The translations under genes were made by a program, and so were the position numbers. This document shows positions 1 through 64,000 of a stretch of DNA of 64,000 nucleotides, in pieces. The DNA lies in NCBI RefSeq assembly GCF_030811555.1, contig NZ_JAUSQZ010000001.1, positions 124,001 to 188,000 of the forward strand, in the 5' to 3' direction. Origin of the DNA: Kineosporia succinea (GTDB lineage Bacteria > Actinomycetota > Actinomycetes > Actinomycetales > Kineosporiaceae). The first letter of the stretch is position 1. Each line of letters begins with the position of its first letter. The notes beneath the pieces are model-generated. The model was given only the letters and a program-made list of their open reading frames with translations, was not told the origin of the DNA and did not search any database.

Positions 1-82
1 GGTTGAGCCACACCCCCGTGAGCCCTGCGTCCCGGGCACCCACCGCGTCGAGATCGAAGAGGATCCCGTCGAACGTCGGCAC
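1..82 (-). pseudogene. HAD-superfamily hydrolase stub, internally deleted, runs off the window
   Basis: Reading down from a GTG at 82, with a GGAG ribosome site six bases before it, the frame gives VPTFDGILFDLDA and then at once VGARDAGLTGVWLN. The first part is the N-terminal HAD motif I (hydrophobic stretch then DxD). The second resembles the C-terminal HAD segment (GARxAGxTGVWLN) that normally lies some 150 or more residues later. The simplest reading is a HAD gene that lost its middle in frame. It starts 17 bp after the AlkB stop, so it may be third in that operon. The rest lies outside the window, so an unusual intact protein is not excluded. Confidence 0.45.
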
Positions 83-99
83 GTCGCTCTCCGCCGCCT

Positions 100-777
100 T
101 CAGCCCGGCAGCCCGGTCACGCGCATCGTGATGTTGATGCGGCCCCGCTCGAGCCCGCACCCGTCGGGGGCCGTGCCCGGGTAGATCTTCGGAATCCCGT
201 GATACGCCAGCCGCGACGGGCCACCGAACACGAACAGGTCGCCCGACGCCAGATCGATGTCTTCGTAGGGCCGGCCGCGGTTCTCGGTGTTGCCGAAGCG
301 AAAGCGGCAGGTGTCACCGATCGACAGCGACACCACCGGGGCGAGCGAGGACTCGTCTTTGTCTTGGTGCATGCCCATGCGGGCGTCGTGGTCGTAGTAG
401 TTCACCAGCGCCGTGTCGGGGTGGTAGATCTCGCCGGCGGCGACTCCGGCACCCTCGCCGACCTCGGCGAGCGCCCGCCGACCGAGCCGCACCATCCAGT
501 CGGGGAAGTCGAGCACCCGGTTGCCGTTCACGTCGACCGCCTCGCGCGAGTACGCGTACGGACGCCAGTGCCAGCCCAGGCAGACCGTTTTCACACTCAT
601 TTCGTGCCCGTTGACCACGGCACCCCGGATCGGCACCGGGCCCGCCGCCCACTCCCGGAAACGTGCCGTGATCCACGACTGCTGCCGCAGCGTGAGCCAC
701 CCGGGGACCCAGTGCGCGCCCGGCGCCACCTCGCGCCGCGGACGCTCGAACAGCTCGTCACCGAACAGCGTGCTCAC
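100..777 (-). CDS. alkB: AlkB-type alpha-ketoglutarate/Fe(II) DNA dealkylase
   Basis: Predicted 225-residue oxidative demethylase that repairs N-alkylated bases by Fe(II)/2-oxoglutarate hydroxylation in the cytoplasm. The iron triad is visible as H137-x-D139 (in MHQDKDE) and H193 (AYHGIPK). R213 and R219 in RGRINITMR are the 2-oxoglutarate-binding arginines of the family. The GTG at 777 is chosen because it overlaps the stop of the upstream Ada-domain gene (GTGA), giving translational coupling; the frame stays open further upstream but only as an overlap with that gene. Length matches the AlkB family. Pairing with an Ada zinc-domain protein supports an alkylation-damage role. Confidence 0.9.
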   Translation of the reverse strand: MSTLFGDELFERPRREVAPGAHWVPGWLTLRQQSWITARFREWAAGPVPIRGAVVNGHEMSVKTVCLGWHWRPYAYSREAVDVNGNRVLDFPDWMVRLGRRALAEVGEGAGVAAGEIYHPDTALVNYYDHDARMGMHQDKDESSLAPVVSLSIGDTCRFRFGNTENRGRPYEDIDLASGDLFVFGGPSRLAYHGIPKIYPGTAPDGCGLERGRINITMRVTGLPG

Positions 778-1094
778 GACTGCCCCTCCTCCACAGCCGG
801 CTCCTGACCGGCACCTCGCGGGGCCACCCCCTGGGATTCGCGCCAGGCCCGGTACTTCTCGGGCAGGCAGGCTCCGCACGGCCGGTACCCGGCCCCGATC
901 GCCACGGCCTCGGAGGCGAAGAACACCCGGTGCCTCACGTAGCCGCCCTTCTGCCCCGACCTGCAGTTCGCCACCGCCCGCAACGCCGACGGGCAGTCGA
1001 GCCTCCCGTAGACCTTCAGCCGCCGGTGCCCGCCCAGCAACCCGGGCACCGCTGACCGGTAGAGCCGACCATCGGCACCGAGCAGCGTATACAC
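774..1094 (-). CDS. Ada metal-binding-domain protein (stand-alone)
   Basis: About 106 residues from the GTG at 1094. The sequence has the zinc-knuckle fold of the Ada N-terminal domain: YGRLDCPSA, then FFASEAVAIGAGYRPCGACLPEKY, with the CxxC pair and the aromatic/alanine helix before it. In Ada this domain binds zinc through four cysteines and takes up methyl groups from phosphotriesters. Here no AraC or methyltransferase domain follows, as in the short stand-alone actinobacterial versions. One of the classical first two cysteines is not at the usual spacing (CPSA, next Cys ten residues on), so methyl-acceptor activity is uncertain. First gene of a two-gene unit with alkB. Confidence 0.75.
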   Translation of the reverse strand: MYTLLGADGRLYRSAVPGLLGGHRRLKVYGRLDCPSALRAVANCRSGQKGGYVRHRVFFASEAVAIGAGYRPCGACLPEKYRAWRESQGVAPRGAGQEPAVEEGQS

Positions 1095-1471
1095 CGCCTC
1101 CCCCTCACCCACGGGTTCCCTCCCCCTGACGCCCACCACCCCGTCACCAGGTAAACGCCACCGGCACCCCGATTGTGAGGTCACCCCCCAACCTTTTTCC
1201 GGCGGATCGTGACCGCCCGCAGCAGGCGAGCACCAAGAGGGCGCAAGCAGGTCCCGGGCAGCGCGGTGGCGGTCTTCGAGGCGGCGGAGCGCGGCAACAC
1301 CCGCTATACCCAAACGGCATAGGGGGTGTTGCCACGCTCGGGCCGAAGTCACCTCAGCAGATGCCACCGGGCGTCTCAGGCAACACGAGCAACAGGGGAC
1401 GCGACAGTGGGGTCAGGCGGGCGGCTACAGGGACACCCGGCGAGACCCGCCGGCGAGACGACCGGGGCCCC
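1095..1471. other. Intergenic stretch between the alkylation operon and rpsN
   Basis: No convincing gene was found in these 377 bases on either strand. The only clear structure is the inverted repeat at 1293-1333, annotated separately. The promoter of the Ada/AlkB operon should lie just above 1094 but no clear -10/-35 pair stands out. Confidence 0.5.
1293..1333 (-). terminator. Stem-loop, possible terminator of rpmB-rpsN
   Basis: GGCAACACCC (1293-1302) is perfectly complementary to GGGTGTTGCC (1324-1333), and an inner CTAT/ATAG pair extends the stem. It lies about 140 bases beyond the rpsN stop on the transcribed strand. No T-run is seen, so it could also be a remnant end of an element. Confidence 0.35.
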
Positions 1472-1777
1472 TCACCAGCTCGACTTGGTGACGCCGGGAA
1501 GTTCGCCCCGGTGGGCCATCTCGCGGAAGCGGACCCGGGAGAGGCCGAAACGGCCCAGGTGGCCGCGGGGGCGTCCGTCGACCATGTCGCGGTTGCGCAG
1601 GCGGGTGGGCGAGGCGTTGCGCGGCAGCCGGCGCAGGGCCGCCAGGGCCTCGAGCCGCGCGGCCTCCGGCACGTGCGGGCTGACGCTGACCCGCTTCAGC
1701 TCGAGGCGACGCTCCGCGTGACGGGCGACGATCTCACGGCGTTGCGCGTCCCGGGCGATCTTGCTCTTCTTCGCCAT
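1472..1777 (-). CDS. rpsN: 30S ribosomal protein S14, zinc-independent paralogue
   Basis: 101 residues starting [10 protein letters not shown] and ending PGVTKSSW, a canonical long-type S14. The region that carries two CxxC zinc ribbons in the short type has none ([16 protein letters not shown]), so this is the C-minus form that can replace zinc-binding S14 when zinc is scarce. The ATG overlaps the rpmB stop by one base (TGATG), so the two are translationally coupled. Expected to be controlled by the Zur-like box at 2060-2074. Confidence 0.95.
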
Positions 1778-2013
1778 CAGAGCCTCACCCCGCGGGCGAG
1801 GATCTCGCGCACCACGGCGTCGACACCCCGGCGGTCGACGGTCTTGATGCCCCGGGCGCTGACCGTCAGCGTGACGCTGCGCCCGAGCGAGGGCACCCAG
1901 TAGCGCTTCGACTGGATGTTGGGGTCCCACCTGCGCTTGGTGCGGCGATGGGAGTGGGAGATGGAGTGACCGAAGCCGGGAACGGCCCCCGTCACCATGC
2001 ACACGCGGGACAA
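1777..2013 (-). CDS. rpmB: 50S ribosomal protein L28, zinc-independent paralogue
   Basis: 78 residues with the L28 signature [21 protein letters not shown]. The N-terminus reads SRVCMVTG, where zinc-binding L28 has CxxC (for example CDVCG), so this is the C-minus form. The start is a TTG at 2013 preceded by GGAGGT five bases away. First gene of a leftward two-gene unit with rpsN, divergent from the COG0523 gene. The only cysteine cannot form a zinc site by itself. Confidence 0.95.
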
Positions 2014-2059
2014 GATCTACCTCCAGAACCGGGAATGAATCAGCCTCAGGCTAGCTTAT

Positions 2060-2074
2060 TGAAAACGATTCTCA
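2060..2074. promoter_or_regulatory. Zur-type operator between rpmB and the COG0523 gene
   Basis: TGAAAACGATTCTCA, set in the wider imperfect palindrome TTGAAAAC/ATTCTCAA, resembles the actinobacterial Zur box. It lies between divergent zinc-sparing genes. On the right side it overlaps the -35 region of a likely leaderless promoter: TAAGGT at 2082-2087, six bases before the ATG at 2094. Zinc-loaded Zur bound here would repress both directions. Confidence 0.8.
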
Positions 2075-2093
2075 ATCTGCCTAAGGTGTCCGC

Positions 2094-3188
2094 ATGCCCG
2101 ACGTCCCCGTCCTGACCGTCACCTCGATCGACCCGGTCCTGCGTGACAGTGCCATCGCCGCCCTGCTTCTCGACCTGCCCGACGCCGTGGCCGTACGTCA
2201 CGACATCACACCGGACGGGTACCTGCACCGCGTCGTCCACGACTGGAGCGGGGTCCGGGACCGCCACACCCAGCCCCTGGATCACGGCTGCCTGTCGTGC
2301 GCCCTGCGCGCCGACCTGCTCCCGGTGCTCCGCGGCCTGATCGGTTCCCCGCGGCAGCCCGCGCAGATCGTGGTCGGCCTGCCGGTCAGCGGCGAGCCGC
2401 ACCCCCTGGTGCACGCGCTCCAGCCCTGGCCGGGCGCGGGCCTGGTGCCCGGGGCCCGGGCCGCGGCGGTGATCGCGACCGCCTCCCCCGCCGCCCTGAC
2501 CGACGACCTGTTCGGCGACGACCTGCTCGCCGAGCGCGGTCTCGAGCTGAACCCCGACGACCGCCGCTCGGTGGGCGAGGCCCTGGCCACGCAGCTCGAG
2601 TACGCGGACGCCGTCCTGTTCGACGCCCCCGCGGGCCGACGCGAGCACGACCTGCTCGACCACCTGACCGGACACCGAAGGCCAAGAAGCGTCATCACGG
2701 AGGTGGACACGACCGGTCTTGTCGCCGTCCACCGTTCACCCGACGACCCGAGAGGTGACCTGACCCGCCTGCCCGACACCCACCCAGCCGACACCCGTGA
2801 GGTCTGGTCGATCGACCTGCACTCGCACAAGCCCTTTCATCCCGAACGCCTGCACGCCGAGCTGGAGGCGCTGGGCGACGGGCCGATCCGGGCGCGAGGC
2901 ACGTTCTGGCTGCCGGGCCGTCCCTCGGTCGTGGGCGTCTGGGACGGCGCGGGGGGCCAGCTCAGCATCGGCGCCGCCGGGAACTGGCCCGGCGAGGTGC
3001 GTTCCACCCGTCTGCGGGTCACCGGCATCGGCCCGCAGCGTGAGTCGGTCGGCCGGGCGTTCCACCGGGCCCTGATGACCGACCGCGAGATGGAAGGAGG
3101 CCTCGAGCGCTGGGACGGCCTCGACGACGGATTCGGCCCCTGGCTCGGCGACGAGGACGAGGCCGGCATCGACGACCTCAGCGCCTGA
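2094..3188 (+). CDS. COG0523/CobW-type putative metallochaperone, degenerate GTPase
   Basis: 364 residues. The COG0523 metal motif is present as GCLSCALR (CxxC) near residue 64, and the last 150 residues fit a CobW C-terminal domain. The N-terminus ([16 protein letters not shown]) lacks the GxxGxGK(S/T) Walker A loop expected of the family, so GTP hydrolysis is doubtful. Similar P-loop-less versions occur beside zinc-sparing ribosomal genes in actinomycetes. The inferred role is zinc delivery or storage during starvation. It heads the rightward Zur unit with rpmJ and rpmE following (52 bp gap). Confidence 0.85.
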
Positions 3189-3240
3189 GCGGGCCGGTCC
3201 TGCACACACCCAAGCCCCCGTCCCCGATGAGGAGAAGGTC

Positions 3241-3363
3241 ATGAAGGTCCGCGCGTCCCTGAAATCCCTGAAGGACAAGCCCGGTTCGATCGTCGTACGA
3301 CGCCGCGGCAAGGTCTTCGTCATCAACAAGAAGAACCCTCGATGGAAAGGACGGCAGGGCTGA
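3241..3363 (+). CDS. rpmJ: 50S ribosomal protein L36, zinc-independent paralogue
   Basis: 40 residues, [15 protein letters not shown]...[14 protein letters not shown]. The family normally carries three cysteines and a histidine as a zinc site; this copy has no cysteine at all. A GAGGAGAAGG ribosome site lies just before the ATG. Its stop overlaps the start of the L31 gene (TGATG). Too short for many gene callers. Confidence 0.95.
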
Positions 3364-3608
3364 TGAAACCCGGCATCCACCCCGAGTACCGCCCGGTCGT
3401 GTTCCGCGACCGCAGTGCCGGCACCGCGTTCCTCACCCGGTCCACCGCGTCCCCCAGGGCCACGGTCACCTGGGAGGACGGCAACGAGTACCCGGTCGTC
3501 GACGTGGAGATCTCGAGCGCGAGCCACCCGTTCTGGACCGGCCGCGCCCGCACCGCCGACACCGAGGGCCGCATCGCCCGCTTCGAGAGGCGTTACGGCA
3601 AGCAGTAA
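3363..3608 (+). CDS. rpmE2: 50S ribosomal protein L31 type B, zinc-independent
   Basis: 81 residues beginning [16 protein letters not shown] and ending [10 protein letters not shown], typical of type B L31 (YkgM/RpmE2), which lacks the CxxC site of type A L31. The ATG at 3363 is chosen because it overlaps the L36 stop by one base; a start further upstream would overlap L36 in another frame. In other bacteria type B L31 replaces L31 on ribosomes under zinc limitation. Last gene of the rightward Zur unit, followed by a strong hairpin. Confidence 0.95.
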
Positions 3609-3617
3609 GCCGATGGT

Positions 3618-3644
3618 GGACGCGCCGGTGAGTCCGGCGCGTCC
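3618..3644 (+). terminator. Terminator hairpin after rpmE2
   Basis: Perfect 11-bp stem GGACGCGCCGG/CCGGCGCGTCC around a five-base loop, ten bases beyond the L31 stop. A second, longer GC hairpin (3676-3711) lies inside the end of the convergent yibE/F frame and may act for both directions. Confidence 0.65.
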
Positions 3645-3665
3645 GTCGCCTTCCGGCCGGTCACG

Positions 3666-5267
3666 TCAGTGAGACCTCCGGGCGCCGCCGTCCCGACGGC
3701 GGCGCCCGGAGCGGTCCCGGCGAAGCTCACCGGTGACCGGGGAGGCGGAACGGTCGTACGGGGCCTGGTCGTACGGGGCCTGGTCGTACGGGGCGGCGCT
3801 GTCAGCGCCATCGCCGACCTGGGCCTCGGCACGCGGCTGGGAACGGCCGTCCCGCCGGTCGCGCGACGACGCCACGACGACCGCGGCCACGCCGGTGGTG
3901 AGCGGGATCGACAGGATGAGCCCGATCGAGCCGACCAGGGTGCGGACGATCTCCTCGGCGATCTGCCCACTGGTGAGCACCTGTCCCAGCGGCTGGTGGT
4001 ACAGGTCGATGAGGATCAGCGTGGGCAGCGCCGCACCGGCGTAGGCGAAGGCGATCGTGTAGACGGTGGACGCCAGGTGGTCTCGCCCGACCCGCATCCC
4101 GCTGACGAACAGCTGGCGGACTCCGAGGTCAGGGGCGTGGGCCCGCACTTCCCAGACCGCGGAGGCCTGGGTGATCGTGACGTCGTTGAGCACACCGAGC
4201 CCGGCCACGATGATCCCGCAGAGGATGACGCCGGACAGGTCCGACTGCCCCGTCAGCTGGGCCAGGGTGTAGTTCTCCTCGGAGCTGAGGCCGTTGAGGT
4301 GCCCGATCCGCGACGCCCAGTCCGCGAGCCCGGCGGTCAGCGCCAGGCCGAAGATGGTGCCCAGGAGAGCGGTCGTCGTCTTGGCGGAGACCCCGTGGGC
4401 CAGGTACAGCACCACCGTCATCACCGCGATCGACCCGATCAGGGCCACCGCGACCGGGTTCTCACCGAGCCTCAGCGCCGGCAGCATGAACTTGACCACG
4501 GCCAGATAGCTCAGCGCCAGCCCGACCATCGCCGCCAGCCCCCGCAGCCGGCCGACCGCCACCACCAGCACCGCGAAGCCCACCGCCAGCAGGGTCAGCG
4601 GGAAGCCACGGGAGAAGTCGATCCAGGCGTAGACCGTTCCGTCGGGCAGGGCGTCGGGCGGGTCCGAGGCGGCAGCACCGCCGGCCGGGTCGTCGCCGGA
4701 GGCAGCCCTGTCATCAGAGGCAGCCGAGGCAGCGTCGTCGCTCGAGGCAGCGTCGTCGCTCGAGGCAGCGTCGTCGCTCGAGGCAGCGTCGTCGCTCGAG
4801 GTGCCCGCGCCCGAGTCGGTGCCCGTGCTTCCCGGGTCCGTGAGCGCCTCGCCCGGGTACCGGGCCACGCGGATGGTGTCGCCCGGGCTGATGCCGGCCC
4901 GGTAGACCTGGGGCGGGACCTGCACGGTGAGCGCCTCGCCCTGGTCGGGTCCCGAGTCGATGCGCACCGCCGCCGAGGCGCACAGGGCGGTCAGAGGGAT
5001 GGAGCCGTCGGGGAGCCGGTCGCTCGACGAGCTCTCGCACTCCGACGCCGAGGTCGACGTCACGGTCGCGCCGTACACGTCTTCCGACACGTCACCGAGC
5101 GTCGACACCTGCCGCGCGACCGGCGGCGTCCCGCTCGGCCACAGCATCACCATGCCCACGACCGTCGCCACGAGCAGAGGCACCAGGACGGCCAGCAGCC
5201 AGATGAGCGCGCGGCGCCCGATCGTGAAGTCGTCGCTCCCGGCACCGTGCGAATGATGGGAGCCCAT
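3666..5267 (-). CDS. YibE/F-family polytopic membrane protein
   Basis: 533 residues from the ATG at 5267. One N-terminal transmembrane helix is followed by an extracytoplasmic domain, a low-complexity linker of repeated SSDDAA, then seven or so further helices typical of YibE/F (GLAAMVGLALSYLAVVKFMLPAL onward). A tyrosine-rich tail has repeated APYDQ units. YibE/F function is unknown; some members are linked to metal homeostasis. The start at 5267 is preferred over a GTG at 5297 because a Zur-like box (5282-5296) sits directly upstream. His-rich SHHSHG near the N-terminus would fit metal binding. Confidence 0.85.
   Translation of the reverse strand: MGSHHSHGAGSDDFTIGRRALIWLLAVLVPLLVATVVGMVMLWPSGTPPVARQVSTLGDVSEDVYGATVTSTSASECESSSSDRLPDGSIPLTALCASAAVRIDSGPDQGEALTVQVPPQVYRAGISPGDTIRVARYPGEALTDPGSTGTDSGAGTSSDDAASSDDAASSDDAASSDDAASAASDDRAASGDDPAGGAAASDPPDALPDGTVYAWIDFSRGFPLTLLAVGFAVLVVAVGRLRGLAAMVGLALSYLAVVKFMLPALRLGENPVAVALIGSIAVMTVVLYLAHGVSAKTTTALLGTIFGLALTAGLADWASRIGHLNGLSSEENYTLAQLTGQSDLSGVILCGIIVAGLGVLNDVTITQASAVWEVRAHAPDLGVRQLFVSGMRVGRDHLASTVYTIAFAYAGAALPTLILIDLYHQPLGQVLTSGQIAEEIVRTLVGSIGLILSIPLTTGVAAVVVASSRDRRDGRSQPRAEAQVGDGADSAAPYDQAPYDQAPYDRSASPVTGELRRDRSGRRRRDGGARRSH
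4729..4800 (-). repeat. Four 18-bp tandem repeats inside the YibE/F gene
   Basis: Four exact copies of GCAGCGTCGTCGCTCGAG on the + strand encode repeated SSDDAA in the extracytoplasmic linker. The 18-bp unit keeps frame, so copy number can vary without breaking the gene. Confidence 0.85.
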
Positions 5268-5281
5268 GGACGCGAAGGTAA

Positions 5282-5296
5282 TGAGAATGCTTTTCA
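5282..5296 (-). promoter_or_regulatory. Second Zur-like operator, upstream of YibE/F
   Basis: On the minus strand the sequence reads TGAAAAGCATTCTCA, identical at 13 of 15 positions to the box at 2060-2074. It ends 14 bases before the ATG at 5267, where it would cover the promoter of a short-leader or leaderless transcript. This arrangement is the same as at the COG0523 gene. Confidence 0.65.
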
Positions 5297-5384
5297 CTGT
5301 CCACCCGGCCCCCGTCCGACGCCGGAGACCGGCCGGGATCAGGCCCCGGGAAGACCTGCCGCACAGCGAGAATCAGCGGGTGAC

Positions 5385-5642
5385 CTACACGGCCGCGGGC
5401 TCGGCCGACGGTGCCGGTCCCGGCTCGACGTCGGCAAGCGACGAGCAGGCCACGACCCACTCCCCCACGGTCTTGCGATGCTCCCCACCCCGCCAGCCGC
5501 ACTCCGGGCACTTCGGCCCCATCAGCGAGGTCAGATCCTCGTCGGACAGGGCAGGGATCGGGGCGCCGGGCATCATCCGAGCACCATGACACCAATCGGT
5601 GTCACAAACCGCCGACCGGACGTCACCCGGAGCGAGATTCAT
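5385..5642 (-). CDS. Small hypothetical protein with one CPxCGW zinc-ribbon half
   Basis: Up to 85 residues; a more likely start is one of the two adjacent ATGs at 5576/5573, giving about 63 residues. The only motif is GPKCPECGWRGG, half of a zinc ribbon, followed by VGEWVVACSS. Codon bias is normal for this genome. No family recognised. It lies between the YibE/F gene and the sugar-transport operon, on the strand opposite the latter. Confidence 0.4.
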   Translation of the reverse strand: MNLAPGDVRSAVCDTDWCHGARMMPGAPIPALSDEDLTSLMGPKCPECGWRGGEHRKTVGEWVVACSSLADVEPGPAPSAEPAAV

Positions 5643-5705
5643 CCGAAGGGACGACCACGACCGTTCGTCGCCAGACTTGTCACGTCTGTCGCTTTCGGCG
5701 CAGGT

Positions 5706-5731
5706 TTACCGCTAATTTCCTTTACCGGTAA
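5706..5731. promoter_or_regulatory. Tandem LacI-type operators before the alpha-xyloside operon
   Basis: TTACCGGTAA at 5722-5731 is a perfect palindrome, and TTACCGCTAA at 5706-5715 is the same with one mismatch, 16 bp upstream. Short palindromes centred on CG are typical LacI-family operators. The pair lies about 100 bp before the binding-protein start, and a LacI-type gene closes the locus (11261-12325), so it is the likely ligand. Confidence 0.55.
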
Positions 5732-5828
5732 TCCTGCGGAAAGCGCAGGCCAGGCATCGGAGTGGATGCCCCCACTCCCGCATCCGGGATCGCCGCGATC
5801 ACCGGGGGAACTACAAGGAGGTAGTGCC

Positions 5829-7151
5829 GTGGGACAACGACGCATCGTCACCGGCAGCGCACTGGCGCTCACCGCGACCCTGCTCCTCGCCGCCTGCAGC
5901 GGGGGCAGCGACTCCGCCGGGAGCAGCGAGGACATCGACACCGCCCCCAAGGGCGACGGCCAGACGCTGACCATCTGGACGTACGAGAGCGCGGACAGCG
6001 CCATGGGCATCGCCTGGGACAAGGCGATGGAGAAGTTCACCGCCGAGACCGGCGCCAAGGTCGACTTCCAGCTCAAGAGCTTCGAGCAGATCAACCAGAG
6101 CGCCAGCCAGGTGCTCAACTCCGACTCCGCGCCCGACGTGATGGAGTACAACAAGGGCAACGCCACCAGCGGCCTGCTCTCCAGCCAGGGCCTGCTCACC
6201 GACATCGGCCCGGCCGTGGAGGCCTACGGCTGGGGCGACAAGCTCAGCTCCACCCTGCAGACCACGGCGAAGTACAGCGACGCCGGCGTGATGGGCACCG
6301 GCAACTGGTACGGCATCCCCAACTACGGCGAGTACGTCCAGGTCTACTACAACAAGGACCTTTTCGAGAAGTACGACCTCGAGGTGCCGACCACCCTCGA
6401 CGAGTTCACCACCGTCCTGCAGAAGTTCAAGGACGAGGGCATCACCCCGCTGTCCGAGTCGGCCTCGGAGTACCCGCTCGGCCAGCTCATCTACCAGCTC
6501 GCCCTGCTCAACGCCGACCGCCAGTGGGTCACCGACTACCAGACCTACACCGCCCCGGCCGATTTCCACGACGCGAACTGGACCGCCGCGGCCACCACCG
6601 TCAAGGAGTGGGTGGACAAGGGCTACATCTCCAAGAACGCGACCGGTATCAAGGCCCAGGACGCCGGTGACGCCTTCACCGCCGGCACCAACCCGATCTT
6701 CTTCTCCGGCAGCTGGTGGCACGGCACCTTCGAGAAGGACGCGAAGTTCGACTGGGGCACGTTCCTTTTCCCGGGCGCCACGATGTCGCCCGGCTCGTCG
6801 GGCAACCTCTGGGTGGTGCCGGAGAAGTCGGACGCCAAGGACCTCGCCTACAAGTTCATCGACATCACCATGTCGCCCGAGATCCAGAACCTCCTGGGCA
6901 ACAACGGCGGGGTGCCGGTGGCGGCCGAGGACGACGCGATCACCGACGAGAAGTCCAAGGAACTCATCACCAACTTCAACAAGCTCAGCGAGCAGGACGG
7001 CCTGGCCTTCTACCCGGACTGGCCCGCCCCCAGCTTCTACGCCGACCTGAACTCCAGCCTCCAGGAACTCGTGAACGGCACGAAAACCGTTGACCAGGTC
7101 CTGGACCAGATGCAGGCCGACTACGACAAGGGCACCGAGGAGTACAAGTAG
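5829..7151 (+). CDS. Sugar ABC transporter, substrate-binding lipoprotein
   Basis: 440 residues. The GTG at 5829 follows AAGGAGG at 5815-5821. A lipoprotein signal peptide ends in the lipobox LLAAC, so the mature protein is lipid-anchored. The remainder fits family 1 (maltose/oligosaccharide) extracellular binding proteins: QTLTIWTYES at the start of the mature part, then FEQINQSASQ and the C-terminal NSSLQELVNGTKTVDQVL. It would capture an oligosaccharide, probably a xyloside given the GH31 enzyme downstream. Overlaps the next gene by one base. Confidence 0.93.
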   Translation: MGQRRIVTGSALALTATLLLAACSGGSDSAGSSEDIDTAPKGDGQTLTIWTYESADSAMGIAWDKAMEKFTAETGAKVDFQLKSFEQINQSASQVLNSDSAPDVMEYNKGNATSGLLSSQGLLTDIGPAVEAYGWGDKLSSTLQTTAKYSDAGVMGTGNWYGIPNYGEYVQVYYNKDLFEKYDLEVPTTLDEFTTVLQKFKDEGITPLSESASEYPLGQLIYQLALLNADRQWVTDYQTYTAPADFHDANWTAAATTVKEWVDKGYISKNATGIKAQDAGDAFTAGTNPIFFSGSWWHGTFEKDAKFDWGTFLFPGATMSPGSSGNLWVVPEKSDAKDLAYKFIDITMSPEIQNLLGNNGGVPVAAEDDAITDEKSKELITNFNKLSEQDGLAFYPDWPAPSFYADLNSSLQELVNGTKTVDQVLDQMQADYDKGTEEYK

Positions 7152-8044
7152 TGACCTGGGAGAGCCGTAAGGGCTACTGGCTCTACCTGATTCCCGGCGC
7201 GCTGCTGCTCACCGTCATCATCGTGGTGCCGCTGGGGTGGAACGTCTACCTCAGCTTCACCAAGTACCGGGGCATCAAGCCGCCGACCTGGATCGGGCTG
7301 GAGAACTGGCAGAAGCTGTTCCAGGACGAGGAGTTCTGGGCGTCGTTCCAGCACAGCATCGCCATGGTCGTGGCCATGGTGGTGCTGCCCACCCTGATCG
7401 GGCTGGTGCTCGCCTCGCTGCTGTTCGACCTGGTCGGCCGCCGCTTCGGCGGGAAGGTGGTGGGCCTGCTGCGCGCGGTCTACTACCTCCCCCAGATCCT
7501 CCCGATCGCGATCGCCGCGATCGTGGTCGGGTGGATCCTGCGGCCCGACGACGGCGCGCTCAACGAGGTGCTGACGGCGATCGGCCTCGGCGGCCACAAC
7601 TGGCTCGGCAGCCCGGACACCGCCCTGCTCTCGGTCGGCGCCGTGCTGGTCTGGATCCAGATCGGTTATCCGGTAGTTGTTTTCATGTCCGCCCTGCAGC
7701 GCATCGACCCGCAGCTGTACGAGGCGGCCGAGCTCGACGGGGCCAACTGGTGGCAGCGCTTCCGGGCCATCACCCTGAGCGGCATCCGCCCGGAGATCTT
7801 CGTGGTGGTGCTGACCTGCACGGTGGCCGCGCTGAAGGTGTTCGGCCCGGTCTACGCCCTCACCCGCGGCGGCCCGGGCAGTTCCACGATCGTGCCGAGC
7901 TACTACTCCTACACCGAGTTCTTCACCGCCCAGCAGGTCGGGTACGGCGCCACCATCGCCACGGCCCTCACCGTGGTCGTGCTGGTCGTCGCGATCTTCT
8001 TCGTGCGCGCCCAGTTCCGCCTGGCCGACGAGGAGGAACGATGA
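7151..8044 (+). CDS. Sugar ABC transporter permease (MalF type)
   Basis: 297 residues with six predicted membrane helices. The coupling EAA loop is visible as EAAELDGANWWQRFRAI near residue 195, where the ATPase docks. The GTG start overlaps the stop of the binding-protein gene. No ATPase gene is in this operon, so a shared MsiK-like ATPase elsewhere is likely, as is common for actinomycete sugar importers. Confidence 0.93.
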   Translation: MTWESRKGYWLYLIPGALLLTVIIVVPLGWNVYLSFTKYRGIKPPTWIGLENWQKLFQDEEFWASFQHSIAMVVAMVVLPTLIGLVLASLLFDLVGRRFGGKVVGLLRAVYYLPQILPIAIAAIVVGWILRPDDGALNEVLTAIGLGGHNWLGSPDTALLSVGAVLVWIQIGYPVVVFMSALQRIDPQLYEAAELDGANWWQRFRAITLSGIRPEIFVVVLTCTVAALKVFGPVYALTRGGPGSSTIVPSYYSYTEFFTAQQVGYGATIATALTVVVLVVAIFFVRAQFRLADEEER

Positions 8045-8919
8045 CCACCACCGAGGCAGAACCGACCACGACCACCCCGACGAGACAGAACAGAAGACGC
8101 CGCACCGGCTGGGAGTGGCTGGCCCTGACCGCCACCGTCCTGATCGCCCTGGTCATGGCCGCCCCCCTGCTCCTGGTGCTGCTCAACGCCTTCAAGTCTC
8201 CCGAGGACTTCGCCGGCAACGGCCCGCTCGGTCTGCCCACGGGCCTGTACTTCGACGGCGTCAAGACCTTCTGGGACGCGGTCAACTTCCCGGAGAAGGT
8301 CTGGAACAGCATCCTGATCTCCGGCTGCGTCGCGATCGGCGGCGTGCTGGTCTCGGTGCTCAACGCCTACGCCCTGGGCATCGGGCGGATCCGGGGCCGG
8401 ATGTGGGTGCTCATCGCCTTCCTGCTCGCCACCATCGTGCCGCAGGAGGCCCTGCTCTACCCGCTCTACATCATGTTCAAGAACGTCGGCCTGTACGACA
8501 CCGTCTGGTCGGTCGTCATCGTGTTCATCGTGATCCACGGCGCTTTCGGCACCTACCTGCTGGCCAGCGTCTTCGGCGCCTTCCCGCGCGAGCTGCTCGA
8601 GGCGGCGGCTCTCGACGGGGCGAGCCGGTGGCAGATCCTCTGGCGCGTGGTGGTTCCCGTCTGCCGCCCGACCCTGGCCGTGCTGGCCGTGTTCTTCTTC
8701 ATCTGGACCTGGAACGAGTTCCTGATCCCCCTGTCGTTCCTGGTCAGCGAGAGCAACCAGACCGTGCAGGTGGGCATCGCCACGCTGCAGGGCGAGCGGA
8801 TCATGAACGTCACCACGATCAGTGCCTCCGCCCTCCTGGGCATCGCGCCGACGCTGATCTTCTTCCTGGTCTTCCAGCGCACCCTGACCCGCGGGCTCAC
8901 CGCAGGCGCGATCAAGTGA
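8041..8919 (+). CDS. Sugar ABC transporter permease (MalG type)
   Basis: 292 residues, six helices, preceded by a Thr/Arg-rich cytoplasmic N-terminus. The EAA motif reads EAAALDGASRWQILWRVV. The ATG overlaps the upstream permease stop by four bases (ATGA). It ends with the common MalG-type tail RGLTAGAIK. Forms the heterodimeric channel with the preceding permease. Confidence 0.93.
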   Translation: MTTTEAEPTTTTPTRQNRRRRTGWEWLALTATVLIALVMAAPLLLVLLNAFKSPEDFAGNGPLGLPTGLYFDGVKTFWDAVNFPEKVWNSILISGCVAIGGVLVSVLNAYALGIGRIRGRMWVLIAFLLATIVPQEALLYPLYIMFKNVGLYDTVWSVVIVFIVIHGAFGTYLLASVFGAFPRELLEAAALDGASRWQILWRVVVPVCRPTLAVLAVFFFIWTWNEFLIPLSFLVSESNQTVQVGIATLQGERIMNVTTISASALLGIAPTLIFFLVFQRTLTRGLTAGAIK

Positions 8920-8935
8920 AAGGGCCGATCCATCC

Positions 8936-11200
8936 ATGAAGTTCACCGACGGCTTCTGGCGAATCCGCGACGGCGTGGAAGCCCTGTACGCCCGCGAGGT
9001 GTACGACCTGGAGAGCACCGCGACGCAGCTCGTGATCACCGGCGCCACGCGGGTCGTGAACCACCGCGGCGACACGCTCAACGCCCCCACCCTGACCGTG
9101 ACGCTCGACTCCCCCGCCGAGGACGTCGTGCGCGTGCGGGTGGAGCACCACAGGGGAGCCCGTCCGCCGCAGCGGTTCGACCTCGACGAGACCGCGAAGG
9201 GGACCGCCGAGATCGACGGCGACCACGGCGTCCTCAGGTCAGGCACCCTGGAGGCCCGGGTCACCAGGGGCACCCCCTGGAACCTCACGTTCGCCCAGAA
9301 CGGGAAGATCCTGACCCGCAGCGGCCACCGGTCGCTGGGGCTGATGCGGCACGAGGGCCGCACCTACGTGCACGAGCAGCTCGAGCTGGGCGTGGGCGAG
9401 ACCATCTACGGCCTGGGCGAGCGCTTCGGCCCGCTGGTGAAGAACGGCCAGAGCGTGGACATCTGGAACGAGGACGGCGGTACGTCGAGCGAGCAGGCGT
9501 ACAAGAACGTGCCGTTCTTCGTCTCCAGCGGGGGTTACGGCGTGCTGGTCAACGACGCCGGCCGGGTCTCGTTCGAGATCGGCTCGGAATCGGTCGAGCG
9601 CACGCAGTTCTCGGTGCCCGGTGAGGTGCTGGAGTACCTGGTCATCGGCGGCCCCACCCCGAAGGACGTGCTCGACCGCTACACCGCGCTCACCGGTCGC
9701 CCGGCGCAGGTGCCGGCCTGGAGCTACGGCACCTGGCTGAGCACGAGCTTCACCACGGACTACCGCGAGGAGACCGTCAACCACTTCGTCGACGGCATGA
9801 AGGACCGCGGGATCCCGCTCAGCGTCTTCCATTTCGACTGCTTCTGGATGCGCGAGTTCAGCTGGACCGACTTCACCTGGGACCCGCGGGTGTTCCCCGA
9901 CCCGGTCGGCATGCTGAGCCGCCTGCGGGAGAAGGACGTGCGGGTCTGCGTCTGGATCAACCCCTACATCGCCCAGCGCGCCGGGATCTTCGACGAGGCG
10001 GACGAAAAGGGTTACCTGCTCAAGAAGAAGGACGGCACCACGTTCCAGTGGGACCTGTGGCAGGCCGGGATGGGCCTGGTCGACTTCACCAACCCGGACG
10101 CGGTGGCCTGGTACCAGGGGCATCTGCGCCGGCTGCTGAGCGAGGGCGTCGACGCCTTCAAGACCGACTTCGGCGAGCGGGTCCCCACCGACGTGGTGTA
10201 CCACAACGGCGCCGACCCGGAGAGCATGCACAACTTCTACACGCAGCTCTACAACCGGGCCGTCTTCGAGGTGCTGGAAGAGGTCAGGGGACGCGGCGAG
10301 GCCGTCGTGTTCGCGCGCTCGGCGACCACGGGCGGTCAGCAGTTCCCGGTGCACTGGGGTGGTGACAGCACGGCCTCCTACGTCTCGATGGCCGAGACCC
10401 TCCGCGGCGGGCTGAGTATCGGCCTGTCCGGGTTCGGGTTGTGGAGCCACGACATCGGCGGGTTCGAGGGCACGCCCGACGTCACCCTGTTCAAGCGGTG
10501 GACGGCGTTCGGCATGCTGTCGAGCCACAGCCGGTTCCACGGGAGCGGCTCGTACCGGGTGCCGTGGCTGGTCGACGACGACGACGCCACGGATCTCGGC
10601 GCGGCGGCCGTGGCCCGCAGGTTCGGGAAGCTGAAAGCCCGCCTGGCGCCGTATCTTCTGCGGGCGGGCCGGGAGGCGCACGATCGGGGCACACCGGTGA
10701 TGCGGCCGATGCTGCTGGAGTTCCCCGGCGATCCGGCGGTGGCCTACCTCGACCGGCAGTACCTCCTGGGGCCCGATCTGCTGGTGGCGCCGGTGTTCAC
10801 GCCCGACGGCACGGTCGACTACTACCTGCCCGAGGGCCGGTGGGTGAGTCTGCTGACCGGTGAGGGCGTCGAGGGTGGACGGTGGGTCCAGGAGCGTCAT
10901 GAGGTGGACTCCCTGCCCCTCCTGGTGCGGCCGGGGGGCGTGATCCCGCTCGGCGCGCGCGACGACCGTCCCGACACCGAGCACCTCGACGGGCTGACGC
11001 TGCTGGTCAACCCGGGTGCCGACGACGGCTGGGAGCGGACGGTGGATATCCTCGACCCCCGTGGCGACCTGGCGACCTTCACCGTGCGCACGGAGAACGG
11101 CCGCGTCACGGCCCACTCCGACGTCCGCGACGGCTGGGGTCTGGCCCGGCCCGGCGGCGAGCGGGTGGCCGCACAGGACGGGACCGCGGTTGTCGACTGA
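8936..11200 (+). CDS. yicI: GH31 alpha-xylosidase (YicI type)
   Basis: 754 residues, the usual length for YicI-type enzymes, cytoplasmic (no signal peptide). The nucleophile is D411 in FKTDFGE and the acid/base is D477 in HWGGDST. The segment FHFDCFWMREFSWTDFTWD, with the cysteine and bulky aromatics, is typical of alpha-xylosidases rather than alpha-glucosidases. It should release xylose from the non-reducing end of isoprimeverose or xyloglucan oligosaccharides brought in by the transporter. Follows the permease by 16 bp. Confidence 0.92.
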   Translation: MKFTDGFWRIRDGVEALYAREVYDLESTATQLVITGATRVVNHRGDTLNAPTLTVTLDSPAEDVVRVRVEHHRGARPPQRFDLDETAKGTAEIDGDHGVLRSGTLEARVTRGTPWNLTFAQNGKILTRSGHRSLGLMRHEGRTYVHEQLELGVGETIYGLGERFGPLVKNGQSVDIWNEDGGTSSEQAYKNVPFFVSSGGYGVLVNDAGRVSFEIGSESVERTQFSVPGEVLEYLVIGGPTPKDVLDRYTALTGRPAQVPAWSYGTWLSTSFTTDYREETVNHFVDGMKDRGIPLSVFHFDCFWMREFSWTDFTWDPRVFPDPVGMLSRLREKDVRVCVWINPYIAQRAGIFDEADEKGYLLKKKDGTTFQWDLWQAGMGLVDFTNPDAVAWYQGHLRRLLSEGVDAFKTDFGERVPTDVVYHNGADPESMHNFYTQLYNRAVFEVLEEVRGRGEAVVFARSATTGGQQFPVHWGGDSTASYVSMAETLRGGLSIGLSGFGLWSHDIGGFEGTPDVTLFKRWTAFGMLSSHSRFHGSGSYRVPWLVDDDDATDLGAAAVARRFGKLKARLAPYLLRAGREAHDRGTPVMRPMLLEFPGDPAVAYLDRQYLLGPDLLVAPVFTPDGTVDYYLPEGRWVSLLTGEGVEGGRWVQERHEVDSLPLLVRPGGVIPLGARDDRPDTEHLDGLTLLVNPGADDGWERTVDILDPRGDLATFTVRTENGRVTAHSDVRDGWGLARPGGERVAAQDGTAVVD

Positions 11201-11260
11201 ACCGTCACCGGCCGAGCGGTCGCGGGCCGGGCGGACCCCGGCCGGCCCGGGGGGCCTTCG

Positions 11261-12325
11261 GTGAGCGCCGATCCGCCGAAGGCCCGGCGCCCGACGATCT
11301 ACGACGTGGCCAAGGAGGCCGGGGTCTCGCACCAGACGGTCGCGATGGTGCTGCGGGGTCAGGGCAAGTTCCGTCCGGAGACGCTGAAGCGGGTGTCGGC
11401 GGCGATCGAGACGCTGCGGTACCGGCCGAACAACGCCGCGCGGGCCCTGGCCACGAGCAGCGCCAACCGGATCGGGGCGCTGGTGTTCGAGCTGACCGAG
11501 GTCGGCCCGAGCAAGACGGTGCAGGGCGCCAGCCTGCGCGCCGCCGAGGCCGGCTACCTGCTCGAGATCGTCAGCCTGCCGCTCGACGAGCACCTGCGCG
11601 AGCAGATGGGTGACAGCGGCGCGATCGGGCGGGCCCTGGGCCTGCTCGACCGCGCCGACGTCGCCGGGATCCTGGCGTTCGCCCCCGTCGACCCCCTGCT
11701 CGCGACCCGGGCGGCGACTCCGGACGCGGCGTTCGGGCCGGTGAGTGTTCCTCTCGTCATGGAGCTGGAACCGGACCCGGCCCACGGGCGCACGCTCAGC
11801 GACCGCGGGATGTCGCTGGTGGCCGACCATCTCGTCGGCCTGGGGCACACCCGGATCGCCTACCTGGGCGGGTCGGTGACCTGGGTGGCGGCCCGGCGGC
11901 GCAGCGAGGCCGTGCGCGGGGCGCTGGCCCGGCACGGTCTCGAGGTGACGACGGAGCTGACCGGTGACTGGTCGGCGGCCTCCGGCGCCCAGGCGGTGCG
12001 CGACCTGGGCCGCCCCGCGCTGGAGGAGGTCACGGCCATCATCTGCGGCAACGACCAGATGGCGCTGGGCGCGCTGCTGGCCCTCGACGAGCACGGCATC
12101 GACGTGCCCGGGCAGATGAGCGTGACCGGGTTCGACGGGATCCCCGAAAGTGGTTTCCTGCGGCCGCCCCTGACCACCGTGAAGGTGGACTACGCCTCGC
12201 ACGGCCGCCGTCTGGTGGAGACGCTGCTCAACCGGCTGGGGCAGCCGGCCGAGCTGACCACCGCCGACGACACCGAGTTCCTGGCCCGGGCCAGCACCGC
12301 CCCGCCCGGAAGGCTCAGGAGCTGA
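11261..12325 (+). CDS. LacI-family transcriptional repressor of the xyloside operon
   Basis: 354 residues from a GTG. The N-terminal helix-turn-helix reads PTIYDVAKEAGVSHQTVAMVLRG, with the hinge helix RPNNAARALAT, followed by a periplasmic-binding-like sensor domain that ends in a typical LacI tail (VTGFDGIPESGFLRPPLTTV). Last in the operon, so probably autoregulated with it through the operators at 5706-5731. The inducer is inferred to be a xylosyl sugar. Confidence 0.9.
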   Translation: MSADPPKARRPTIYDVAKEAGVSHQTVAMVLRGQGKFRPETLKRVSAAIETLRYRPNNAARALATSSANRIGALVFELTEVGPSKTVQGASLRAAEAGYLLEIVSLPLDEHLREQMGDSGAIGRALGLLDRADVAGILAFAPVDPLLATRAATPDAAFGPVSVPLVMELEPDPAHGRTLSDRGMSLVADHLVGLGHTRIAYLGGSVTWVAARRRSEAVRGALARHGLEVTTELTGDWSAASGAQAVRDLGRPALEEVTAIICGNDQMALGALLALDEHGIDVPGQMSVTGFDGIPESGFLRPPLTTVKVDYASHGRRLVETLLNRLGQPAELTTADDTEFLARASTAPPGRLRS

Positions 12326-12460
12326 ACTTCTCCCGGCCCGCGAGCGCCGAGGACACCAGATCGTCCTCGGGCAGCGGGGTTCCGGAGGCGACCGCCGCCG
12401 TCCACTGCCCCACCGTGCCGACCGCCGCGACGCCGGCGTTCGGCAGCGTCATCAGGGTGG
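12315..12460 (-). pseudogene. 3' remnant of an unidentified leftward gene
   Basis: A minus-strand frame ending at 12315 reads MTLPNAGVAAVGTVGQWTAA and then PLPEDDLVSSALAGREKFSS, which looks like the C-terminus of a soluble protein with normal codon bias. Upstream it runs straight into the remains of a plus-strand AraC gene and loses any sense, so only about 45 residues survive. Family not recognised. It converges on the lacI gene with a ten-base overlap. Confidence 0.25.
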
Positions 12461-12461
12461 G

Positions 12462-12934
12462 GTGGAGGTCGGCGGCGGGCACGCGCCCGAGGCGTCCTGG
12501 AGGATCTCGGCGCGGTACATCGAGGGGCCGGTGGTGAACGCGGACACGGACGCCCCGATCGCCGAGGTGCCCACCCGGGCGCTGGGCCATCCGGACGAAC
12601 CGCTGCCCCTGGGGGATCTCGCCGCGCGGGCCACGATAGCCCGCCGTAACTTCGTTCGCAGGTTCCGGGAGGCCACCGGGCCGACGCCGGCCGCTGGGTG
12701 ACCGACCGGCGGCCGGACGAGGCGAGGCGGTTGCCGGAGACGACCGACTGGGCGGTCGACCGGGTCGCCCACCACGGCGGTCCCGGCAGCCCGGTGCCCC
12801 TGCGGCAGCCCTTCACGGCGCGTTTCGGCACGTCACCGGCGGGGTACCGGCGCTCGTTCCGGGACCGGCCGGGCCACATCACGTCAAAGCAACGGTTTGA
12901 CCCCACCCAAGAACGACCCGCAACCTCTGGTTAA
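12462..12934 (+). pseudogene. AraC/GlxA-type regulator, frameshifted and 5'-truncated
   Basis: Two overlapping frames together give the C-terminal AraC DNA-binding domain. 12462-12701 reads VVNADTDAPIAEV..PLPLGDLAARATIARRNFVRRF, and from 12698 the other frame continues VTDRRPDEARRLPETTDWAVDRVAHH..RFGTSPAGYRRSF. A shift near 12698 breaks it, and the N-terminal amidotransferase-like domain of GlxA-type regulators is absent. Several odd substitutions (GPGSPVPLRQP where the second HTH should be) suggest long decay. Confidence 0.7.
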
Positions 12935-12945
12935 CCTCAGACGAG

Positions 12946-12973
12946 TTCACAAGCGTTCGACAGGCTCGATAAT
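12946..12973 (+). promoter_or_regulatory. Candidate promoter of the cystine-type ABC operon
   Basis: TTCACA at 12946-12951 and GATAAT at 12968-12973 are 16 bp apart, close to the consensus spacing. The binding-protein ATG is 37 bp further on. Confidence 0.4.
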
Positions 12974-13009
12974 TTGCACCTTGTCTGTCGACTAGGAAGG
13001 GTATGTCCG

Positions 13010-13834
13010 ATGATCAGCAAGAGGTTCCTCGCCGTCTCCGCGGCCGCACTCATGACCCTGGGTCTGGCCGCCTGCGGCAGTGACTCGGACAGTTCGGGTG
13101 ACGCCGGCGCCGGCGGCAAGGAGCCGCTGAAGGTCGGCACCGAGGGCACCTACGCGCCCTTCACGTTCCACGACACCGCCGACGGCAACAAGCTCACCGG
13201 CTACGACGTCGAGGTGGTCGAGGCGGTCGCCGCCAAGCTCGGCCGCGAGGTCGAGTTCTCCGAGACCACCTGGGACACGATCTTCGCGGGCCTGGAGGCC
13301 AAGCGCTTCGACGTGGTGGCCAACCAGGTCACGATCAACCCCGAGCGCGAGGCCAAGTACAGCTTCTCCCAGCCGTACACCGACTCGGTCGGCGTGATCG
13401 TCACCCGCTCCGACGACTCCTCGATCACCACCGCGGCCGACCTCAAGGGCAAGACCGCCGCCCAGTCGTCCACCAGCAGCTTCGGTACGGCCGCCAAGGA
13501 CGCCGGGGCGAACGTGGAGGCGGTCGAGGGCTTCAGCCAGGCGATCCCGCTGCTCAAGCAGAAGCGCGTCGACGTCACCCTGAACGACAGCCTGGCCGTG
13601 CTCAACTACCTCACCGAGAGCGGCGACAAGGACGTCAAGATCGCCGGCGAGATCGGCGACCCGACGCAGCAGGCCTTCGCCTTCCGCAAGGACAGCGAGC
13701 TGCCCGCCGAGTTCGACAAGGCGCTGAACGAACTGCGCGCCGACGGCACGCTGGCCAAGATCTCCGAGAAGTACTTCGGCAAGGACGTCTCCGGCGCCGG
13801 CGCCGAGAGCTCCCCGAGCCCGTCCGCGAGCTGA
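13010..13834 (+). CDS. Amino-acid (cystine-type) ABC transporter, substrate-binding lipoprotein
   Basis: 274 residues from the ATG at 13010 (AGGAAGGG ribosome site). The lipobox is LAAC, then a Ser/Asp/Gly linker. The SBP_bac_3 domain begins [17 protein letters not shown] and contains [20 protein letters not shown], closest in pattern to FliY/TcyJ L-cystine binding proteins. Substrate is inferred, other polar amino acids are possible. Ends with a short Ser/Pro tail. First of three genes forming a complete importer. Confidence 0.9.
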
Positions 13835-13840
13835 TCCCTC

Positions 13841-14509
13841 GTGGAGGAGTCCAAGGTCGAGCTGATCCGCAGCTCGCTCGGGCCGCTGCTGGAGGGGATG
13901 GTCAAGGGGACCATCCCCCTCACGGCGATCAGCTTCGTGCTGGGGATCCTGCTCGCACTGGTGGTGGCGCTGATGCGGCTGTCACCGATCTGGCCGATCT
14001 CCGCGATCGCCCGGTTCTACGTCTCGGTGATCCGCGGAACGCCGCTGCTGGTGCAGCTTCTCATCATCTTCTACGGCCTGCCGGAGATCGGTGCGACGAT
14101 CGACCCGTACCCGAGCGCCGTCATCGCGTTCACCCTGAACGTGGGCGGGTACGCCTCGGAGATCATCCGCGCGGCCATCGTCTCGGTGCCGCGCGGGCAG
14201 TGGGAGGCGGCCTCGACCGTCGGCATGAACTACCCGACGACCCTGCGGCGGATCATCCTGCCGCAGGCCACCCGGGTCGCCGTGCCGCCGCTGTCGAACA
14301 CGCTGATCTCGCTGGTGAAGGACACCTCGCTGGCCTCGACCATCCTGGTCACCGAGACGATGCGCAAGGCCGCCGAGATCGCCGGGCCGACCTTCGAGTT
14401 CTTCACCCTGTACATGGTGGCCGCCGCCTACTACTGGGTGGTCTGCCTGGTTCTCTCCTTCGCCCAGACCCGCCTGGAGACCCGACTCGATCGGTACGTG
14501 GCCACATGA
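13841..14509 (+). CDS. Amino-acid ABC transporter permease (HisM/YecS type)
   Basis: 222 residues from a GTG six bases after the binding-protein stop. Four to five membrane helices and the polar-amino-acid permease signature around [19 protein letters not shown], with the coupling loop at [20 protein letters not shown]. Probably acts as a homodimer since it is the only permease here. Confidence 0.92.
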
Positions 14510-15252
14510 GCCTTCTCGAAGTGACCGGCCTGAACAAGGCGTTCGGCGACAACCACGTGCTGCGCGGCATCGACCTGACCGTGCCCACCGGCTCGGTGAC
14601 GGTGCTCATCGGCCCGTCCGGCTCGGGCAAGACCACGGTGCTGCGCTCGCTCAACGCCCTCGAGATCCCCGACGCCGGCACGGTGCGGATCGGGGACGTG
14701 AGCGTCGACTTCACGGCGAAGCCGGACCGCCGTCAGATCACGAAACTGCGCGCGCAGAGCGGGATGGTGTTCCAGAGCCACAACCTGTTCCCGCACCTGA
14801 GCGTGCTGCGCAACGTGATGGAGGGCCCGGTGGTGGTGCAGAGGCGCCCGGTCGCCGAGGTCCGTTCCGAGGCACTGGAGCTGCTGCGGCGGGTCGGCCT
14901 GTCCGAGAAGGCCGAGCAGTACCCGCACCAGCTCTCCGGCGGTCAGCAGCAGCGCGTCGGCATCGCCCGGGCCCTGGCGATCAAGCCGCGGCTCATGCTG
15001 TTCGACGAGCCCACCTCGGCCCTCGACCCGGAGCTCGTGGGCGAGGTGCTGACCGTGATGAAAGACCTGGCCGCCGACGGCTGGACCATGGTCGTGGTCA
15101 CCCACGAGATGCGGTTCGCCCGGCAGGTCGCCGACCAGGTGCTGTTCCTCGACGGCGGGGTGGTCGCCGAGCGCGGCACCCCGGCCGAGGTGCTCGACCA
15201 TCCGCGCGAGGAACGCACGCAACGGTTCCTGCACCGCCTGACCGACCTGTAG
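14506..15252 (+). CDS. Amino-acid ABC transporter ATP-binding protein
   Basis: 248 residues, start ATG overlapping the permease stop (ATGA). Walker [11 protein letters not shown]-loop FQSHNLFPH, signature LSGGQQQR, Walker [13 protein letters not shown] and the switch histidine in VVVTHEM are all intact. Belongs to the GlnQ/TcyC group. Energises the importer formed with the two preceding genes. Confidence 0.95.
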
Positions 15253-15264
15253 AAACCGTTCGGG

Positions 15265-15936
15265 CTAGAGGCCGTTCAGCGCGGGTTCCCCGTGGCCGAA
15301 GCAGGCGATGCGCACGTTGCCCAGCTCCTGCTGGCGGCGCATCGACTGCCCGGCCCGGGCCGGGTCGGAGTTGAAGACCCCCAGCATCACGTCACCTCCG
15401 GGGCCGCGGGCGACCGTGTCGCCGGTGAAGAGCACCCCGTGCTCCGGCAGGTGCAGCGCGATGCTGCCGGGGGTGTGCCCGGGCACCTCGAGCACGTGCG
15501 CACCGCCCGCGAACGGCAGCACGTCGCCCTCGGCCAGCTCCCGGTCGACCCGGGCCGCCGGGACCGCAACCGACGGCATCCCGGCGTGCACGTCATTCCA
15601 GAGCTGTTGCTCCCAGCCGGACAGCACCGGAACCGGCGGCTGCGCGAGACCCCGCACCACCGCGGCGTCGGCCGCGTGCGCACACACCTCGACAGCACCC
15701 CAGCCCGCGATCGCGGCGGCCCCACCCGCGTGGTCCTCGTGGCCGTGGGTCAGAACCAGATGGTGGACGTCGGTGAGCTCGGCTCCCAGAGCCCGCACGG
15801 CGGAACCGATCCCGGCCTCGCTGCCGGGGAGCCCGGAGTCGATCACGGCCACCCCCTCGGCGTCGTGCCAGAGGTAGACGTGCCCGACCGGGAACCGCAG
15901 GAAAGCCAGGTTCGGGGTGAGCTCGACGAGATCCAT
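15265..15936 (-). CDS. MBL-fold metallo-hydrolase
   Basis: 223 residues from the ATG at 15936; longer upstream readings lack a ribosome site and overlap the promoter of the divergent oxidoreductase. Metal motifs are complete: THGHEDH, PGHTPGS, FTGD, and a C-terminal GHGEP. A glyoxalase II/beta-lactamase-like fold with a binuclear zinc site. The substrate cannot be told from sequence. Confidence 0.88.
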   Translation of the reverse strand: MDLVELTPNLAFLRFPVGHVYLWHDAEGVAVIDSGLPGSEAGIGSAVRALGAELTDVHHLVLTHGHEDHAGGAAAIAGWGAVEVCAHAADAAVVRGLAQPPVPVLSGWEQQLWNDVHAGMPSVAVPAARVDRELAEGDVLPFAGGAHVLEVPGHTPGSIALHLPEHGVLFTGDTVARGPGGDVMLGVFNSDPARAGQSMRRQQELGNVRIACFGHGEPALNGL

Positions 15937-16078
15937 GCCGGCGACGTTAGCTCTCCGGACCGGCCGCGGGGCCGGACTCTGCCGCCGGCAGAACCGGATG
16001 CGGAGATTCCGGTCACAACCGTGGCCGACGACGCCGCCGCACGGAATACCGGCCCGGGCCCCACCCTTCACTCATCGT

Positions 16079-17121
16079 GTGAGAAGGGTTTCGGTGGTGG
16101 TGATCGGGGCCGGTCAGGCCGGGCTGTCGGCGGCCTACCACCTGAAGCGGCGGGGCACCCACTCGTTCGTGGTGCTCGACGCCGAACCGGCTCCCGGCGG
16201 GGCCTGGCGGCACCGGTGGGAATCGCTGACCATGACCACCGTCAACGGCATCTTCGACCTGCCCGGCTTCCCGAGCCCGCCCATCGACGCGGACGAGCCC
16301 AGCCGCGTCGCGGTGCCGCGCTACTTCGCGGCGTTCGAGGAAGCGAACGATCTTCCGATCCAGCGGCCGGTGCGGGTTTCCGAGGTGCGGCGCAACGGCG
16401 CCGGCTACTGGATCGGCACCGACCACGGCACCTGGCTCGCCGACGGGATCATCAACGCCACCGGCACCTGGACCAACCCCACGCTGCCGCCCCACCCCGG
16501 CCGGGAGACCTTCACCGGCCGGCAGCTGCACACCAGCGACTACGTCTCGGCCGCCGAGTTCAGCGGGCAGCGCGTGGCGGTGGTCGGTGGGGGCATCTCG
16601 GCGCTCGAGCAGCTGGAGGAGATCTCCCGGGACGCGGCCACGTTCTGGTACACCCGCCGCGAACCGGTGTTCCGTGAGGGCGCTTTCGAGCCGGAGGAGG
16701 CCGGGCGCGAGACGATCGCCAAGGTGGTCGCCGACGTCGAGGCGGGAAGGCCCACCGGCAGCGTGGTCTCGTACACCGGGCTGATCTGGACGCCCTACGC
16801 TCTCGCGGCGAGGGAACGGGGTGTGCTGCGGCGCCGGCCCATGTTCACCGCGATCGAGCCGACCGGGGTGCGGGAGGCCGACGGGTCGTTCACACCGGTC
16901 GACGTCATCCTCTGGGCCACCGGCTTCCGCCCGGCCCTGAAACACCTGGAACCGCTGGGGCTCCGCAACGACCGGGCGGGATCCGGCTCCGGGGAACCGA
17001 GGTCGAACCCGGTCTGCACCTCATCGGTTTCGGCCCGTCCCAGTCGACCGTGGGGGCCAACCGGGCGGGCCGGGCCGCGGTCAGTGCCCTGACGAAACAC
17101 CTGGCACTGACCGCGGTCTGA
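16079..17121 (+). pseudogene. FAD/NAD(P)-dependent oxidoreductase, frameshifted near its 3' end
   Basis: From a GTG at 16079: FAD-binding VVVIGAGQAGLSAAYHL, an NADPH-binding GGGISALEQ, and the ATGF motif (VILWATGFRPALKHL), a pattern of single-component flavin monooxygenase-like proteins. After LRNDRAG near 16978 the frame turns into Arg/Ser/Pro-rich nonsense that stops at 17092. The +1 alternative frame continues naturally as GIRLRGTEVEPGLHLIGFGP and VSALTKHLALTAV to a stop at 17121. One G missing from GCGGGATC would explain it: either a real mutation or a sequencing slip. The damaged protein would lose the last 48 residues. Confidence 0.8.
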
Positions 17122-17126
17122 CGACG

Positions 17127-17999
17127 TCACTTGCGGGGCGAACCGAAGTCCTGCACCCAGTACTGGCCGTAGTCGGCGCCGCTACCGGCCGCGTAGCCCA
17201 CGCCCAGCTCGGTCAGGCCGCAGTTGAGGATGTTGGCCTTGTGCCCGGCCGAGTTCATCCAGCCCTTCATCACGGCCTCGGGCGTCGACTGCCCGGCCGC
17301 GATGTTCTCCGCGGCCCCCGACCAGATGTACCCGGCCGCGGTCATCCGGTCGAACGGGCTGGTGCCGTCCTGGCTCTCGTGGCTGAAGTAGTTGTTCTTC
17401 AGCATGTCCTCGGCGTGGTCCTGGGCCGCCTTGGTCAGCGCGGTGCTGGCCTTCAGCTCGACCTTGCAGCCGTTCGCCGCGCGCTCCTTGTTGGTCAGCG
17501 CGAGCACCTCGGCCTGGAACTTCTCGGTCTGGGTGCCCCCCGTCGACGGGGACGTGGTCGTGCCGCCGGACGGCGAGGTGGTCGTGGTGTCGCTGGGCTC
17601 GGTCGTGTCGCTGGGCCCGGTCGTGTCCGACGGCCCGGTCGTGTCGCTCGGCCCGGTCGTGTCCGAGGGCTCGCTGGTGTCGGAGGGCTCGCTGGTCGGG
17701 GCCGTGGTGGTCGGGCTCGTGGTCGGGGTGCCGTGCCCGTGCCCGTGGCCGTGACGGTGCTTGCGGCGGTGCTGCCTGACCTCCTGGGCGTCCGGCGAGG
17801 TGGCGCCGGCGGTCGGCTCCTCGGTCGTGGACGCGCCGGGTTCGGTGATGGTGGTGTTGTCCGAGACCGGGGCGGCGTTGGCGGCGCCACCGTTGGCCCA
17901 CGGGGTGCACGCGAACGCGGCTCCGGTTCCTCCGACGATGACAGCGGTGACGCCGGCGATGAGCACCGGCCGGACCTTCTGATGACGTGTCAGGGACAT
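17127..17999 (-). CDS. Secreted CAP/SCP-domain protein (YkwD type)
   Basis: 290 residues from the ATG at 17999. An N-terminal signal/anchor helix is followed by a long Thr/Ser/Pro linker with a HGHGHGHG stretch and repeated GPSDTT units. The C-terminal 130 residues form a CAP domain: LTNKERAANGC, DHAEDMLKNNYFSHES, AAENIAAG, WMNSAGHKANILN. Bacterial CAP proteins are extracellular and of unclear activity, often linked to spores or the envelope. The His-rich piece may bind metal. Confidence 0.9.
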   Translation of the reverse strand: MSLTRHQKVRPVLIAGVTAVIVGGTGAAFACTPWANGGAANAAPVSDNTTITEPGASTTEEPTAGATSPDAQEVRQHRRKHRHGHGHGHGTPTTSPTTTAPTSEPSDTSEPSDTTGPSDTTGPSDTTGPSDTTEPSDTTTTSPSGGTTTSPSTGGTQTEKFQAEVLALTNKERAANGCKVELKASTALTKAAQDHAEDMLKNNYFSHESQDGTSPFDRMTAAGYIWSGAAENIAAGQSTPEAVMKGWMNSAGHKANILNCGLTELGVGYAAGSGADYGQYWVQDFGSPRK

Positions 18000-18040
18000 G
18001 GCCGCGATGTCTAGCACGATCGCGGATTAAGGCGTTCTCA

Positions 18041-18072
18041 TGCTCCGAGGGGCGTGCGGGCCCCTCGGAGCA
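18041..18072 (-). terminator. Hairpin between the dehydrogenase operon and the CAP gene
   Basis: Perfect 13-bp stem TGCTCCGAGGGGC/GCCCCTCGGAGCA with a six-base loop. It lies about 100 bp past the stop of the last gene of the leftward ureohydrolase operon and just upstream of the CAP gene. Confidence 0.6.
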
Positions 18073-18170
18073 CGCGTGGGGCGATGTCTCAAGGTCCGCC
18101 GCAGCGCACCGTTATGGCAGGGTGTTCGGTGGGTTAATCCAGCGGTCCGAAGATTTTTCGCTGAACTGCC

Positions 18171-19259
18171 TCAGGGCCGCAGAACAGTCCGCAACCCCGC
18201 GCCCGCCCGCAGGTCCGCGAAAGCCCGTTCCACGTCGTCCAGCGTTCCGCCCGAACCGACGAGCCGGGACAGCGGCAACCGGCCGGAGCGGTGAAGCGCT
18301 GCGATGCGCGGGAAGTCGACCGAGGGAACGCTGGAGCCGTAGTTGCAGCCCAGCACCGAGATGCCGCGGTCGGCCAGGTCGAACGGGTTCAGCGAGACGC
18401 TGGCGTCGAAGCCGGTCATGCCCACGATCACGGCCTGGCCCCCGGCCCGCAGCAGGCCCGGCATCGACTCGATCGTCGGCACCCGGCCGATCGCCTCGAA
18501 CACGTGGTGCGCACCGCCGGTGATCTCCAGGACGCGCTCGGCGAGCGCCGGGTCGTCACCGCGAAGCGTGTGCGTGGCACCCAGTTCCGAGGCCAGTTCC
18601 AGACGCGGTCCGGAAAGGTCCACGGCGACAATCGGATCCGCGCCGACCAGGGCGAGCCCGAGCACCGCGGCCTGACCGACGCCTCCGACCCCGATCACCA
18701 CGCCGGACTCCCCCGGCCGCACGCCGGCCGTGTTCGTCACCGCGCCGACCCCCGTCGTGACCGCGCAGCCGATGAGCGAGGCGACGTCGAGGGGGACGTC
18801 GTCGGCGACGGTGATCGCGGCCGCCTCGGGCACCACGACGTACTCGGAGAAGGTGCCGACGCCGAGGAAGGGCAGCACGTCCTCGGCGTAGGGCGTGGAA
18901 CCGTCGGGAAGCGTGTTGGCGGTGGCCGTGGTGTTGGCGCACAGCCAGGCCCGTCCGGCCGCACACGCGTCGCAGCGGCGGCACGGGGCGAACCACGAGA
19001 GGACGACGTGGTCACCGACGCGGACGTCGCGCACGAGCGGTCCCACGGCCTCCACGACGCCGGCGCCCTCGTGACCGAGCACCAGGGGCGTGTCCACGGG
19101 CCAGTCGCCGTCGACGATGTGCAGGTCGGAGTGGCAGACGCCGGTCGCGACGATCTTCACCTGTACCTGGTCGGCGACCGGTTCGGCGAGGGTGAGGGTC
19201 TGCAGCTGGGTCTTCCGCGTGGCCGGGTCGAAGACCACGGCCCGGGTCGGCAGGCTCAT
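18171..19259 (-). CDS. Zinc-dependent alcohol dehydrogenase
   Basis: 362 residues, medium-chain family. Catalytic zinc ligands are in GVCHSDLHIVDGD and GHEGAG; the structural zinc site is CRRCDACAAGRAWLC; the NAD(P) fold has GVGGVGQAAVLG. Class I/III-like. Last of a three-gene operon with a ureohydrolase and an amino-acid permease, so an amino-alcohol or aldehyde intermediate of polyamine or guanidino catabolism is a reasonable substrate. The ATG overlaps the permease stop (ATGA). Confidence 0.9.
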   Translation of the reverse strand: MSLPTRAVVFDPATRKTQLQTLTLAEPVADQVQVKIVATGVCHSDLHIVDGDWPVDTPLVLGHEGAGVVEAVGPLVRDVRVGDHVVLSWFAPCRRCDACAAGRAWLCANTTATANTLPDGSTPYAEDVLPFLGVGTFSEYVVVPEAAAITVADDVPLDVASLIGCAVTTGVGAVTNTAGVRPGESGVVIGVGGVGQAAVLGLALVGADPIVAVDLSGPRLELASELGATHTLRGDDPALAERVLEITGGAHHVFEAIGRVPTIESMPGLLRAGGQAVIVGMTGFDASVSLNPFDLADRGISVLGCNYGSSVPSVDFPRIAALHRSGRLPLSRLVGSGGTLDDVERAFADLRAGAGLRTVLRP

Positions 19260-20698
19260 CGGGACTCCTCGAGTTCGGCGAACGATTCACTGGTGGCCAC
19301 GCGCAGGTGCGGGCGGGCCACGACCAGGTAGATCACGCCGATCACGGTCAGCGCGGAGAACACCGTGACCACGGCCCAGACCACGATCCAGGGGGCACCC
19401 GGCGCGGCCAGACAGGCGCGCGGCCAGGCCACGTTGATCGCCTCGAACACGAGCCAGATCACGGCGATCACGTTGAGCACGAGCCCCTTGCGGCCGAGCT
19501 TCAGCGCACCGGCGGCCGGGTTCCAGCGGCCGGACAGCCGGGCCCGCAGCGCGGTGGCGGTCACGATCAGGAAGACGATGTAGAAGCCGCCGGAACCGAA
19601 CGCGATCAGGGTTCCGGCCGCGTCCCCGTTCAGGCCGAGCAGCAGGCCGAGGGCCGCGAGCACGGTGGTGACCCACAGCGCCACGTGCGGCACCTTGCGG
19701 GCGCTGACCCGGCGCAGCACGTGCGACGCGGGCAGCATGCCGTCGCGGGCCATGCCGTACATGGCGCGGCCGATGTAGGTGAGGATCGACACCGCGCAGG
19801 CGATGAAGGCCACGAGAACCACGGCCACGAAGGGCTTGCCGGCCCAGGCGCCGAACGCCTCGACCACGGCCGCGTAGACCGGGTCGATCGTCTCGCCGCT
19901 CTCGGCCGCCGCCACGTCACCGTACGACAGGGTGACCGACAGGCCGGTCAGCAGCACGACGAGACCCACCGAGGTGAGCGAGCGCAGGATCGCGCGGGGC
20001 ACCTCGCGCTGCGGGTCGACGGTCTCCTCGGACACCTGTGAGCAGGCGTCGAAACCCAGGAAGGCCCAGCCGCCGACCGCGAGCGCGGCCAGGAACCCGG
20101 CGAAACCGCCACCGTTGGAGGGACCTTCGAAGAGCAGTGAGAGGTCGTGGTTGCGGAAGAAGAGCAGCAGGGCGATCGAGATGCCCACGGAGGCAACCGC
20201 TTCGGCCGCGATACCGGCGTTGAGGAACCACTTGAGCGGGTTCACACCCAACTGGTTCAGGGCGACCGCGAGCAGCAGGAGAGCCACTCCACACGCGACC
20301 CGACCGCCCGAGGAGAGCACCTCGTCCGTGAACAGCGACCACAGCCAGGGCGCGCCCAGGTAGGCGACCGTGGTGAGGGACGCGATCGCGGAGGCCAGGT
20401 AGAGGAAACCGGTGAACCAGCCCGTGCGGTCACCGGCGAGGCGGCGCACCCACTGGTAGCAGCCGCCGGCGATCGGCCACTGCGAGGCCAGTTCGGCGTA
20501 CACGGTGGCGACGGTCAGCTGGAGCACCAGCACCAGGGGGATCAGCCAGACCCACGACGGGCCGGCGGTGACGTAGCCGAGCGAGACCACGGCGTAGATG
20601 CCGACGACCGGGGAGATCGTGGCGAAGCCGATGGAGAAGGTGGACCACAGGCTGAGGCCGCGCTGGAGTTCCTGCGCGTAGCCGGTGTCTTGCGTCAT
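19256..20698 (-). CDS. APC-family amino acid/amine permease
   Basis: 480 residues with about twelve helices. The N-terminal consensus reads [27 protein letters not shown], as in APC amino-acid/GABA-type transporters; [12 protein letters not shown] and [14 protein letters not shown] are conserved loops. Position between a ureohydrolase and a dehydrogenase suggests uptake of an amine such as agmatine, putrescine or guanidinobutyrate. Overlaps both neighbours by four bases. Confidence 0.9.
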
Positions 20699-21672
20699 TG
20701 CTCGACACCCTTCCGGTTCCGTTGGGTGGCGCGGTTGACGGAGAGCAGGCTGACCAGGTCGTAGGCGACGTGTGAGGCCGCGACAGAGGTGATGTCGGCG
20801 TGGTCGTAGGCCGGGGCGACCTCGACGACGTCCGCGCCGATCAGGTCGGAGCCGTTCAGCCCGCGCAGGATCTCCAGCAGTTCGCGGGAGGTGAGCCCTC
20901 CGGCCTCCGGGGTGCCGGTGCCGGGTGCGTGGGCGGGGTCGAGCACGTCGATGTCGATCGAGACGTAGAGGGGGCGTTCGCCGATGCGGCTCCTCAGCCT
21001 GCCGACGACCTCGTCGACGCCCTGGCGCATGACGTCGGCGGAGGTGACGATGCCGAAGCCGAGGCGCTGGTCGTCGGTGAGGTCGGCCTTGCCGTAGAGC
21101 GGGCCGCGGGTGCCGACGTGACTCAGGGCCTCGGTGTCGACGATCCCCTCCTCCACGGCGCGGCGGAACGGGGTGCCGTGGGTGTACGGCTCGCCGAAGT
21201 AGGTGTCCCAGGTGTCGAGGTGAGCGTCGAAGTGCAGGAGCGCGACCGGACCGTGGCGCTGGGCGACGGCGCGCAGCAGGGGCAGGGACAGGGTGTGGTC
21301 GCCGCCGATCGTGACCACCGCGGCGCCGGTGTCCATCAGGGCGCCGACCTGTTCCTGCACGGTCTCGACGGCCTCGCCGATGTCGAACGGGTTGACCGCG
21401 ATGTCCCCGGCGTCGACGACCTGGGTGGTGGCGAACGGGGAGACGTCGAGGCCCGGATGGTAGGGGCGCAGCAGGCGGCTGGTCTCGCGCACCGCGGACG
21501 GGGCGAAGCGGGCGCCGGGACGGTAGGAGACGCCGGAGTCGAACGGGATGCCGACCACGGCGATGTCGGCGCTCGGGACCTCGTCGAGGCGGGGAAGACG
21601 GGCGAAGGTGGCGGGCCCGGCGAAGCGCGGTACTCGGGAGGAGTCGACGGGACCTTTCGGCGTTTCGGTCAC
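20695..21672 (-). CDS. speB: Agmatinase/guanidinobutyrase-type ureohydrolase
   Basis: 325 residues from a GTG at 21672 with AAAAGGA before it. Binuclear manganese ligands are present: [17 protein letters not shown] and [19 protein letters not shown]. It would cleave urea from agmatine or a guanidino acid; the family does not let me decide between them, and the gene symbol is only a family label. First of the leftward operon, divergent from a PucR regulator. Confidence 0.88.
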
Positions 21673-21757
21673 AGAAGTCCTTTTCCCTTGGGCCGTCCGG
21701 GCCTTTCGCGGACGGCTGCGCTTGACCATAAGGTCACCGCCCGGCCATGGTCACGGG

Positions 21758-23269
21758 ATGTTCCGACCCAACGGGGGCCCTACCCGGGATGCTTCGTCCC
21801 CGGCCGCACCCCCTTCACCCGAGACCGTCTCGCTGGCCGCCCTGACCGGTCTGGACCTCACGTGGCTGACCGGCTCCGAGGCCCGGGTCCGGTGGGCTCA
21901 CGTCAGCGAGCTGGAAGACCCCGCGCCCTACCTGGCCGGGGGTGAGCTGCTGCTGACGGCGGGGCGGAACCTGCCGCACGACGAGCCCGCCGTCCTGGAC
22001 GCCTATGTGGCCTCGCTGGCGGGCGCCGGGGTGGCCGCGATCGGGTTCGGGCTGGCGCCGGTGCACGCGCAGGTGCCCGCGCTGCTGGTGAAGGCCTGCG
22101 AGAAGCACGGCCTGCCGCTGGTGGCGGTGCCGGAGCGGACGCCGTTCCTGGCGGTGAGTCAGGCCGTGGCCGACGCGCTGGAGCAGCAGCGTTCCGACCA
22201 GCGGCGGGTGGCTTCCGAGGCGCAGGGGCGGATCACCCGGGCCGCGCTGCGGGGTCAGCCGCGGGTGCCGGCGGTGCTGGCCGAGCTCGCGACGGCGATC
22301 GGGGGCTGGGCCGTGCTGCTCGACGCCACCGGCCGTCCGGTGCACCACTCCCCCGGCGCTCCCGATCCGACGCTCGACACGTTGCGGCTCGCCGTGCGGC
22401 TCGCGCAGGGATCGGGCCCGCGCAGTGCGACCGACGTGATCGGCGGCGTGCACATCGACCTGCACCCGGTGGACTCGGCGCAGTCGCACCGGCACGTGCT
22501 CCTGCTGGGCCGCGACACCCCGCTGACCGCCGCCGACCGCACGGTGCGGGCGGTCGGGGTGGGGCTGCTGGCGTTGCTGGCGGACTCCGAACGCACGGCG
22601 GGCGGTACCCAGAACCGGCTGCTGACCAGGCTTCTCACCGAAGGGCCGGAGCTGTCGCCGCACAGCGCGCGGTTGTTGCGCACGCTGGTGCCCGAAGGGC
22701 CGGTGCGGGTGCTGCGGGCGGCGCGCACCTCGATGCCCGAGGGGGAGCCGGTGTCGATGGCGGACGAGCTGCGCACCTCACTCGTGGACGTCACCGACGA
22801 CGATCTGGTCGCGGTGGTGCCCGCGCAGCTGGGGGTCGAGGAGCTGTCCGGGTTGCACGTGCGGACGGGGTGGCTGGCGGCGCTGAGTCGTCCGGTGCCG
22901 CTGGCACAGGTGTCGGACGCCGATCAGGAGGCCCGCCGTCTGCTGGAACGGGCCGTGGTGGCCGGGGAACCGCTGGTGGGACGCTCGGCCGGGTCGGGGG
23001 TGGGCACGCTGGTCGACCGGTCGATGGCGGAGGCCTGGGCCGGCGAGCTGCTCGGGCCGCTGGTGCCGGTCGAGGGGGGCGAGCTGCTCGGCCTGCTGCG
23101 GGTCTTCCTGACGCACCACGGCAGCTGGGACGCGACGGCCCGCGCCACCGGCCTGCACCGCAACAGCGTGCGGCACCGGATCGCCCGGGTGGAACGGCTT
23201 CTGGAGACCGACCTGGGCGATCCGGCGGTGCGGGCGGATCTGTGGCTGGCGCTGGCCTGGCACGCCTAG
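21758..23269 (+). CDS. PucR-family transcriptional regulator
   Basis: 503 residues. The N-terminal PucR domain contains SELEDPAPYLAGGELLLTAG; a central GGDEF-like/CdaR segment follows; the C-terminal helix-turn-helix has the family motif FLTHHGSWDATARATGLHRNSVRHRI. It is divergent from the ureohydrolase operon with an 85-bp gap and is its likely regulator. The last codons are part of the unit that is tandemly repeated just downstream. Confidence 0.92.
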   Translation: MFRPNGGPTRDASSPAAPPSPETVSLAALTGLDLTWLTGSEARVRWAHVSELEDPAPYLAGGELLLTAGRNLPHDEPAVLDAYVASLAGAGVAAIGFGLAPVHAQVPALLVKACEKHGLPLVAVPERTPFLAVSQAVADALEQQRSDQRRVASEAQGRITRAALRGQPRVPAVLAELATAIGGWAVLLDATGRPVHHSPGAPDPTLDTLRLAVRLAQGSGPRSATDVIGGVHIDLHPVDSAQSHRHVLLLGRDTPLTAADRTVRAVGVGLLALLADSERTAGGTQNRLLTRLLTEGPELSPHSARLLRTLVPEGPVRVLRAARTSMPEGEPVSMADELRTSLVDVTDDDLVAVVPAQLGVEELSGLHVRTGWLAALSRPVPLAQVSDADQEARRLLERAVVAGEPLVGRSAGSGVGTLVDRSMAEAWAGELLGPLVPVEGGELLGLLRVFLTHHGSWDATARATGLHRNSVRHRIARVERLLETDLGDPAVRADLWLALAWHA

Positions 23270-23278
23270 GACGCCTGG

Positions 23279-23389
23279 CACGCCTTGGCGCCTGGCACGC
23301 CTGGCACGCCTTGGCACCTGGCACGCCTTGGCACCTGGCACGCCTTGGCACCTGGCACGCCTTGGCACCTGGCACGCCTTGGCGCCTGG
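23279..23389. repeat. 17-bp tandem repeats downstream of pucR
   Basis: Seven units of CACGCCTTGGCACCTGG, one shortened and two with a G for A. The motif CTGGCACGCC also forms the last codons of pucR, so the array seems to have been seeded from the gene end. Non-coding by context. Confidence 0.85.
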
Positions 23390-23443
23390 GGCGCCTGGGG
23401 CCTGTCGCCGGGAGCCCTCACCTACACCTGGTCCACACCTCGC

Positions 23444-24634
23444 CTACACCTGGTCGAAGAAGTTCTCCTGGATGGCGTTGAGGGTGCGGAACTGGTCGAC
23501 GGACAGCTTCTCCGGATCGATCTCGCGGCCCATCACGTCTTCGAGCAGCAGGATGAACTCCATGAAGCTGAGCGAGTCGAGCAGCCGGGTCTCGATCAGG
23601 TCGAGGTCGGGCGGGATGGCCTCGGTGCGGCCGGTGCGCTCCTTGAGCCAGTCGGTGACGTGCTCGATCATGCTGTCTCCCTGGGGGTTCTGGTCGAACC
23701 GGGCCAGAACGGCCTGCACCGAGGCCGCCTCCGTCACCCGGTCGCAGGATTCGCCGCAGTAGAGCGCCATCTCGTCGATCGCGCCCTGGGTGAGCACCGA
23801 GGGGGTGGCGGCGCTGTAGCGGGCGACGGGCAGCCGCCGGCCGTCGACGGTGGTGATGGCGATGAACGACGCGCGGTGCCGGTGCTTCGCCCGGGTCGTG
23901 GCGTTGGCGAGCACGCGATGCCGGCGGCCCGGCCATCCGATGTCGAAAACGCTGGTGACGGTGGTGCTGTCGGCGCTCGCCTCGAGCACCCTTCGTTTGA
24001 ACAGCGGATGCGCGTCGGACTCCTCGGTGGGCACGAAGAGCGTGCCGGCCAGGGCTCCGTCGGCTCCACCGGCCCGGGCCCTCTGCAGGTCGGCGGGAGT
24101 CGCGATGCCACCCGCCACCGCCAGCACGGCCCGGGGATGGCGGGCCCGTACGCGCCGCAGCAGCTCGTCACGGCTGCTGTTGCCGAGCAGGTGCCCACCG
24201 GCCTCGGTGCCCTGCAGCACCACCACGTCGGTGCCCAGGTTCACGGCCCGGTCGGCGTCGGTGACGGTGCCGACCTGCACCACCACCGGATGCCCGACCG
24301 CCCGCGCCGCCCGGATCGTGGGCACGTCGGGCAGGCCGAAGAACGTGACGAAACCATTGTCGGGCAGCGCCTTCACCGCCATCTCGACCTGCTGGTGCGC
24401 GGTCTGAGCGCCCACCACCTCGGGGATCACGTTGATCCCGAAGGGCGCGGTGGTGGACGCGGCGGTCGCCTCCACCACCTCCGTCACCCGGGGCACGGAG
24501 AGCTTGTAGAGACCGAGCACACCCCCGGCCCCGGCGCTGGACACCGCCGCCGCCAGACGCGGACCGGCGACACCGCCCATGCCCGCCTGGATCAGGGGGA
24601 TGCGCAGGCCGAGGACGCGGCACAGGGCGTTCAC
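23444..24634 (-). CDS. Nitronate monooxygenase-like protein fused to an acyl carrier domain
   Basis: 396 residues. Residues 1-310 form an FMN TIM barrel of the nitronate monooxygenase (2-nitropropane dioxygenase) family: PLIQAGMGGVAGPRLAAAVS, FGINVIP, and GTEAGGH with the family's catalytic-position His148. Residues about 322-396 are a carrier-protein domain, IETRLLDSLSFMEFILLLED, with the phosphopantetheine serine S354. The linker codes for an ATG at residue 322 preceded by an AGGGAG ribosome-like site, so a free carrier protein may also be made. The start overlaps the ligase stop (ATGA). Probably carries the amino acid loaded by the ligase; the barrel may oxidise or detoxify a nitronate. 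Confidence 0.88.
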   Translation of the reverse strand: MNALCRVLGLRIPLIQAGMGGVAGPRLAAAVSSAGAGGVLGLYKLSVPRVTEVVEATAASTTAPFGINVIPEVVGAQTAHQQVEMAVKALPDNGFVTFFGLPDVPTIRAARAVGHPVVVQVGTVTDADRAVNLGTDVVVLQGTEAGGHLLGNSSRDELLRRVRARHPRAVLAVAGGIATPADLQRARAGGADGALAGTLFVPTEESDAHPLFKRRVLEASADSTTVTSVFDIGWPGRRHRVLANATTRAKHRHRASFIAITTVDGRRLPVARYSAATPSVLTQGAIDEMALYCGESCDRVTEAASVQAVLARFDQNPQGDSMIEHVTDWLKERTGRTEAIPPDLDLIETRLLDSLSFMEFILLLEDVMGREIDPEKLSVDQFRTLNAIQENFFDQV

Positions 24635-25935
24635 CGGAGGGCACTTCGCGACTCGGCGGCGGGCAGGTCGCCCGGGCGGAGCTCGGGCAGGAGCGGCTCC
24701 CCCGGCGCGGGCAGGTCGCCCGGGCGGAGCTCGGGCAGGAGCGGCTCCCCCGGCGCGGGCCGCTCGGATGCCTGCGCGTCATCATCGGTCGGTGGGGGCT
24801 CTGCCGCCGATTCCTCGTCGGCCGCACGCAGCACGGCGGTGCGGGCGGCCTCGAGGTCTCCCTCGAAGGTGGCCGTCAGCACGCCCACCCACCTCTCCAG
24901 GCCGAAGGCCACACACCCGGTGACGGCCGGCACTCCCCCGGCCGTGATGCGGCAGCGCTCACCGAAGAAGTTGCGGTGGTAGTTCATCGAGGCGATGGCG
25001 GTGCCGTCGAGCGAGACGTACTCCTCCTTGACCGGCTCGACCTTCTGGAAGAACGCACGCGACCCGCCGGCCTGGAAGAACGGGTCGGTGGCGGGCTGCC
25101 GCTCGGTCCGGACGCCGAGCTGCCGCAGGAACCGGGTGAGCCGCTCGTGGTGCCGGGTCAGGTGCGCCCGCACGACCTCGGTGGTGCCGACGCAGACGAT
25201 CTCGCGCATGGTGAAACCCCAGAGGCGGCGCAGGCCGTCGTAACGCTCTTCGTTGCGGAAGCAGTGCGCGGCCGTGGTGACGTGACGCGGCCCGTCGAGC
25301 TCGGTGTCGCGCAGGTGCAGGTAGACGCTGTAGCAGGCCGCGGACGGCAGCAGGTACCCCGCGTCGGTGAGGTCGGCCGCCGGGAGGCTCCCGACGTGCT
25401 GCGCCGCGCTGTACGTCTCCAGTTTCTCGGGCCGGAGCCTCGAGGTGGCCACACCCAGGTGCGGGAAGTTCTGGAAGTAGTCGAGCGAGTGCAGGTCGGC
25501 CGCCGACAGCACCGGAGGGAAGGTCTGGTGCTCGGCCCCGGCCTCGAGACCCCAGCGCAGGAACGTGTCGTCGAGCGTTCGCAGCAGCGCGGTGGCCGGG
25601 CCGTCGAGAAAGGCGAGGCCCGCGGCCGGCCGGCCGCCGCCCGCATCCCCGCGCGCGTGCCCGTGCCCCCGGTCGCCGCCGCCCACATCTCCGCGCACGT
25701 TCCCGTCACCTCCGTCGCCGCCCCCCGCATCCCCGCGCACGTTCCCGTCACCTCCGTCGCCGCCCCCCGCATCCCCACGCACGTCCCCGGCACCCCTGTC
25801 ACCGACCCCCGCATCCCCACGCACGTCCGTGTCGCCCCCGTCTCCCCCGCCGCCGGCCCCTACGGCCACGGTGTCTCCCGACGCGTCTTCAAGCCCTTCG
25901 GTGCCTCTCAGCTCGCCCCTCACCTCACCGCTCAT
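24631..25935 (-). CDS. Amino acid:[carrier protein] ligase (class II SerRS-like)
   Basis: 434 residues. The core (about 105-375) matches the truncated, atypical seryl-tRNA-synthetase-like ligases that activate glycine or alanine and pass it to a carrier protein rather than tRNA. Zinc-site residues typical of this group are C201 (SAACYSVY), E245 (MREIV) and C341 (TGCVAFGLERW); class II motif 2 is CFRNEER. The tRNA-binding arm is missing. Both ends carry low-complexity extensions: five 14-residue GD-rich repeats with VRGDAGGGD (about 38-100) and two 16-residue copies of PAPGEPLLPELRPGDL near the C-terminus. The ATG overlaps the oxygenase stop, so the repeat tail is really translated. Confidence 0.88.
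   Translation of the reverse strand: MSGEVRGELRGTEGLEDASGDTVAVGAGGGGDGGDTDVRGDAGVGDRGAGDVRGDAGGGDGGDGNVRGDAGGGDGGDGNVRGDVGGGDRGHGHARGDAGGGRPAAGLAFLDGPATALLRTLDDTFLRWGLEAGAEHQTFPPVLSAADLHSLDYFQNFPHLGVATSRLRPEKLETYSAAQHVGSLPAADLTDAGYLLPSAACYSVYLHLRDTELDGPRHVTTAAHCFRNEERYDGLRRLWGFTMREIVCVGTTEVVRAHLTRHHERLTRFLRQLGVRTERQPATDPFFQAGGSRAFFQKVEPVKEEYVSLDGTAIASMNYHRNFFGERCRITAGGVPAVTGCVAFGLERWVGVLTATFEGDLEAARTAVLRAADEESAAEPPPTDDDAQASERPAPGEPLLPELRPGDLPAPGEPLLPELRPGDLPAAESRSALR
25636..25824 (-). repeat. 42-bp in-frame repeats at the ligase N-terminus
   Basis: About four and a half 42-bp units encode 14-residue blocks like VRGDAGGGDGGDGN. The unit length keeps frame. The repeats make an acidic, glycine-rich, presumably disordered leader not expected in this ligase family. 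Confidence 0.8.
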
Positions 25936-26810
25936 GCCGGCTCGAAGACGCCGATGCGAGTGAAGAAGTCGTTGGTCTTGCGCAGGACCCTGGCGTGTTC
26001 GCGGGCCCGCGCGGGATCGGCCAGGAGCTGCTTGCGCAGCTCGAAACCACCGGGCAGCCCGGCGTCGCGGTAGACCGTGGGGTTGTAGAACGACTCCATG
26101 CAGGTGTCGATGTAACGGCGCAGGTAGGTGGCCAGCTCACGCTGCTCGTCGGGCGGGGTGCCCGTGAGTTTCATCTGATCCCAGAGCAGTTGGACGATGC
26201 GGCAGCCGAAGGCGATGTGGCGTGACTCGTCTTGATGATGGATGCGATTGATGTGGCGCACCGTGGGATGGAGGCGGGAGTCTTCGGCCATCTTCGCGTT
26301 GTAGTGGTCGACGATCTGCTCGAACACCAGGATGCGGGCGAAGACCAGGAAGTTCTCCCAGCCGGGCCGCTGCGTGCCGGTGAGCGGAAGGGTCTTGTCG
26401 GTGTAGATCTTGCCGCCGTACCTCGTGCAGAAGGTGGCGAAGAACCACATGTGCTCGTTCTCCTCACCGATGAAGTGGTGGAAGAAGTCGGAGGGGATCT
26501 CGAAACCCGGGCTGTGCACCCGCCGGGTGACCTCGATCAGCAGCTCACGGATGCCGTGCACGTTGAGGCTGTAGAAGTTGACGCTCTCGAACCGCGACAA
26601 CCGCACCAGCGCCGCCTCGTCGAGCTCGTCGAACACCGCAGTGCCCCAGACCGACAGCAGCTCGGGCGTCATCCACAGCACGTCCGGCGGCAGCTCGTCG
26701 GGCCACTCGAACGTGACGTAGGGATTGTAGTAGTCGTCGCTGGCCTTGGCGCTGAGCCGGTCGAGCAGCTGACGGAACTCCACGGTGTCGAAGTCGGTCA
26801 CCGACGGCAT
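25932..26810 (-). CDS. AurF-type di-iron N-oxygenase
   Basis: 292 residues from the ATG at 26810 (AGGGG site). All seven AurF-type iron ligands can be placed: E75 (SRFESVNF), E117 and H120 (GEENEH), E164 (VFEQIVDHY), H191, E195 and H198 (IHHQDESRH). AurF and CmlI oxidise aryl amines to nitro groups; relatives oxidise aliphatic amines on carrier proteins. Heads the leftward three-gene operon, coupled to the ligase by ATGA. The expected substrate is a carrier-tethered amino acid, made by the two following genes. Shares a 151-bp divergent promoter region with the aminotransferase. Confidence 0.9.
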   Translation of the reverse strand: MPSVTDFDTVEFRQLLDRLSAKASDDYYNPYVTFEWPDELPPDVLWMTPELLSVWGTAVFDELDEAALVRLSRFESVNFYSLNVHGIRELLIEVTRRVHSPGFEIPSDFFHHFIGEENEHMWFFATFCTRYGGKIYTDKTLPLTGTQRPGWENFLVFARILVFEQIVDHYNAKMAEDSRLHPTVRHINRIHHQDESRHIAFGCRIVQLLWDQMKLTGTPPDEQRELATYLRRYIDTCMESFYNPTVYRDAGLPGGFELRKQLLADPARAREHARVLRKTNDFFTRIGVFEPA

Positions 26811-26961
26811 GCTTACCCCTTCGTGAGCGGACATCCAGTCATAATCCCGTGACAGCAAGGATTTTGGAGAACGGGTGCAGTGGGCGTGGGGTTTGCGTTC
26901 CGGCTGAAAACACCGGCCGATGCCTAGGATTCGTTATCCAGCACTGCCACGGGGAGGCTTC

Positions 26962-28224
26962 GTGCACAACCGGCAGAATATCCGCGATCTGATCTACTAC
27001 GAAGTCAGCGACCATCTCATGACCCACGGCGAGGGGATCTACCTCTACGACGCGCACGGCCGCCAGTACATCGACTGCTCGTCCGGCACCTTCAATCTCA
27101 GCCTGGGCTACGGGCATCCGGAGGTGATGGCGGCAGTCCGCGAACAGACGGAGAAGCTCGTGCACGTCACCTCCAGTTTCCAGACCGAGCCGGTGAACGA
27201 CCTGGTGCGCCGCCTGGTCGAGGTCTCGCCGGAATCGCTCACCCAGGTGCACCTCAAGGTCTCCGGCGGGGCCACGGCCAACGAGGGCGCGGTCAAGATG
27301 GCCCAGGCCGCCACCGGCCGCCGCGACGTGATCACGCTGTTCCGCAGCCATCACGGGCAGACCATGATGACCACGGCGATGTCCGGTGAGGCGTTCCGCC
27401 GCGAGCCGTTCCCGCTGCACTTCCCGGGCGTGGTGCACGTGCCGGATCCCTACTGCCACCGGTGTTTCTACCGGCAGCACCGGGAATCGTGCGGGCTGCT
27501 GTGCGTGGAGCGCATCGACGACTTCATCGACCACGCGAGCTCCGGCAGCGTGGCCTGCGTGGTGGTGGAACCGGTGTCCGGCAGCGGCGGCAACGTCGTC
27601 GCCCCCGACGGCTATCTGGCCGCGCTGCGCCGCCTGTGTGACGAGCGGGGCATCGTGCTGATCTTCGACGAGATCCAGACCGGGATCGGCCGCACCGGGC
27701 GGATGTTCGCGGCCGAGCACTTCGGGGTCGAGCCCGACGCCATCACCACCGCCAAGGGTCTCGGTGGATCGGGGATGCAGGTGGCCGCGATCCTCAGCAA
27801 CGACGCGCTGGGCGGGCTGGACGGCTCCTTCCACTCGTTCACCTACGGCGCCAACGTGCTGGCCAGCGCGGCCGCGGCCACCACCCTCGAGGTGATCTCA
27901 CGCCCGGGCTTTCTCGAGAACGTGCGCAAGACCGGAGCCCAGATCACGCAGCGGCTCGAAGGTCTCCAGGCGGCTCACGCGTGCATCAGTGACGTGCGCG
28001 GGCTGGGCCTGATGATCGGCATCGAGCTCGTCGACGCCGAGGGCCGGCCGAACCTGCCCCTGACGCAGCGGGTCGTGCGCCTGGGCCTCGAGAACGGGCT
28101 CCTGTTGCGCACTTCCCGCTACGGCCGGGGCAACGTGGTCAAGATCCGGCCGCCGCTGATCCTCACCTCGGAAGAGGCCGACCTGATCGGCGACCGGCTC
28201 GAGACGGTGTTCGCCCAGATCTAG
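26962..28224 (+). CDS. Class III PLP aminotransferase
   Basis: 420 residues from a GTG preceded by GGGGAGG. PLP contacts are visible: [14 protein letters not shown], the aspartate in [13 protein letters not shown] (D236) and the Schiff-base lysine K265 in TTAKGLGG. A four-cysteine insertion, [14 protein letters not shown] (residues 165-181), occurs in some class III enzymes. Divergent from the N-oxygenase operon and probably part of the same pathway, making or consuming an amino group. Its stop shares the palindrome CTAG with the convergent dioxygenase stop. Confidence 0.9.
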
Positions 28225-28841
28225 TAGGAGGTCTCGGCGGGCTCCGGCGAGGGTTCGGCGGGGAGCGAGGTGTCGACCACGATGTCGATCGTGGCCTCCT
28301 GCTCCCCGCCGTTGCGCGTGATCTCCATCAGGCACTCGGCGCGGAAGTACTTGTCGAGCTTGTTGCGCCGCTCACCCGGGAAGTAGAGCATCGTGGTCAG
28401 CACCCGCCCGCCCGGCGGCTGGACCTTCAGGTGCAGGTGCCGCGTGCGCCCCGGGTAGAGGGCGGGCACGACCGTGTCGAGACGCCAGGTGCCGTCGGGG
28501 GCGGTGAACTGGTGCCCCCGCATCCGGAACCCGTTGTCGTCGTAGATGCCGCTGTCGTCCACCTGCCAGAAGTCGAGCAGCGCACCGGCGACCGGGACGC
28601 CGTCGGTGTCCACGACGCGTCCGTGCACCACCAGGGGCGCGCCGCCCTCCTGATCGGGCCGGAAGTCGGCCTTCAGCGGGGTGTCCGGCTTGTAGTAGGG
28701 CCCCTGCCGCTGCGCCGGGGTGGGTGGCGCGCCGTTGCACCGGGCGGTGGGTGTCAGAACCCCGACCCGATCCACCCCACCCACCACCGCGTCCGCCGTC
28801 CCGCCTTCCGGGCCGTTCTCCTCGAACCCGTTCGTGATCAT
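28221..28841 (-). CDS. Intradiol ring-cleavage dioxygenase family protein
   Basis: 206 residues from an ATG with GGGGAG upstream. The non-haem Fe(III) ligands are present: Tyr in GPYYKPDTP, Tyr and two His in ALYPGRTRHLHLKV. Family members cleave catechol-type rings between the hydroxyls. It is shorter than catechol dioxygenases and lacks their dimerisation helices, like the small uncharacterised dioxygenase-like proteins. Starts 25 bp after the ROK kinase stop, so it may be the last gene of that leftward group. Confidence 0.85.
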   Translation of the reverse strand: MITNGFEENGPEGGTADAVVGGVDRVGVLTPTARCNGAPPTPAQRQGPYYKPDTPLKADFRPDQEGGAPLVVHGRVVDTDGVPVAGALLDFWQVDDSGIYDDNGFRMRGHQFTAPDGTWRLDTVVPALYPGRTRHLHLKVQPPGGRVLTTMLYFPGERRNKLDKYFRAECLMEITRNGGEQEATIDIVVDTSLPAEPSPEPAETSY

Positions 28842-28866
28842 CACAGACTCCCCGTTCGTCGATCCG

Positions 28867-29799
28867 TCAGGCCGGCTTTCCCCGTAGCGCCGCGCCCAGC
28901 TCGGCCAGCGCCAGCTCGGCCAGCACGAAACCACCCGCCGGTCCGGCCATCCCACCCAGCTGGGCCGCGCTCACGAACTCGTCGCGCGCCTGCTCGGGCA
29001 GCCCGGGATACCCCGACAGCGTCTCGGTCAGGCGTGCCCGCACCAGTGGCAGCAGCCCGGGCAGACCACCCGCGACACTGCCGCCGAGAACGAACCGCTC
29101 GGGCGCCACCGTGTAGACGATCGTGCGCAGCCCGGCCGCCAGGTAGGCGGCCTCCCACTCCAGGGCCTGGGCCAGGTCGGTCCCGGTCAGTTGCTCGGCC
29201 GGCCGCCCCCAGCGCGCGGCCAGGGCCGCTCCCCCGGCCATGCCCTCCAGGCAGTCGCCGTGGAAGGGACAGTCACCGGCGAAGTCGTCACCCGGCTGAC
29301 GGGGCACCCCGATGTGCCCCATCTCGGCGTGCACCAGCCCGGCGGCGGGCCGCCCGCCGGTCACCGCCGCGGCCCCGATACCGGTGCCGACCGTCATGTA
29401 GACCGACACGCCGAGCCCCCGCGAGGCACCCCAGCGCCCCTCGGCCAGCGCGGCACCGGCCACGTCGGTGTGGAACCCGATCGGCACGTCGAACTCCGCG
29501 GCCAGCGTGCCGACCACGTCGACGTTCTTCCAGCCGGCCTTCGGGCTGGTCAGGATGAAGCCGTAATCCGGCCGGTCGCGCCGCAGCTCGACCGGGCCGA
29601 ACGAGGCCACCCCCAGGGCGGTCAGCGGCCCGTGCTCGCGCACGTCGGCGGCGAAGAACTCCACCACCCGCCGCAGCGTGGGCTCCGGGTCACCGGTCGG
29701 GATCCGGGTCCGGGCCGTGACCCGGCCGGGCCCGGAACCCACCAGGCAGACGATCTTCGTGCCCCCGGCCTCGACCGCGCCGTAACGGTTCTCGCTCAT
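28867..29799 (-). CDS. ROK-family sugar kinase (fructokinase-like)
   Basis: 310 residues. ATP phosphate loop EAGGTKIVCLVG near the N-terminus, GTGIGAAAV second phosphate motif, and the ROK zinc motif H..CPFHGDCLEG, which is the pattern of fructokinases and mannokinases. Cytoplasmic. The ATG overlaps the stop of the dehydrogenase upstream (ATGA), so the two enzymes probably act on the same sugar or polyol. Confidence 0.9.
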   Translation of the reverse strand: MSENRYGAVEAGGTKIVCLVGSGPGRVTARTRIPTGDPEPTLRRVVEFFAADVREHGPLTALGVASFGPVELRRDRPDYGFILTSPKAGWKNVDVVGTLAAEFDVPIGFHTDVAGAALAEGRWGASRGLGVSVYMTVGTGIGAAAVTGGRPAAGLVHAEMGHIGVPRQPGDDFAGDCPFHGDCLEGMAGGAALAARWGRPAEQLTGTDLAQALEWEAAYLAAGLRTIVYTVAPERFVLGGSVAGGLPGLLPLVRARLTETLSGYPGLPEQARDEFVSAAQLGGMAGPAGGFVLAELALAELGAALRGKPA

Positions 29800-30821
29800 C
29801 GTTCCCCCGGCCAGCCGTCGGGACCCGCGGGAACCCCCGCGTCCGAGCGGATCACCACCTTCATCGCCGAGTAGCCGAGCACCGAGAGAGCCCCGAACGC
29901 GGCCTCGTGGTCGGCCAGCGGGAACTCGTGCGTGACCAGCTCGGGCAGGTCGAGCCCACCGATCAGGTCGACCGCCTGCGGGAACACCTCGGCCGGGTAG
30001 TCACCGGCCCCGATCACCGAGATCCCCCGGTTGGTCAGGCGTAACGGCGTGACCTGCGAGGTGTACGAGTCGTCGAAGCCCATCACCACCACCCGCCCTC
30101 CGTCGGCGACCAGGCCGAGCGCCTCGTCGAGATGGTTGCCGGTGGTCTCGACCACCACGCTCGGGGCCTCACCGACGTCTTCGGCGGGACTCACCACGCG
30201 CCGGAAACGGGACCGGGCCAGATCCAGCCGGTACGGATCCGCCTCGACCACCACCACCCGCCGCGCGAGCCGCTCGCACACCGCGGCCACGAGCATCCCG
30301 ATCGGACCGGCCCCGAGCACGACCACCACGTCGTCGTAGCCCACACCCCCGGCCCGGACGTTGTTGAGCACGCAGGCCAGCGGCTCGATCAGCACCGCCC
30401 GGCGGAACGGCAGGTTCGCCGGCAGCGGGCTGACGAAACGCTCGGGCAGCACCACGAACTCGGCGAAGGTGCCGTCACGGTCGACCCCCACCTCGGTGCC
30501 GGACTTGTTGAGGCAGTGGTTGGTGGCCCCGCGCCGGCAACGGGCGCAGTGCCCGCAGTAGAGCGTGGGATTGACCACCACCCGGTCGCCCTCGGCCAGC
30601 CCGGTCACCGCCTCTCCCACCGACGACACCACCCCCACCGACTCGTGCCCCAGCACCACGCCCGGACGGGCCGGGAAGTGGCCGAGCAGGATCTTGCGGT
30701 CGGTGCCGCAGATGCCGGTGCCGATCACCCGCACCACCACGTCGTCGGGAGCCGAGGGTCTGGGGTCGGGGCGCTCCTCCAGGGCCGCCGCGCCGGGTCC
30801 GAGGTACACCAGTGACTGCAT
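29796..30821 (-). CDS. Zinc-dependent sugar/polyol dehydrogenase (medium-chain)
   Basis: 341 residues. Catalytic zinc motifs GTGICGTDRKILLGHFP and GHESVGVV, structural zinc cysteines CGHCARCRRGATNHC, and the nucleotide fold GAGPIGMLVAAV. The pattern fits threonine/sorbitol/glucose-type dehydrogenases rather than short alcohols. Coupled to a ROK kinase, which suggests oxidation followed or preceded by phosphorylation of a sugar or cyclitol. Confidence 0.88.
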   Translation of the reverse strand: MQSLVYLGPGAAALEERPDPRPSAPDDVVVRVIGTGICGTDRKILLGHFPARPGVVLGHESVGVVSSVGEAVTGLAEGDRVVVNPTLYCGHCARCRRGATNHCLNKSGTEVGVDRDGTFAEFVVLPERFVSPLPANLPFRRAVLIEPLACVLNNVRAGGVGYDDVVVVLGAGPIGMLVAAVCERLARRVVVVEADPYRLDLARSRFRRVVSPAEDVGEAPSVVVETTGNHLDEALGLVADGGRVVVMGFDDSYTSQVTPLRLTNRGISVIGAGDYPAEVFPQAVDLIGGLDLPELVTHEFPLADHEAAFGALSVLGYSAMKVVIRSDAGVPAGPDGWPGER

Positions 30822-30843
30822 CGGCTCTCCTTCAACTCGGATG

Positions 30844-31809
30844 TCAGGTGCTGTCGCCGAGCCGCCTTCGCACGAGCGCGGCGACGCGGGAGAACATGTC
30901 GCCTTCCGGCGGGTGGGCCAGGATGTCGGCCAGGGTGAAAAGGTCGAGCGCCCGGCTGATCTCGAACCAGTCGGGCGGCAGCACGCCGCCCGCGTCGACG
31001 TAGCCGTCGTGGAACCCGGCCACGTACTCGCGGGGGTAGTTCTCGGAGAAGCGCAGCATGTTGCCCACGTCGGTGAGCGGCGAGCCGCTGAACGCGAACT
31101 CCCAGTCGAGCACGGCCGCCACCTCCCAGCGCCCGTGCACGCGGTGCACCACGAGGTTCTTCGGGTTGAAGTCCATGTGCACGAGTTGCCGTGCCCCGGC
31201 GACGGAGTCGACCCGATGGGTGGACGCGAGCGCGAGCGCCAGCAGGTCGCGTTGCTCGCGCCCGGTCAGGACCCGCGCGGCGTGCCCGGCCGCGAGCGCC
31301 CGGTCGACCGCGTCAAGAGGATCGATGAGGACATCCGTGCCGTCCGGTTCGAGCGAACCCTCGCGAAAGGCTCCCGGGGCCGCGAAGCCGACGGCCGCGA
31401 ACTGGGCCAGGACCTGCCCGACGGATCGCCCCAGCGTCTCGCTCTCGGCTGCGGTGGAACGGCTTTGACGATCGAGGACGAGGTCGAGAGGCTCTCCGTC
31501 GACGTACCGGTAGACCAGGGTCGGCTCACCGGACGCCTCGCCGGTGAGGTCGGCGCCGACCACCTCGACCGAGGGCACCACCCCGGCCAGACGCTGCGCG
31601 AGGGCCAGCTCGAGCGCACAGGGGTTGTGCCGGCGGTAGCGCCGCACCACGTAGCGATCGCCGGAAAGCACCGACACGGCCACCATTTCGTGGTTGACGC
31701 CGCCCTCGAGCGGCCGGGCCTCCACGACCTGCTCGCCGGGCAGGACCTCGCCGGTCAGCCATCCGAGCAGCGGATTGCCAAGTCCGGTATGTAATTTCGT
31801 CTCCCCCAT
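30844..31809 (-). CDS. Aminoglycoside phosphotransferase-fold kinase
   Basis: 321 residues. Brenner-type catalytic motif is HMDFNPKNLVV and the metal-binding aspartate is in VLDWEFAFSG, as in the APH/choline-kinase/methylthioribose-kinase fold. N-terminal VVRRYRRHNPCALE supplies the ATP lysine/arginine region. The substrate is not predictable; resistance is only one possibility. First gene of the leftward run with the dehydrogenase and ROK kinase (22 bp gap). Confidence 0.85.
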   Translation of the reverse strand: MGETKLHTGLGNPLLGWLTGEVLPGEQVVEARPLEGGVNHEMVAVSVLSGDRYVVRRYRRHNPCALELALAQRLAGVVPSVEVVGADLTGEASGEPTLVYRYVDGEPLDLVLDRQSRSTAAESETLGRSVGQVLAQFAAVGFAAPGAFREGSLEPDGTDVLIDPLDAVDRALAAGHAARVLTGREQRDLLALALASTHRVDSVAGARQLVHMDFNPKNLVVHRVHGRWEVAAVLDWEFAFSGSPLTDVGNMLRFSENYPREYVAGFHDGYVDAGGVLPPDWFEISRALDLFTLADILAHPPEGDMFSRVAALVRRRLGDST

Positions 31810-31885
31810 CGCACGGACTGTACTCTGATCTCGGCCATGGGGCTATCATCGAGCGAGATCGCCCGGAGCAGCACGACTGGTGCAG

Positions 31886-31905
31886 CGGGGAGGCATTCCT
31901 CCCCG
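31886..31905. promoter_or_regulatory. Hairpin in the leader of the EF-G-like gene
   Basis: CGGGGAGG and CCTCCCCG form an 8-bp stem around CATT, directly followed by a second short CGGCCC/GGGCCG hairpin. They lie 50 bases before the ATG at 31956 and could fold in its leader RNA. Confidence 0.3.
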
Positions 31906-31955
31906 GCCCGCCGGGCCGACGACGCCGCAGGCCATCACGGGGAGGACTTCCCAGC

Positions 31956-32627
31956 ATGCCCACGCACCCGCCTCGTCCCACCACCCACCGGCACCTCCGG
32001 CTCGCCAGCGAAAACCCCTGGGACGCGGCCCACCTCGCCGCCCGCCTCCGGGAGTTCACCACCCCCGGCGACAACGGCACCCTGCGCTGGGCGGTCGACG
32101 GCACCGAGGCCTCGATCAGTCTCCGGACCCCCGCGACCCCCACCACGCAACCCCCGGTGCGCACGTCGTCCACCATTCTCGTGACCGCCCCGAACGGGCC
32201 GGGAGCCCTGAGATTCACCGACGCCCACCACGCGCCGGGCCTCGAGATCCAGGTGCCGGTGCACTCGGGGGCGGCCCTGGTCGGGGTGCTCGACCTGATC
32301 ACCTGGAAGGCGCACGTCGGGCCCGGCGGCGAGACGGTCGACCCGGCCGACCTCGCCGAGCAGCACGACCTGCCCGCCGACTTCTGGGACCGGGCCCGCA
32401 AGGGCCGCAACCGCACCGAAGATCTTCTGCGCGCCCGGTTCCCGCAGATCGAGGAGGCCCAGAACCGCGGCGAGCGGCTCGACGGCCTGTTCCAGGCGGC
32501 CGTGCGCGACCTGCCGGCCGGCAACCGGCCCGATCACACCCCCGTTCTTTACGGGAGTGCCGTCGAGGGCATCGGCCTCCAGCCACTGCTCGACGCGATG
32601 GTCCGCCTGCTTCCCGGGCGCCCCTGA
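31956..32627 (+). CDS. EF-G-like protein with an erased GTP-binding loop
   Basis: 223 residues with a GGGGAGG ribosome site ten bases upstream. The second half resembles the G-prime part of elongation factor G: VGVLDLITWKAHV, a charged helical stretch, then TPVLYGSAVEGIGLQPLLDAMVRLLP (compare EF-G '[23 protein letters not shown]'). The first half can be laid on the EF-G N-terminus (RHLRLASENPWDAAHLAARL against RNIGIxAHIDAGKTTxxERI) but the P-loop GK(S/T), the RGIT switch threonine and DTPGH are all lost. Domains II-V are absent. Probably a pseudo-GTPase or ribosome decoy; function unknown. Confidence 0.6.
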   Translation: MPTHPPRPTTHRHLRLASENPWDAAHLAARLREFTTPGDNGTLRWAVDGTEASISLRTPATPTTQPPVRTSSTILVTAPNGPGALRFTDAHHAPGLEIQVPVHSGAALVGVLDLITWKAHVGPGGETVDPADLAEQHDLPADFWDRARKGRNRTEDLLRARFPQIEEAQNRGERLDGLFQAAVRDLPAGNRPDHTPVLYGSAVEGIGLQPLLDAMVRLLPGRP

Positions 32628-32943
32628 CGCCGGGCGCCCACCGGCCGGGATCACGCTCCTGACGACCCTGAACATGATCACGTCCGACGACATCGGCGAC
32701 CGGCCTCCGGACGACGCGCACCACGGTCGCCCACGGTCGTGCACCCCTGGACTGGCCGTCCCGACGGCATCACCTCGCGGCCTTCTCACCCGGCGAACCG
32801 CAGAAGCTCACCCGGGCGAACCACGGGAGGCAGTTGCTGCCTGATCGCACTGCGTGCCGGGATCCTGACGGAGCGTCCGAGGTGCCACTCGTCCGGAGGT
32901 GCCGCTTCGATGACGATTTGCCGCACAGGACTACGAATTTGGT
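32628..32943. other. 316-bp gap before the PBP gene
   Basis: No gene is supported on either strand. The 3' part must hold the PBP promoter; TACGAAT about ten bases before its ATG could be a -10 element, but no good -35 was found. Confidence 0.4.
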
Positions 32944-35334
32944 ATGAACACAGCCGTGGCCCGTAATGTGGAGGCCATGTCGCCGTCGCGTCCCCAGCGC
33001 AATGTCCTGGGCCTGCTCGGTGCCTTCGTCGTGACGAGCTTGGTGGCGGGGATTCTCGCGGCCGGGCTCGCCGTACCGGCGATCGGCGCCTCGGGCATAG
33101 CCACCACCAGTGCCATCGAGTCCTTCCAGAAGCTCCCCGCGGATCTGGAAGACAGCCCGATGGCGACCAACACCAGGGTGCTGGCGAGTGACGGGTCGCT
33201 GCTGGCGACGTTCTACGACGAGAACCGCGTGCCGGTCGAGCTCGACGACATCTCGCCGTTCATGCAGAACGCGATCGTCGCCATCGAAGACGAGCGGTTC
33301 TACCAGCACACCGGCTTCGACACCGAGGGCACGCTGCGGGCCCTGGTGGTCAACCAGCTCTCCGGCGGCGTCTCGCAGGGTGCCTCCACGCTGACGCAGC
33401 AGCTGGTCAAGAACATGCTCAAGGAGCAGGCCTACATGGCCGGCGACGAAGAGGGCATCGCGGCGGCGTCCGAGCAGACCAACGCGCGCAAGCTGAAGGA
33501 GATCCGGCTGGCGTCGGCGCTCGAGAAGCGCAAGAGCAAGAAGCAGATCCTCGAGGACTACCTGAACATCGCCTGGTTCGGTGGGCGGCAGGTCTACGGG
33601 GTCGAGGCCGCGTCCAAGTACTACTTCGGCACCACGGCCAAGAAGCTCACGCTGCCCCAGGCCGCGATGCTGGCCGGCATGGTGCAGTCGCCGACGCAGT
33701 TCGACCTCGCCGACAAAGACAAGCACAAGGCGGCGATCAGCCGGCGCAACACGGTGCTGAACCGGATGTTCGCGCAGAAGATGATCGACGAGGAGACCCG
33801 CGACAAGGCGATCGACGCCAAGCTCGGCGCCAAGATCACGCGCACCTACTCGGGCTGCGGCAACGCGGGCACCCGCGGTTACTTCTGCGACTACGTCTAC
33901 AACATCATCGTCAAGAGCGACGACTTCAAGGCCCTCGGCAAGGACGAGGAGGCTCGCAAGCTGTCGCTGCTGCACGGCGGCTGGACGATCCGCACCACGC
34001 TCGACAAGAAGCTGCTGAACACGGCCTGGAAGTCGGTCAAGAAGGCGATCCCGCCGAGCGACCCGAGCCGGGTCGCGACGGCCTCGGTCACGGTCGAGCC
34101 GGGCACCGGCAAGATCCTCTCGATGATCCAGAACAAGTACTACAGCGTCGACAAGGGCAAGCAGAACACCACGGTCAACTACTCCACCGACTACCAGTAC
34201 GGCGGTTCGTCGGGCTTCCTCACCGGCTCCACGTTCAAGCCGGTGGTGCTGGCCAGCTGGCTGAAGGCGGGCAAGAAGCTCAACGCGGTGATCGACGGCT
34301 CGCCGGGCTCGATCCCGAACAGCCGGTTCAAGCGCTGCGGCTCGAACCTCAAGTCGACCGAGGTCTGGAACTTCGTGAACTCCGGTGACGGTGGCGCGAA
34401 GGGCAGCCTGACCGCCTGGAACGCGACGGCCAAGTCGATCAACGGTGCCTACATCCGGATGGAGGCCCAGCTCGACCTGTGCGACGTGGCCGACATGGCC
34501 GAGGCGCTGGGCATGCACCTAGCCGCCCCGAGCGGTGACATCTGCGCCACCGCCGAGGAGCGCCGCAAGGGCAAGAAGACCACCAAGATCCCGAACTGCA
34601 TCCCCTCGCTGGTGCTCGGTGTGGCCAACCAGTCGCCGCTGACCATGGCCAACGCCTACGCGACGTTCGCCTCGGGCGGGATCTACTGCAAGCCGCTGGC
34701 GATCACGTCGATCAAGGACCGCAACGGCAAGGGCGTGAAGATCCCCAAGCAGAACTGCAAGCGCACGGTCGACGAGAACGTCGCCAACACCACGGTGCTC
34801 GGCATGAGCCGCGCGTTCAAGCCCGGCGGTACGGCCTCGGCCCTGGGCGGCATCAGCACCGGCCAGCCGGCCTCCGGCAAGACCGGTACCACCAACAACT
34901 CGCAGGACACCTGGTTCGCCGGCTACACGCCGCAGCTGTCCACCGCGGTGTGGGTCGGCCCGGAGACGGTGAACGGCAAGCGCAAGGTGATGCAGGGCGT
35001 CACGATCAACGGCGTCTACCGCCAGAGCGTCTACGGCGGCACGATCGCCGGCCCGATCTGGAAAGAGATCATGGAGGCCGCGCTCAAGGGCAAGAAGATC
35101 AAGCAGTTCGGCGCCCCCGACACCAGCCTGATCGGTTCCGAGCCGCGCGTCGAGAAGCCCCGCACCCCCGAGAACGGTGGGGGTAACAACGGCGGCGGCA
35201 ACGGTGGCGGCAACGACGACGGCGGGAACACCGACAACGGCGGCAACCAGGGCGGCGGCAACGGTGGCGGCAACAACAATGGCGGCGGAAACGGTGGTGG
35301 CAACAACGGCGGCGGGAACGGCGGCGGCCGGTAA
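32944..35334 (+). CDS. Class A penicillin-binding protein (transglycosylase/transpeptidase)
   Basis: 796 residues. A signal-anchor helix (about 20-50) is followed by a GT51 glycosyltransferase domain with catalytic E115 in EDERFYQHTGFD, and GASTLTQQLVKN. The transpeptidase domain has S429 in GSTFKP, SIN at 498-500 and KTG at 646-648. It polymerises and cross-links peptidoglycan outside the membrane. The last 60 residues are a Gly/Asn-rich tail (repeats of NGGGN), unusual in length. No PASTA domain is present. Confidence 0.95.
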   Translation: MNTAVARNVEAMSPSRPQRNVLGLLGAFVVTSLVAGILAAGLAVPAIGASGIATTSAIESFQKLPADLEDSPMATNTRVLASDGSLLATFYDENRVPVELDDISPFMQNAIVAIEDERFYQHTGFDTEGTLRALVVNQLSGGVSQGASTLTQQLVKNMLKEQAYMAGDEEGIAAASEQTNARKLKEIRLASALEKRKSKKQILEDYLNIAWFGGRQVYGVEAASKYYFGTTAKKLTLPQAAMLAGMVQSPTQFDLADKDKHKAAISRRNTVLNRMFAQKMIDEETRDKAIDAKLGAKITRTYSGCGNAGTRGYFCDYVYNIIVKSDDFKALGKDEEARKLSLLHGGWTIRTTLDKKLLNTAWKSVKKAIPPSDPSRVATASVTVEPGTGKILSMIQNKYYSVDKGKQNTTVNYSTDYQYGGSSGFLTGSTFKPVVLASWLKAGKKLNAVIDGSPGSIPNSRFKRCGSNLKSTEVWNFVNSGDGGAKGSLTAWNATAKSINGAYIRMEAQLDLCDVADMAEALGMHLAAPSGDICATAEERRKGKKTTKIPNCIPSLVLGVANQSPLTMANAYATFASGGIYCKPLAITSIKDRNGKGVKIPKQNCKRTVDENVANTTVLGMSRAFKPGGTASALGGISTGQPASGKTGTTNNSQDTWFAGYTPQLSTAVWVGPETVNGKRKVMQGVTINGVYRQSVYGGTIAGPIWKEIMEAALKGKKIKQFGAPDTSLIGSEPRVEKPRTPENGGGNNGGGNGGGNDDGGNTDNGGNQGGGNGGGNNNGGGNGGGNNGGGNGGGR

Positions 35335-35360
35335 CGGCTGAGCACCTCGCTCCTGGAGGA

Positions 35361-35390
35361 GGGCCGGGATCCCCATCGGGATCCCGGCCC
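35361..35390 (+). terminator. Terminator hairpin of the PBP gene
   Basis: Perfect 13-bp stem GGGCCGGGATCCC/GGGATCCCGGCCC around CATC, 26 bases after the stop. There is no T-run. Confidence 0.75.
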
Positions 35391-35392
35391 TC

Positions 35393-35545
35393 ACCCGTTC
35401 AAGCCCCCACCCGTTCAAGCCCCCACCCGTTCAAGCCCCCACCCGTTCAAGCCCCCACCCGTTCAAGCCCCCACCCGTTCAAGCCCCCACCCCACAGGCT
35501 CACGGCACACCGGCTCACGGCTCACGGCTCACGGCTCACGGCTCA
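35393..35545. repeat. Two short tandem arrays between the PBP and lysR genes
   Basis: Six copies of the 16-bp unit ACCCGTTCAAGCCCCC (35393-35488) are followed by five copies of the 7-bp unit CGGCTCA (35511-35545), the last overlapping the end of the lysR coding region. No spacers as in CRISPR. Confidence 0.85.
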
Positions 35546-36385
35546 GAACGGGACGGCCGTGCGCACCAGATCGGCCAGCGGTCCCGAGCGGCTGTGGGCG
35601 GGCCAGGCGATCACGGTCGTCACCGGGTCGGCCTCCGGAACCGGCACGACCGTCAGCTCGGTGCCCCCGATCGTGGTCGGGCAGGTCTCGCAGATCACCG
35701 CGCAGGCGCGTCCGAGCGAGACCAGGTGCAGCAACTGCAGCGGGTCGTGGATCTCCGGCCCCGGGCCGTAGGCGTAGCTGCCGTCCGGCTCGGGCCAGCG
35801 GGCCAGCGGCAGGCCGGGGATCGAGGCCACCTCGTCGAGCGTGAGCCCCGGGCGCTCCCCCAGCTCGTGCCCGGGCGGCAGCAGCGCGACCCGCCCACCG
35901 ACGCCGAGCACCTCGTGATCGAGGCCGGACGCGTCGTCGAAGGGCAGGGTGAGCACGGCGACGTCGACCCGCCCGTCCCGCAGCATCGGCTCCGACTCGC
36001 CCATGCCCACCAGCACGACCTCCACGGTCACGTCGGGACGCACGGCCTCGTAGGCCTTCAGCAGATCGGCCAGGAGTTCGCCACCCATCGCGGCTTTCGC
36101 GGCCAGCCGGATGCCGTCGGGGTTCTCGCCGGCCCGCTGGGTGCGGCGCACCGCCGCGTCCACCGCCGCGATCGCGACCCGCGCCTCCCGCAGCAGCACC
36201 GTCCCGGAGGGGGTCAGGCGCACGGCCTGGCTGTCGCGTTCCAGCAGGGTGGTGCCCAGCCGCCGTTCCAGCTGCTGGATCGCCCGGGACAGCGGGGGCT
36301 GACTGATGCCCAGACGACGCGCCGCGCGGCTGAAGTTCAGCGCCTCGGCGACCGCCACGAAGTACCGCAGTTCCCTGGTCTCCAC
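35543..36385 (-). CDS. LysR-family transcriptional regulator
   Basis: 280 residues. The winged helix begins METRELRYFVAVAEALNFSRAARRLGISQPPLSRAIQQLE, followed by a periplasmic-binding-like effector domain. Divergent from a short-chain dehydrogenase with a perfect palindrome between them, the classic LysR arrangement, so it probably regulates that gene and itself. Confidence 0.93.
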   Translation of the reverse strand: METRELRYFVAVAEALNFSRAARRLGISQPPLSRAIQQLERRLGTTLLERDSQAVRLTPSGTVLLREARVAIAAVDAAVRRTQRAGENPDGIRLAAKAAMGGELLADLLKAYEAVRPDVTVEVVLVGMGESEPMLRDGRVDVAVLTLPFDDASGLDHEVLGVGGRVALLPPGHELGERPGLTLDEVASIPGLPLARWPEPDGSYAYGPGPEIHDPLQLLHLVSLGRACAVICETCPTTIGGTELTVVPVPEADPVTTVIAWPAHSRSGPLADLVRTAVPF

Positions 36386-36402
36386 CGCGAGAGACTAACC
36401 CC

Positions 36403-36421
36403 CTATACCGTCTCGGTATAG
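36403..36421. promoter_or_regulatory. LysR-type operator
   Basis: CTATACCG-TCT-CGGTATAG is a perfect 8-bp inverted repeat with a three-base centre, and contains the T-N11-A pattern of LysR sites. It lies between the divergent lysR and SDR genes, 17 bp from the lysR start. Confidence 0.7.
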
Positions 36422-36476
36422 CGGTGCACCTGATCGGTCTTGGACCACGTCCGGCGCGCCCACCTAGCGTCCAGGC

Positions 36477-37199
36477 ATGAGCGAAACACGAACCGCCCTG
36501 GTCACAGGCGCGAACAAGGGCATCGGGTACGAGATCGCGGCCCAGCTGGGCCGGCTCGGCTTCCGGGTCGGGGTCGGGTCACGCAATGGTGGACGTGGTG
36601 GTGCCGCGGTCTCGAAGCTGCGGGCCGAGGGGGTGGACGCCTTCGCGGTGCCGCTCGACGTCACCGACGACGAGAGCGTCGCGGCCGCCGCCACGCTGCT
36701 GGAGGAACAGGGCGCCCTAGACGTCCTCGTGAACAACGCGGGCATCAGCGCCGGACGGCTGCAGACCCCGAGCGCGACGGACCTCGACCGGATCCGGGCC
36801 GCGGTGGAGACCAACGTGATCGGCGTCGTGCGGGTCACCAACGCGCTGCTGCCGCTGCTGCGCCGGTCATCGTCCGCACGCATCGTGAACGTGTCGACCA
36901 GCATGGCCTCTCTGGCCCTCAACCGGACCTCGGCCCCCGGCAGCGGGCCTCTCGACGGCGCCTACGGACCGTCCAAGACCATGCTCAACGCCGTCACCCT
37001 GCAGTACGCCCGCGAACTCGAGGGCACCGGCGTCCTCGTGAACCTGGTCTGCCCCGGCTACGTCGCGACCGACTTCACCGGATTCGACGGCGGGCGCACC
37101 CCGGCCCAGGGCGCCGCGATCGCCGTGAAGCTGGCGACCGTCCCGGACGGCGGCCCGCACGGCGGCTTCTTCGACGAGGCCGGCGAACTCCCCTGGTGA
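36477..37199 (+). CDS. Short-chain dehydrogenase/reductase
   Basis: 240 residues, classical SDR. Cofactor motif TGANKGIGYEIA, NNAG, catalytic Ser in VNVSTSMASL and YGPSK. Residue R after GSR in the second strand suggests NADPH preference. Resembles plant-type carbonyl reductases in its YxxxK surroundings. Probably controlled by the divergent LysR protein. Confidence 0.92.
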   Translation: MSETRTALVTGANKGIGYEIAAQLGRLGFRVGVGSRNGGRGGAAVSKLRAEGVDAFAVPLDVTDDESVAAAATLLEEQGALDVLVNNAGISAGRLQTPSATDLDRIRAAVETNVIGVVRVTNALLPLLRRSSSARIVNVSTSMASLALNRTSAPGSGPLDGAYGPSKTMLNAVTLQYARELEGTGVLVNLVCPGYVATDFTGFDGGRTPAQGAAIAVKLATVPDGGPHGGFFDEAGELPW

Positions 37200-37212
37200 T
37201 CGATCGCCCCGG

Positions 37213-37270
37213 CTGATCCAGCAGCACCACTGATCCAGCAGCACCACTGATCCAGCAGCACCACTGATCC
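37213..37270. repeat. 17-bp tandem repeats after the SDR gene
   Basis: Three full copies and a partial one of CTGATCCAGCAGCACCA, starting 14 bases after the SDR stop. Same style as the arrays after pucR and the PBP gene. Confidence 0.85.
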
Positions 37271-37435
37271 GGCAGCCCGGCCGCACCAGCAGCCCGGCCC
37301 GGCAGCCCTCAGGAGACGTGCGCCCGTTGGAGTGGCCCGGCCCCGGCCGGCTCCATCCCGGCGTCCGAACGGCCGAGCCTTCACCACGCGGCGGCGGGAA
37401 CGACGGGGCACGACGGGGAGCCGGGGGATGCACGC

Positions 37436-38839
37436 ATGTCGGAGACGCTGGGCCCGGAACCGCTGCTGCCGACGTCCCCGGCCGCGGCCGTCCCTCATCA
37501 GCCCGGACCCACCGACCGACCCACGGGCCGCACCCCGGGTGCCCCGGCGCGTCCCCCATTGAGGCCCGAAAAGCCCGCCCGGCCGGGACTCTCGCTGGGC
37601 CGCCGGGCCCTGTGGAGCTTCGGCGACCAGGCCCTCTCCAGCCTGACCAACGCCGCGCTGTCGATCGTGGTCGCGCGCGAGGTCGGGCAGGCCAGCTTCG
37701 GCGCGTTCAGCCTGGCACTGGTCACGTTCAGCTTCGTCATCGGCATCTCGCGGGCCGTGGTCAGCGACGTGTTCGTGATCCAGTTCAGCGGGGCGGCCGA
37801 GGCGGAACGACGGCCCGCCGTGCGCCGCTCCACCGGAGGGGCGCTGGCGATCGGCGTGCTGGCCGGGTCGGTGTGCCTGTTCGCCGGGCTGCTGCTCCCC
37901 CACCACGAGACCCGCACGGCCCTGCTCGCTCTCGGCCTGTCGCTGCCCGGGCTGCTGCTGCAGGACAGCTGGCGTTTCGTGTTCTTCGCCGCCGACCGCC
38001 CGGCCGCGGCCTTCGTCAACGACCTGGTCTGGGCGGTGGTGCAGTTCTCGGCCGTGGGCGCGCTGATCGTGACCGGCCGGCACTCGATCTTCCTGATCAC
38101 GCTGGCCTGGGGCGGCGCCGCCCTGATGGCCGCGGGCGTCGCCTGTGCGCAGGGCGCTCTGCTGCCCGCGCCGGGCGGCGCACTGGCCTGGTTCCGCGAC
38201 AACCGGCACCTGAACGTCCGGATGGGCCTGGACTACGTGATCAACATGGGCGCCGTGAACCTGACCACCTACCTGATCGGCGCGTTCATCGGCCTGGTGG
38301 CGGTCGGCGCGCTGCGGGCCGCCCAGGTCATTCTCGGCCCGCTGCAACTGGTCTACTCCGGGTCGCAGGCGTTCCTGCTGCCCGTGCTGTCCCGTCAGGC
38401 CGGACGCGGTCAGGACCTGCGCCGTACCGCCCTGCTGGTCAGCGGCGCCGTCACCGCGGTCTCGGCGACCTGGTCGGGCTTCCTGCTGGCCATCCCGAAC
38501 CACTGGGGCGAGGAGATTCTCGGCGACAGCTGGGACGCCGCCCGCACCCTGCTCCCGCTGTCGTGTCTGGCGATGGTGGCGGTGTCGATGTCGCTCGGCC
38601 CGGCGCTGGCGCTGCGCGCGCTGCAACGACCTGGCCTGCAACTGCGGGTCACGCTCACCCAGGCGCCGCTGATCCTGGCGCTGGGTCTGCTCGGGGCCCG
38701 GCTCGACGGGGCGGTCGGCGCGGCGGCCGGGCTGGCCCTGGCCCAGGTGGCCGGCGCCACCACGATCTGGGTTCTGCTGCTGCGGTTCCCGGAACCTCCG
38801 GCGGCCGCCACCCTCCCGCGCAGCCGGCGCCCGCTGTGA
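37436..38839 (+). CDS. Polysaccharide flippase-like (MATE/Wzx) membrane protein
   Basis: 467 residues. A Pro-rich cytoplasmic N-terminus of about 55 residues precedes around twelve to fourteen helices; RRALWSFGDQALSSLTNAALSIVVAREVG is the typical N-terminal flippase segment. It may export lipid-linked glycans or other large lipids. No glycosyltransferase genes are adjacent, so the cargo is unknown. The ATG at 37436 is not preceded by a strong ribosome site and the exact start is uncertain. Confidence 0.8.
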   Translation: MSETLGPEPLLPTSPAAAVPHQPGPTDRPTGRTPGAPARPPLRPEKPARPGLSLGRRALWSFGDQALSSLTNAALSIVVAREVGQASFGAFSLALVTFSFVIGISRAVVSDVFVIQFSGAAEAERRPAVRRSTGGALAIGVLAGSVCLFAGLLLPHHETRTALLALGLSLPGLLLQDSWRFVFFAADRPAAAFVNDLVWAVVQFSAVGALIVTGRHSIFLITLAWGGAALMAAGVACAQGALLPAPGGALAWFRDNRHLNVRMGLDYVINMGAVNLTTYLIGAFIGLVAVGALRAAQVILGPLQLVYSGSQAFLLPVLSRQAGRGQDLRRTALLVSGAVTAVSATWSGFLLAIPNHWGEEILGDSWDAARTLLPLSCLAMVAVSMSLGPALALRALQRPGLQLRVTLTQAPLILALGLLGARLDGAVGAAAGLALAQVAGATTIWVLLLRFPEPPAAATLPRSRRPL

Positions 38840-38935
38840 CGAGGCGGACACGTAACCGGATGCGACGAAAGTCTTATCCCCTACTCATCCTTTAGATGAC
38901 AGTTGTGACCGCCGCGGACCTCTAGGGTCCTGCGC

Positions 38936-39178
38936 ATGCTCGAGACACGGCGCCAGCACGACTGCCAGGCACTCAACTCGCTCGCCCTGGGCGAGATCAC
39001 CATCGCCGGCCTGGTCACGGCCGGGCTCTTCGTGGGCGCGCCGCTGCGGTTCGTGCTGTCGGCGTTCTTCGCCGCGCACGTGGCCTGGATCGTCACGGTC
39101 CTGATCGGGAAACTCTCGGGCGGCGCCGGAGGTTCCCGGCCGCTCCCCGTACGTCCCCGCCCGCGGGCGGGCGCCTGA
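38936..39178 (+). CDS. Small hypothetical membrane protein
   Basis: 80 residues with two hydrophobic segments (IAGLVTAGLFVGAPLRFVLS and AAHVAWIVTVLIGKLSG) and a basic Pro/Arg tail. TAGGGT lies seven bases before the ATG, so the transcript may be leaderless. Codon bias is normal. No family recognised. Confidence 0.5.
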   Translation: MLETRRQHDCQALNSLALGEITIAGLVTAGLFVGAPLRFVLSAFFAAHVAWIVTVLIGKLSGGAGGSRPLPVRPRPRAGA

Positions 39179-39179
39179 A

Positions 39180-39599
39180 TCAGGCGCGGCTGCGCCGCAG
39201 CTCCTCGTCGAGCGCGGCCAGGGCCCGTTCGGCGGTGACGCCGCTGGGCAGATACTGCAGGGTCGTCCACTCGCCCTCGCCGTCCCACAGCCCGAGGCCC
39301 CGCACACCGCGGTACTCGAACCGGGCGACGTGCACCCAGGGGACGCGGCGACGGCCCAGGTCGTTGCGGTTGATCAGCTGGTAGCCGTCGGTGTAGACGC
39401 CGTTGCCCAGCGCCCGCACGGTCACGACCACCCAGAACAGCGTGAGCACGGCGGCGGCCACGACCGCGAACCACGCCCCGTCGAGCGAGAGCAGCACGAT
39501 GCCGGTCACCCCGATCACGGCCAGGATCCCGTAGACCGCCGCGGTGCGGCGGGGTGCCCGCACGATCTTCCTGGCGGCGCCCGCCGTGGTTGTCGTCAC
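39180..39599 (-). CDS. PH-domain membrane protein
   Basis: 139 residues from a GTG at 39599. Two adjacent helices (TAAVYGILAVIGVTGIVLLS and AVVAAAVLTLFWVVVTVRAL) are followed by a small bacterial PH-like domain, YTDGYQLINRNDLGRRRVPW..VARFEY. This two-helix plus PH layout is common and uncharacterised in actinomycetes. Converges on the preceding small gene with a one-base gap. Confidence 0.75.
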   Translation of the reverse strand: MTTTTAGAARKIVRAPRRTAAVYGILAVIGVTGIVLLSLDGAWFAVVAAAVLTLFWVVVTVRALGNGVYTDGYQLINRNDLGRRRVPWVHVARFEYRGVRGLGLWDGEGEWTTLQYLPSGVTAERALAALDEELRRSRA

Positions 39600-39730
39600 G
39601 ACGCGATTTTTCCAAACGTGCGGACGCGCCGGGCACCGGGGGTGCCGCGTGTCGCCTCCCGGGTGGCGACGGACCGCTCGCGCGACCGGCCCCGGCCCCG
39701 TGCCGCCGGGTGCCGGTCGCGATCCGGCGG

Positions 39731-40276
39731 TCAGCCCGCGCGGCGCCGGGACACCGTCGGGAAGTCGATCGGCACGTCCAGGGCAATGTTCACGTAGTTC
39801 GTGAACAGGTTCAGCGCGACCTGGGCGATGGTCTCGACGATCTGCTCGTCGCCCCAGCCGTGCTCGCGCAGGGCCTCCACGTCGGCCGGGCCGACCTGGC
39901 CCCGCTCGTTCACCAGCTTCAGGGCGAACGCGAGCAGGGCCGCGGTGCGCGGGTCGTCGGCCTCGCCGTCCTGGGCGGCGGCGAGCGCCTCCCGGGTCAG
40001 GCCGGCCTTGCGCCCCAGGGCGGTGTGGGCGGCCAGGCAGTACTCGCAGGCGTTGCGGTCGGCCACCGCGACGGCGATCTGCTCGCCCAGGGCCGGGCCG
40101 AGCGTGCCGCCGGCGAGGGCGCCGAACGAGCCCCACATGCTGTTCAGGGCGGCGGGTGAGTTCGCGACGGCCCGGAACATGGCCGGCACGGCACCGAAGG
40201 CCGCGTTGATCGCGTCGAGCTGCTCCTTGACCGGGCCGGTGGCGCAGTCGCGGTCGACGAGCGGGACGTTGGACAT
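39731..40276 (-). CDS. AhpD-like carboxymuconolactone-decarboxylase-family protein
   Basis: 181 residues from the ATG at 40276 (GAGGAG site). The AhpD core is complete: EQIAVAVADRNACEYCLAAHTALGRKAGL, with the active-site CxxC and downstream histidine used in alkylhydroperoxidase relatives. Divergent from an AraC regulator, which is its likely controller. Probably a peroxide-reducing or thiol-dependent enzyme. Confidence 0.9.
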   Translation of the reverse strand: MSNVPLVDRDCATGPVKEQLDAINAAFGAVPAMFRAVANSPAALNSMWGSFGALAGGTLGPALGEQIAVAVADRNACEYCLAAHTALGRKAGLTREALAAAQDGEADDPRTAALLAFALKLVNERGQVGPADVEALREHGWGDEQIVETIAQVALNLFTNYVNIALDVPIDFPTVSRRRAG

Positions 40277-40394
40277 GGGGAGCTCCTCGGATCTGTCGGG
40301 GTGAAGCGGTTGGTGCCTCAAGATTCCCCCCACCGGCCGGACGATACGTAGCGGAACATCCACACTTCTTGACTGATCGTCCTAGAATCGCGAG

Positions 40395-41288
40395 GTGACC
40401 TCTCTCGACCGCATCTCCCCGCTGCTCCGGTCGTTCCGGGTCAGCACGAGCGTGTTCCACACCGGGCCCCTGTGCGGCGTCACCACGTTCGCCGCCCGGC
40501 CGGGCCGGGGTTTCCTGCACGTGCTGCGGCGCGGCGAGATGACGGTGACGCACCAGGAGCCGGGCGGCCGCCTGGTGCACCTGCCGGTCGACCGTCCCAC
40601 CCTGCTGTTCTACCCGCGTCCGCTCGAGCACGCGTTCCACAACGCCCCCACCGAGGACTCGGACTTCGCCTGTGCGGCCCTGGATTTCGACGGCGGTGAG
40701 ACCCACCCGATCGTGCGGGCGCTGCCGCCGGTGATCGTGCTGCCGCTGGCCGACGTGTCCGGCCTCGACCCGGCGCTGCAGCTGCTCTTCGGTGAGATCG
40801 ACCAGGTGCGGTGCGGTCACCGGCTGGTGGCCGACCGGCTGTTCGAGGTGGTCCTGATCCAGCTGCTGCGCTGGCTGCTCGACCACGCCGGCGAACTCGG
40901 CCTGCCGCCGGGCCTTTTCACCGGCCTGTCCGATCCCCGGCTGGCCCCGGTGCTGCTGGGGATGCACGAGTCGCCCGAGCGGGACTGGAATCTCGACACG
41001 ATGGCCCGCGAGGCGCGGATGTCGCGCAGCGCGTTCGCCGACCGGTTCCGGAAGCTGCTCGGCCAGGCGCCCGGCGAATACCTCACCCACTGGCGGCTCA
41101 CCGTGGCCCAGCAGCGGCTGCTGGCGGGGGTTCCGGTCGCCACGGTGGCCGCGCAGCTCGGGTACGCGAACGCCTCGTCGTTCTCCCGCGTCTTCACCCA
41201 GCACCTGGGATCCTCACCCCGGGGCTGGGTCACGGTTCAGGCGCAGGCCGGTTCCCTCGACGGCGCACAGAAGGCCACCTCGGGCTGA
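40395..41288 (+). CDS. AraC-family transcriptional regulator with cupin domain
   Basis: 297 residues from a GTG; TAGAAT six bases upstream suggests a leaderless transcript. The N-terminus fits the cupin_6 sensor of AraC proteins (GRGFLHVLRRGEMTV) and the C-terminus has two helix-turn-helices, NLDTMAREARMSRSAFADRF and VATVAAQLGYANASSFSRVF. Likely controls the divergent AhpD-like gene. Confidence 0.92.
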   Translation: MTSLDRISPLLRSFRVSTSVFHTGPLCGVTTFAARPGRGFLHVLRRGEMTVTHQEPGGRLVHLPVDRPTLLFYPRPLEHAFHNAPTEDSDFACAALDFDGGETHPIVRALPPVIVLPLADVSGLDPALQLLFGEIDQVRCGHRLVADRLFEVVLIQLLRWLLDHAGELGLPPGLFTGLSDPRLAPVLLGMHESPERDWNLDTMAREARMSRSAFADRFRKLLGQAPGEYLTHWRLTVAQQRLLAGVPVATVAAQLGYANASSFSRVFTQHLGSSPRGWVTVQAQAGSLDGAQKATSG

Positions 41289-42085
41289 GCGGGTGACGGC
41301 CCGCGCAGCAGTGGCTGCGGCACGCCGCGCAGGTGCTGGTCGAAGAACGCCCGTACGTAGGTCCGCGTGATCTGCACCGAACGGTCGCCGGCCAAGCCGC
41401 TGCCCAGGTCGGCGCCGATCTGCCGGGCGAGCAGGTCGTAGTCGGTGAACGAGGCGTGTACCGACGCCCGCACCACCAGCCACCGGCGCCACCCGGTCAG
41501 GCGGGGCCAGCTCTCGTCCCAGCTCGGCTCGGCGGTGCCGCCCGGGCTATGGATCGACTCCTGCCCCATCAGCAGGAACGGCTTGTGCAGGCCCCTTTCC
41601 GGGAGCGGGGCGAACAGCAACCCGTCGAGGTTCGCCCCGGCCCTGACCCGGGCGTCGTTCAGCATCGTCTCGGTCGCACTGGCACCGCCGAGCGGGCTGC
41701 CGGCCATGCCGATGCGGTCCGGGTCGATCAGCCGGCTCCCCCGCCAGACCGGGTGACGGCCGGTCAGCGAGTCGAGCACGAACGCGACGTCGAGGGCGCG
41801 GCTGTGCTCGGCCTGGCCGCCGAAGTCGTCGGTCTGCAGCCGACACGCGTCGCAGGTGGTGCCCCGCCCGTCCGGGAAGGTCGTCGCGAACGTCTCATAG
41901 GTGTGGTCGATGCCGGCCACCACGTACCCGTGACTGGCCAGATCCTCCGCGAGCGCCGTGAGAGAGCTTGCCCCCCAGGTGAATCCGGGCGACAGCACCA
42001 CCAGGGGCCGTGATCGCGAGTGCTCCGCCGGTGCCGCGTCCTTCGCCGAATGCGTGCGGGTGCGGCTCAGGACGTCCCCCTCCAC
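41237..42085 (-). CDS. PAF-acetylhydrolase-like alpha/beta protein lacking the nucleophile
   Basis: 282 residues. The fold is recognisable from PLVVLSPGFTWGASSLTALAEDLASHGYVV..DHTYE and the family's GMAGxxxGGASA elbow. In active relatives this elbow reads GHSxGG; here it is GSPLGG, so the catalytic serine is replaced by proline and the preceding histidine by serine. The N-terminal signal region and first 80-100 residues usual for the family are missing. It overlaps the end of the araC gene by 52 bp. It sits at the left border of a foreign island and is probably a decaying pseudogene. Confidence 0.65.
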   Translation of the reverse strand: MEGDVLSRTRTHSAKDAAPAEHSRSRPLVVLSPGFTWGASSLTALAEDLASHGYVVAGIDHTYETFATTFPDGRGTTCDACRLQTDDFGGQAEHSRALDVAFVLDSLTGRHPVWRGSRLIDPDRIGMAGSPLGGASATETMLNDARVRAGANLDGLLFAPLPERGLHKPFLLMGQESIHSPGGTAEPSWDESWPRLTGWRRWLVVRASVHASFTDYDLLARQIGADLGSGLAGDRSVQITRTYVRAFFDQHLRGVPQPLLRGPSPAQPEVAFCAPSREPACA

Positions 42086-42782
42086 CCCGGTGATTCCCGT
42101 TCCGGCGAGCAGCAGTTCAGACTGCGGGCGGTCGTGTGGGGCGCCTTCGGGATGGAGGACGCATCGGTCGGGTACCAGAGCGAGACCTTCAGTTCACATC
42201 GCACAGCCAAGGCAGGGCCTCGGCAACAGACTCGACGGCTCTGACCGTCACCAAGTCATTGACCATCGACGAGCCGGCTGCCGACGCCGACTGGATCAGC
42301 GGACGCCTGCCCCTGCCCAACACCAACGCCCACATCCACGCCGCAACTCCCGTTGCAACGCAAGCGAACTCACATTCATCCGAACCTGGCGCTCCGAAAG
42401 CGGAAGTACGGGCGAATGCCGCCAAGGACATCGCCCCACGCCTCACCGAGACCTTCGACGCCCAGGCCGCGCGGTTCGTCGACAACGTCCGCGCTCGGGT
42501 CGACGAAATGCTCGGGGCACTCGCGATCAGCTTGGATCTCAGCGGCTCCCAGGAGTCTGCCCGTGCCGCCCACATGGACGCCCGTAGCAAACTTGGGATC
42601 CCTAGGGGCGTCATCGCAAGACGCCAATAGTCGGGCTGACTGGAGCTTTCTGCTCTCACAGCGACATACATTTCAATAGACAACGTTAGACAACGCCTGT
42701 CAGTTCAGCAAACCCACTTGTGCTCGATTGCATACGATGTAGAGTGCCAATCCTAGATTTGCGAATCACCTCAGGGGGAATC
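42086..42782. other. Left junction of the low-GC island, no confident gene
   Basis: A plus-strand frame at 42136-42630 is open for 164 codons; its second half (AAKDIAPRLTETFDAQAARFVDNVRARV) looks helical and protein-like, but the first half is nonsense and no start is supported. Base composition falls from the genome average toward about 50 % GC by 42640. Nothing like an integrase is seen. Confidence 0.35.
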
Positions 42783-43097
42783 TTGGACAACGGCATCGAA
42801 CTGTCTAAGTTGCTGGATATCCTACGCACCGAGATTGCCACGTCCGAAGCAAACGCCCTACAGCAAGGACTGTCATTTCCTGTCAGTGAGATCGAAATCG
42901 AGTTCAAAGCCATTCTGACTAGGGATGCAGGTGGCAAGACGGGTTTCAGCATTCCTTTTGTCAATGCCGAGCTCGGCGGCGAACTCAAAAGGCACACTGA
43001 GCTCATGCACAGTGTCAAGATTAAACTTGGATCCCCTCTAGCAGAGGACGGACGTATTGTCAGAGTGAACAGTTCAAGTGATGAAGAAAAGGGGTAA
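42783..43097 (+). CDS. Trypco2-domain protein
   Basis: 104 residues from a TTG at 42783 with a strong AGGGGGAA site. The domain IELSKLLDILRTEIATSEANAL..FPVSEIEIEFKAILTRDAGGKTGF..NAELGG matches the trypsin-co-occurring domain 2 that accompanies trypsin-like proteases in actinobacterial conflict systems. Its role is not established; it may be an adaptor or substrate recognised by the protease. It overlaps the protease gene by 17 bases, so expression is coupled. GC content is markedly below the window average. Confidence 0.8.
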   Translation: MDNGIELSKLLDILRTEIATSEANALQQGLSFPVSEIEIEFKAILTRDAGGKTGFSIPFVNAELGGELKRHTELMHSVKIKLGSPLAEDGRIVRVNSSSDEEKG

Positions 43098-44607
43098 CCT
43101 CAGAGCCCGATGGCGGCGATCACGTTTATCTGAGCACATTTTTCAAGTCACCGGTGACTTCGGGGCGACTGCGAGGCCAAGATACAAGTACGGCTCCGGA
43201 TTCCTGCTCTCATCGGGCAAGATACTGTCCGCCCTTCATGTGATCGAAGGAGCCGAACACATATCTGTCGCAGGCCGCGACAAGGTCACCTATCCCGCCT
43301 CCATCATGTCGGATTTGCCAAGTTCCGATTTGGTCATTTTGACAGGAGATTGGACTCGAAAGCCCGGACTCTTTTCGTCGATTCCAGTGGCGCAGGTGGC
43401 CCGAGAGGTAGATACGAAAGCGCGGGCAGGCTTTTTACTGTGCGAGGCTATCGGGTATCCGAGGTTCATGGAGTTCGCCCGAGACGCAGACCTCAGAACC
43501 GTGCGGGACACGGCCCACATCACCGGCTCGGTCCCACTGCTATCGGGCCTTGCAAGCGGAAAACTGATACTCAATACAACCAACACTCCTCGCGAATTTC
43601 GACCAGATGCTGGAAGATCCGAATGGGAAGGAATGTCAGGGGCGCCAGTTTTCAGCGAAAGACACTTGATCGGCGTCATCACGGACCACTCGCTCCGCCA
43701 AGGGGTTTCCTCCATCTCAATCACTCCTCTCGGTCTCGCGAAGGGAAATACCGATACCACGATTCCCCCTTCAAATAACCGAGTTTGGGATTTACTGGGA
43801 ATTCGACATCCCTCCCATATCGCCACACTGCCTCGATCGAGGGCTCATATACTACGGCGAAGAATTCTCGCCGTGACCCTCGCAGCACTTTCTATGGTTC
43901 TGCTAATTAGTGCAGGAGGCTCGGTGGCCTCTCTCATCGAGGCCTCTATCCGACCCGCCGACAATTCGAGCAGTCCGACCGCCGCATATCGTAAAGAAAT
44001 TGCCTTCGGCGATCTTGCGCCCGTCAATCTTCGCAGCGGAAACCTCATTTATGGAACCCAGTTCCTGACCTCCACCGCCGGCTGGCCAGAAAAAGAGACG
44101 AAGAACTACAGTATCTCTTACAGCAACGGCGCCTACTCGCTAGAGGTCAAAGTTCCTGATCGTATTGCAGCAATCGGCGCCCCGGTCAACAGTTCAAGCA
44201 CAAGCGAATCGGTCAGTGGAACAGCACGCTTCCGCAGGGGCCACGGCTACTGGGGACTCACATGCCGCGGCGACGGAAGTGTTCCCTACTCTCAATACGA
44301 ATTCCTGCTAAGTCACACAGGATCAGTCATGATCAGGGAACCTGGGGGTATCAGCACTGGCTGGATGCGGGTCTCTGGCTTGGATATGAGCGGGCCAGTT
44401 CGACTCGATGCCCGGTGTCAGGATGCCCCTGGAAACGAGCCAATTCTACTTTCTCTCGCAGTCAATGGTCGCCTGGCTCTCACGTACAATCCTCACGGAG
44501 GTCTCCTAGGTCCGGGCGACGTGGGATTTGAAGGGGCTCAGTTTGTCGACGTGCGTGGAAGTAGCCTCACTGTCGACTTACTAGAATTCAGTGTCTATGC
44601 CAACTAA
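43081..44607 (+). CDS. Trypsin-like protease with TM helix and extracellular beta-sandwich
   Basis: 508 residues. Residues 1-240 form a chymotrypsin-fold protease: GSGFLLSSGKILSALHVIEG with H53, SSDLVIL with D83, and WEGMSGAPVF with S186. There is no signal peptide, so the protease is predicted cytoplasmic. One helix (about 262-284) leads to an extracellular domain (292-508) of the LamG/DUF1080-like type found outside actinobacterial receptor kinases (FRRGHGYWGLTCRGDG..YEFLLSHTG). This looks like an outside-in sensor with a protease output. Coupled to the Trypco2 gene. GC about 50 %, so horizontally acquired. Confidence 0.85.
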   Translation: MKKRGNLRARWRRSRLSEHIFQVTGDFGATARPRYKYGSGFLLSSGKILSALHVIEGAEHISVAGRDKVTYPASIMSDLPSSDLVILTGDWTRKPGLFSSIPVAQVAREVDTKARAGFLLCEAIGYPRFMEFARDADLRTVRDTAHITGSVPLLSGLASGKLILNTTNTPREFRPDAGRSEWEGMSGAPVFSERHLIGVITDHSLRQGVSSISITPLGLAKGNTDTTIPPSNNRVWDLLGIRHPSHIATLPRSRAHILRRRILAVTLAALSMVLLISAGGSVASLIEASIRPADNSSSPTAAYRKEIAFGDLAPVNLRSGNLIYGTQFLTSTAGWPEKETKNYSISYSNGAYSLEVKVPDRIAAIGAPVNSSSTSESVSGTARFRRGHGYWGLTCRGDGSVPYSQYEFLLSHTGSVMIREPGGISTGWMRVSGLDMSGPVRLDARCQDAPGNEPILLSLAVNGRLALTYNPHGGLLGPGDVGFEGAQFVDVRGSSLTVDLLEFSVYAN

Positions 44608-44711
44608 TGCTGAACAGGAATTCTAAAACTTAGGCTTGGCTTAGATACGGTTTTGAGACGTAGACTTAGGAGACCGATGAAGCGAGAACCGATCAGACAG
44701 GGGGGAGCACT

Positions 44712-44948
44712 GTGAAACGTACGCTCGTCTCACTCGTGCTGAGCGCAGCTCTCATGGGTGTCGGCTTGGTCACGGCTCAGCCAGCCAGCGCTCACAGGGT
44801 TTGCTACACCACGACGTCCACAACTACTGGGGGAAGCCACACGTACTGTTCCGGCTCCGTCTCATGCGAGTCTGTCAAGCATTCGTACTGGAAATGGAGC
44901 GGATGGCGTTGGAAGCGAGTCACTTATTCCACGGTTGAATGCTGGTAG
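44712..44948 (+). CDS. Small secreted four-cysteine peptide
   Basis: 78 residues from a GTG after a GGGGGGAG site. A clear Sec signal peptide ends PASA|H, leaving about 50 residues with four cysteines (VCY, TYC, VSC, VEC) and a Trp/Lys-rich stretch KWSGWRWKRV. Disulfide-bonded, cationic and aromatic: it could be a toxin, antimicrobial or envelope peptide. Lies 104 bp after the protease gene and is followed by a strong terminator. No family recognised. Confidence 0.7.
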   Translation: MKRTLVSLVLSAALMGVGLVTAQPASAHRVCYTTTSTTTGGSHTYCSGSVSCESVKHSYWKWSGWRWKRVTYSTVECW

Positions 44949-44968
44949 GTAGAGCAATCAACGTCGCG

Positions 44969-45003
44969 AGGGCCCGGTTCACGATCTCCGTGAACCGGGC
45001 CCT
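44969..45003 (+). terminator. Terminator at the end of the low-GC island
   Basis: Perfect 15-bp stem AGGGCCCGGTTCACG/CGTGAACCGGGCCCT with a five-base loop, followed by TCTCTGT, 20 bases past the peptide stop. Confidence 0.9.
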
Positions 45004-45069
45004 TCTCTGTATAAAAGCTCGGCATAGTTCCATGACGTGAGCCGTGCCAAGAAGTGTCTCTCCTCAGAC

Positions 45070-45200
45070 TTACCGCTTGATGCGCCCCGGGTTCCCGGAG
45101 CCGACCTCTGGATGAGGCCCGGCTACTGGACTGATGGAGTCGGTGCGGCGTTCGTATTCGATGGGGCTGAGGTAACCCGGGGCAGAGCGGCCTGGCGTGC
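45070..45200 (-). mobile_element. 3' remnant of an IS3-family transposase gene
   Basis: On the minus strand the frame ending TAA at 45070 reads GRSAPGYLSPIEYERRTDS and continues to a basic GRIKR end. This is the standard C-terminus of IS3-type OrfB (RRHSALGYLSPIEYE). Nothing of the DDE catalytic core remains upstream; the frame is lost above about 45200. It marks an old insertion at the right edge of the island. Confidence 0.6.
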
Positions 45201-45256
45201 TCACACTTCCCGAGAGCAGAAACTTCAAGCAGTCGCGCGACCTGAGTATCTGGATC

Positions 45257-45472
45257 GTGGGGACTGAATCCGAGCAGGAGCCGTGGGCCCGGAGCCGAGC
45301 CGGTGGCGCCTTCGGCGCATTGTTCGATCGGCACCACCCGGGGATCTACCGGCGGCCCCTGAGCCTGACGAGTGACCGCAGCGCCGCCGAGGATGTCGTG
45401 GCGACAGTGTTTCTCGAGCTGTGGCGGCGACGCGACGCCGTCAGGGTGGTCGAGGGATCGGTGCTGGCGTGA
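45257..45472 (+). pseudogene. Truncated ECF sigma factor (region 2 only)
   Basis: From a GTG at 45257, 71 residues read GGAFGALFDRHHPGIYRR..DRSAAEDVVATVFLELWRRRDAV, the core of sigma region 2. It then stops after EGSVLA where relatives continue with a linker and region 4. The bases up to 45571 show no region 4 in any frame, so about 250 bp appear deleted. A downstream membrane protein gene remains, as expected for a former sigma/partner pair. Adjacent to the IS3 remnant. Confidence 0.65.
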
Positions 45473-45571
45473 ACGCCTGGCCGCTCATCCATACGCCCTG
45501 CCGGCCCTGGGCCTGGGCCCGGGCCTGGAACTGGCCTCGGACGATCCGCTTGCGAGAAAAGGGGTTTCGTC

Positions 45572-46312
45572 ATGACCGCGTTCATGGATCCGACGTTCAC
45601 CCAGGCACTGCGCGAGCAGCTCATCGCGCGCGTGCACACCTCGACCGCGCGACGCCGGCGCAAAAGCTGGCGCATCGCAGGCGCACTGGCCGGGGTAGCC
45701 ATGGCCGGGAGTGCGGCCGCAGCCGTGGCCACGAACCCCAGGCCCCAGCCCGGGACCGACCAGGTGCGCGTGCTGAGAGCCGGCGAACAGATCGAGGGCA
45801 GCGGGCCGACCACGATCGACCTGGGCCGGCCCCCGGCGGACGCCACCCACATCGAGCTCACCTTCACCTGCCTGGACGCCGCCACCTACACATTCCAGGA
45901 TGGCTCTGCCCTCATTTGCGACAGAGAACAACTCCAGCGCCCGATCTCGACCGAGCGCCAGGCGATCGCGATCACCAGCGGAACACGCACCTTGAGCGTC
46001 GAAACCATCCAGGGCGCGCGATGGCGGCTGACAGCCGACTATTCGAACCGCCGACGGACCCCCTACGCAACGAACGCCGCCGGCGACACCTATGGCGCCT
46101 CGTCCGACGGCCACGAAGACCCAGAACTCGTCGCGGTCATGGCCACGAACGGCAAGAGCGGGTACGCCTACTTCACAGACCTGAATCTCCCGCTCCCCAC
46201 CTCGCCCGCCGAGGCGCAGACACAGCAAGAGGAGAACAGAGGCAAACGACGGGTCATCCCGGTCTACACCTCGGACGGCACCACCGTGATCGGTCAGTTC
46301 GTCATGGACTGA
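45572..46312 (+). CDS. Hypothetical single-pass membrane protein (former sigma partner)
   Basis: 246 residues with an AAAGGGG ribosome site. A basic N-terminus (TARRRRKSWR) precedes one helix (IAGALAGVAMAGSAAAAVAT), then an extracytoplasmic domain with two cysteines (FTCLDA, LICDRE). The layout matches proteins encoded after ECF sigma factors in actinomycetes, which may act as anti-sigma or sensor partners. It lacks a zinc-finger anti-sigma motif. With its sigma gene broken it may be orphaned. Confidence 0.65.
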   Translation: MTAFMDPTFTQALREQLIARVHTSTARRRRKSWRIAGALAGVAMAGSAAAAVATNPRPQPGTDQVRVLRAGEQIEGSGPTTIDLGRPPADATHIELTFTCLDAATYTFQDGSALICDREQLQRPISTERQAIAITSGTRTLSVETIQGARWRLTADYSNRRRTPYATNAAGDTYGASSDGHEDPELVAVMATNGKSGYAYFTDLNLPLPTSPAEAQTQQEENRGKRRVIPVYTSDGTTVIGQFVMD

Positions 46313-46613
46313 AGCTCGGCGATCCTCACACCTCGAACGAGGCCCCGTTCGACCGGAAAGGACGAAGTGAGCCGATCTCGAACGCTGCCCGGGGCCGTTT
46401 CAGCGTCTGTCACCGTGATCAGCCGTGCCAGGACGCGGGGCGAGCCGACTGCCGCAGCCAGGGTCCAGGCGGCTACGACGGCCCGATCATCGCGGAGAAT
46501 GTCCTCGCGGGCGCGGTGAGCGAGGCTCGGTGTGGTGGTTATGCCGGGGGCTCACCCCCGCAGGACCGGAGAGCCCTCAGTTGCCCTAGTCAGGAGCCCT
46601 CAGCAAAGCAACG
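46313..46613. other. Gap between the orphan membrane gene and tRNA-Val
   Basis: No gene is supported in these 300 bases. Composition is back to genome average. No obvious second copy of the tRNA 3' end (possible attachment site) was found by eye. Confidence 0.4.
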
Positions 46614-46643
46614 AACCCCAGATCAAAGCTCTGACCTGGGGTT
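46614..46643 (-). terminator. Terminator of tRNA-Val(CAC)
   Basis: AACCCCAGATCA pairs with TGACCTGGGGTT with one mismatch, just beyond the 3' end of the leftward tRNA. Confidence 0.65.
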
Positions 46644-46650
46644 TCCTGGG

Positions 46651-46722
46651 TGGGCGATACTGGGTTCGAACCAGTGACCCCTGCCGTGTGAAGGCAGTGC
46701 TCTACCACTGAGCTAATCGCCC
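46651..46722 (-). tRNA. tRNA-Val (anticodon CAC)
   Basis: Cloverleaf reads GGGCGAT acceptor, D arm TAGCTCAGTGGTAGAGC, anticodon arm CTGCC-TTCACAC-GGCAG with CAC, T arm GGTTCGAACCC region and ATCGCCC with discriminator A. CCA is not encoded. Its 3' end faces the low-GC island, a position often used by integrating elements. Confidence 0.95.
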
Positions 46723-46895
46723 GCTCTCGTTCCGTTTGCCGTAGCGGCGAACCGAACGAGTAGAACTCTAGCGAACGTCCCCCCGATTCTCCCAATCGGC
46801 CCTCGCGTGCCGCCGGCCGGTCGCCCTCCGGCGCCCTCCTGCCTCCGGAGGTGAGATCGGGACCCCGGCGGGCGGGCGTCGTCCGTCAACGGCAC

Positions 46896-47399
46896 TCAGC
46901 CGCCCGACAGACCCGTCCACGACGGCAGCCAGTTCTCGGGCACCCAGCCGGGCAGACCGATGATCAGGAATGCGATCCAGAAGAAGCCGACGACGAGCGC
47001 GAAGGTCCCCAATCCGACCAATCCGCGAATATAGAGCGGCTGGTCCATGAGCCACTTCGTCCATGCGGATACCTGTTTCCGGGCGAATTGCTCCAATCGG
47101 GCAGCCCAGGTGAATTCGGTCGCGAGAACGGCCAATCCGACGAAGACGATCACCCAGCCCGGCCCGGGCAGGGGCACCAGGATCAGTCCGCCGACAACAA
47201 TCGCGCCGCCGATCAGCCCGACGGCAAGTCGATACATTCGGTTAGTCGAGGGACGACGCCGGACAGACTCCCGCCAGGCGCGGAAACGGTGCACCCAAAC
47301 CCGGGGGTCGAGCTCTACATCGTCATCTTCTTGCTGGTCATGTCCGACTTCGACGGCTTTCGCGGTCGACTTCAGCGGTCTGTCACCAGGATGCTTCAC
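46896..47399 (-). CDS. PGPGW-motif (TIGR02611-type) membrane protein
   Basis: About 167 residues. The family signature is LILVPLPGPGWVIVFVGLAVLATEF, flanked by further hydrophobic segments including GLVGLGTFALVVGFFWIAFLI. The hydrophilic N-terminus before RVWVHRFRAWRESVRRRP has no clear start; the GTG at 47399 with AGGGGA upstream is preferred, but another start is possible. Function of the family is unknown. Confidence 0.8.
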   Translation of the reverse strand: MKHPGDRPLKSTAKAVEVGHDQQEDDDVELDPRVWVHRFRAWRESVRRRPSTNRMYRLAVGLIGGAIVVGGLILVPLPGPGWVIVFVGLAVLATEFTWAARLEQFARKQVSAWTKWLMDQPLYIRGLVGLGTFALVVGFFWIAFLIIGLPGWVPENWLPSWTGLSGG

Positions 47400-47625
47400 G
47401 AGTCCGGTTCCCCTGACGTAGAACGAAGCTTTGACTGCGGAGGGTGACCAAAGCACCCTGTGGTATCAAGATCGACGAACACTTATTGAGATCACCACTC
47501 GGTTGGCGGGTTTCAGTTGGGGTCCGGCAGGGAAAGATGCCGTCGTAAGCCACCTGTGTGCCCCCCGAAACGGTGACGCGTAACGATGAGTTCCGCGAAT
47601 CCCGGGGCGAAGATGAGGGAGATCG

Positions 47626-48036
47626 ATGCAGCCGCAAGTAGACGTTGAGGCGTCCGTTCAGCTGCGTCTTGTGGTCGCAGACGCCGATGCCGTTCCTCTG
47701 CCGGTCAGCCTGCGGTACGGCGCGTCCGACCCGTACGCGGTCCGGGCAGTCTTCTCCGGTGACGGCATGGAGGTCGAATGGGTCTTCGCCCGCGATCTGC
47801 TCCGCACCGGACTCACCACGCCGATCGGCGACGGTGACGTTCACGTCTGGCCCTCCTGGGGCACGGGTCGTGAACTGGTCATGATCAGCCTGACGTCCCC
47901 CGACGGGCAGGCCGTTCTGGAGGCCAGTGCGGACGACGTCCGCACGTTCCTCGACCGCACGGCAGCCGTTGTGCCGGACGGCGAGGAGAGCCTCTACCTG
48001 GATCTGGACGCTGCCGTCGCACGGCTGCTGACCTGA
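47626..48036 (+). CDS. SsgA/SsgB-like sporulation and cell-division protein
   Basis: 136 residues: VPLPVSLRYGASDPYAVRAVF, VEWVFARDLLRTGLTTPIGDGDVHVWPS and the C-terminal LDLDAAVARLL are the conserved SsgA-like protein blocks. These proteins localise the division machinery during sporulation septation in actinomycetes; in Streptomyces SsgB recruits FtsZ. A single-gene unit. Its presence is the main clue to a spore-forming actinomycete. Confidence 0.92.
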   Translation: MQPQVDVEASVQLRLVVADADAVPLPVSLRYGASDPYAVRAVFSGDGMEVEWVFARDLLRTGLTTPIGDGDVHVWPSWGTGRELVMISLTSPDGQAVLEASADDVRTFLDRTAAVVPDGEESLYLDLDAAVARLLT

Positions 48037-48490
48037 CCCAGCCCCGGAATCACTTCCGGCCGCACCCCTGAGCGGCCCGGTTGCTCCGGACGCACCGCCC
48101 CGCACCATCAGCACCTCCCGCTCCACCTGGTTTCATCGGGTCCCACCCCCTTGAACGTTGATCCACGTCGGCCTGATCCGCAGTCCCGGCCGGTGATTCG
48201 GCACCCGTCCCCGCAGACGAGGTCCGGTCGCCGGCGGGCGGGTCGCCGGGGATCCACAAACCCCCAGCTCAAGACGTACGTTCCGACACGACCACCTTGG
48301 CGCTCACCCGCGTGCCGGGGTGGTCGTCGGTTTCCGCGGAGTCAGAAGTTCACCCGTTGCCAGGAGCCCGTGCCGGGCTGTTCACGGTGCGGACGAATGA
48401 GTTGGACTTCTGGGCCGCCGGTCGGCTACGTTACTCAGGCACCGAACGAGCGGGTCGGCCGAAAGGCAGGCGCGCGAAGATCGGTGGCAT
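48037..48490. other. Gap between the SsgA-like gene and the first tRNA block
   Basis: No gene is supported in 454 bases. TTGGAC (about 48403) and TACGTT (about 48427), some 18 bp apart, could be the tRNA promoter. The motif GGCACCGAACG just before the tRNA is found again before the third tRNA-Gly copy. Confidence 0.4.
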
Positions 48491-48563
48491 GCGGACATAG
48501 CTCAGTTGGTAGAGCATCACCTTGCCAAGGTGAGGGTCGCGAGTTCGAGTCTCGTTGTCCGCT
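48491..48563 (+). tRNA. tRNA-Gly (anticodon GCC), copy 1
   Basis: 73 nt: GCGGACA acceptor, anticodon arm TCACC-TTGCCAA-GGTGA, T loop GTTCGAGTC, discriminator T, no encoded CCA. First of a Gly-Cys-Val block. Confidence 0.97.
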
Positions 48564-48586
48564 CGGAGACCCACCCAGTCTCTCAC

Positions 48587-48660
48587 GGTGGAGTGGCCGA
48601 GAGGCGAGGCAACGGACTGCAAATCCGTGTACACGGGTTCAAATCCCGTCTCCACCTCCA
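48587..48660 (+). tRNA. tRNA-Cys (anticodon GCA), copy 1
   Basis: 71 nt plus encoded CCA. GGTGGAG acceptor, anticodon loop CTGCAAA, T loop GGTTCAAAT, discriminator T as expected for cysteine. Confidence 0.97.
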
Positions 48661-48680
48661 GCACTTCAACAGGTGCACGA

Positions 48681-48755
48681 GGGCGATTAGCTCAGTGGGA
48701 GAGCGCTTCCTTGACACGGAAGAGGTCACTGGTTCAATCCCAGTATCGCCCACCA
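48681..48755 (+). tRNA. tRNA-Val (anticodon GAC), copy 1
   Basis: 72 nt plus encoded CCA. GGGCGAT acceptor, anticodon loop TTGACAC, discriminator A. Confidence 0.97.
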
Positions 48756-48758
48756 CCG

Positions 48759-48783
48759 AAAACCAGGTCCTGGACCTGGTTTT
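48759..48783 (+). terminator. Terminator of the first tRNA block
   Basis: AAAACCAGGTC/GACCTGGTTTT, an 11-bp stem with a three-base loop, followed by CTGCTTTT. Confidence 0.9.
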
Positions 48784-48920
48784 CTGCTTTTGCGGCCTGA
48801 GTGACCCGGCCCGATCGGGCAGGTCCGGAGCCCGGCGCCGCACCTCTCGTCCCGGATCCGCCGGGGATCATCCCCTGTCGGCCGATTCAGCCCCGTCGGG
48901 CAGCCTCCGAACCTCCAGAC

Positions 48921-49352
48921 ATGGCCGTCCTCTCCCCCGCCGCCCCGTCCGTCGCCACGCCGTCGCAGCGTGGCCGGTTGCTGTTCATCGCCGCCCTGGT
49001 CCTGGCCGCTCTCACGGCCTGGATCGTCAGCCCGCTGGTGAGTGGTGACGAGACCCGCGAGGCGTCCGCCCCGGCCCTGGCCGCCCGGGCCGGCTGCTCC
49101 GACACCTACCGGCCCACCGCCGGCCTCGACGCCGACCACAGCGGCAGCTGCACCCTGGCGGACGGCGTCCGCGTCGACTTCCGGATCTGGGACACCCAGG
49201 GCGAGGCCAACGCGTGGCTCACGGGCGTCAGCGGAAACAGCGGACAGGGACAGGGACAGGCGGGCATCGTCGGCGGCAGCTGGGCCGCCCACATCACCGG
49301 CACCGGCGACCGCGACGCGATCAACCGGATCCTGGCCGACCTCCAGAGGTAG
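48921..49352 (+). CDS. Hypothetical single-pass membrane or secreted protein
   Basis: 143 residues from the ATG at 48921. One helix (LLFIAALVLAALTAWIVSPLV) is followed by an extracytoplasmic domain with two cysteines (AGCSDTY, GSCTLAD) and a Gly/Gln stretch. No family recognised. Lies between tRNA blocks; codon bias is normal. Confidence 0.6.
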   Translation: MAVLSPAAPSVATPSQRGRLLFIAALVLAALTAWIVSPLVSGDETREASAPALAARAGCSDTYRPTAGLDADHSGSCTLADGVRVDFRIWDTQGEANAWLTGVSGNSGQGQGQAGIVGGSWAAHITGTGDRDAINRILADLQR

Positions 49353-49488
49353 ACGGCACCACGCACCTCTGCCGTCACGTCGCCGGAAGCCCGCACGTGT
49401 ACGGAGCACCCCTCGGGATGGGATAAGTTTGTTCCGCGCCGAAGGGAGCGGAACGGTCGGAAGACCGGGTCGTGAACATCCGGAGCGT

Positions 49489-49561
49489 GCGGACATAGCT
49501 CAGTTGGTAGAGCATCACCTTGCCAAGGTGAGGGTCGCGAGTTCGAGTCTCGTTGTCCGCT
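49489..49561 (+). tRNA. tRNA-Gly (anticodon GCC), copy 2
   Basis: Identical in sequence to copies 1 and 3. It stands alone, not followed by Cys and Val genes. GATAAGTT some 65 bp upstream could be its -10 region. Confidence 0.97.
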
Positions 49562-49909
49562 CAGATCGAAGGCCGTCGTCGGGTTCGCCCGGTGGCGGCC
49601 TTCGTCGTTGAGCCCGCGAGAGTCAGCACGGCAGTCAGCACGGCAGTCAGCACGGCAGTCAGCACGGCAGTCAGCACGGCAGTCAGCACGGCTCCACACG
49701 ACCTCACCCGGCGAGACCGCCGACCGGGCACGATCTTTGCCGCTCGGGTGATCGCCACCGTCGGCGCGTTGTCGTCGCTGGTCACGGCGTTTCGCATCAC
49801 ACCCGGCGGCACCCCACGCGTGTGCCGAACGGCCTCAGAAGTCTGCTAAGTTTATGGGGCACCGAACGGAGCGGAACGGCCCCGGCCCGAACGCGAAGTG
49901 AAGAAGCAT
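49562..49909. other. Gap between tRNA-Gly copies 2 and 3
   Basis: 348 bases with no supported gene. It holds the 12-bp repeat array at 49621-49692. TAAGTTTATG followed by GGCACCGAACGGAGCGGAACGG precedes the third tRNA-Gly, and a similar GCCGAAGGGAGCGGAACGG precedes copy 2, so these are likely shared promoter elements. Confidence 0.45.
49621..49692. repeat. Six 12-bp tandem repeats
   Basis: Six exact copies of AGTCAGCACGGC, with no spacers, in the gap between tRNA-Gly copies 2 and 3. Confidence 0.9.
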
Positions 49910-49982
49910 GCGGACATAGCTCAGTTGGTAGAGCATCACCTTGCCAAGGTGAGGGTCGCGAGTTCGAGTCTCGTTGTCCGCT
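49910..49982 (+). tRNA. tRNA-Gly (anticodon GCC), copy 3
   Basis: Same sequence as copies 1 and 2. First gene of the duplicated Gly-Cys-Val block. Confidence 0.97.
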
Positions 49983-50005
49983 CGGAGACCCACCCAGTCT
50001 CTCAC

Positions 50006-50079
50006 GGTGGAGTGGCCGAGAGGCGAGGCAACGGACTGCAAATCCGTGTACACGGGTTCAAATCCCGTCTCCACCTCCA
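50006..50079 (+). tRNA. tRNA-Cys (anticodon GCA), copy 2
   Basis: Identical to copy 1, CCA encoded. Confidence 0.97.
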
Positions 50080-50099
50080 GCACTTCAAGATGTGCACGA

Positions 50100-50174
50100 G
50101 GGCGATTAGCTCAGTGGGAGAGCGCTTCCTTGACACGGAAGAGGTCACTGGTTCAATCCCAGTATCGCCCACCA
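50100..50174 (+). tRNA. tRNA-Val (anticodon GAC), copy 2
   Basis: Identical to copy 1, CCA encoded. Together with the preceding two genes it forms a 265-bp block nearly identical to 48491-48755. Confidence 0.97.
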
Positions 50175-50177
50175 CAC

Positions 50178-50212
50178 GAAGCCAGATCAGAAGCCTTTTC
50201 TGATCTGGCTTC
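50178..50212 (+). terminator. Terminator of the second tRNA block
   Basis: 15-bp perfect stem GAAGCCAGATCAGAA/TTCTGATCTGGCTTC with a five-base loop, followed by TCGGTTTT. Its sequence differs from the first block's terminator, so the duplication ends before it. Confidence 0.9.
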
Positions 50213-50377
50213 TCGGTTTTGCCCCGCCGCTCCTCAGCTCCTCGCCGGGTGAGCAGAAGTGCGCCCGGACCGCACTTTCCTCACCCGGCAAGGGGAGCAG
50301 GGATGCTCCGACCGGATCGGACTCCGTGCCGCCCCGCCCGCCAGCCACTACCTACCCGCCGGTTCTACACTCCTCAC

Positions 50378-51082
50378 GTGAGCGACGAGGCCCTGACCTG
50401 GCTGCCGCGGCAGAGCGACGACGCCGGGCTCGGTCTGCGTGAGCGCAAGAAGCGCCAGATGCGCGCCCAGCTGGCGTCCGCCGCCACCCGCCTCTTCCTC
50501 GATCGCGGTTTCGACGCCGTGCGGGTCTCCGACATCGCCGCCGCCTGCGGGGTTTCCGAGAAGACGGTGTTCAACTACTTCCCCAGCAAGGAAGCCCTTC
50601 TGCTGCAGCGGTTCGAGAGCACCTGGACCGCCCTGGGCGCCGCACTCGCCGATCCGGCCGTACCGCCGGTGCGGGCCACTCAGAACACCCTGTCCGAGCA
50701 CCTGAACGCCCTCACCGGCTGGATGGAGTCGCACCCGGACCCGCGCGAGGCGGTCGCCGAGGTGCACCGCTTCCAGGAGCTCAGCCTGAGCACCGCCGGC
50801 CTGCGGGCCCACCAGCTCGAGCGGGCCGAGCAGCTGACCGTGCTCACCGCGCAGCTCCTGGCCGGGCGGGCCGGGACGAGCCCCGACGATCCCCGCGTGC
50901 AGATCGCCGCCGTCTCCCTGACCGGCCTGTGGCGCGTGCACTCGGCCGGCCTGACCCGTTGTCTGGGTGCGGGCGCCGGGCCGCTGGAGATCCGCGACCG
51001 GGTCACCGACGACGTGGCCCGCGCCGCCGAGGTGATCACGGCAGCGCTGGAGCCCTTCTCCCCCACGACCTTTCCGGCCTGA
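50378..51082 (+). CDS. TetR-family transcriptional regulator
   Basis: 234 residues from a GTG at 50378. The DNA-binding domain is RLFLDRGFDAVRVSDIAAACGVSEKTVFNYFPSKEALLL. A typical all-helical ligand domain follows. No obvious target next to it except the convergent SCO7613-type gene, so it may control distant genes. Confidence 0.9.
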   Translation: MSDEALTWLPRQSDDAGLGLRERKKRQMRAQLASAATRLFLDRGFDAVRVSDIAAACGVSEKTVFNYFPSKEALLLQRFESTWTALGAALADPAVPPVRATQNTLSEHLNALTGWMESHPDPREAVAEVHRFQELSLSTAGLRAHQLERAEQLTVLTAQLLAGRAGTSPDDPRVQIAAVSLTGLWRVHSAGLTRCLGAGAGPLEIRDRVTDDVARAAEVITAALEPFSPTTFPA

Positions 51083-51102
51083 GCATCCGAGCGCCGGCAG
51101 GC

Positions 51103-54100
51103 CTAACGCAACGCCGCCACCCGTGCCCGCACGGAACGCAGCTGGTTCAGCCGCTTCTCGTACCCGCCCCCCAGAACGAGCAGCGCCAGGCCCACGATCG
51201 CGGCCCACGCCCACAGCGGCACGGTCGCACCGACCGTCCGCATCCACGGCGACAACAGCACCACCGCCTGGATCACCAGGGCCGCCGAACCCAGCAGCAG
51301 CGGCGCCTGCAGGCGCCAGTGGGCACCCGCGGCGGTCACCCCGGCGGCGAGCAGGATCACCAGCGACGGACGCGCGACCTGGCTGCCGCCGTCGGCCACC
51401 CCGAAGAGGAGCCCGGGACCGAGCAGCAGCACCAGGCCGGGCGCGAAAGCCACCCAGGAGCGCGGGGTTCCGTTCTCGCCCACCGCGGCGAACCGGTCGC
51501 GGCCCTGCACCAGCAGCAGGACCGCGGCGGGAACCGTCCAGACCTCGAGATCGGTGAGCGACAGCGGGGTCTCGTCGAGGTTCGCACCGGCCCGCAGCAG
51601 CGCCGTCGCGACCCCGGTCACGGCCGCCCCCAGCAACGCCGGGCGGACGAAGGGCGAGGACCCGAACCGGGTGGCGACGAGAACGACCACCCCGGCCAGC
51701 ACCATCAGCACGACCGGCCGGACCAGCGTCCCTCCCCCGGACGCCAGCACGCTCGGCAGCACCCCGAGCACGAACGGCGTGAGCAGCACCGGCTCGGGCC
51801 CGACCTCACGCGCCCGGCGGCGCCGGGCCCAGAACTGGATGCCGAGCAGCACCAGCGCGGGTGGCAGGGTGTAAGCCTCGACCAGGCGAACGTCCGCGTC
51901 CCACAGGCGGGTCCAGCTGGAGAGCATGAGCAGCGCCCCGGCGAGCCAGCCGACGCGGGTGCGGTCGGGGGTCAGCGCGATCGCGGTCGCCGAGACACCG
52001 ACCACGAGCAGGGTGAGCCAGAGCCGGCCGACATCCCCGGTCGCGGCGAGCGCCACCAGCCCGGTGACGGCCAGCCCGGCTTCGGCACCGATCCGCCGGT
52101 CCCGGTCGAGGCGCCCGGTCAGTACCAGCACGGTGACGACGGCCGCCCCCACGGCCGTCGAGAACGCCCAGACCAGGCCGGGATCGAGCGGGTCGAGCCC
52201 GTCGAGCGACCAGGCGAGGAGCCCGAGCAGCGGCGTGGTGGTCACGGCGAACAACGGCGGCACGATCGGGAAGGCGGCGGCCGCGGCCGGGAAGAGCCGC
52301 ACGGCGCCCGCGATCACGGTGGCGAGGGTCAGGGCCAGCAGCAGGGTGAGGTGCCATCCGGGCTCGTAGCCGGACTGCCCGCTGGTGCCGAGCCCGACGG
52401 CGAGCGCGATCAGGCCCGGGACGGCGGCGGGGATGCGGTCGGACGTGTCCCACCGCGCCCGGGGCGGCACCGGGAGCCGGGGCACGGTGAGCAGCCCGGC
52501 CGAGAGCAGGCCGCCGACGAGGGCGGTCCAGACCAGGGCGGGTTCCTCGTCGGAGCCGATCTGGTCGAGGAACGTGACCAGCACCAGCGGCAGGGCGCCG
52601 GTCGCGACCACCGCGAGCGCGGCGCGGGCGAGCGGCCGGAGCGTCAGCCGGCGCCGGGCCAGGAGCACGGCGCCGATCGCGAGAAGCGTGATCGGCACCG
52701 GGAGTTCGCGGGTGGTCCACGACAGGAACACCGCGTGCAGACCGCTGAACACGCTGAGGGTCCACAGCACCGGCGCGGGCGGTTCCGCGTCGCGCACGAC
52801 CAGAACGGCGGACGCGGTGGCCAGGGCGATCAGCAGGGCGACGTTGCCGATGAGCGGCACCGGCGGGATCAGGGTGATCAGGAGCAGCGCGACCGCGGTG
52901 AGCACGAACGACAGCGACCGCAGCCGGCGCCGCACGAACCCGGGGAAGAGCGGCCCCCGGGCGGCGATGCCGGTGGCCGCCGCGACGATCGCGAAGGACC
53001 CGAGCGCGACACCCCAGATGCTGGTGTCGAGCCGGCTGGTCAGGTCGATGTCGTGGTCGATGACGGCGCTGACGCTGCGGGACGACTGGCCGTACGGTCC
53101 GAACACCGCGACGGCCGCGACGGCCACCGACGGCAGGAGGGTCAGTACCGAACCGGTGAGAACGCCCGCGCCGAGAGCGATCCGGCGCAGGGCGGCGTCC
53201 GGGGCCTGGGGCAGGCGGGACAGCCCGGTGAGCAGCAGGGCGGGCAGCAGGGTGACGGGCAGAATGGCCCAGGCGTCGTAGAAGCCGAGCGCGCGGGCCA
53301 GGTCGAGCGCGGCGAACACGGCGGTGAGCACGGCGACGAATCCCGCGGCCGTCGACCAGGTCCGGCGCAGGCCGACCGGGGCCGAGGCGTCGGCCCCGGT
53401 CTGGGCGGCGGTGACCAGCGCGATCGCGAGCAGCGTGAGCACGACCTCGTGCAGGTTCGCCAGCACCACGGCCTGGAGCGAGAGCACCAGCGCCACCGCC
53501 GCGATTACCTGGGCGGTCGTGCGTTCGCTGCGCCACGCCGGGGGCAGCCGTCGCCGGGCCAGGGTGACCAGCGCGCCGACCAGCAGGCCGGGGGCCATCG
53601 GGGCGTCGACGGTGAGGGTGAGCAGTGACGAGGTCAGCACGGAGGCACCCACCGGCAGCAGCACCACCGCCGCGTGGGAACCGGCCCGCATCCGCCACTT
53701 CCAGGCCCAGGCGCCGATCAGCGCCCCGCTCAGCAGCAGGGCCCAGCCCCCGTAGGTCCAGGGCCGGGGCTCGCCGGCGCCGAACAGCCCGGTGCTGCGG
53801 ATCGCCCACGCGTCACCGAGCACCAGCACCACACCGAGAGCGCCCACCGCCTCGGCGGTCTCGGGCAGCCGCGGGCGCAGCCAGGCCGAGATGCCCAGGG
53901 CGGCCAGGGTCGCGGTGCCGATCACGGCCGCACGCCCGGCCAGCGGGATGCTCGCCCAGGAGAAGATCAGGAACCCGATCGCGGCCACGGCCAGCAACAG
54001 GGCACCGACACCGACCAGCACCGTGTTGACGCTCAGCCAGGCCGGACGGGGCCGGGGCGGCGCCGGGGTGAAGACCGGCTCGTAGAGGGGCTTTCCGGGC

Positions 54101-54480
54101 ACCGGACCGGATCCGGGCAGGAAACCGGGCCCTGGCCGAACCCGAGGCCCGGGCCGAGACTGAGGCTGAGACGAAGGCCCGGGCTGGGACCGAGACGAAG
54201 ACCCGGGCCGGACCTGCGGCTGCGTCTGGGGTGCGGAAGCAGCCTGCCGCGCCCACCCGCGCAGCTCCTCCAGCACCATCTCCCGCCGCCCGAGCACCTC
54301 GTCGGCCACCCGGCTCAACTGCAGCAGGTGCGCCCCCACCGGTCCGGACAGGTCGATCCCGCACGCCGCGCAGCGCTCGCCGGGCAGCACCGCCGCACAT
54401 CCGGGACAGCGGCCCTGATCGGTCAGCAGCCGTCTGAGCTGGGCCACAGCTCCCGACGGTCCCCCCACGTCGAAACTCAT
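51103..54480 (-). CDS. SCO7613-type giant polytopic membrane protein
   Basis: 1125 residues. The N-terminus has a zinc ribbon, GRCPGCAAVLPGERCAACGIDL, then a Pro/Gln/Ser-rich linker and some thirty or more hydrophobic helices made largely of Ala/Val/Leu. This matches the uncharacterised SCO7613 C-terminal-domain family of actinomycetes. Function unknown; a scaffold or transport role is only guesswork. The ATG at 54480 is chosen because the zinc ribbon lies shortly after it and the upstream extension has no ribosome site. Confidence 0.8.
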   Translation of the reverse strand: MSFDVGGPSGAVAQLRRLLTDQGRCPGCAAVLPGERCAACGIDLSGPVGAHLLQLSRVADEVLGRREMVLEELRGWARQAASAPQTQPQVRPGSSSRSQPGPSSQPQSRPGPRVRPGPGFLPGSGPVPGKPLYEPVFTPAPPRPRPAWLSVNTVLVGVGALLLAVAAIGFLIFSWASIPLAGRAAVIGTATLAALGISAWLRPRLPETAEAVGALGVVLVLGDAWAIRSTGLFGAGEPRPWTYGGWALLLSGALIGAWAWKWRMRAGSHAAVVLLPVGASVLTSSLLTLTVDAPMAPGLLVGALVTLARRRLPPAWRSERTTAQVIAAVALVLSLQAVVLANLHEVVLTLLAIALVTAAQTGADASAPVGLRRTWSTAAGFVAVLTAVFAALDLARALGFYDAWAILPVTLLPALLLTGLSRLPQAPDAALRRIALGAGVLTGSVLTLLPSVAVAAVAVFGPYGQSSRSVSAVIDHDIDLTSRLDTSIWGVALGSFAIVAAATGIAARGPLFPGFVRRRLRSLSFVLTAVALLLITLIPPVPLIGNVALLIALATASAVLVVRDAEPPAPVLWTLSVFSGLHAVFLSWTTRELPVPITLLAIGAVLLARRRLTLRPLARAALAVVATGALPLVLVTFLDQIGSDEEPALVWTALVGGLLSAGLLTVPRLPVPPRARWDTSDRIPAAVPGLIALAVGLGTSGQSGYEPGWHLTLLLALTLATVIAGAVRLFPAAAAAFPIVPPLFAVTTTPLLGLLAWSLDGLDPLDPGLVWAFSTAVGAAVVTVLVLTGRLDRDRRIGAEAGLAVTGLVALAATGDVGRLWLTLLVVGVSATAIALTPDRTRVGWLAGALLMLSSWTRLWDADVRLVEAYTLPPALVLLGIQFWARRRRAREVGPEPVLLTPFVLGVLPSVLASGGGTLVRPVVLMVLAGVVVLVATRFGSSPFVRPALLGAAVTGVATALLRAGANLDETPLSLTDLEVWTVPAAVLLLVQGRDRFAAVGENGTPRSWVAFAPGLVLLLGPGLLFGVADGGSQVARPSLVILLAAGVTAAGAHWRLQAPLLLGSAALVIQAVVLLSPWMRTVGATVPLWAWAAIVGLALLVLGGGYEKRLNQLRSVRARVAALR

Positions 54481-54603
54481 GGGGTGAATTGTCGGGCACC
54501 GACGATCATTCACAGCCGTCTCGCAGCTGGGAGTGGGCAACAACACCCACACGGGCTACTGACGTCCACCATCCGTCACCACCGGGCAGCGACGAGACCC
54601 GAA

Positions 54604-54643
54604 CGTGCCTGGTCACGGAAGCGCGGGACCGTGACCAGGCACG
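54604..54643 (-). terminator. Terminator of the pectinase gene
   Basis: Perfect 15-bp stem CGTGCCTGGTCACGG/CCGTGACCAGGCACG with a ten-base loop, four bases past the stop of the leftward pectinase gene. Confidence 0.85.
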
Positions 54644-54647
54644 AACG

Positions 54648-57071
54648 TCAGTTACCGATGTTCGCCTGCGGCCCGGTGTAGGTCTTCACCAGCGCCGGGA
54701 CGTCCGCCGCCGGGTCGAGCGTGTAGGCGTAGTAGTCCGACGGCTTGAACGTGGTGCCGGTCGTCTGCTTCTTGCCCGTGCAGCTGACGCACACGCTGCC
54801 GCTCTGGCTCACCGACGCGGTCGCGTCCCCGGCGAAGTACGGGTCCTTCACCTTCTCGAAGTAGCTGTTCTCCACCACCATCGCGGTCGCGCCCCGGGCG
54901 TTGTTGCCGTAGGAGGTCACGTTCTGCAGGTAGTTGTTGTAGAGGTGCGCCCGCGCCACGTTGTCGACGCTGGGGTTGCGCTGGTTGGAGTTGTAGATCC
55001 AGTTGTGGTGGATCGTGATCTTCGACGTGACGTTCTCGGTCCAGCCGATGCCGAACGTCTTGTTGTGGTCACCCATCCGGTTCCACGACACGGTCAGGTT
55101 GGTCGTGTCCTTACGGCTGTCGATGTAGCCGTCGTTGATCTTCGTGAACGTGTTGTGGTCGATCCAGACGTGGTTGGCCGTGTCCATCTGGATGCCGTCG
55201 TAGTCGAAGTCCTTGTCGTCCGGGTCGTCCGAGGCCACGGCGGTCTCACCGATGGTCAGGTTCCGGATGATCACGTTCCTGACCCCGGACCTGAGGATGA
55301 TCCCGCCGTTCAGGATCTTCCCCGAAGTGCCCACGCCCACCAGGGTCTTGTTCGACGTCACCGGGATCTCGTGGCCCAGCGTGGGCACCGTGATCGACGC
55401 CGCGATCCTCACCACGTAGGGCGAGGACGAGGTCGCGTACTTCACCAGGTCGTCGTACGTCTTCACGGTCACGGTCGTGCCCGCGGCGCCACCGGTGGTG
55501 CCGCCGTCGGTCGAGGCGAAGCCGTCAGCCGTGTTCGACCAGCTCCTGGACGCTGACGTCGCCGCAGCCGAAGTGGTGGCGCTCGCCGTGATCGGGTTCC
55601 ACTGGTCCGACCCCGCCAGGTAGCGGGCCGGGGTGTACTCGGCCGCCTGCGAGTCCGAGAGCTGCGGCCGGTTGCTGTTCGCCGTCGCACCCGCCCCGGT
55701 GTTCCGGTACTCGAAGAACCGCGCCTTCTGCCAGGTGTTCCCGGACATGTCGGTCCACGGCTGAGCCGTTCTGATCGTCGCGGAGAGCGTCGACTCGCGC
55801 ACCACGACCTGCCCGTCCGGACCCCACGGACGCCCGAACTGCGTCGTGTTGTTCGTCGCCCCGGTGATGGTCGTCCTGTAAAGCAAGAACCCATACTTCG
55901 AACCGGCGTCCGTCTTCGCGGCCGTCAGCGGCCCACCGGTGGAACGCTTCTCGTAGATGCTCGTGGAGTCGAACACCGCGGTACCGCTGCCGAAGATGAA
56001 GTCGACGGTGCCCTCAACGTAGCCGCCCTTGAAGTAGGTGCGGCCCGAGTTGACGAGCAGCGTGTCCTGGTCGCCGAGCACCCGCACACCGTTGAACACC
56101 GCGCGGTCGGCGTCGACCTTGAGCGCGACGGCCTGGTGCCCGTCGGCGGTGCTGGTCTCGTCGAAGTCGTTGCTGAACGTCAGGTTCGAGGCCGCGAAGT
56201 CGGCGCCGTAGACGAACGCCGTGGCGCTGCCGCTGGTGCCGTACTCGCCCGCCGAGTGGTTGTTGACGATGACGACGTCCTTGGCCGACGAGCCCGTGCC
56301 GGTCAGCGTGACGAACGGCTTGTCCTTGGGCACGGTGACGATCTCACGGTAGGTCCCCGGCTTGATCGTGATGGTGACCCGGCTCTTGTTGCCGGTGCCC
56401 ACGGCGTCGATCGCGGCCTGCACGGTCTTGTAGGTGCCGGTCCCGTCACCGGCCACCGTGGCCTTGCCGGTGCTGGGCGCCGACGTGGTCGTCGTGGGGG
56501 CCGGGGTCGGGCCACCCGACGCGAGAAGGGCCCACTGCATGCGGTTGTTCGTGGTGCAGGTGTCCTGCACCACGGCCGCGCCCGAGGCGGTCGAGCCGTC
56601 CTTGACGCTGACGCACAGCCCGGACGCGACGTTCGCGAGCTGGTAGCCGCTGCCGCTGGTCCTCAGCGTCCACAGCTGGTTGGCCTGTCCCGAGGCACAC
56701 CCCCACTGCTGCAGCCGGGTACCGGCGGTCCCGGTGCCGCCGGGCACGTCCACGCACTGGCCGGAGTTGGCGTTCTGCAGCCAGTACTGGCCCGAACCCC
56801 GGTCGAGGAGCGTGAACTGCTGCCAGGAGCTGCTGTCGGTGCACCCCCACTGCTGCAGCTGGGCGCCGGCCGTTCTGGAGGCGCCGGGCACGTCGAGGCA
56901 CATCGAGCTCTTGACGTTCTTGAGTTCGTAGGTCGTACCGGCCACCGGGTTCGCGGCGCTCGAGGGCAGCACCTGGCTGCCGATGAGCGCGCCGACCGCG
57001 GCCACCACGAGCCCACCGGTCAGGGCGGCGCGGCGTTGGCGCAGCCAGGGTTGACGCAGCGTTGCGGGCAT
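54648..57071 (-). CDS. Secreted CBM13-pectinesterase-pectate lyase
   Basis: 807 residues, three modules. After a signal peptide (about 1-40) comes a ricin-type CBM13 trefoil (44-186) with three QQW repeats. A Thr/Pro linker leads to a CE8 pectin methylesterase (about 205-495; GDQDTLL and DFIFGSGTAVFD supply the catalytic aspartates). A second linker leads to a PL1 pectate lyase (about 530-800; WIDHNTF, DGYIDSRKDTTNLTVSWNRM). One enzyme would de-esterify pectin and then cleave the polygalacturonate by beta-elimination. Divergent from a sigma factor with an extracellular beta-helix, its likely regulator. Confidence 0.93.
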   Translation of the reverse strand: MPATLRQPWLRQRRAALTGGLVVAAVGALIGSQVLPSSAANPVAGTTYELKNVKSSMCLDVPGASRTAGAQLQQWGCTDSSSWQQFTLLDRGSGQYWLQNANSGQCVDVPGGTGTAGTRLQQWGCASGQANQLWTLRTSGSGYQLANVASGLCVSVKDGSTASGAAVVQDTCTTNNRMQWALLASGGPTPAPTTTTSAPSTGKATVAGDGTGTYKTVQAAIDAVGTGNKSRVTITIKPGTYREIVTVPKDKPFVTLTGTGSSAKDVVIVNNHSAGEYGTSGSATAFVYGADFAASNLTFSNDFDETSTADGHQAVALKVDADRAVFNGVRVLGDQDTLLVNSGRTYFKGGYVEGTVDFIFGSGTAVFDSTSIYEKRSTGGPLTAAKTDAGSKYGFLLYRTTITGATNNTTQFGRPWGPDGQVVVRESTLSATIRTAQPWTDMSGNTWQKARFFEYRNTGAGATANSNRPQLSDSQAAEYTPARYLAGSDQWNPITASATTSAAATSASRSWSNTADGFASTDGGTTGGAAGTTVTVKTYDDLVKYATSSSPYVVRIAASITVPTLGHEIPVTSNKTLVGVGTSGKILNGGIILRSGVRNVIIRNLTIGETAVASDDPDDKDFDYDGIQMDTANHVWIDHNTFTKINDGYIDSRKDTTNLTVSWNRMGDHNKTFGIGWTENVTSKITIHHNWIYNSNQRNPSVDNVARAHLYNNYLQNVTSYGNNARGATAMVVENSYFEKVKDPYFAGDATASVSQSGSVCVSCTGKKQTTGTTFKPSDYYAYTLDPAADVPALVKTYTGPQANIGN

Positions 57072-57159
57072 GACAGGGATGTCCTCTCACGATGTGACCG
57101 TCCCGGGTGGGCCGGCACCGGGGTAGTCGTGCGAGGTGGGGGCGCATAACCGAAAAGCG

Positions 57160-57170
57160 GAGAACTTCTC
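57160..57170. promoter_or_regulatory. Small palindrome between pectinase and sigma genes
   Basis: GAGAA-C-TTCTC, 89 bp from the pectinase start and 112 bp from the sigma start. A candidate regulator site in an otherwise plain 210-bp divergent promoter region; no ECF-type -35/-10 pair was recognised with confidence. Confidence 0.35.
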
Positions 57171-57281
57171 GGTGCCTGAGGACGCGGTGGTCGCCCCGGG
57201 CGAGAACGGCCGGTTGCCGCCTTTGTCGGGCCTGTGCCAGGATCAGCGGCCCGCGGCGGGCCGGGCGAAGGGCACGTACTG

Positions 57282-59339
57282 ATGGACGGCGGCACGGTCA
57301 CCACCGATCTGGTGCTCCAGGCGCAGGCCGGTGACCGCGCGGCGCTCGACGCCCTGGTCGCCGCGCACCTCCCGCTGATCTACAACGTGGTGGGCCGGGC
57401 CCTGAACGGCGACGGCGATGTGGACGACCTGGTGCAGGACACCATGGTCGGCATCATCCGCGGCCTGCCCGACCTGCGGGAACCGGGGCGCTTCCGGTCG
57501 TGGGCGGTGACGATCGCCTACCACCGCATGCAGGACCACTACCGCCGCAAGTACAAGGGCATGTTCAAGCGGCTCGACGCCGAGCACGACCGCATCCCCG
57601 ATCCGAGCGCCGACTTCGCCGAGCGCACCTGCACCGAGCTGGCCCTCGACGGTCAGCGCCGCGAACTGGCCGAGGCCGCCCGCTGGCTGGAAGAGGCCGA
57701 CCGCCAGCTCTTCTCGTTGTGGTGGCAGGAGGCCTCGGGCCGGCTGACCCGGGCCGAGCTGGCCGGCAGCATCGACGCCACGCCCCAGCACGCCGCGGTC
57801 AAGCTGCAGCGGATGCGCGCCAAGCTCGACGGCAGCCGGGCGGTGCTGCGGGCCCTGAACGCGCGGCCGTTGTGCCCCGAGCTGGCGGAACTGACGCGGG
57901 GCTGGGACCGGCACGTGGACTCACGCTGGCGCAAGCGGCTGACCCGCCACACCCGCGACTGCACCTGGTGCCGCCGGTTCTCGCGCGACCTGGTCTCCCC
58001 CGAGACCCTGCTGCAGGGGGTCGGCCTGGTCGCGGTGCCCGCGGCGCTCCTGGCCGGGCTGGCCACGTTCGCCAAGGCCGGGGCCGTGAGCGTGCACGCC
58101 ACGAACGTCTCGTTCCTCGGCTCGCTCGCGGGCAAGTCCGCCGTGATCGCGAGCGCCACCGCCGTCACCCTGGGCGGAATCACCTACCCGCTGTGGACGG
58201 GTCCCTCCGAGAAGCCCACGGTGACACCGACCCTGGTGCCGGCCACGTCGTCCACCGTCGACGCCCCCGACCCGACGCCCGGGGCGAGCCCGACCCCGAA
58301 ACCGACCGCGACGTCCTACATCGGGGTGGCGAGCGCCGACCTGTACGTGGCCCCGGGCGGCGACGACAGCGGAACCGGTTCTCGCACCGAGCCGTTCGCG
58401 ACGCTGGCGAGGGCCGTGTCGGTGGTGACGCCGGGGCAGACGATCGCGCTGCGCGAGGGCGTGTACCGGCCCACTCAGACCACGGACATCGAGGTGAGCG
58501 GCACGTCGGACCGGCGCATCACCCTGTCCGGATACCGCGACGAGACGCCGGTGATCGACCTGTCCGGCCTGCCGGGCGGCGCGTGGGGCATCGTGCAGGG
58601 CGGTGACTTCTGGACGGTGCAGGGTCTGGAGATCCGCGACGCGCCGGCCCACGCGTACGTGTGCGAGTCGTGCCACGACAACGTCTTCCGGCGGCTGAGC
58701 AGTCACGGCAGCGGGTCGTCGGGGCTGATGCTGCGGGGTGAGGGCACGGCCCGGAACCTGGTCGAGAACGTGGACCTGTACGGCAATCACGACGGGCTCG
58801 GGGTGATGTTCGGCAGTGGTGAGGGCAACCAGGTGCGCGGGGTGCGGGCCTACCGCAACACCGTGGAGGGCATCGACCTGGGTGGTTTCACCGATGCCGT
58901 CACGGTGCGGAACAGCTGGTCGTTCGGCAACGCCAACGGTTTCACGCTGGGCGGCGGCAACACGACGGTGAACAGTGCGCACGTGCTCACCGACAACGCG
59001 GCCTGGGACAACAGCGGGGTCGGCTTCAACCAGGAAGGCAACACCGGTCGCATCCGTCTCACCCGTAACACGGCCTACCGCAACGGGGTGACGGGTTTCT
59101 GGCTGCCCACCTCCCCCGCCGTCCTGGTGCGCAACCTGGCGGTGCGCAACCAGGACGACGCCGACGTGTCTCCCGGCGCGAACGCGACGGGGAACGCCTG
59201 GGGGGCCGACGCGTCCATCATCGGCCTGACCGACAAGAAGACCACCGAGGGCCGGCGGCGCGAGGACGGCTCCCTGCCCACGACCCGGTTCCTCGCCCCG
59301 ACCACCACCGCAGGGGCCCGGCTGAACGGACGGGACTGA
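57282..59339 (+). CDS. ECF sigma factor fused to zinc finger, TM helices and extracellular beta-helix
   Basis: 685 residues. Sigma region 2 (about 15-90: DVDDLVQDTMVGIIRGL, FRSWAVTIAYHRMQDHYRR) and region 4 (about 130-190) are followed by an anti-sigma-like HxxxCxxC site (H223, C227, C230), two hydrophobic helices (about 244-265 and 285-305) and a Thr/Pro linker. Residues 350-660 form a right-handed parallel beta-helix like pectate lyase family 9 proteins (LYVAPGGDDSGTGS..FATLARAVSVV). A surface sugar sensor covalently joined to its sigma factor is implied. Divergent from the pectinase gene. The ATG at 57282 is favoured over the earlier one, which has no ribosome site. Confidence 0.88.
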   Translation: MDGGTVTTDLVLQAQAGDRAALDALVAAHLPLIYNVVGRALNGDGDVDDLVQDTMVGIIRGLPDLREPGRFRSWAVTIAYHRMQDHYRRKYKGMFKRLDAEHDRIPDPSADFAERTCTELALDGQRRELAEAARWLEEADRQLFSLWWQEASGRLTRAELAGSIDATPQHAAVKLQRMRAKLDGSRAVLRALNARPLCPELAELTRGWDRHVDSRWRKRLTRHTRDCTWCRRFSRDLVSPETLLQGVGLVAVPAALLAGLATFAKAGAVSVHATNVSFLGSLAGKSAVIASATAVTLGGITYPLWTGPSEKPTVTPTLVPATSSTVDAPDPTPGASPTPKPTATSYIGVASADLYVAPGGDDSGTGSRTEPFATLARAVSVVTPGQTIALREGVYRPTQTTDIEVSGTSDRRITLSGYRDETPVIDLSGLPGGAWGIVQGGDFWTVQGLEIRDAPAHAYVCESCHDNVFRRLSSHGSGSSGLMLRGEGTARNLVENVDLYGNHDGLGVMFGSGEGNQVRGVRAYRNTVEGIDLGGFTDAVTVRNSWSFGNANGFTLGGGNTTVNSAHVLTDNAAWDNSGVGFNQEGNTGRIRLTRNTAYRNGVTGFWLPTSPAVLVRNLAVRNQDDADVSPGANATGNAWGADASIIGLTDKKTTEGRRREDGSLPTTRFLAPTTTAGARLNGRD

Positions 59340-59365
59340 CGCGTCCCCTCAGGTAAACGTTTTGC

Positions 59366-59381
59366 GACACGAACTCGTGTC
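59366..59381. promoter_or_regulatory. Inverted repeat between the sigma and PilZ genes
   Basis: GACACGA-AC-TCGTGTC, 27 bases after the sigma-factor stop and 158 before the PilZ start. Could be a weak terminator or an operator. Confidence 0.35.
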
Positions 59382-59538
59382 ACTCCGAATAGTGCTCGGT
59401 TCGTCACTCTCTGCTGCTAGGTTCCGAGCCGAATGGCATTCCGGCGTTAGTTCACTGGTCGTCGATCCCAGGCGTGGCCACCGCCTTCCCGAGAGGGGCG
59501 GTGCCCGGGGGAGCCGCGTCGACTGAAAGGTTCGGCTG

Positions 59539-62230
<2,692 letters not shown>

Positions 62231-62269
62231 GACACCATCGTAGGGGAATGCGTTCACTGTGTGCCGCGT

Positions 62270-62284
62270 TGGCAGCCACTGCCA
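62270..62284. promoter_or_regulatory. Candidate TetR operator
   Basis: TGGCAG-CCA-CTGCCA is a perfect 6-bp inverted repeat in the 110-bp gap between the divergent tetR and efflux genes. Confidence 0.5.
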
Positions 62285-62340
62285 TACTGGCTGACAGCCG
62301 CGGGGGATGGTTATTTGCGTTGCGACGAGAGGCACCGGAC

Positions 62341-63801
62341 TTGAGTACCGAGATCGATTCACCGCCGGGCACCTACGGGGACACCGGCCCCGGCTTCCGC
62401 ACCGGCCCCCTCATCGGCCTGCTGGTCTGTGCCGCCTTCGTGGTGATCCTCAACGAGACGATCATGGGCGTGGCCCTGCCCGACCTGATGAAGGAGTTCT
62501 CGGTCCCGGCCACCACCGCCCAGTGGCTGACCACCGCGTTCCTGCTGACGATGGCGATCGTGATCCCGATCAGCGGCTGGCTGCTGACCCGCCTGCCGCT
62601 GCGCACCGTGTTCGTCGTCGCCATGGGCAGTTTCACCCTGGGCACGCTGCTGGCCGGGCTGGCGCCGGTGTTCAGCGTGCTGGTCGCGGCGCGCGTGGTG
62701 CAGGCCGTCGGCACCGCGCTGATGATGCCGCTGCTGATGACGACGATCCTCAACGTGGTGCCCGCCGAACGGCGCGGCCGGATGATGGGCATCGTCTCGA
62801 TCGTGATCTCGGTGGCCCCGGCGATCGGCCCGACCATCTCCGGCATCGTGCTCGACCAGCTGACCTGGCGCTGGATGTTCTGGCTGGTGCTGCCCATCGC
62901 CGTGCTGGCGCTGGCGGCGGGCGCGGTGTGGGTGCGCAACGTGACCGAGCCGGTGGCCTCCCCGCTCGACGTGGTCTCGGTGGTGCTGTCGGCCCTGGCG
63001 TTCGGCGGGCTGATCTACGGCCTGAGCAGCATCGGTGAGTCGGCCACCGGCCACACCCCGGTGCCGGTCTGGATCCCGCTGGTGGTGGGCGGTCTCGCGC
63101 TCGCGGCGTTCATCTGGCGCCAGCTCGGCCTGAAGACCCGCGCGCTGCTCGACCTGCGCGCGTTCGCCACACCCACGTTCTCGGTCGCCGTGCTGCTGGT
63201 GGCCGTGAGCATGATGGCCCTGTTCGGCACGCTCATCCTGCTGCCGATCTACCTGCAGTCGGCGCTCGGGCTGTCCACGCTGACGACCGGCCTGATGCTG
63301 CTGCCCGGTGGCCTGACGATGGGTCTGCTCGCGCCGGTGGTGGGGGCGCTGTTCGACAAGCTCGGGCCGCGTCCACTGGTGGCGCCGGGTGCGCTCGCGG
63401 CCTGTGCTGCGCTCTGGGGAATGACGACGTTCGACATGCAGACCGGCCAGGGCACGGTGATCGCGGCGCACGTGCTGCTGAGTGCGGGGCTGGCGTTCAT
63501 GTTCACGCCGCTGCTGACGAGCGCGCTGGGTTCGCTGCCGCACGAGCTGTACTCGCACGGCAGCGCGATCGTGGGCACGGTGCAGCAGGTGGCGGGCGCG
63601 GCCGGCACGGCGCTGTTCGTCACGGTGATGACGCGGACCTCGGCCACCTCGGTGAGCAACGGCGTGGACCCGCTGACCAGCGTGGCCGACGGGGTGCACG
63701 CCGCGCTGATGTGGGGCGGGATCATCTCGGCGGCGGCGGTGCTGCTGGCCCTGTTCGTGCGGCGGCCGAAACCGGTCGTGGTGCAGGACGTGCCGGCCTG
63801 A
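62341..63801 (+). CDS. MFS multidrug efflux transporter, DHA2 (EmrB/QacA) family
   Basis: About 486 residues from a TTG at 62341 (GAGAGG upstream); the exact start is uncertain. Fourteen helices; motif FVVILNETIMGVALPDLMKEF with the acidic residue of helix 1, and motif C-like AIGPTISGIVLDQLTWRWMFW. Proton-driven drug or metabolite export. Controlled by the divergent TetR repressor. Confidence 0.9.
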   Translation: MSTEIDSPPGTYGDTGPGFRTGPLIGLLVCAAFVVILNETIMGVALPDLMKEFSVPATTAQWLTTAFLLTMAIVIPISGWLLTRLPLRTVFVVAMGSFTLGTLLAGLAPVFSVLVAARVVQAVGTALMMPLLMTTILNVVPAERRGRMMGIVSIVISVAPAIGPTISGIVLDQLTWRWMFWLVLPIAVLALAAGAVWVRNVTEPVASPLDVVSVVLSALAFGGLIYGLSSIGESATGHTPVPVWIPLVVGGLALAAFIWRQLGLKTRALLDLRAFATPTFSVAVLLVAVSMMALFGTLILLPIYLQSALGLSTLTTGLMLLPGGLTMGLLAPVVGALFDKLGPRPLVAPGALAACAALWGMTTFDMQTGQGTVIAAHVLLSAGLAFMFTPLLTSALGSLPHELYSHGSAIVGTVQQVAGAAGTALFVTVMTRTSATSVSNGVDPLTSVADGVHAALMWGGIISAAAVLLALFVRRPKPVVVQDVPA

Positions 63802-63833
63802 TCCTGGCCCGATCCCCAGCGGTGCCCGTGAGG

Positions 63834-63870
63834 AGCGGCCGGTCCCGAGTTGTTCTCGGGGCCGGCCGCT
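63834..63870 (+). terminator. Terminator of the MFS gene
   Basis: 16-bp stem AGCGGCCGGTCCCGAG/CTCGGGGCCGGCCGCT (one G-T pair) with loop TTGTT, 33 bases after the stop. Confidence 0.8.
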
Positions 63871-63888
63871 TCGGCGGTTGCGGGTCAG

Positions 63889-63960
63889 CGGCCGCCACCC
63901 GGCCGCCACCCGGCCGCCACCCGGCCACCACCCGGCCGGAGCACGGCCGGAGCACGGCCA
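63889..63960. repeat. 11-bp tandem repeats at the window end
   Basis: Four units of CGGCCGCCACC (the last with one change) followed by two of CGGCCGGAGCA, directly beyond the MFS terminator. Confidence 0.8.
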
Positions 63961-64000
63961 CCACCCACCCGGAGCACGCACCGGGTAACCGGGCCTCGCC

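Follow-up and report, generated by a model that had tools for sequence, protein, structure and literature searches.

A di-iron N-oxygenase acting on carrier-bound valine is known from pathways of the PvfB/valdiazen type. For glycine, the formation of a nitronate by a diiron oxygenase, together with a branch involving a nitronate monooxygenase (NMO), is described in the consulted parts of PMC11035981, PMC9967187, and PMC12183544; according to the first of these, which relays He & Ryan 2021 (Nat Chem 13:599), the nitronate intermediate is either O-methylated (enteromycin) or denitrified to nitrite by NMO. In the literature consulted, enteromycin-class compounds are the only product context of glycine N-oxidation. 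An annotated cassette of Tistrella mobilis (pTM2; L145) encodes a diiron oxygenase, a small protein, an aminoacyl-tRNA synthetase (aaRS)-related ligase, an NMO, and a methyltransferase. The biosynthesis of azasugars, sugar mimics whose ring contains nitrogen, has a published signature that consists, in the sections consulted, of an aminotransferase, a phosphatase, and a dehydrogenase. In addition, 'disordered' azasugar clusters of Streptomyces, with interleaved genes for APH, ROK, and intradiol dioxygenase proteins, were reported in 2021 (Park 2021, PMC8466323), the parts consulted leaving their product open and ascribing such a cluster to S. nojiriensis as well.

The window, a stretch of 64,000 nucleotides from Kineosporia succinea, contains a locus (23444-31809) that is probably a biosynthetic gene cluster for a modified azasugar, composed of an azasugar module and a glycine N-oxidation module (probability approximately 0.6). 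The best reading is that two known kinds of pathway are combined here in a new way, with a glycine N-oxidation module built into azasugar biosynthesis. The initial annotation had described four of its ORFs as a compact cluster ending at 28224, with no described pathway known for this set. Positions, strands, and families of these four ORFs were confirmed by the ORF list and Pfam, and the four families were kept together in 11 other genomes. The set is not free-standing, as it extends to 31809 and belongs to an azasugar-type cluster of nine functions (11 in relatives), and both nitronate formation with NMO denitrification (in the part of PMC11035981 consulted) and the annotated Tistrella cassette provide precedent for it. 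The agmatinase, permease, dehydrogenase, and PucR genes at 18171-23269 were considered as part of the cluster and rejected, as they were not conserved alongside it.

The N-oxidation module starts from an AurF-type di-iron N-oxygenase (25932-26858, minus strand; PF11583, 112.5 bits, cut-off 29.6), which is 63-70% identical to the AurF proteins of 11 relatives. All seven putative iron ligands initially assigned to it (E91, E133, H136, E180, H207, E211, and H214) were invariant among 20 sequences and were spaced like those of other AurF-type N-oxygenases, comprising six ligands plus the extra His typical for N-oxygenases; the C-terminal spacing matched that of Dob3 as listed in the consulted part of PMC12154687. 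Family match and ligands together place the protein among the AurF-type di-iron N-oxygenases. The second gene codes for a class II aaRS-like amino acid:[carrier protein] ligase (24631-25935, minus strand), a type assigned from its homology to the solved ligase Bll0957 (3mey; E=1.5e-28) and from C201, E245, and C341, which were invariant among 17 sequences and which we take to be a zinc site. Its scores against Pfam tRNA-synt_2b (27) and an NCBIfam equivalog (124.6) were below the cut-offs of 29.3 and, by far, 357, respectively. The conserved part of the ligase spans approximately residues 100-370; it is preceded by an extension of approximately 100 residues, ahead of where most relatives' matches begin and rich in a 42-bp tandem repeat (25633-25853), which makes the true start uncertain. 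The third gene is a single ORF (23444-24634, minus strand) that encodes an NMO/FabK-type flavoenzyme domain (23690-24634) fused, as initially proposed, to a carrier protein domain with a DSL serine motif (23444-23689; PF00550, 20.8 bits, exactly at the threshold of 20.8), 54-64% identical to the carriers of the 11 relatives. The coupling of these three genes by overlaps stood, the first overlap being ATGA as described, the second GTGA instead, because the NMO starts with GTG. The initially suggested N-oxidation of a carrier-bound amino acid is plausible, with neither NRPS nor PKS genes present in the window cluster.

The presence of a ligase and a carrier protein beside AurF is not due to chance, as both were matched at 78 of 80 AurF loci (the best 80 among 184 stretches that were confirmed, found with the patterns GEENEHM and [DR]DYYNPY[RVK]). 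Locus L026 contained neither, with approximately 10 kb of downstream sequence covered, and L045 contained the ligase and a carrier only inside a weak NMO-carrier match. Neither pattern occurred in any of the eight AurF proteins of L118-L125, which, together with the restriction to the best 80, means that NMO loci were undercounted. AurF homologues of the same genus were without NMO, and one of them (L008) was also without ligase, indicating that the modules are separable. A Micromonospora locus (L074) combined the same core with NRPS- and PKS-like genes, resembling enteromycin-class clusters as judged by eye. Furthermore, an AurF homologue was found in seven plasmid records, two of which were inspected.

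The flavoenzyme domain has PF03060 as its best family (129.4 bits, cut-off 28) and carries an AGGH motif of which the histidine (H148), presumably a functional residue, was invariant among 15 sequences, both being features of nitronate monooxygenases. Among solved structures, FabK reductases scored up to 85 bits, 3bo9 ('putative nitroalkan dioxygenase') 81 bits, and NMOs such as PA1024 46 bits. As FabK reductases outscore PA1024-type NMOs, the reaction of this domain is uncertain. A possible, if rather unlikely, alternative is that it represents an FMN enzyme, FabK-like or novel, which would bring an oxime or nitronate to the amide or amine level, so that the nitrogen is retained in the carrier-bound unit and a nitrogen-containing C2 unit enters the azasugar. 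The predominance of FabK-type enzymes among its top-scoring solved relatives is consistent with this, as are its fusion to the carrier in the window and adjacency to the carrier in 11 relatives, and the fact that no family match among the cluster proteins indicates a nitrite-using enzyme; against it, Pfam NMO is the best family, the FabK model scored 96.6, far under its cut-off of 453, and denitrification by NMO has precedent (PMC11035981, part consulted).

An LCM-like methyltransferase, counted anywhere in the stretch around each locus (E 1e-6; adjacency to AurF not required), was found at 71 of the 80 AurF loci (best 80 of 184) and at none of six NMO loci, nor at any of 17 loci in the comparison of relatives (two being duplicates). 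NMO and LCM-like methyltransferase are thus mutually exclusive, with three loci (L026, L076, and L091) containing neither; weak matches to the NMO query in L023 (34%, opposite strand, approximately 8 kb off) and L045 (27%, C-terminal part) were excluded from the count. The window cluster was also found to be without LCM-like methyltransferase. By gene content, it hence contains a glycine-nitronate denitrification cassette of the type described by He & Ryan, which, as defined from second-hand descriptions, comprises AurF, a unit activating glycine, a carrier, and an NMO, but no nitronate O-methyltransferase.

The azasugar module is recognized by its class III aminotransferase (26920-28224, plus strand; Aminotran_3, 319.9; 67-75% identity to relatives). 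Initially taken as a generic partner, this protein falls within one group of azasugar aminotransferases of the GabT1 type (support 98/98, in a tree with long outgroup branches) and is 63% identical to its counterpart in a canonical azasugar cluster (L139) of the presumed nojirimycin producer. The strict published consensus SGNXFRXXXFPN...PYCXRC was not matched by this aminotransferase, nor by any of 12 azasugar-type proteins tested alongside, the L139 protein failing it as well; its PYCxRC core was present in the window protein and in 11 of the 12. A scan of viral contigs yielded no relative. Most likely, the aminotransferase serves to form an amino sugar and not to recycle glycine, as the window genes match both the 11-gene cluster of the relatives and the azasugar signature; glycine recycling as its main role was rejected by clade and synteny. 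Similarly, the zinc-dependent medium-chain dehydrogenase (29796-30821, minus strand; PF08240/PF00107; 57-65% identity to relatives) is 48% identical to that of L139 and was assigned to the GutB1 type. The YktC1-type phosphatase was absent from the window and without match in the host genome, and was present in all 11 relatives; a trimmed version of the query does find it in G1141, and L017 has a phosphatase that shares 57-60% identity with its counterparts in L139-L144. Three further genes, all on the minus strand, encode a fructokinase-like ROK-family sugar kinase (28867-29799; PF00480, 170 bits; fructokinase 1xc3, 8.4e-66; 53-65% identity to relatives), a compact intradiol-dioxygenase-like protein (28221-28955; PF00775, 64.7 bits; 52-69% identity to 11 relatives), the annotated start of which is uncertain (89 bases of overlap with the ROK gene), and an APH-family phosphotransferase (30844-31809; PF01636, 102.3 bits; 45-48% identity to relatives), the latter being the first of the minus-strand genes of the cluster. 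A C7-cyclitol or aminoglycoside cluster, as suggested by the ROK, APH, and dehydrogenase genes, was rejected, no sugar-phosphate cyclase being noticed among the window ORF starts.

Eleven other genomes (Kitasatospora, Streptomyces-type, and Protofrankia) share one collinear cluster of 11 genes, coding for zinc dehydrogenase, ROK kinase, APH kinase, intradiol dioxygenase, aminotransferase, inositol-monophosphatase-type phosphatase, AurF, ligase, NMO, carrier protein, and MOSC. The window contains nine of these functions, the phosphatase and MOSC being missing; for MOSC, one remote homologue (35%) was found. Compared with all 11 relatives, the aminotransferase of the window is inverted, and APH, located between ROK and dioxygenase in the relatives, lies elsewhere. 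NMO and carrier, fused in the window, are separate, adjacent genes in relatives with listed ORFs (e.g., L015, L016, and L124). Among 394 Streptomycetaceae genomes sampled, the ten with a dioxygenase homologue of at least 71% identity all had matches to the complete 11-gene set in unchanged order, although the ligase is disrupted in L120. A definite 11-gene set is thus available in ten of these 394 genomes and in Protofrankia, and with it a product class, likely glycosidase inhibitors, that can be tested for. All 11 genes showed dN/dS below 1 (four pairs), the L120/L123 pair being affected by frame breaks or assembly gaps (ligase dN 0.284). The window proteins agreed with the relatives at 83-92% of the positions at which these do not vary, and the putative iron ligands and the residues of the zinc site were among those kept. 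Judged by row length, some rows (L017 ROK; L120 dioxygenase and ligase) overran frame breaks or assembly gaps and left fewer invariant columns.

It is improbable that the N-oxidation genes form a free-standing glycine denitrification cassette next to unrelated sugar genes, in which carrier-bound glycine would pass via the nitronate to nitrite and a glyoxylyl-carrier, and the aminotransferase would only return glyoxylate to glycine, with net conversion of amino nitrogen into nitrite. Such chemistry has precedent (PMC11035981, part consulted), no azasugar genes accompany the Tistrella cassette in the 17 kb viewed, and NMO loci L018, L052, and L077 are without sugar genes; yet sugar genes and cassette occur in conserved order in 11 of 11 relatives, and the aminotransferase, grouping with the azasugar type, has no match in these three loci. 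Gene losses (phosphatase and MOSC), rearrangement (inverted aminotransferase and displaced APH), a repeat-invaded ligase, and the lack of a dioxygenase match in five same-genus genomes might suggest that the 11-gene cluster is decaying in the window and survives there as a relic. This is improbable too, given that each of the eight ORFs, which cover nine functions, is open and the invariant positions are largely kept.

For the two-module azasugar cluster, we infer the following substrates and reactions, including the meeting of both modules in one molecule. In the first module, the ROK kinase would supply a fructose phosphate, to be aminated at C2 by the aminotransferase, after which the dehydrogenase would oxidize the far end, allowing the amine to close the nitrogen ring; the phosphatase step, missing in the window, would be replaced or bypassed. 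In the second module, the ligase would load glycine onto the carrier domain, the AurF enzyme would oxidize the glycine nitrogen, yielding a nitronate (or oxime), and further oxidation by the fused NMO would lead, most simply, to nitrite and a glyoxylyl-thioester. Either the C2 product on the carrier or the nitrite would then be used on the azasugar nitrogen, and APH may phosphorylate the product, for self-protection or activation. This reading is supported by the collinear cluster of the relatives, the clade and identity of the aminotransferase, the published azasugar signature and 'disordered' clusters, the Micromonospora locus, the mutual exclusion of NMO and LCM-like methyltransferase, and the dN/dS values. 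Against it stand the missing phosphatase and MOSC, the differing placement of aminotransferase and APH, the unmatched strict consensus, the high FabK scores of the NMO, and the separability of the modules; moreover, no obvious enzyme joining the two modules was seen among the cluster genes.

Kifunensine is an oxalamide-fused mannojirimycin from Kitasatospora. A kifunensine-like bicyclic azasugar is a tentative and, on balance, unlikely candidate for the product, suggested by the match of the two carbons and one nitrogen of the oxalamide with an oxidized glycine; in the literature consulted, a search on kifunensine gene clusters returned nothing on topic. Mannojirimycin from the first module would be acylated by the carrier-bound, glycine-derived C2 unit, which AurF and the NMO-like flavoenzyme would have oxidized to either the glyoxylyl or the oxamoyl level, with ring closure independent of an NRPS or condensation enzyme. 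If true, this would account for the joint occurrence of azasugar and glycine N-oxidation genes, and some 'disordered' azasugar clusters would gain a product.

Compared with known systems, the window shares the di-iron N-oxygenase with the PvfB/valdiazen type, which differs by its NRPS-borne substrate and the absence of an NMO. With the glycine-nitronate pathways, it shares the diiron oxygenase and the NMO branch, the AurF-ligase-carrier core being present at many related loci; it differs from these pathways, as far as second-hand descriptions go, by its NMO-carrier fusion, the absence of an LCM-type methyltransferase, and its azasugar-type setting. The Tistrella cassette is similar in diiron oxygenase (54% identity), aaRS-like ligase (49%), NMO (45%), and carrier (50%), but has a methyltransferase and a separate carrier, and the 17 kb viewed contain no azasugar genes. 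The gabT1-yktC1-gutB1 clusters (nojirimycin/1-deoxynojirimycin) have aminotransferase and dehydrogenase in common with the window (63% and 48% to L139), which, unlike them, combines the absence of a phosphatase with additional ROK, APH, and dioxygenase genes and the N-oxidation module. Finally, the 'disordered' clusters share APH, ROK, and intradiol dioxygenase with the window, whereas neither AurF nor nitronate occurs in the main text of PMC8466323. The locus described here hence joins two lines treated separately in the literature consulted, namely carrier-bound glycine N-oxidation and the 'disordered' azasugar clusters.

All four genes of the cluster that the initial annotation had proposed for N-oxidation of a carrier-tethered amino acid were found as open reading frames at the positions it gave, and Pfam and PDB sequence comparisons supported its family assignments. 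Three of them, on the minus strand, encode an AurF-type protein (25932-26858), a ligase (24631-25935; PDB sequence comparison), and a nitronate monooxygenase-type (NMO) domain with a carrier domain (23444-24634; Pfam and PDB sequence comparison), the carrier match scoring exactly at the Pfam threshold. The fourth, divergent from these, encodes a class III aminotransferase (26920-28224; Pfam/PDB sequence comparisons). Of the annotated ATGA overlaps, the four-base one between the AurF and ligase genes was recovered, whereas the ligase and NMO-carrier genes overlap by GTGA. The AurF assignment was made because of the Pfam match and the ligand pattern (E91, E133-x2-H136, E180, H207-x3-E211-x2-H214), which was invariant in 20 sequences; among solved structures, no meaningful match was found at E values up to 1, the only one (0.82, a peptidyl-prolyl isomerase) being at chance level. 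The ligase has a repeat-rich N-terminal extension, in which a 42-bp tandem repeat (5.3 copies; 25633-25853) encodes a Gly/Asp-rich stretch, and a 48-bp repeat lies close to its C-terminus (24654-24760). A GC-rich tandem repeat of 17-26 bp (23255-23404) separates the NMO-carrier gene from a PucR-type regulator, opposite to which genes for an agmatinase, an amino-acid permease, and an alcohol dehydrogenase are located (18171-23269), an ordinary-looking, separate catabolic unit.

Named genomes were scanned with an AurF alignment, and the best 80 of 184 AurF loci were retained. Among these, a ligase match accompanied AurF in 79 and ligase and carrier together in 78; L026 had neither, with approximately 10 kb downstream covered, and the carrier of L045 was visible only inside a weak NMO-carrier match. 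A methyltransferase of the LCM-like type was present in 71 of the 80 loci and in none of the six with an NMO (L015, L016, L017, L018, L052, and L077). In L018 and L077, a gene for another kind of methyltransferase (Methyltransf_2 type) is placed between those for NMO and carrier. This variant, with NMO and Methyltransf_2-type methyltransferase beside AurF, ligase, and carrier, occurs in L018 (11983-14344), L077, and, outside the Actinobacteria, on the Tistrella plasmid pTM2 (L145), where the methyltransferase follows NMO and is 47% identical to that of L018. The AurF homologues of the window's own genus (L007-L010) all lacked NMO, and L008 lacked the ligase too. A close AurF was found in three of 396 genomes sampled phylum-wide, including that of the window; the other two possessed ligase and carrier but no NMO. 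The AurF-carrier-ligase triads of L007, L009, and L010, all from the window's genus, and of L146 adjoin AMP-ligase-like, ferritin-like, or ketosynthase-like genes (identified by visual inspection for L007 and L010, from the annotation for L146, and among the genes listed for L009), which suggests further products.

A search of all window proteins against the 80 loci (E 1e-8) extended the cluster. Genes for an intradiol-dioxygenase-like protein (28221-28955), a ROK kinase (28867-29799), a Zn-dehydrogenase (29796-30821), and an APH-family kinase (30844-31809) recurred only in L015-L017, accompanied by a close aminotransferase. These three loci also contain an inositol-monophosphatase-family gene between aminotransferase and AurF, and a MOSC-like gene after the carrier (20.8 bits versus a Pfam cut-off of 22.7). 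When 394 Streptomycetaceae genomes were searched with the Kitasatospora dioxygenase, ten possessed it at 71-100% identity, two of them being L015 and L016 again, beside many weaker matches (approximately 53% or less). All ten had the 11 genes in one order, so that with L017 the window cluster has 11 relatives; in L120, from a presumed S. nojiriensis genome, the ligase gene appears frame-disrupted or misassembled (5241-6058). The matching phosphatase occurred at 79% identity or more in five of 70 Kitasatospora genomes, and at 58-59% in five (L140-L144) with another azasugar-type arrangement; the three of these with listed ORFs (L140, L141, and L144) carry, by eye, HAD-like and kinase-like genes. 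No dioxygenase match at E 1e-20 was found in 396 genomes sampled from the window's order besides the window's own genome.

The window copy retains nine of the 11 functions, carried by eight ORFs, with NMO and carrier fused. The phosphatase is absent from the locus and had no match anywhere in the genome; MOSC is absent from the locus too, with one remote homologue elsewhere. The aminotransferase is inverted relative to the relatives, and APH precedes the dehydrogenase, whereas in the relatives it lies between ROK and dioxygenase. Window proteins keep 83-92% of the positions invariant in the relatives. Among four pairs of relatives, dN/dS was below 1 for all 11 genes, the highest value being 0.60 (NMO, L015/L016).

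The aminotransferase, phosphatase, and dehydrogenase constitute the azasugar signature, according to the accessible text of PMC8382821. That of PMC8466323 reports that 110 of 2062 Streptomyces genomes have a total of 114 azasugar clusters, that 41 genomes have 'disordered' ones, without product assignment, whose interspersed genes are mostly those for APH, ROK, intradiol dioxygenase, and NAD-binding proteins, and that S. nojiriensis has a canonical plus a 'disordered' cluster. The presumed S. nojiriensis genome contained the 11-gene cluster (L120) and, approximately 400 kb apart, a canonical cluster (L139) whose aminotransferase, phosphatase, and dehydrogenase were 63%, 57%, and 48% identical to the corresponding queries (for the phosphatase, that of L017); no AurF match was found in the 16 kb examined there. 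In an aminotransferase tree of 21 rows, from which L017 was left out, the window, 11-gene-type, and other azasugar-type proteins formed one group with 98/98 support, from which four further class III aminotransferases were separate; the long outgroup branches call for caution. Neither the window protein nor any of 12 azasugar-type proteins tested matched the strict published consensus; the PYCxRC core was present in the window protein and in 11 of the 12 (not in L141), and absent from both controls.

For the azasugar branch, the proposed step order is that of the deoxynojirimycin pathway. ROK would supply fructose-6-phosphate, the aminotransferase would yield a 2-amino-2-deoxy-hexitol phosphate, and dephosphorylation followed by the dehydrogenase would give an aldehyde that closes to the azasugar; transamination, dephosphorylation, and oxidoreduction are the steps named in the accessible text of PMC8466323. 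In parallel, the ligase may load glycine onto the carrier, AurF may convert it into the nitronate, and NMO may release nitrite and leave a glyoxylyl-carrier, or, should it differ from a classical NMO, form a nitrogen-retaining product. The single gene order conserved across genera argues that the two products would meet. Use of the acyl unit rather than of nitrite is favoured, since no family match among the cluster proteins indicated a nitrite-using enzyme. A kifunensine-like oxalamide azasugar, for which the atom count fits and no NRPS is needed, is a tentative candidate product, with a probability of about one in four.

Parts of this chemistry have precedents. He & Ryan (2021), as related in the accessible text of PMC11035981, found a nitronate to be either O-methylated (enteromycin) or denitrified by NMO to nitrite; carrier-protein-bound activation of the glycine is described in PMC12183544. 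For the core, therefore, the initial statement of no described pathway with this set cannot be upheld. Denitrification is reportedly performed by related cryptic cassettes in other bacteria. The azasugar and N-oxidation modules are each of a known kind; for their union in one conserved cluster, no recognisable published description was found in a literature search that missed most subscription papers. In L074 (Micromonospora qiuiae), the core lies beside NRPS-like and PKS-like genes, as judged by eye, and this locus resembles the enteromycin-class clusters described in the accessible text of PMC9967187.
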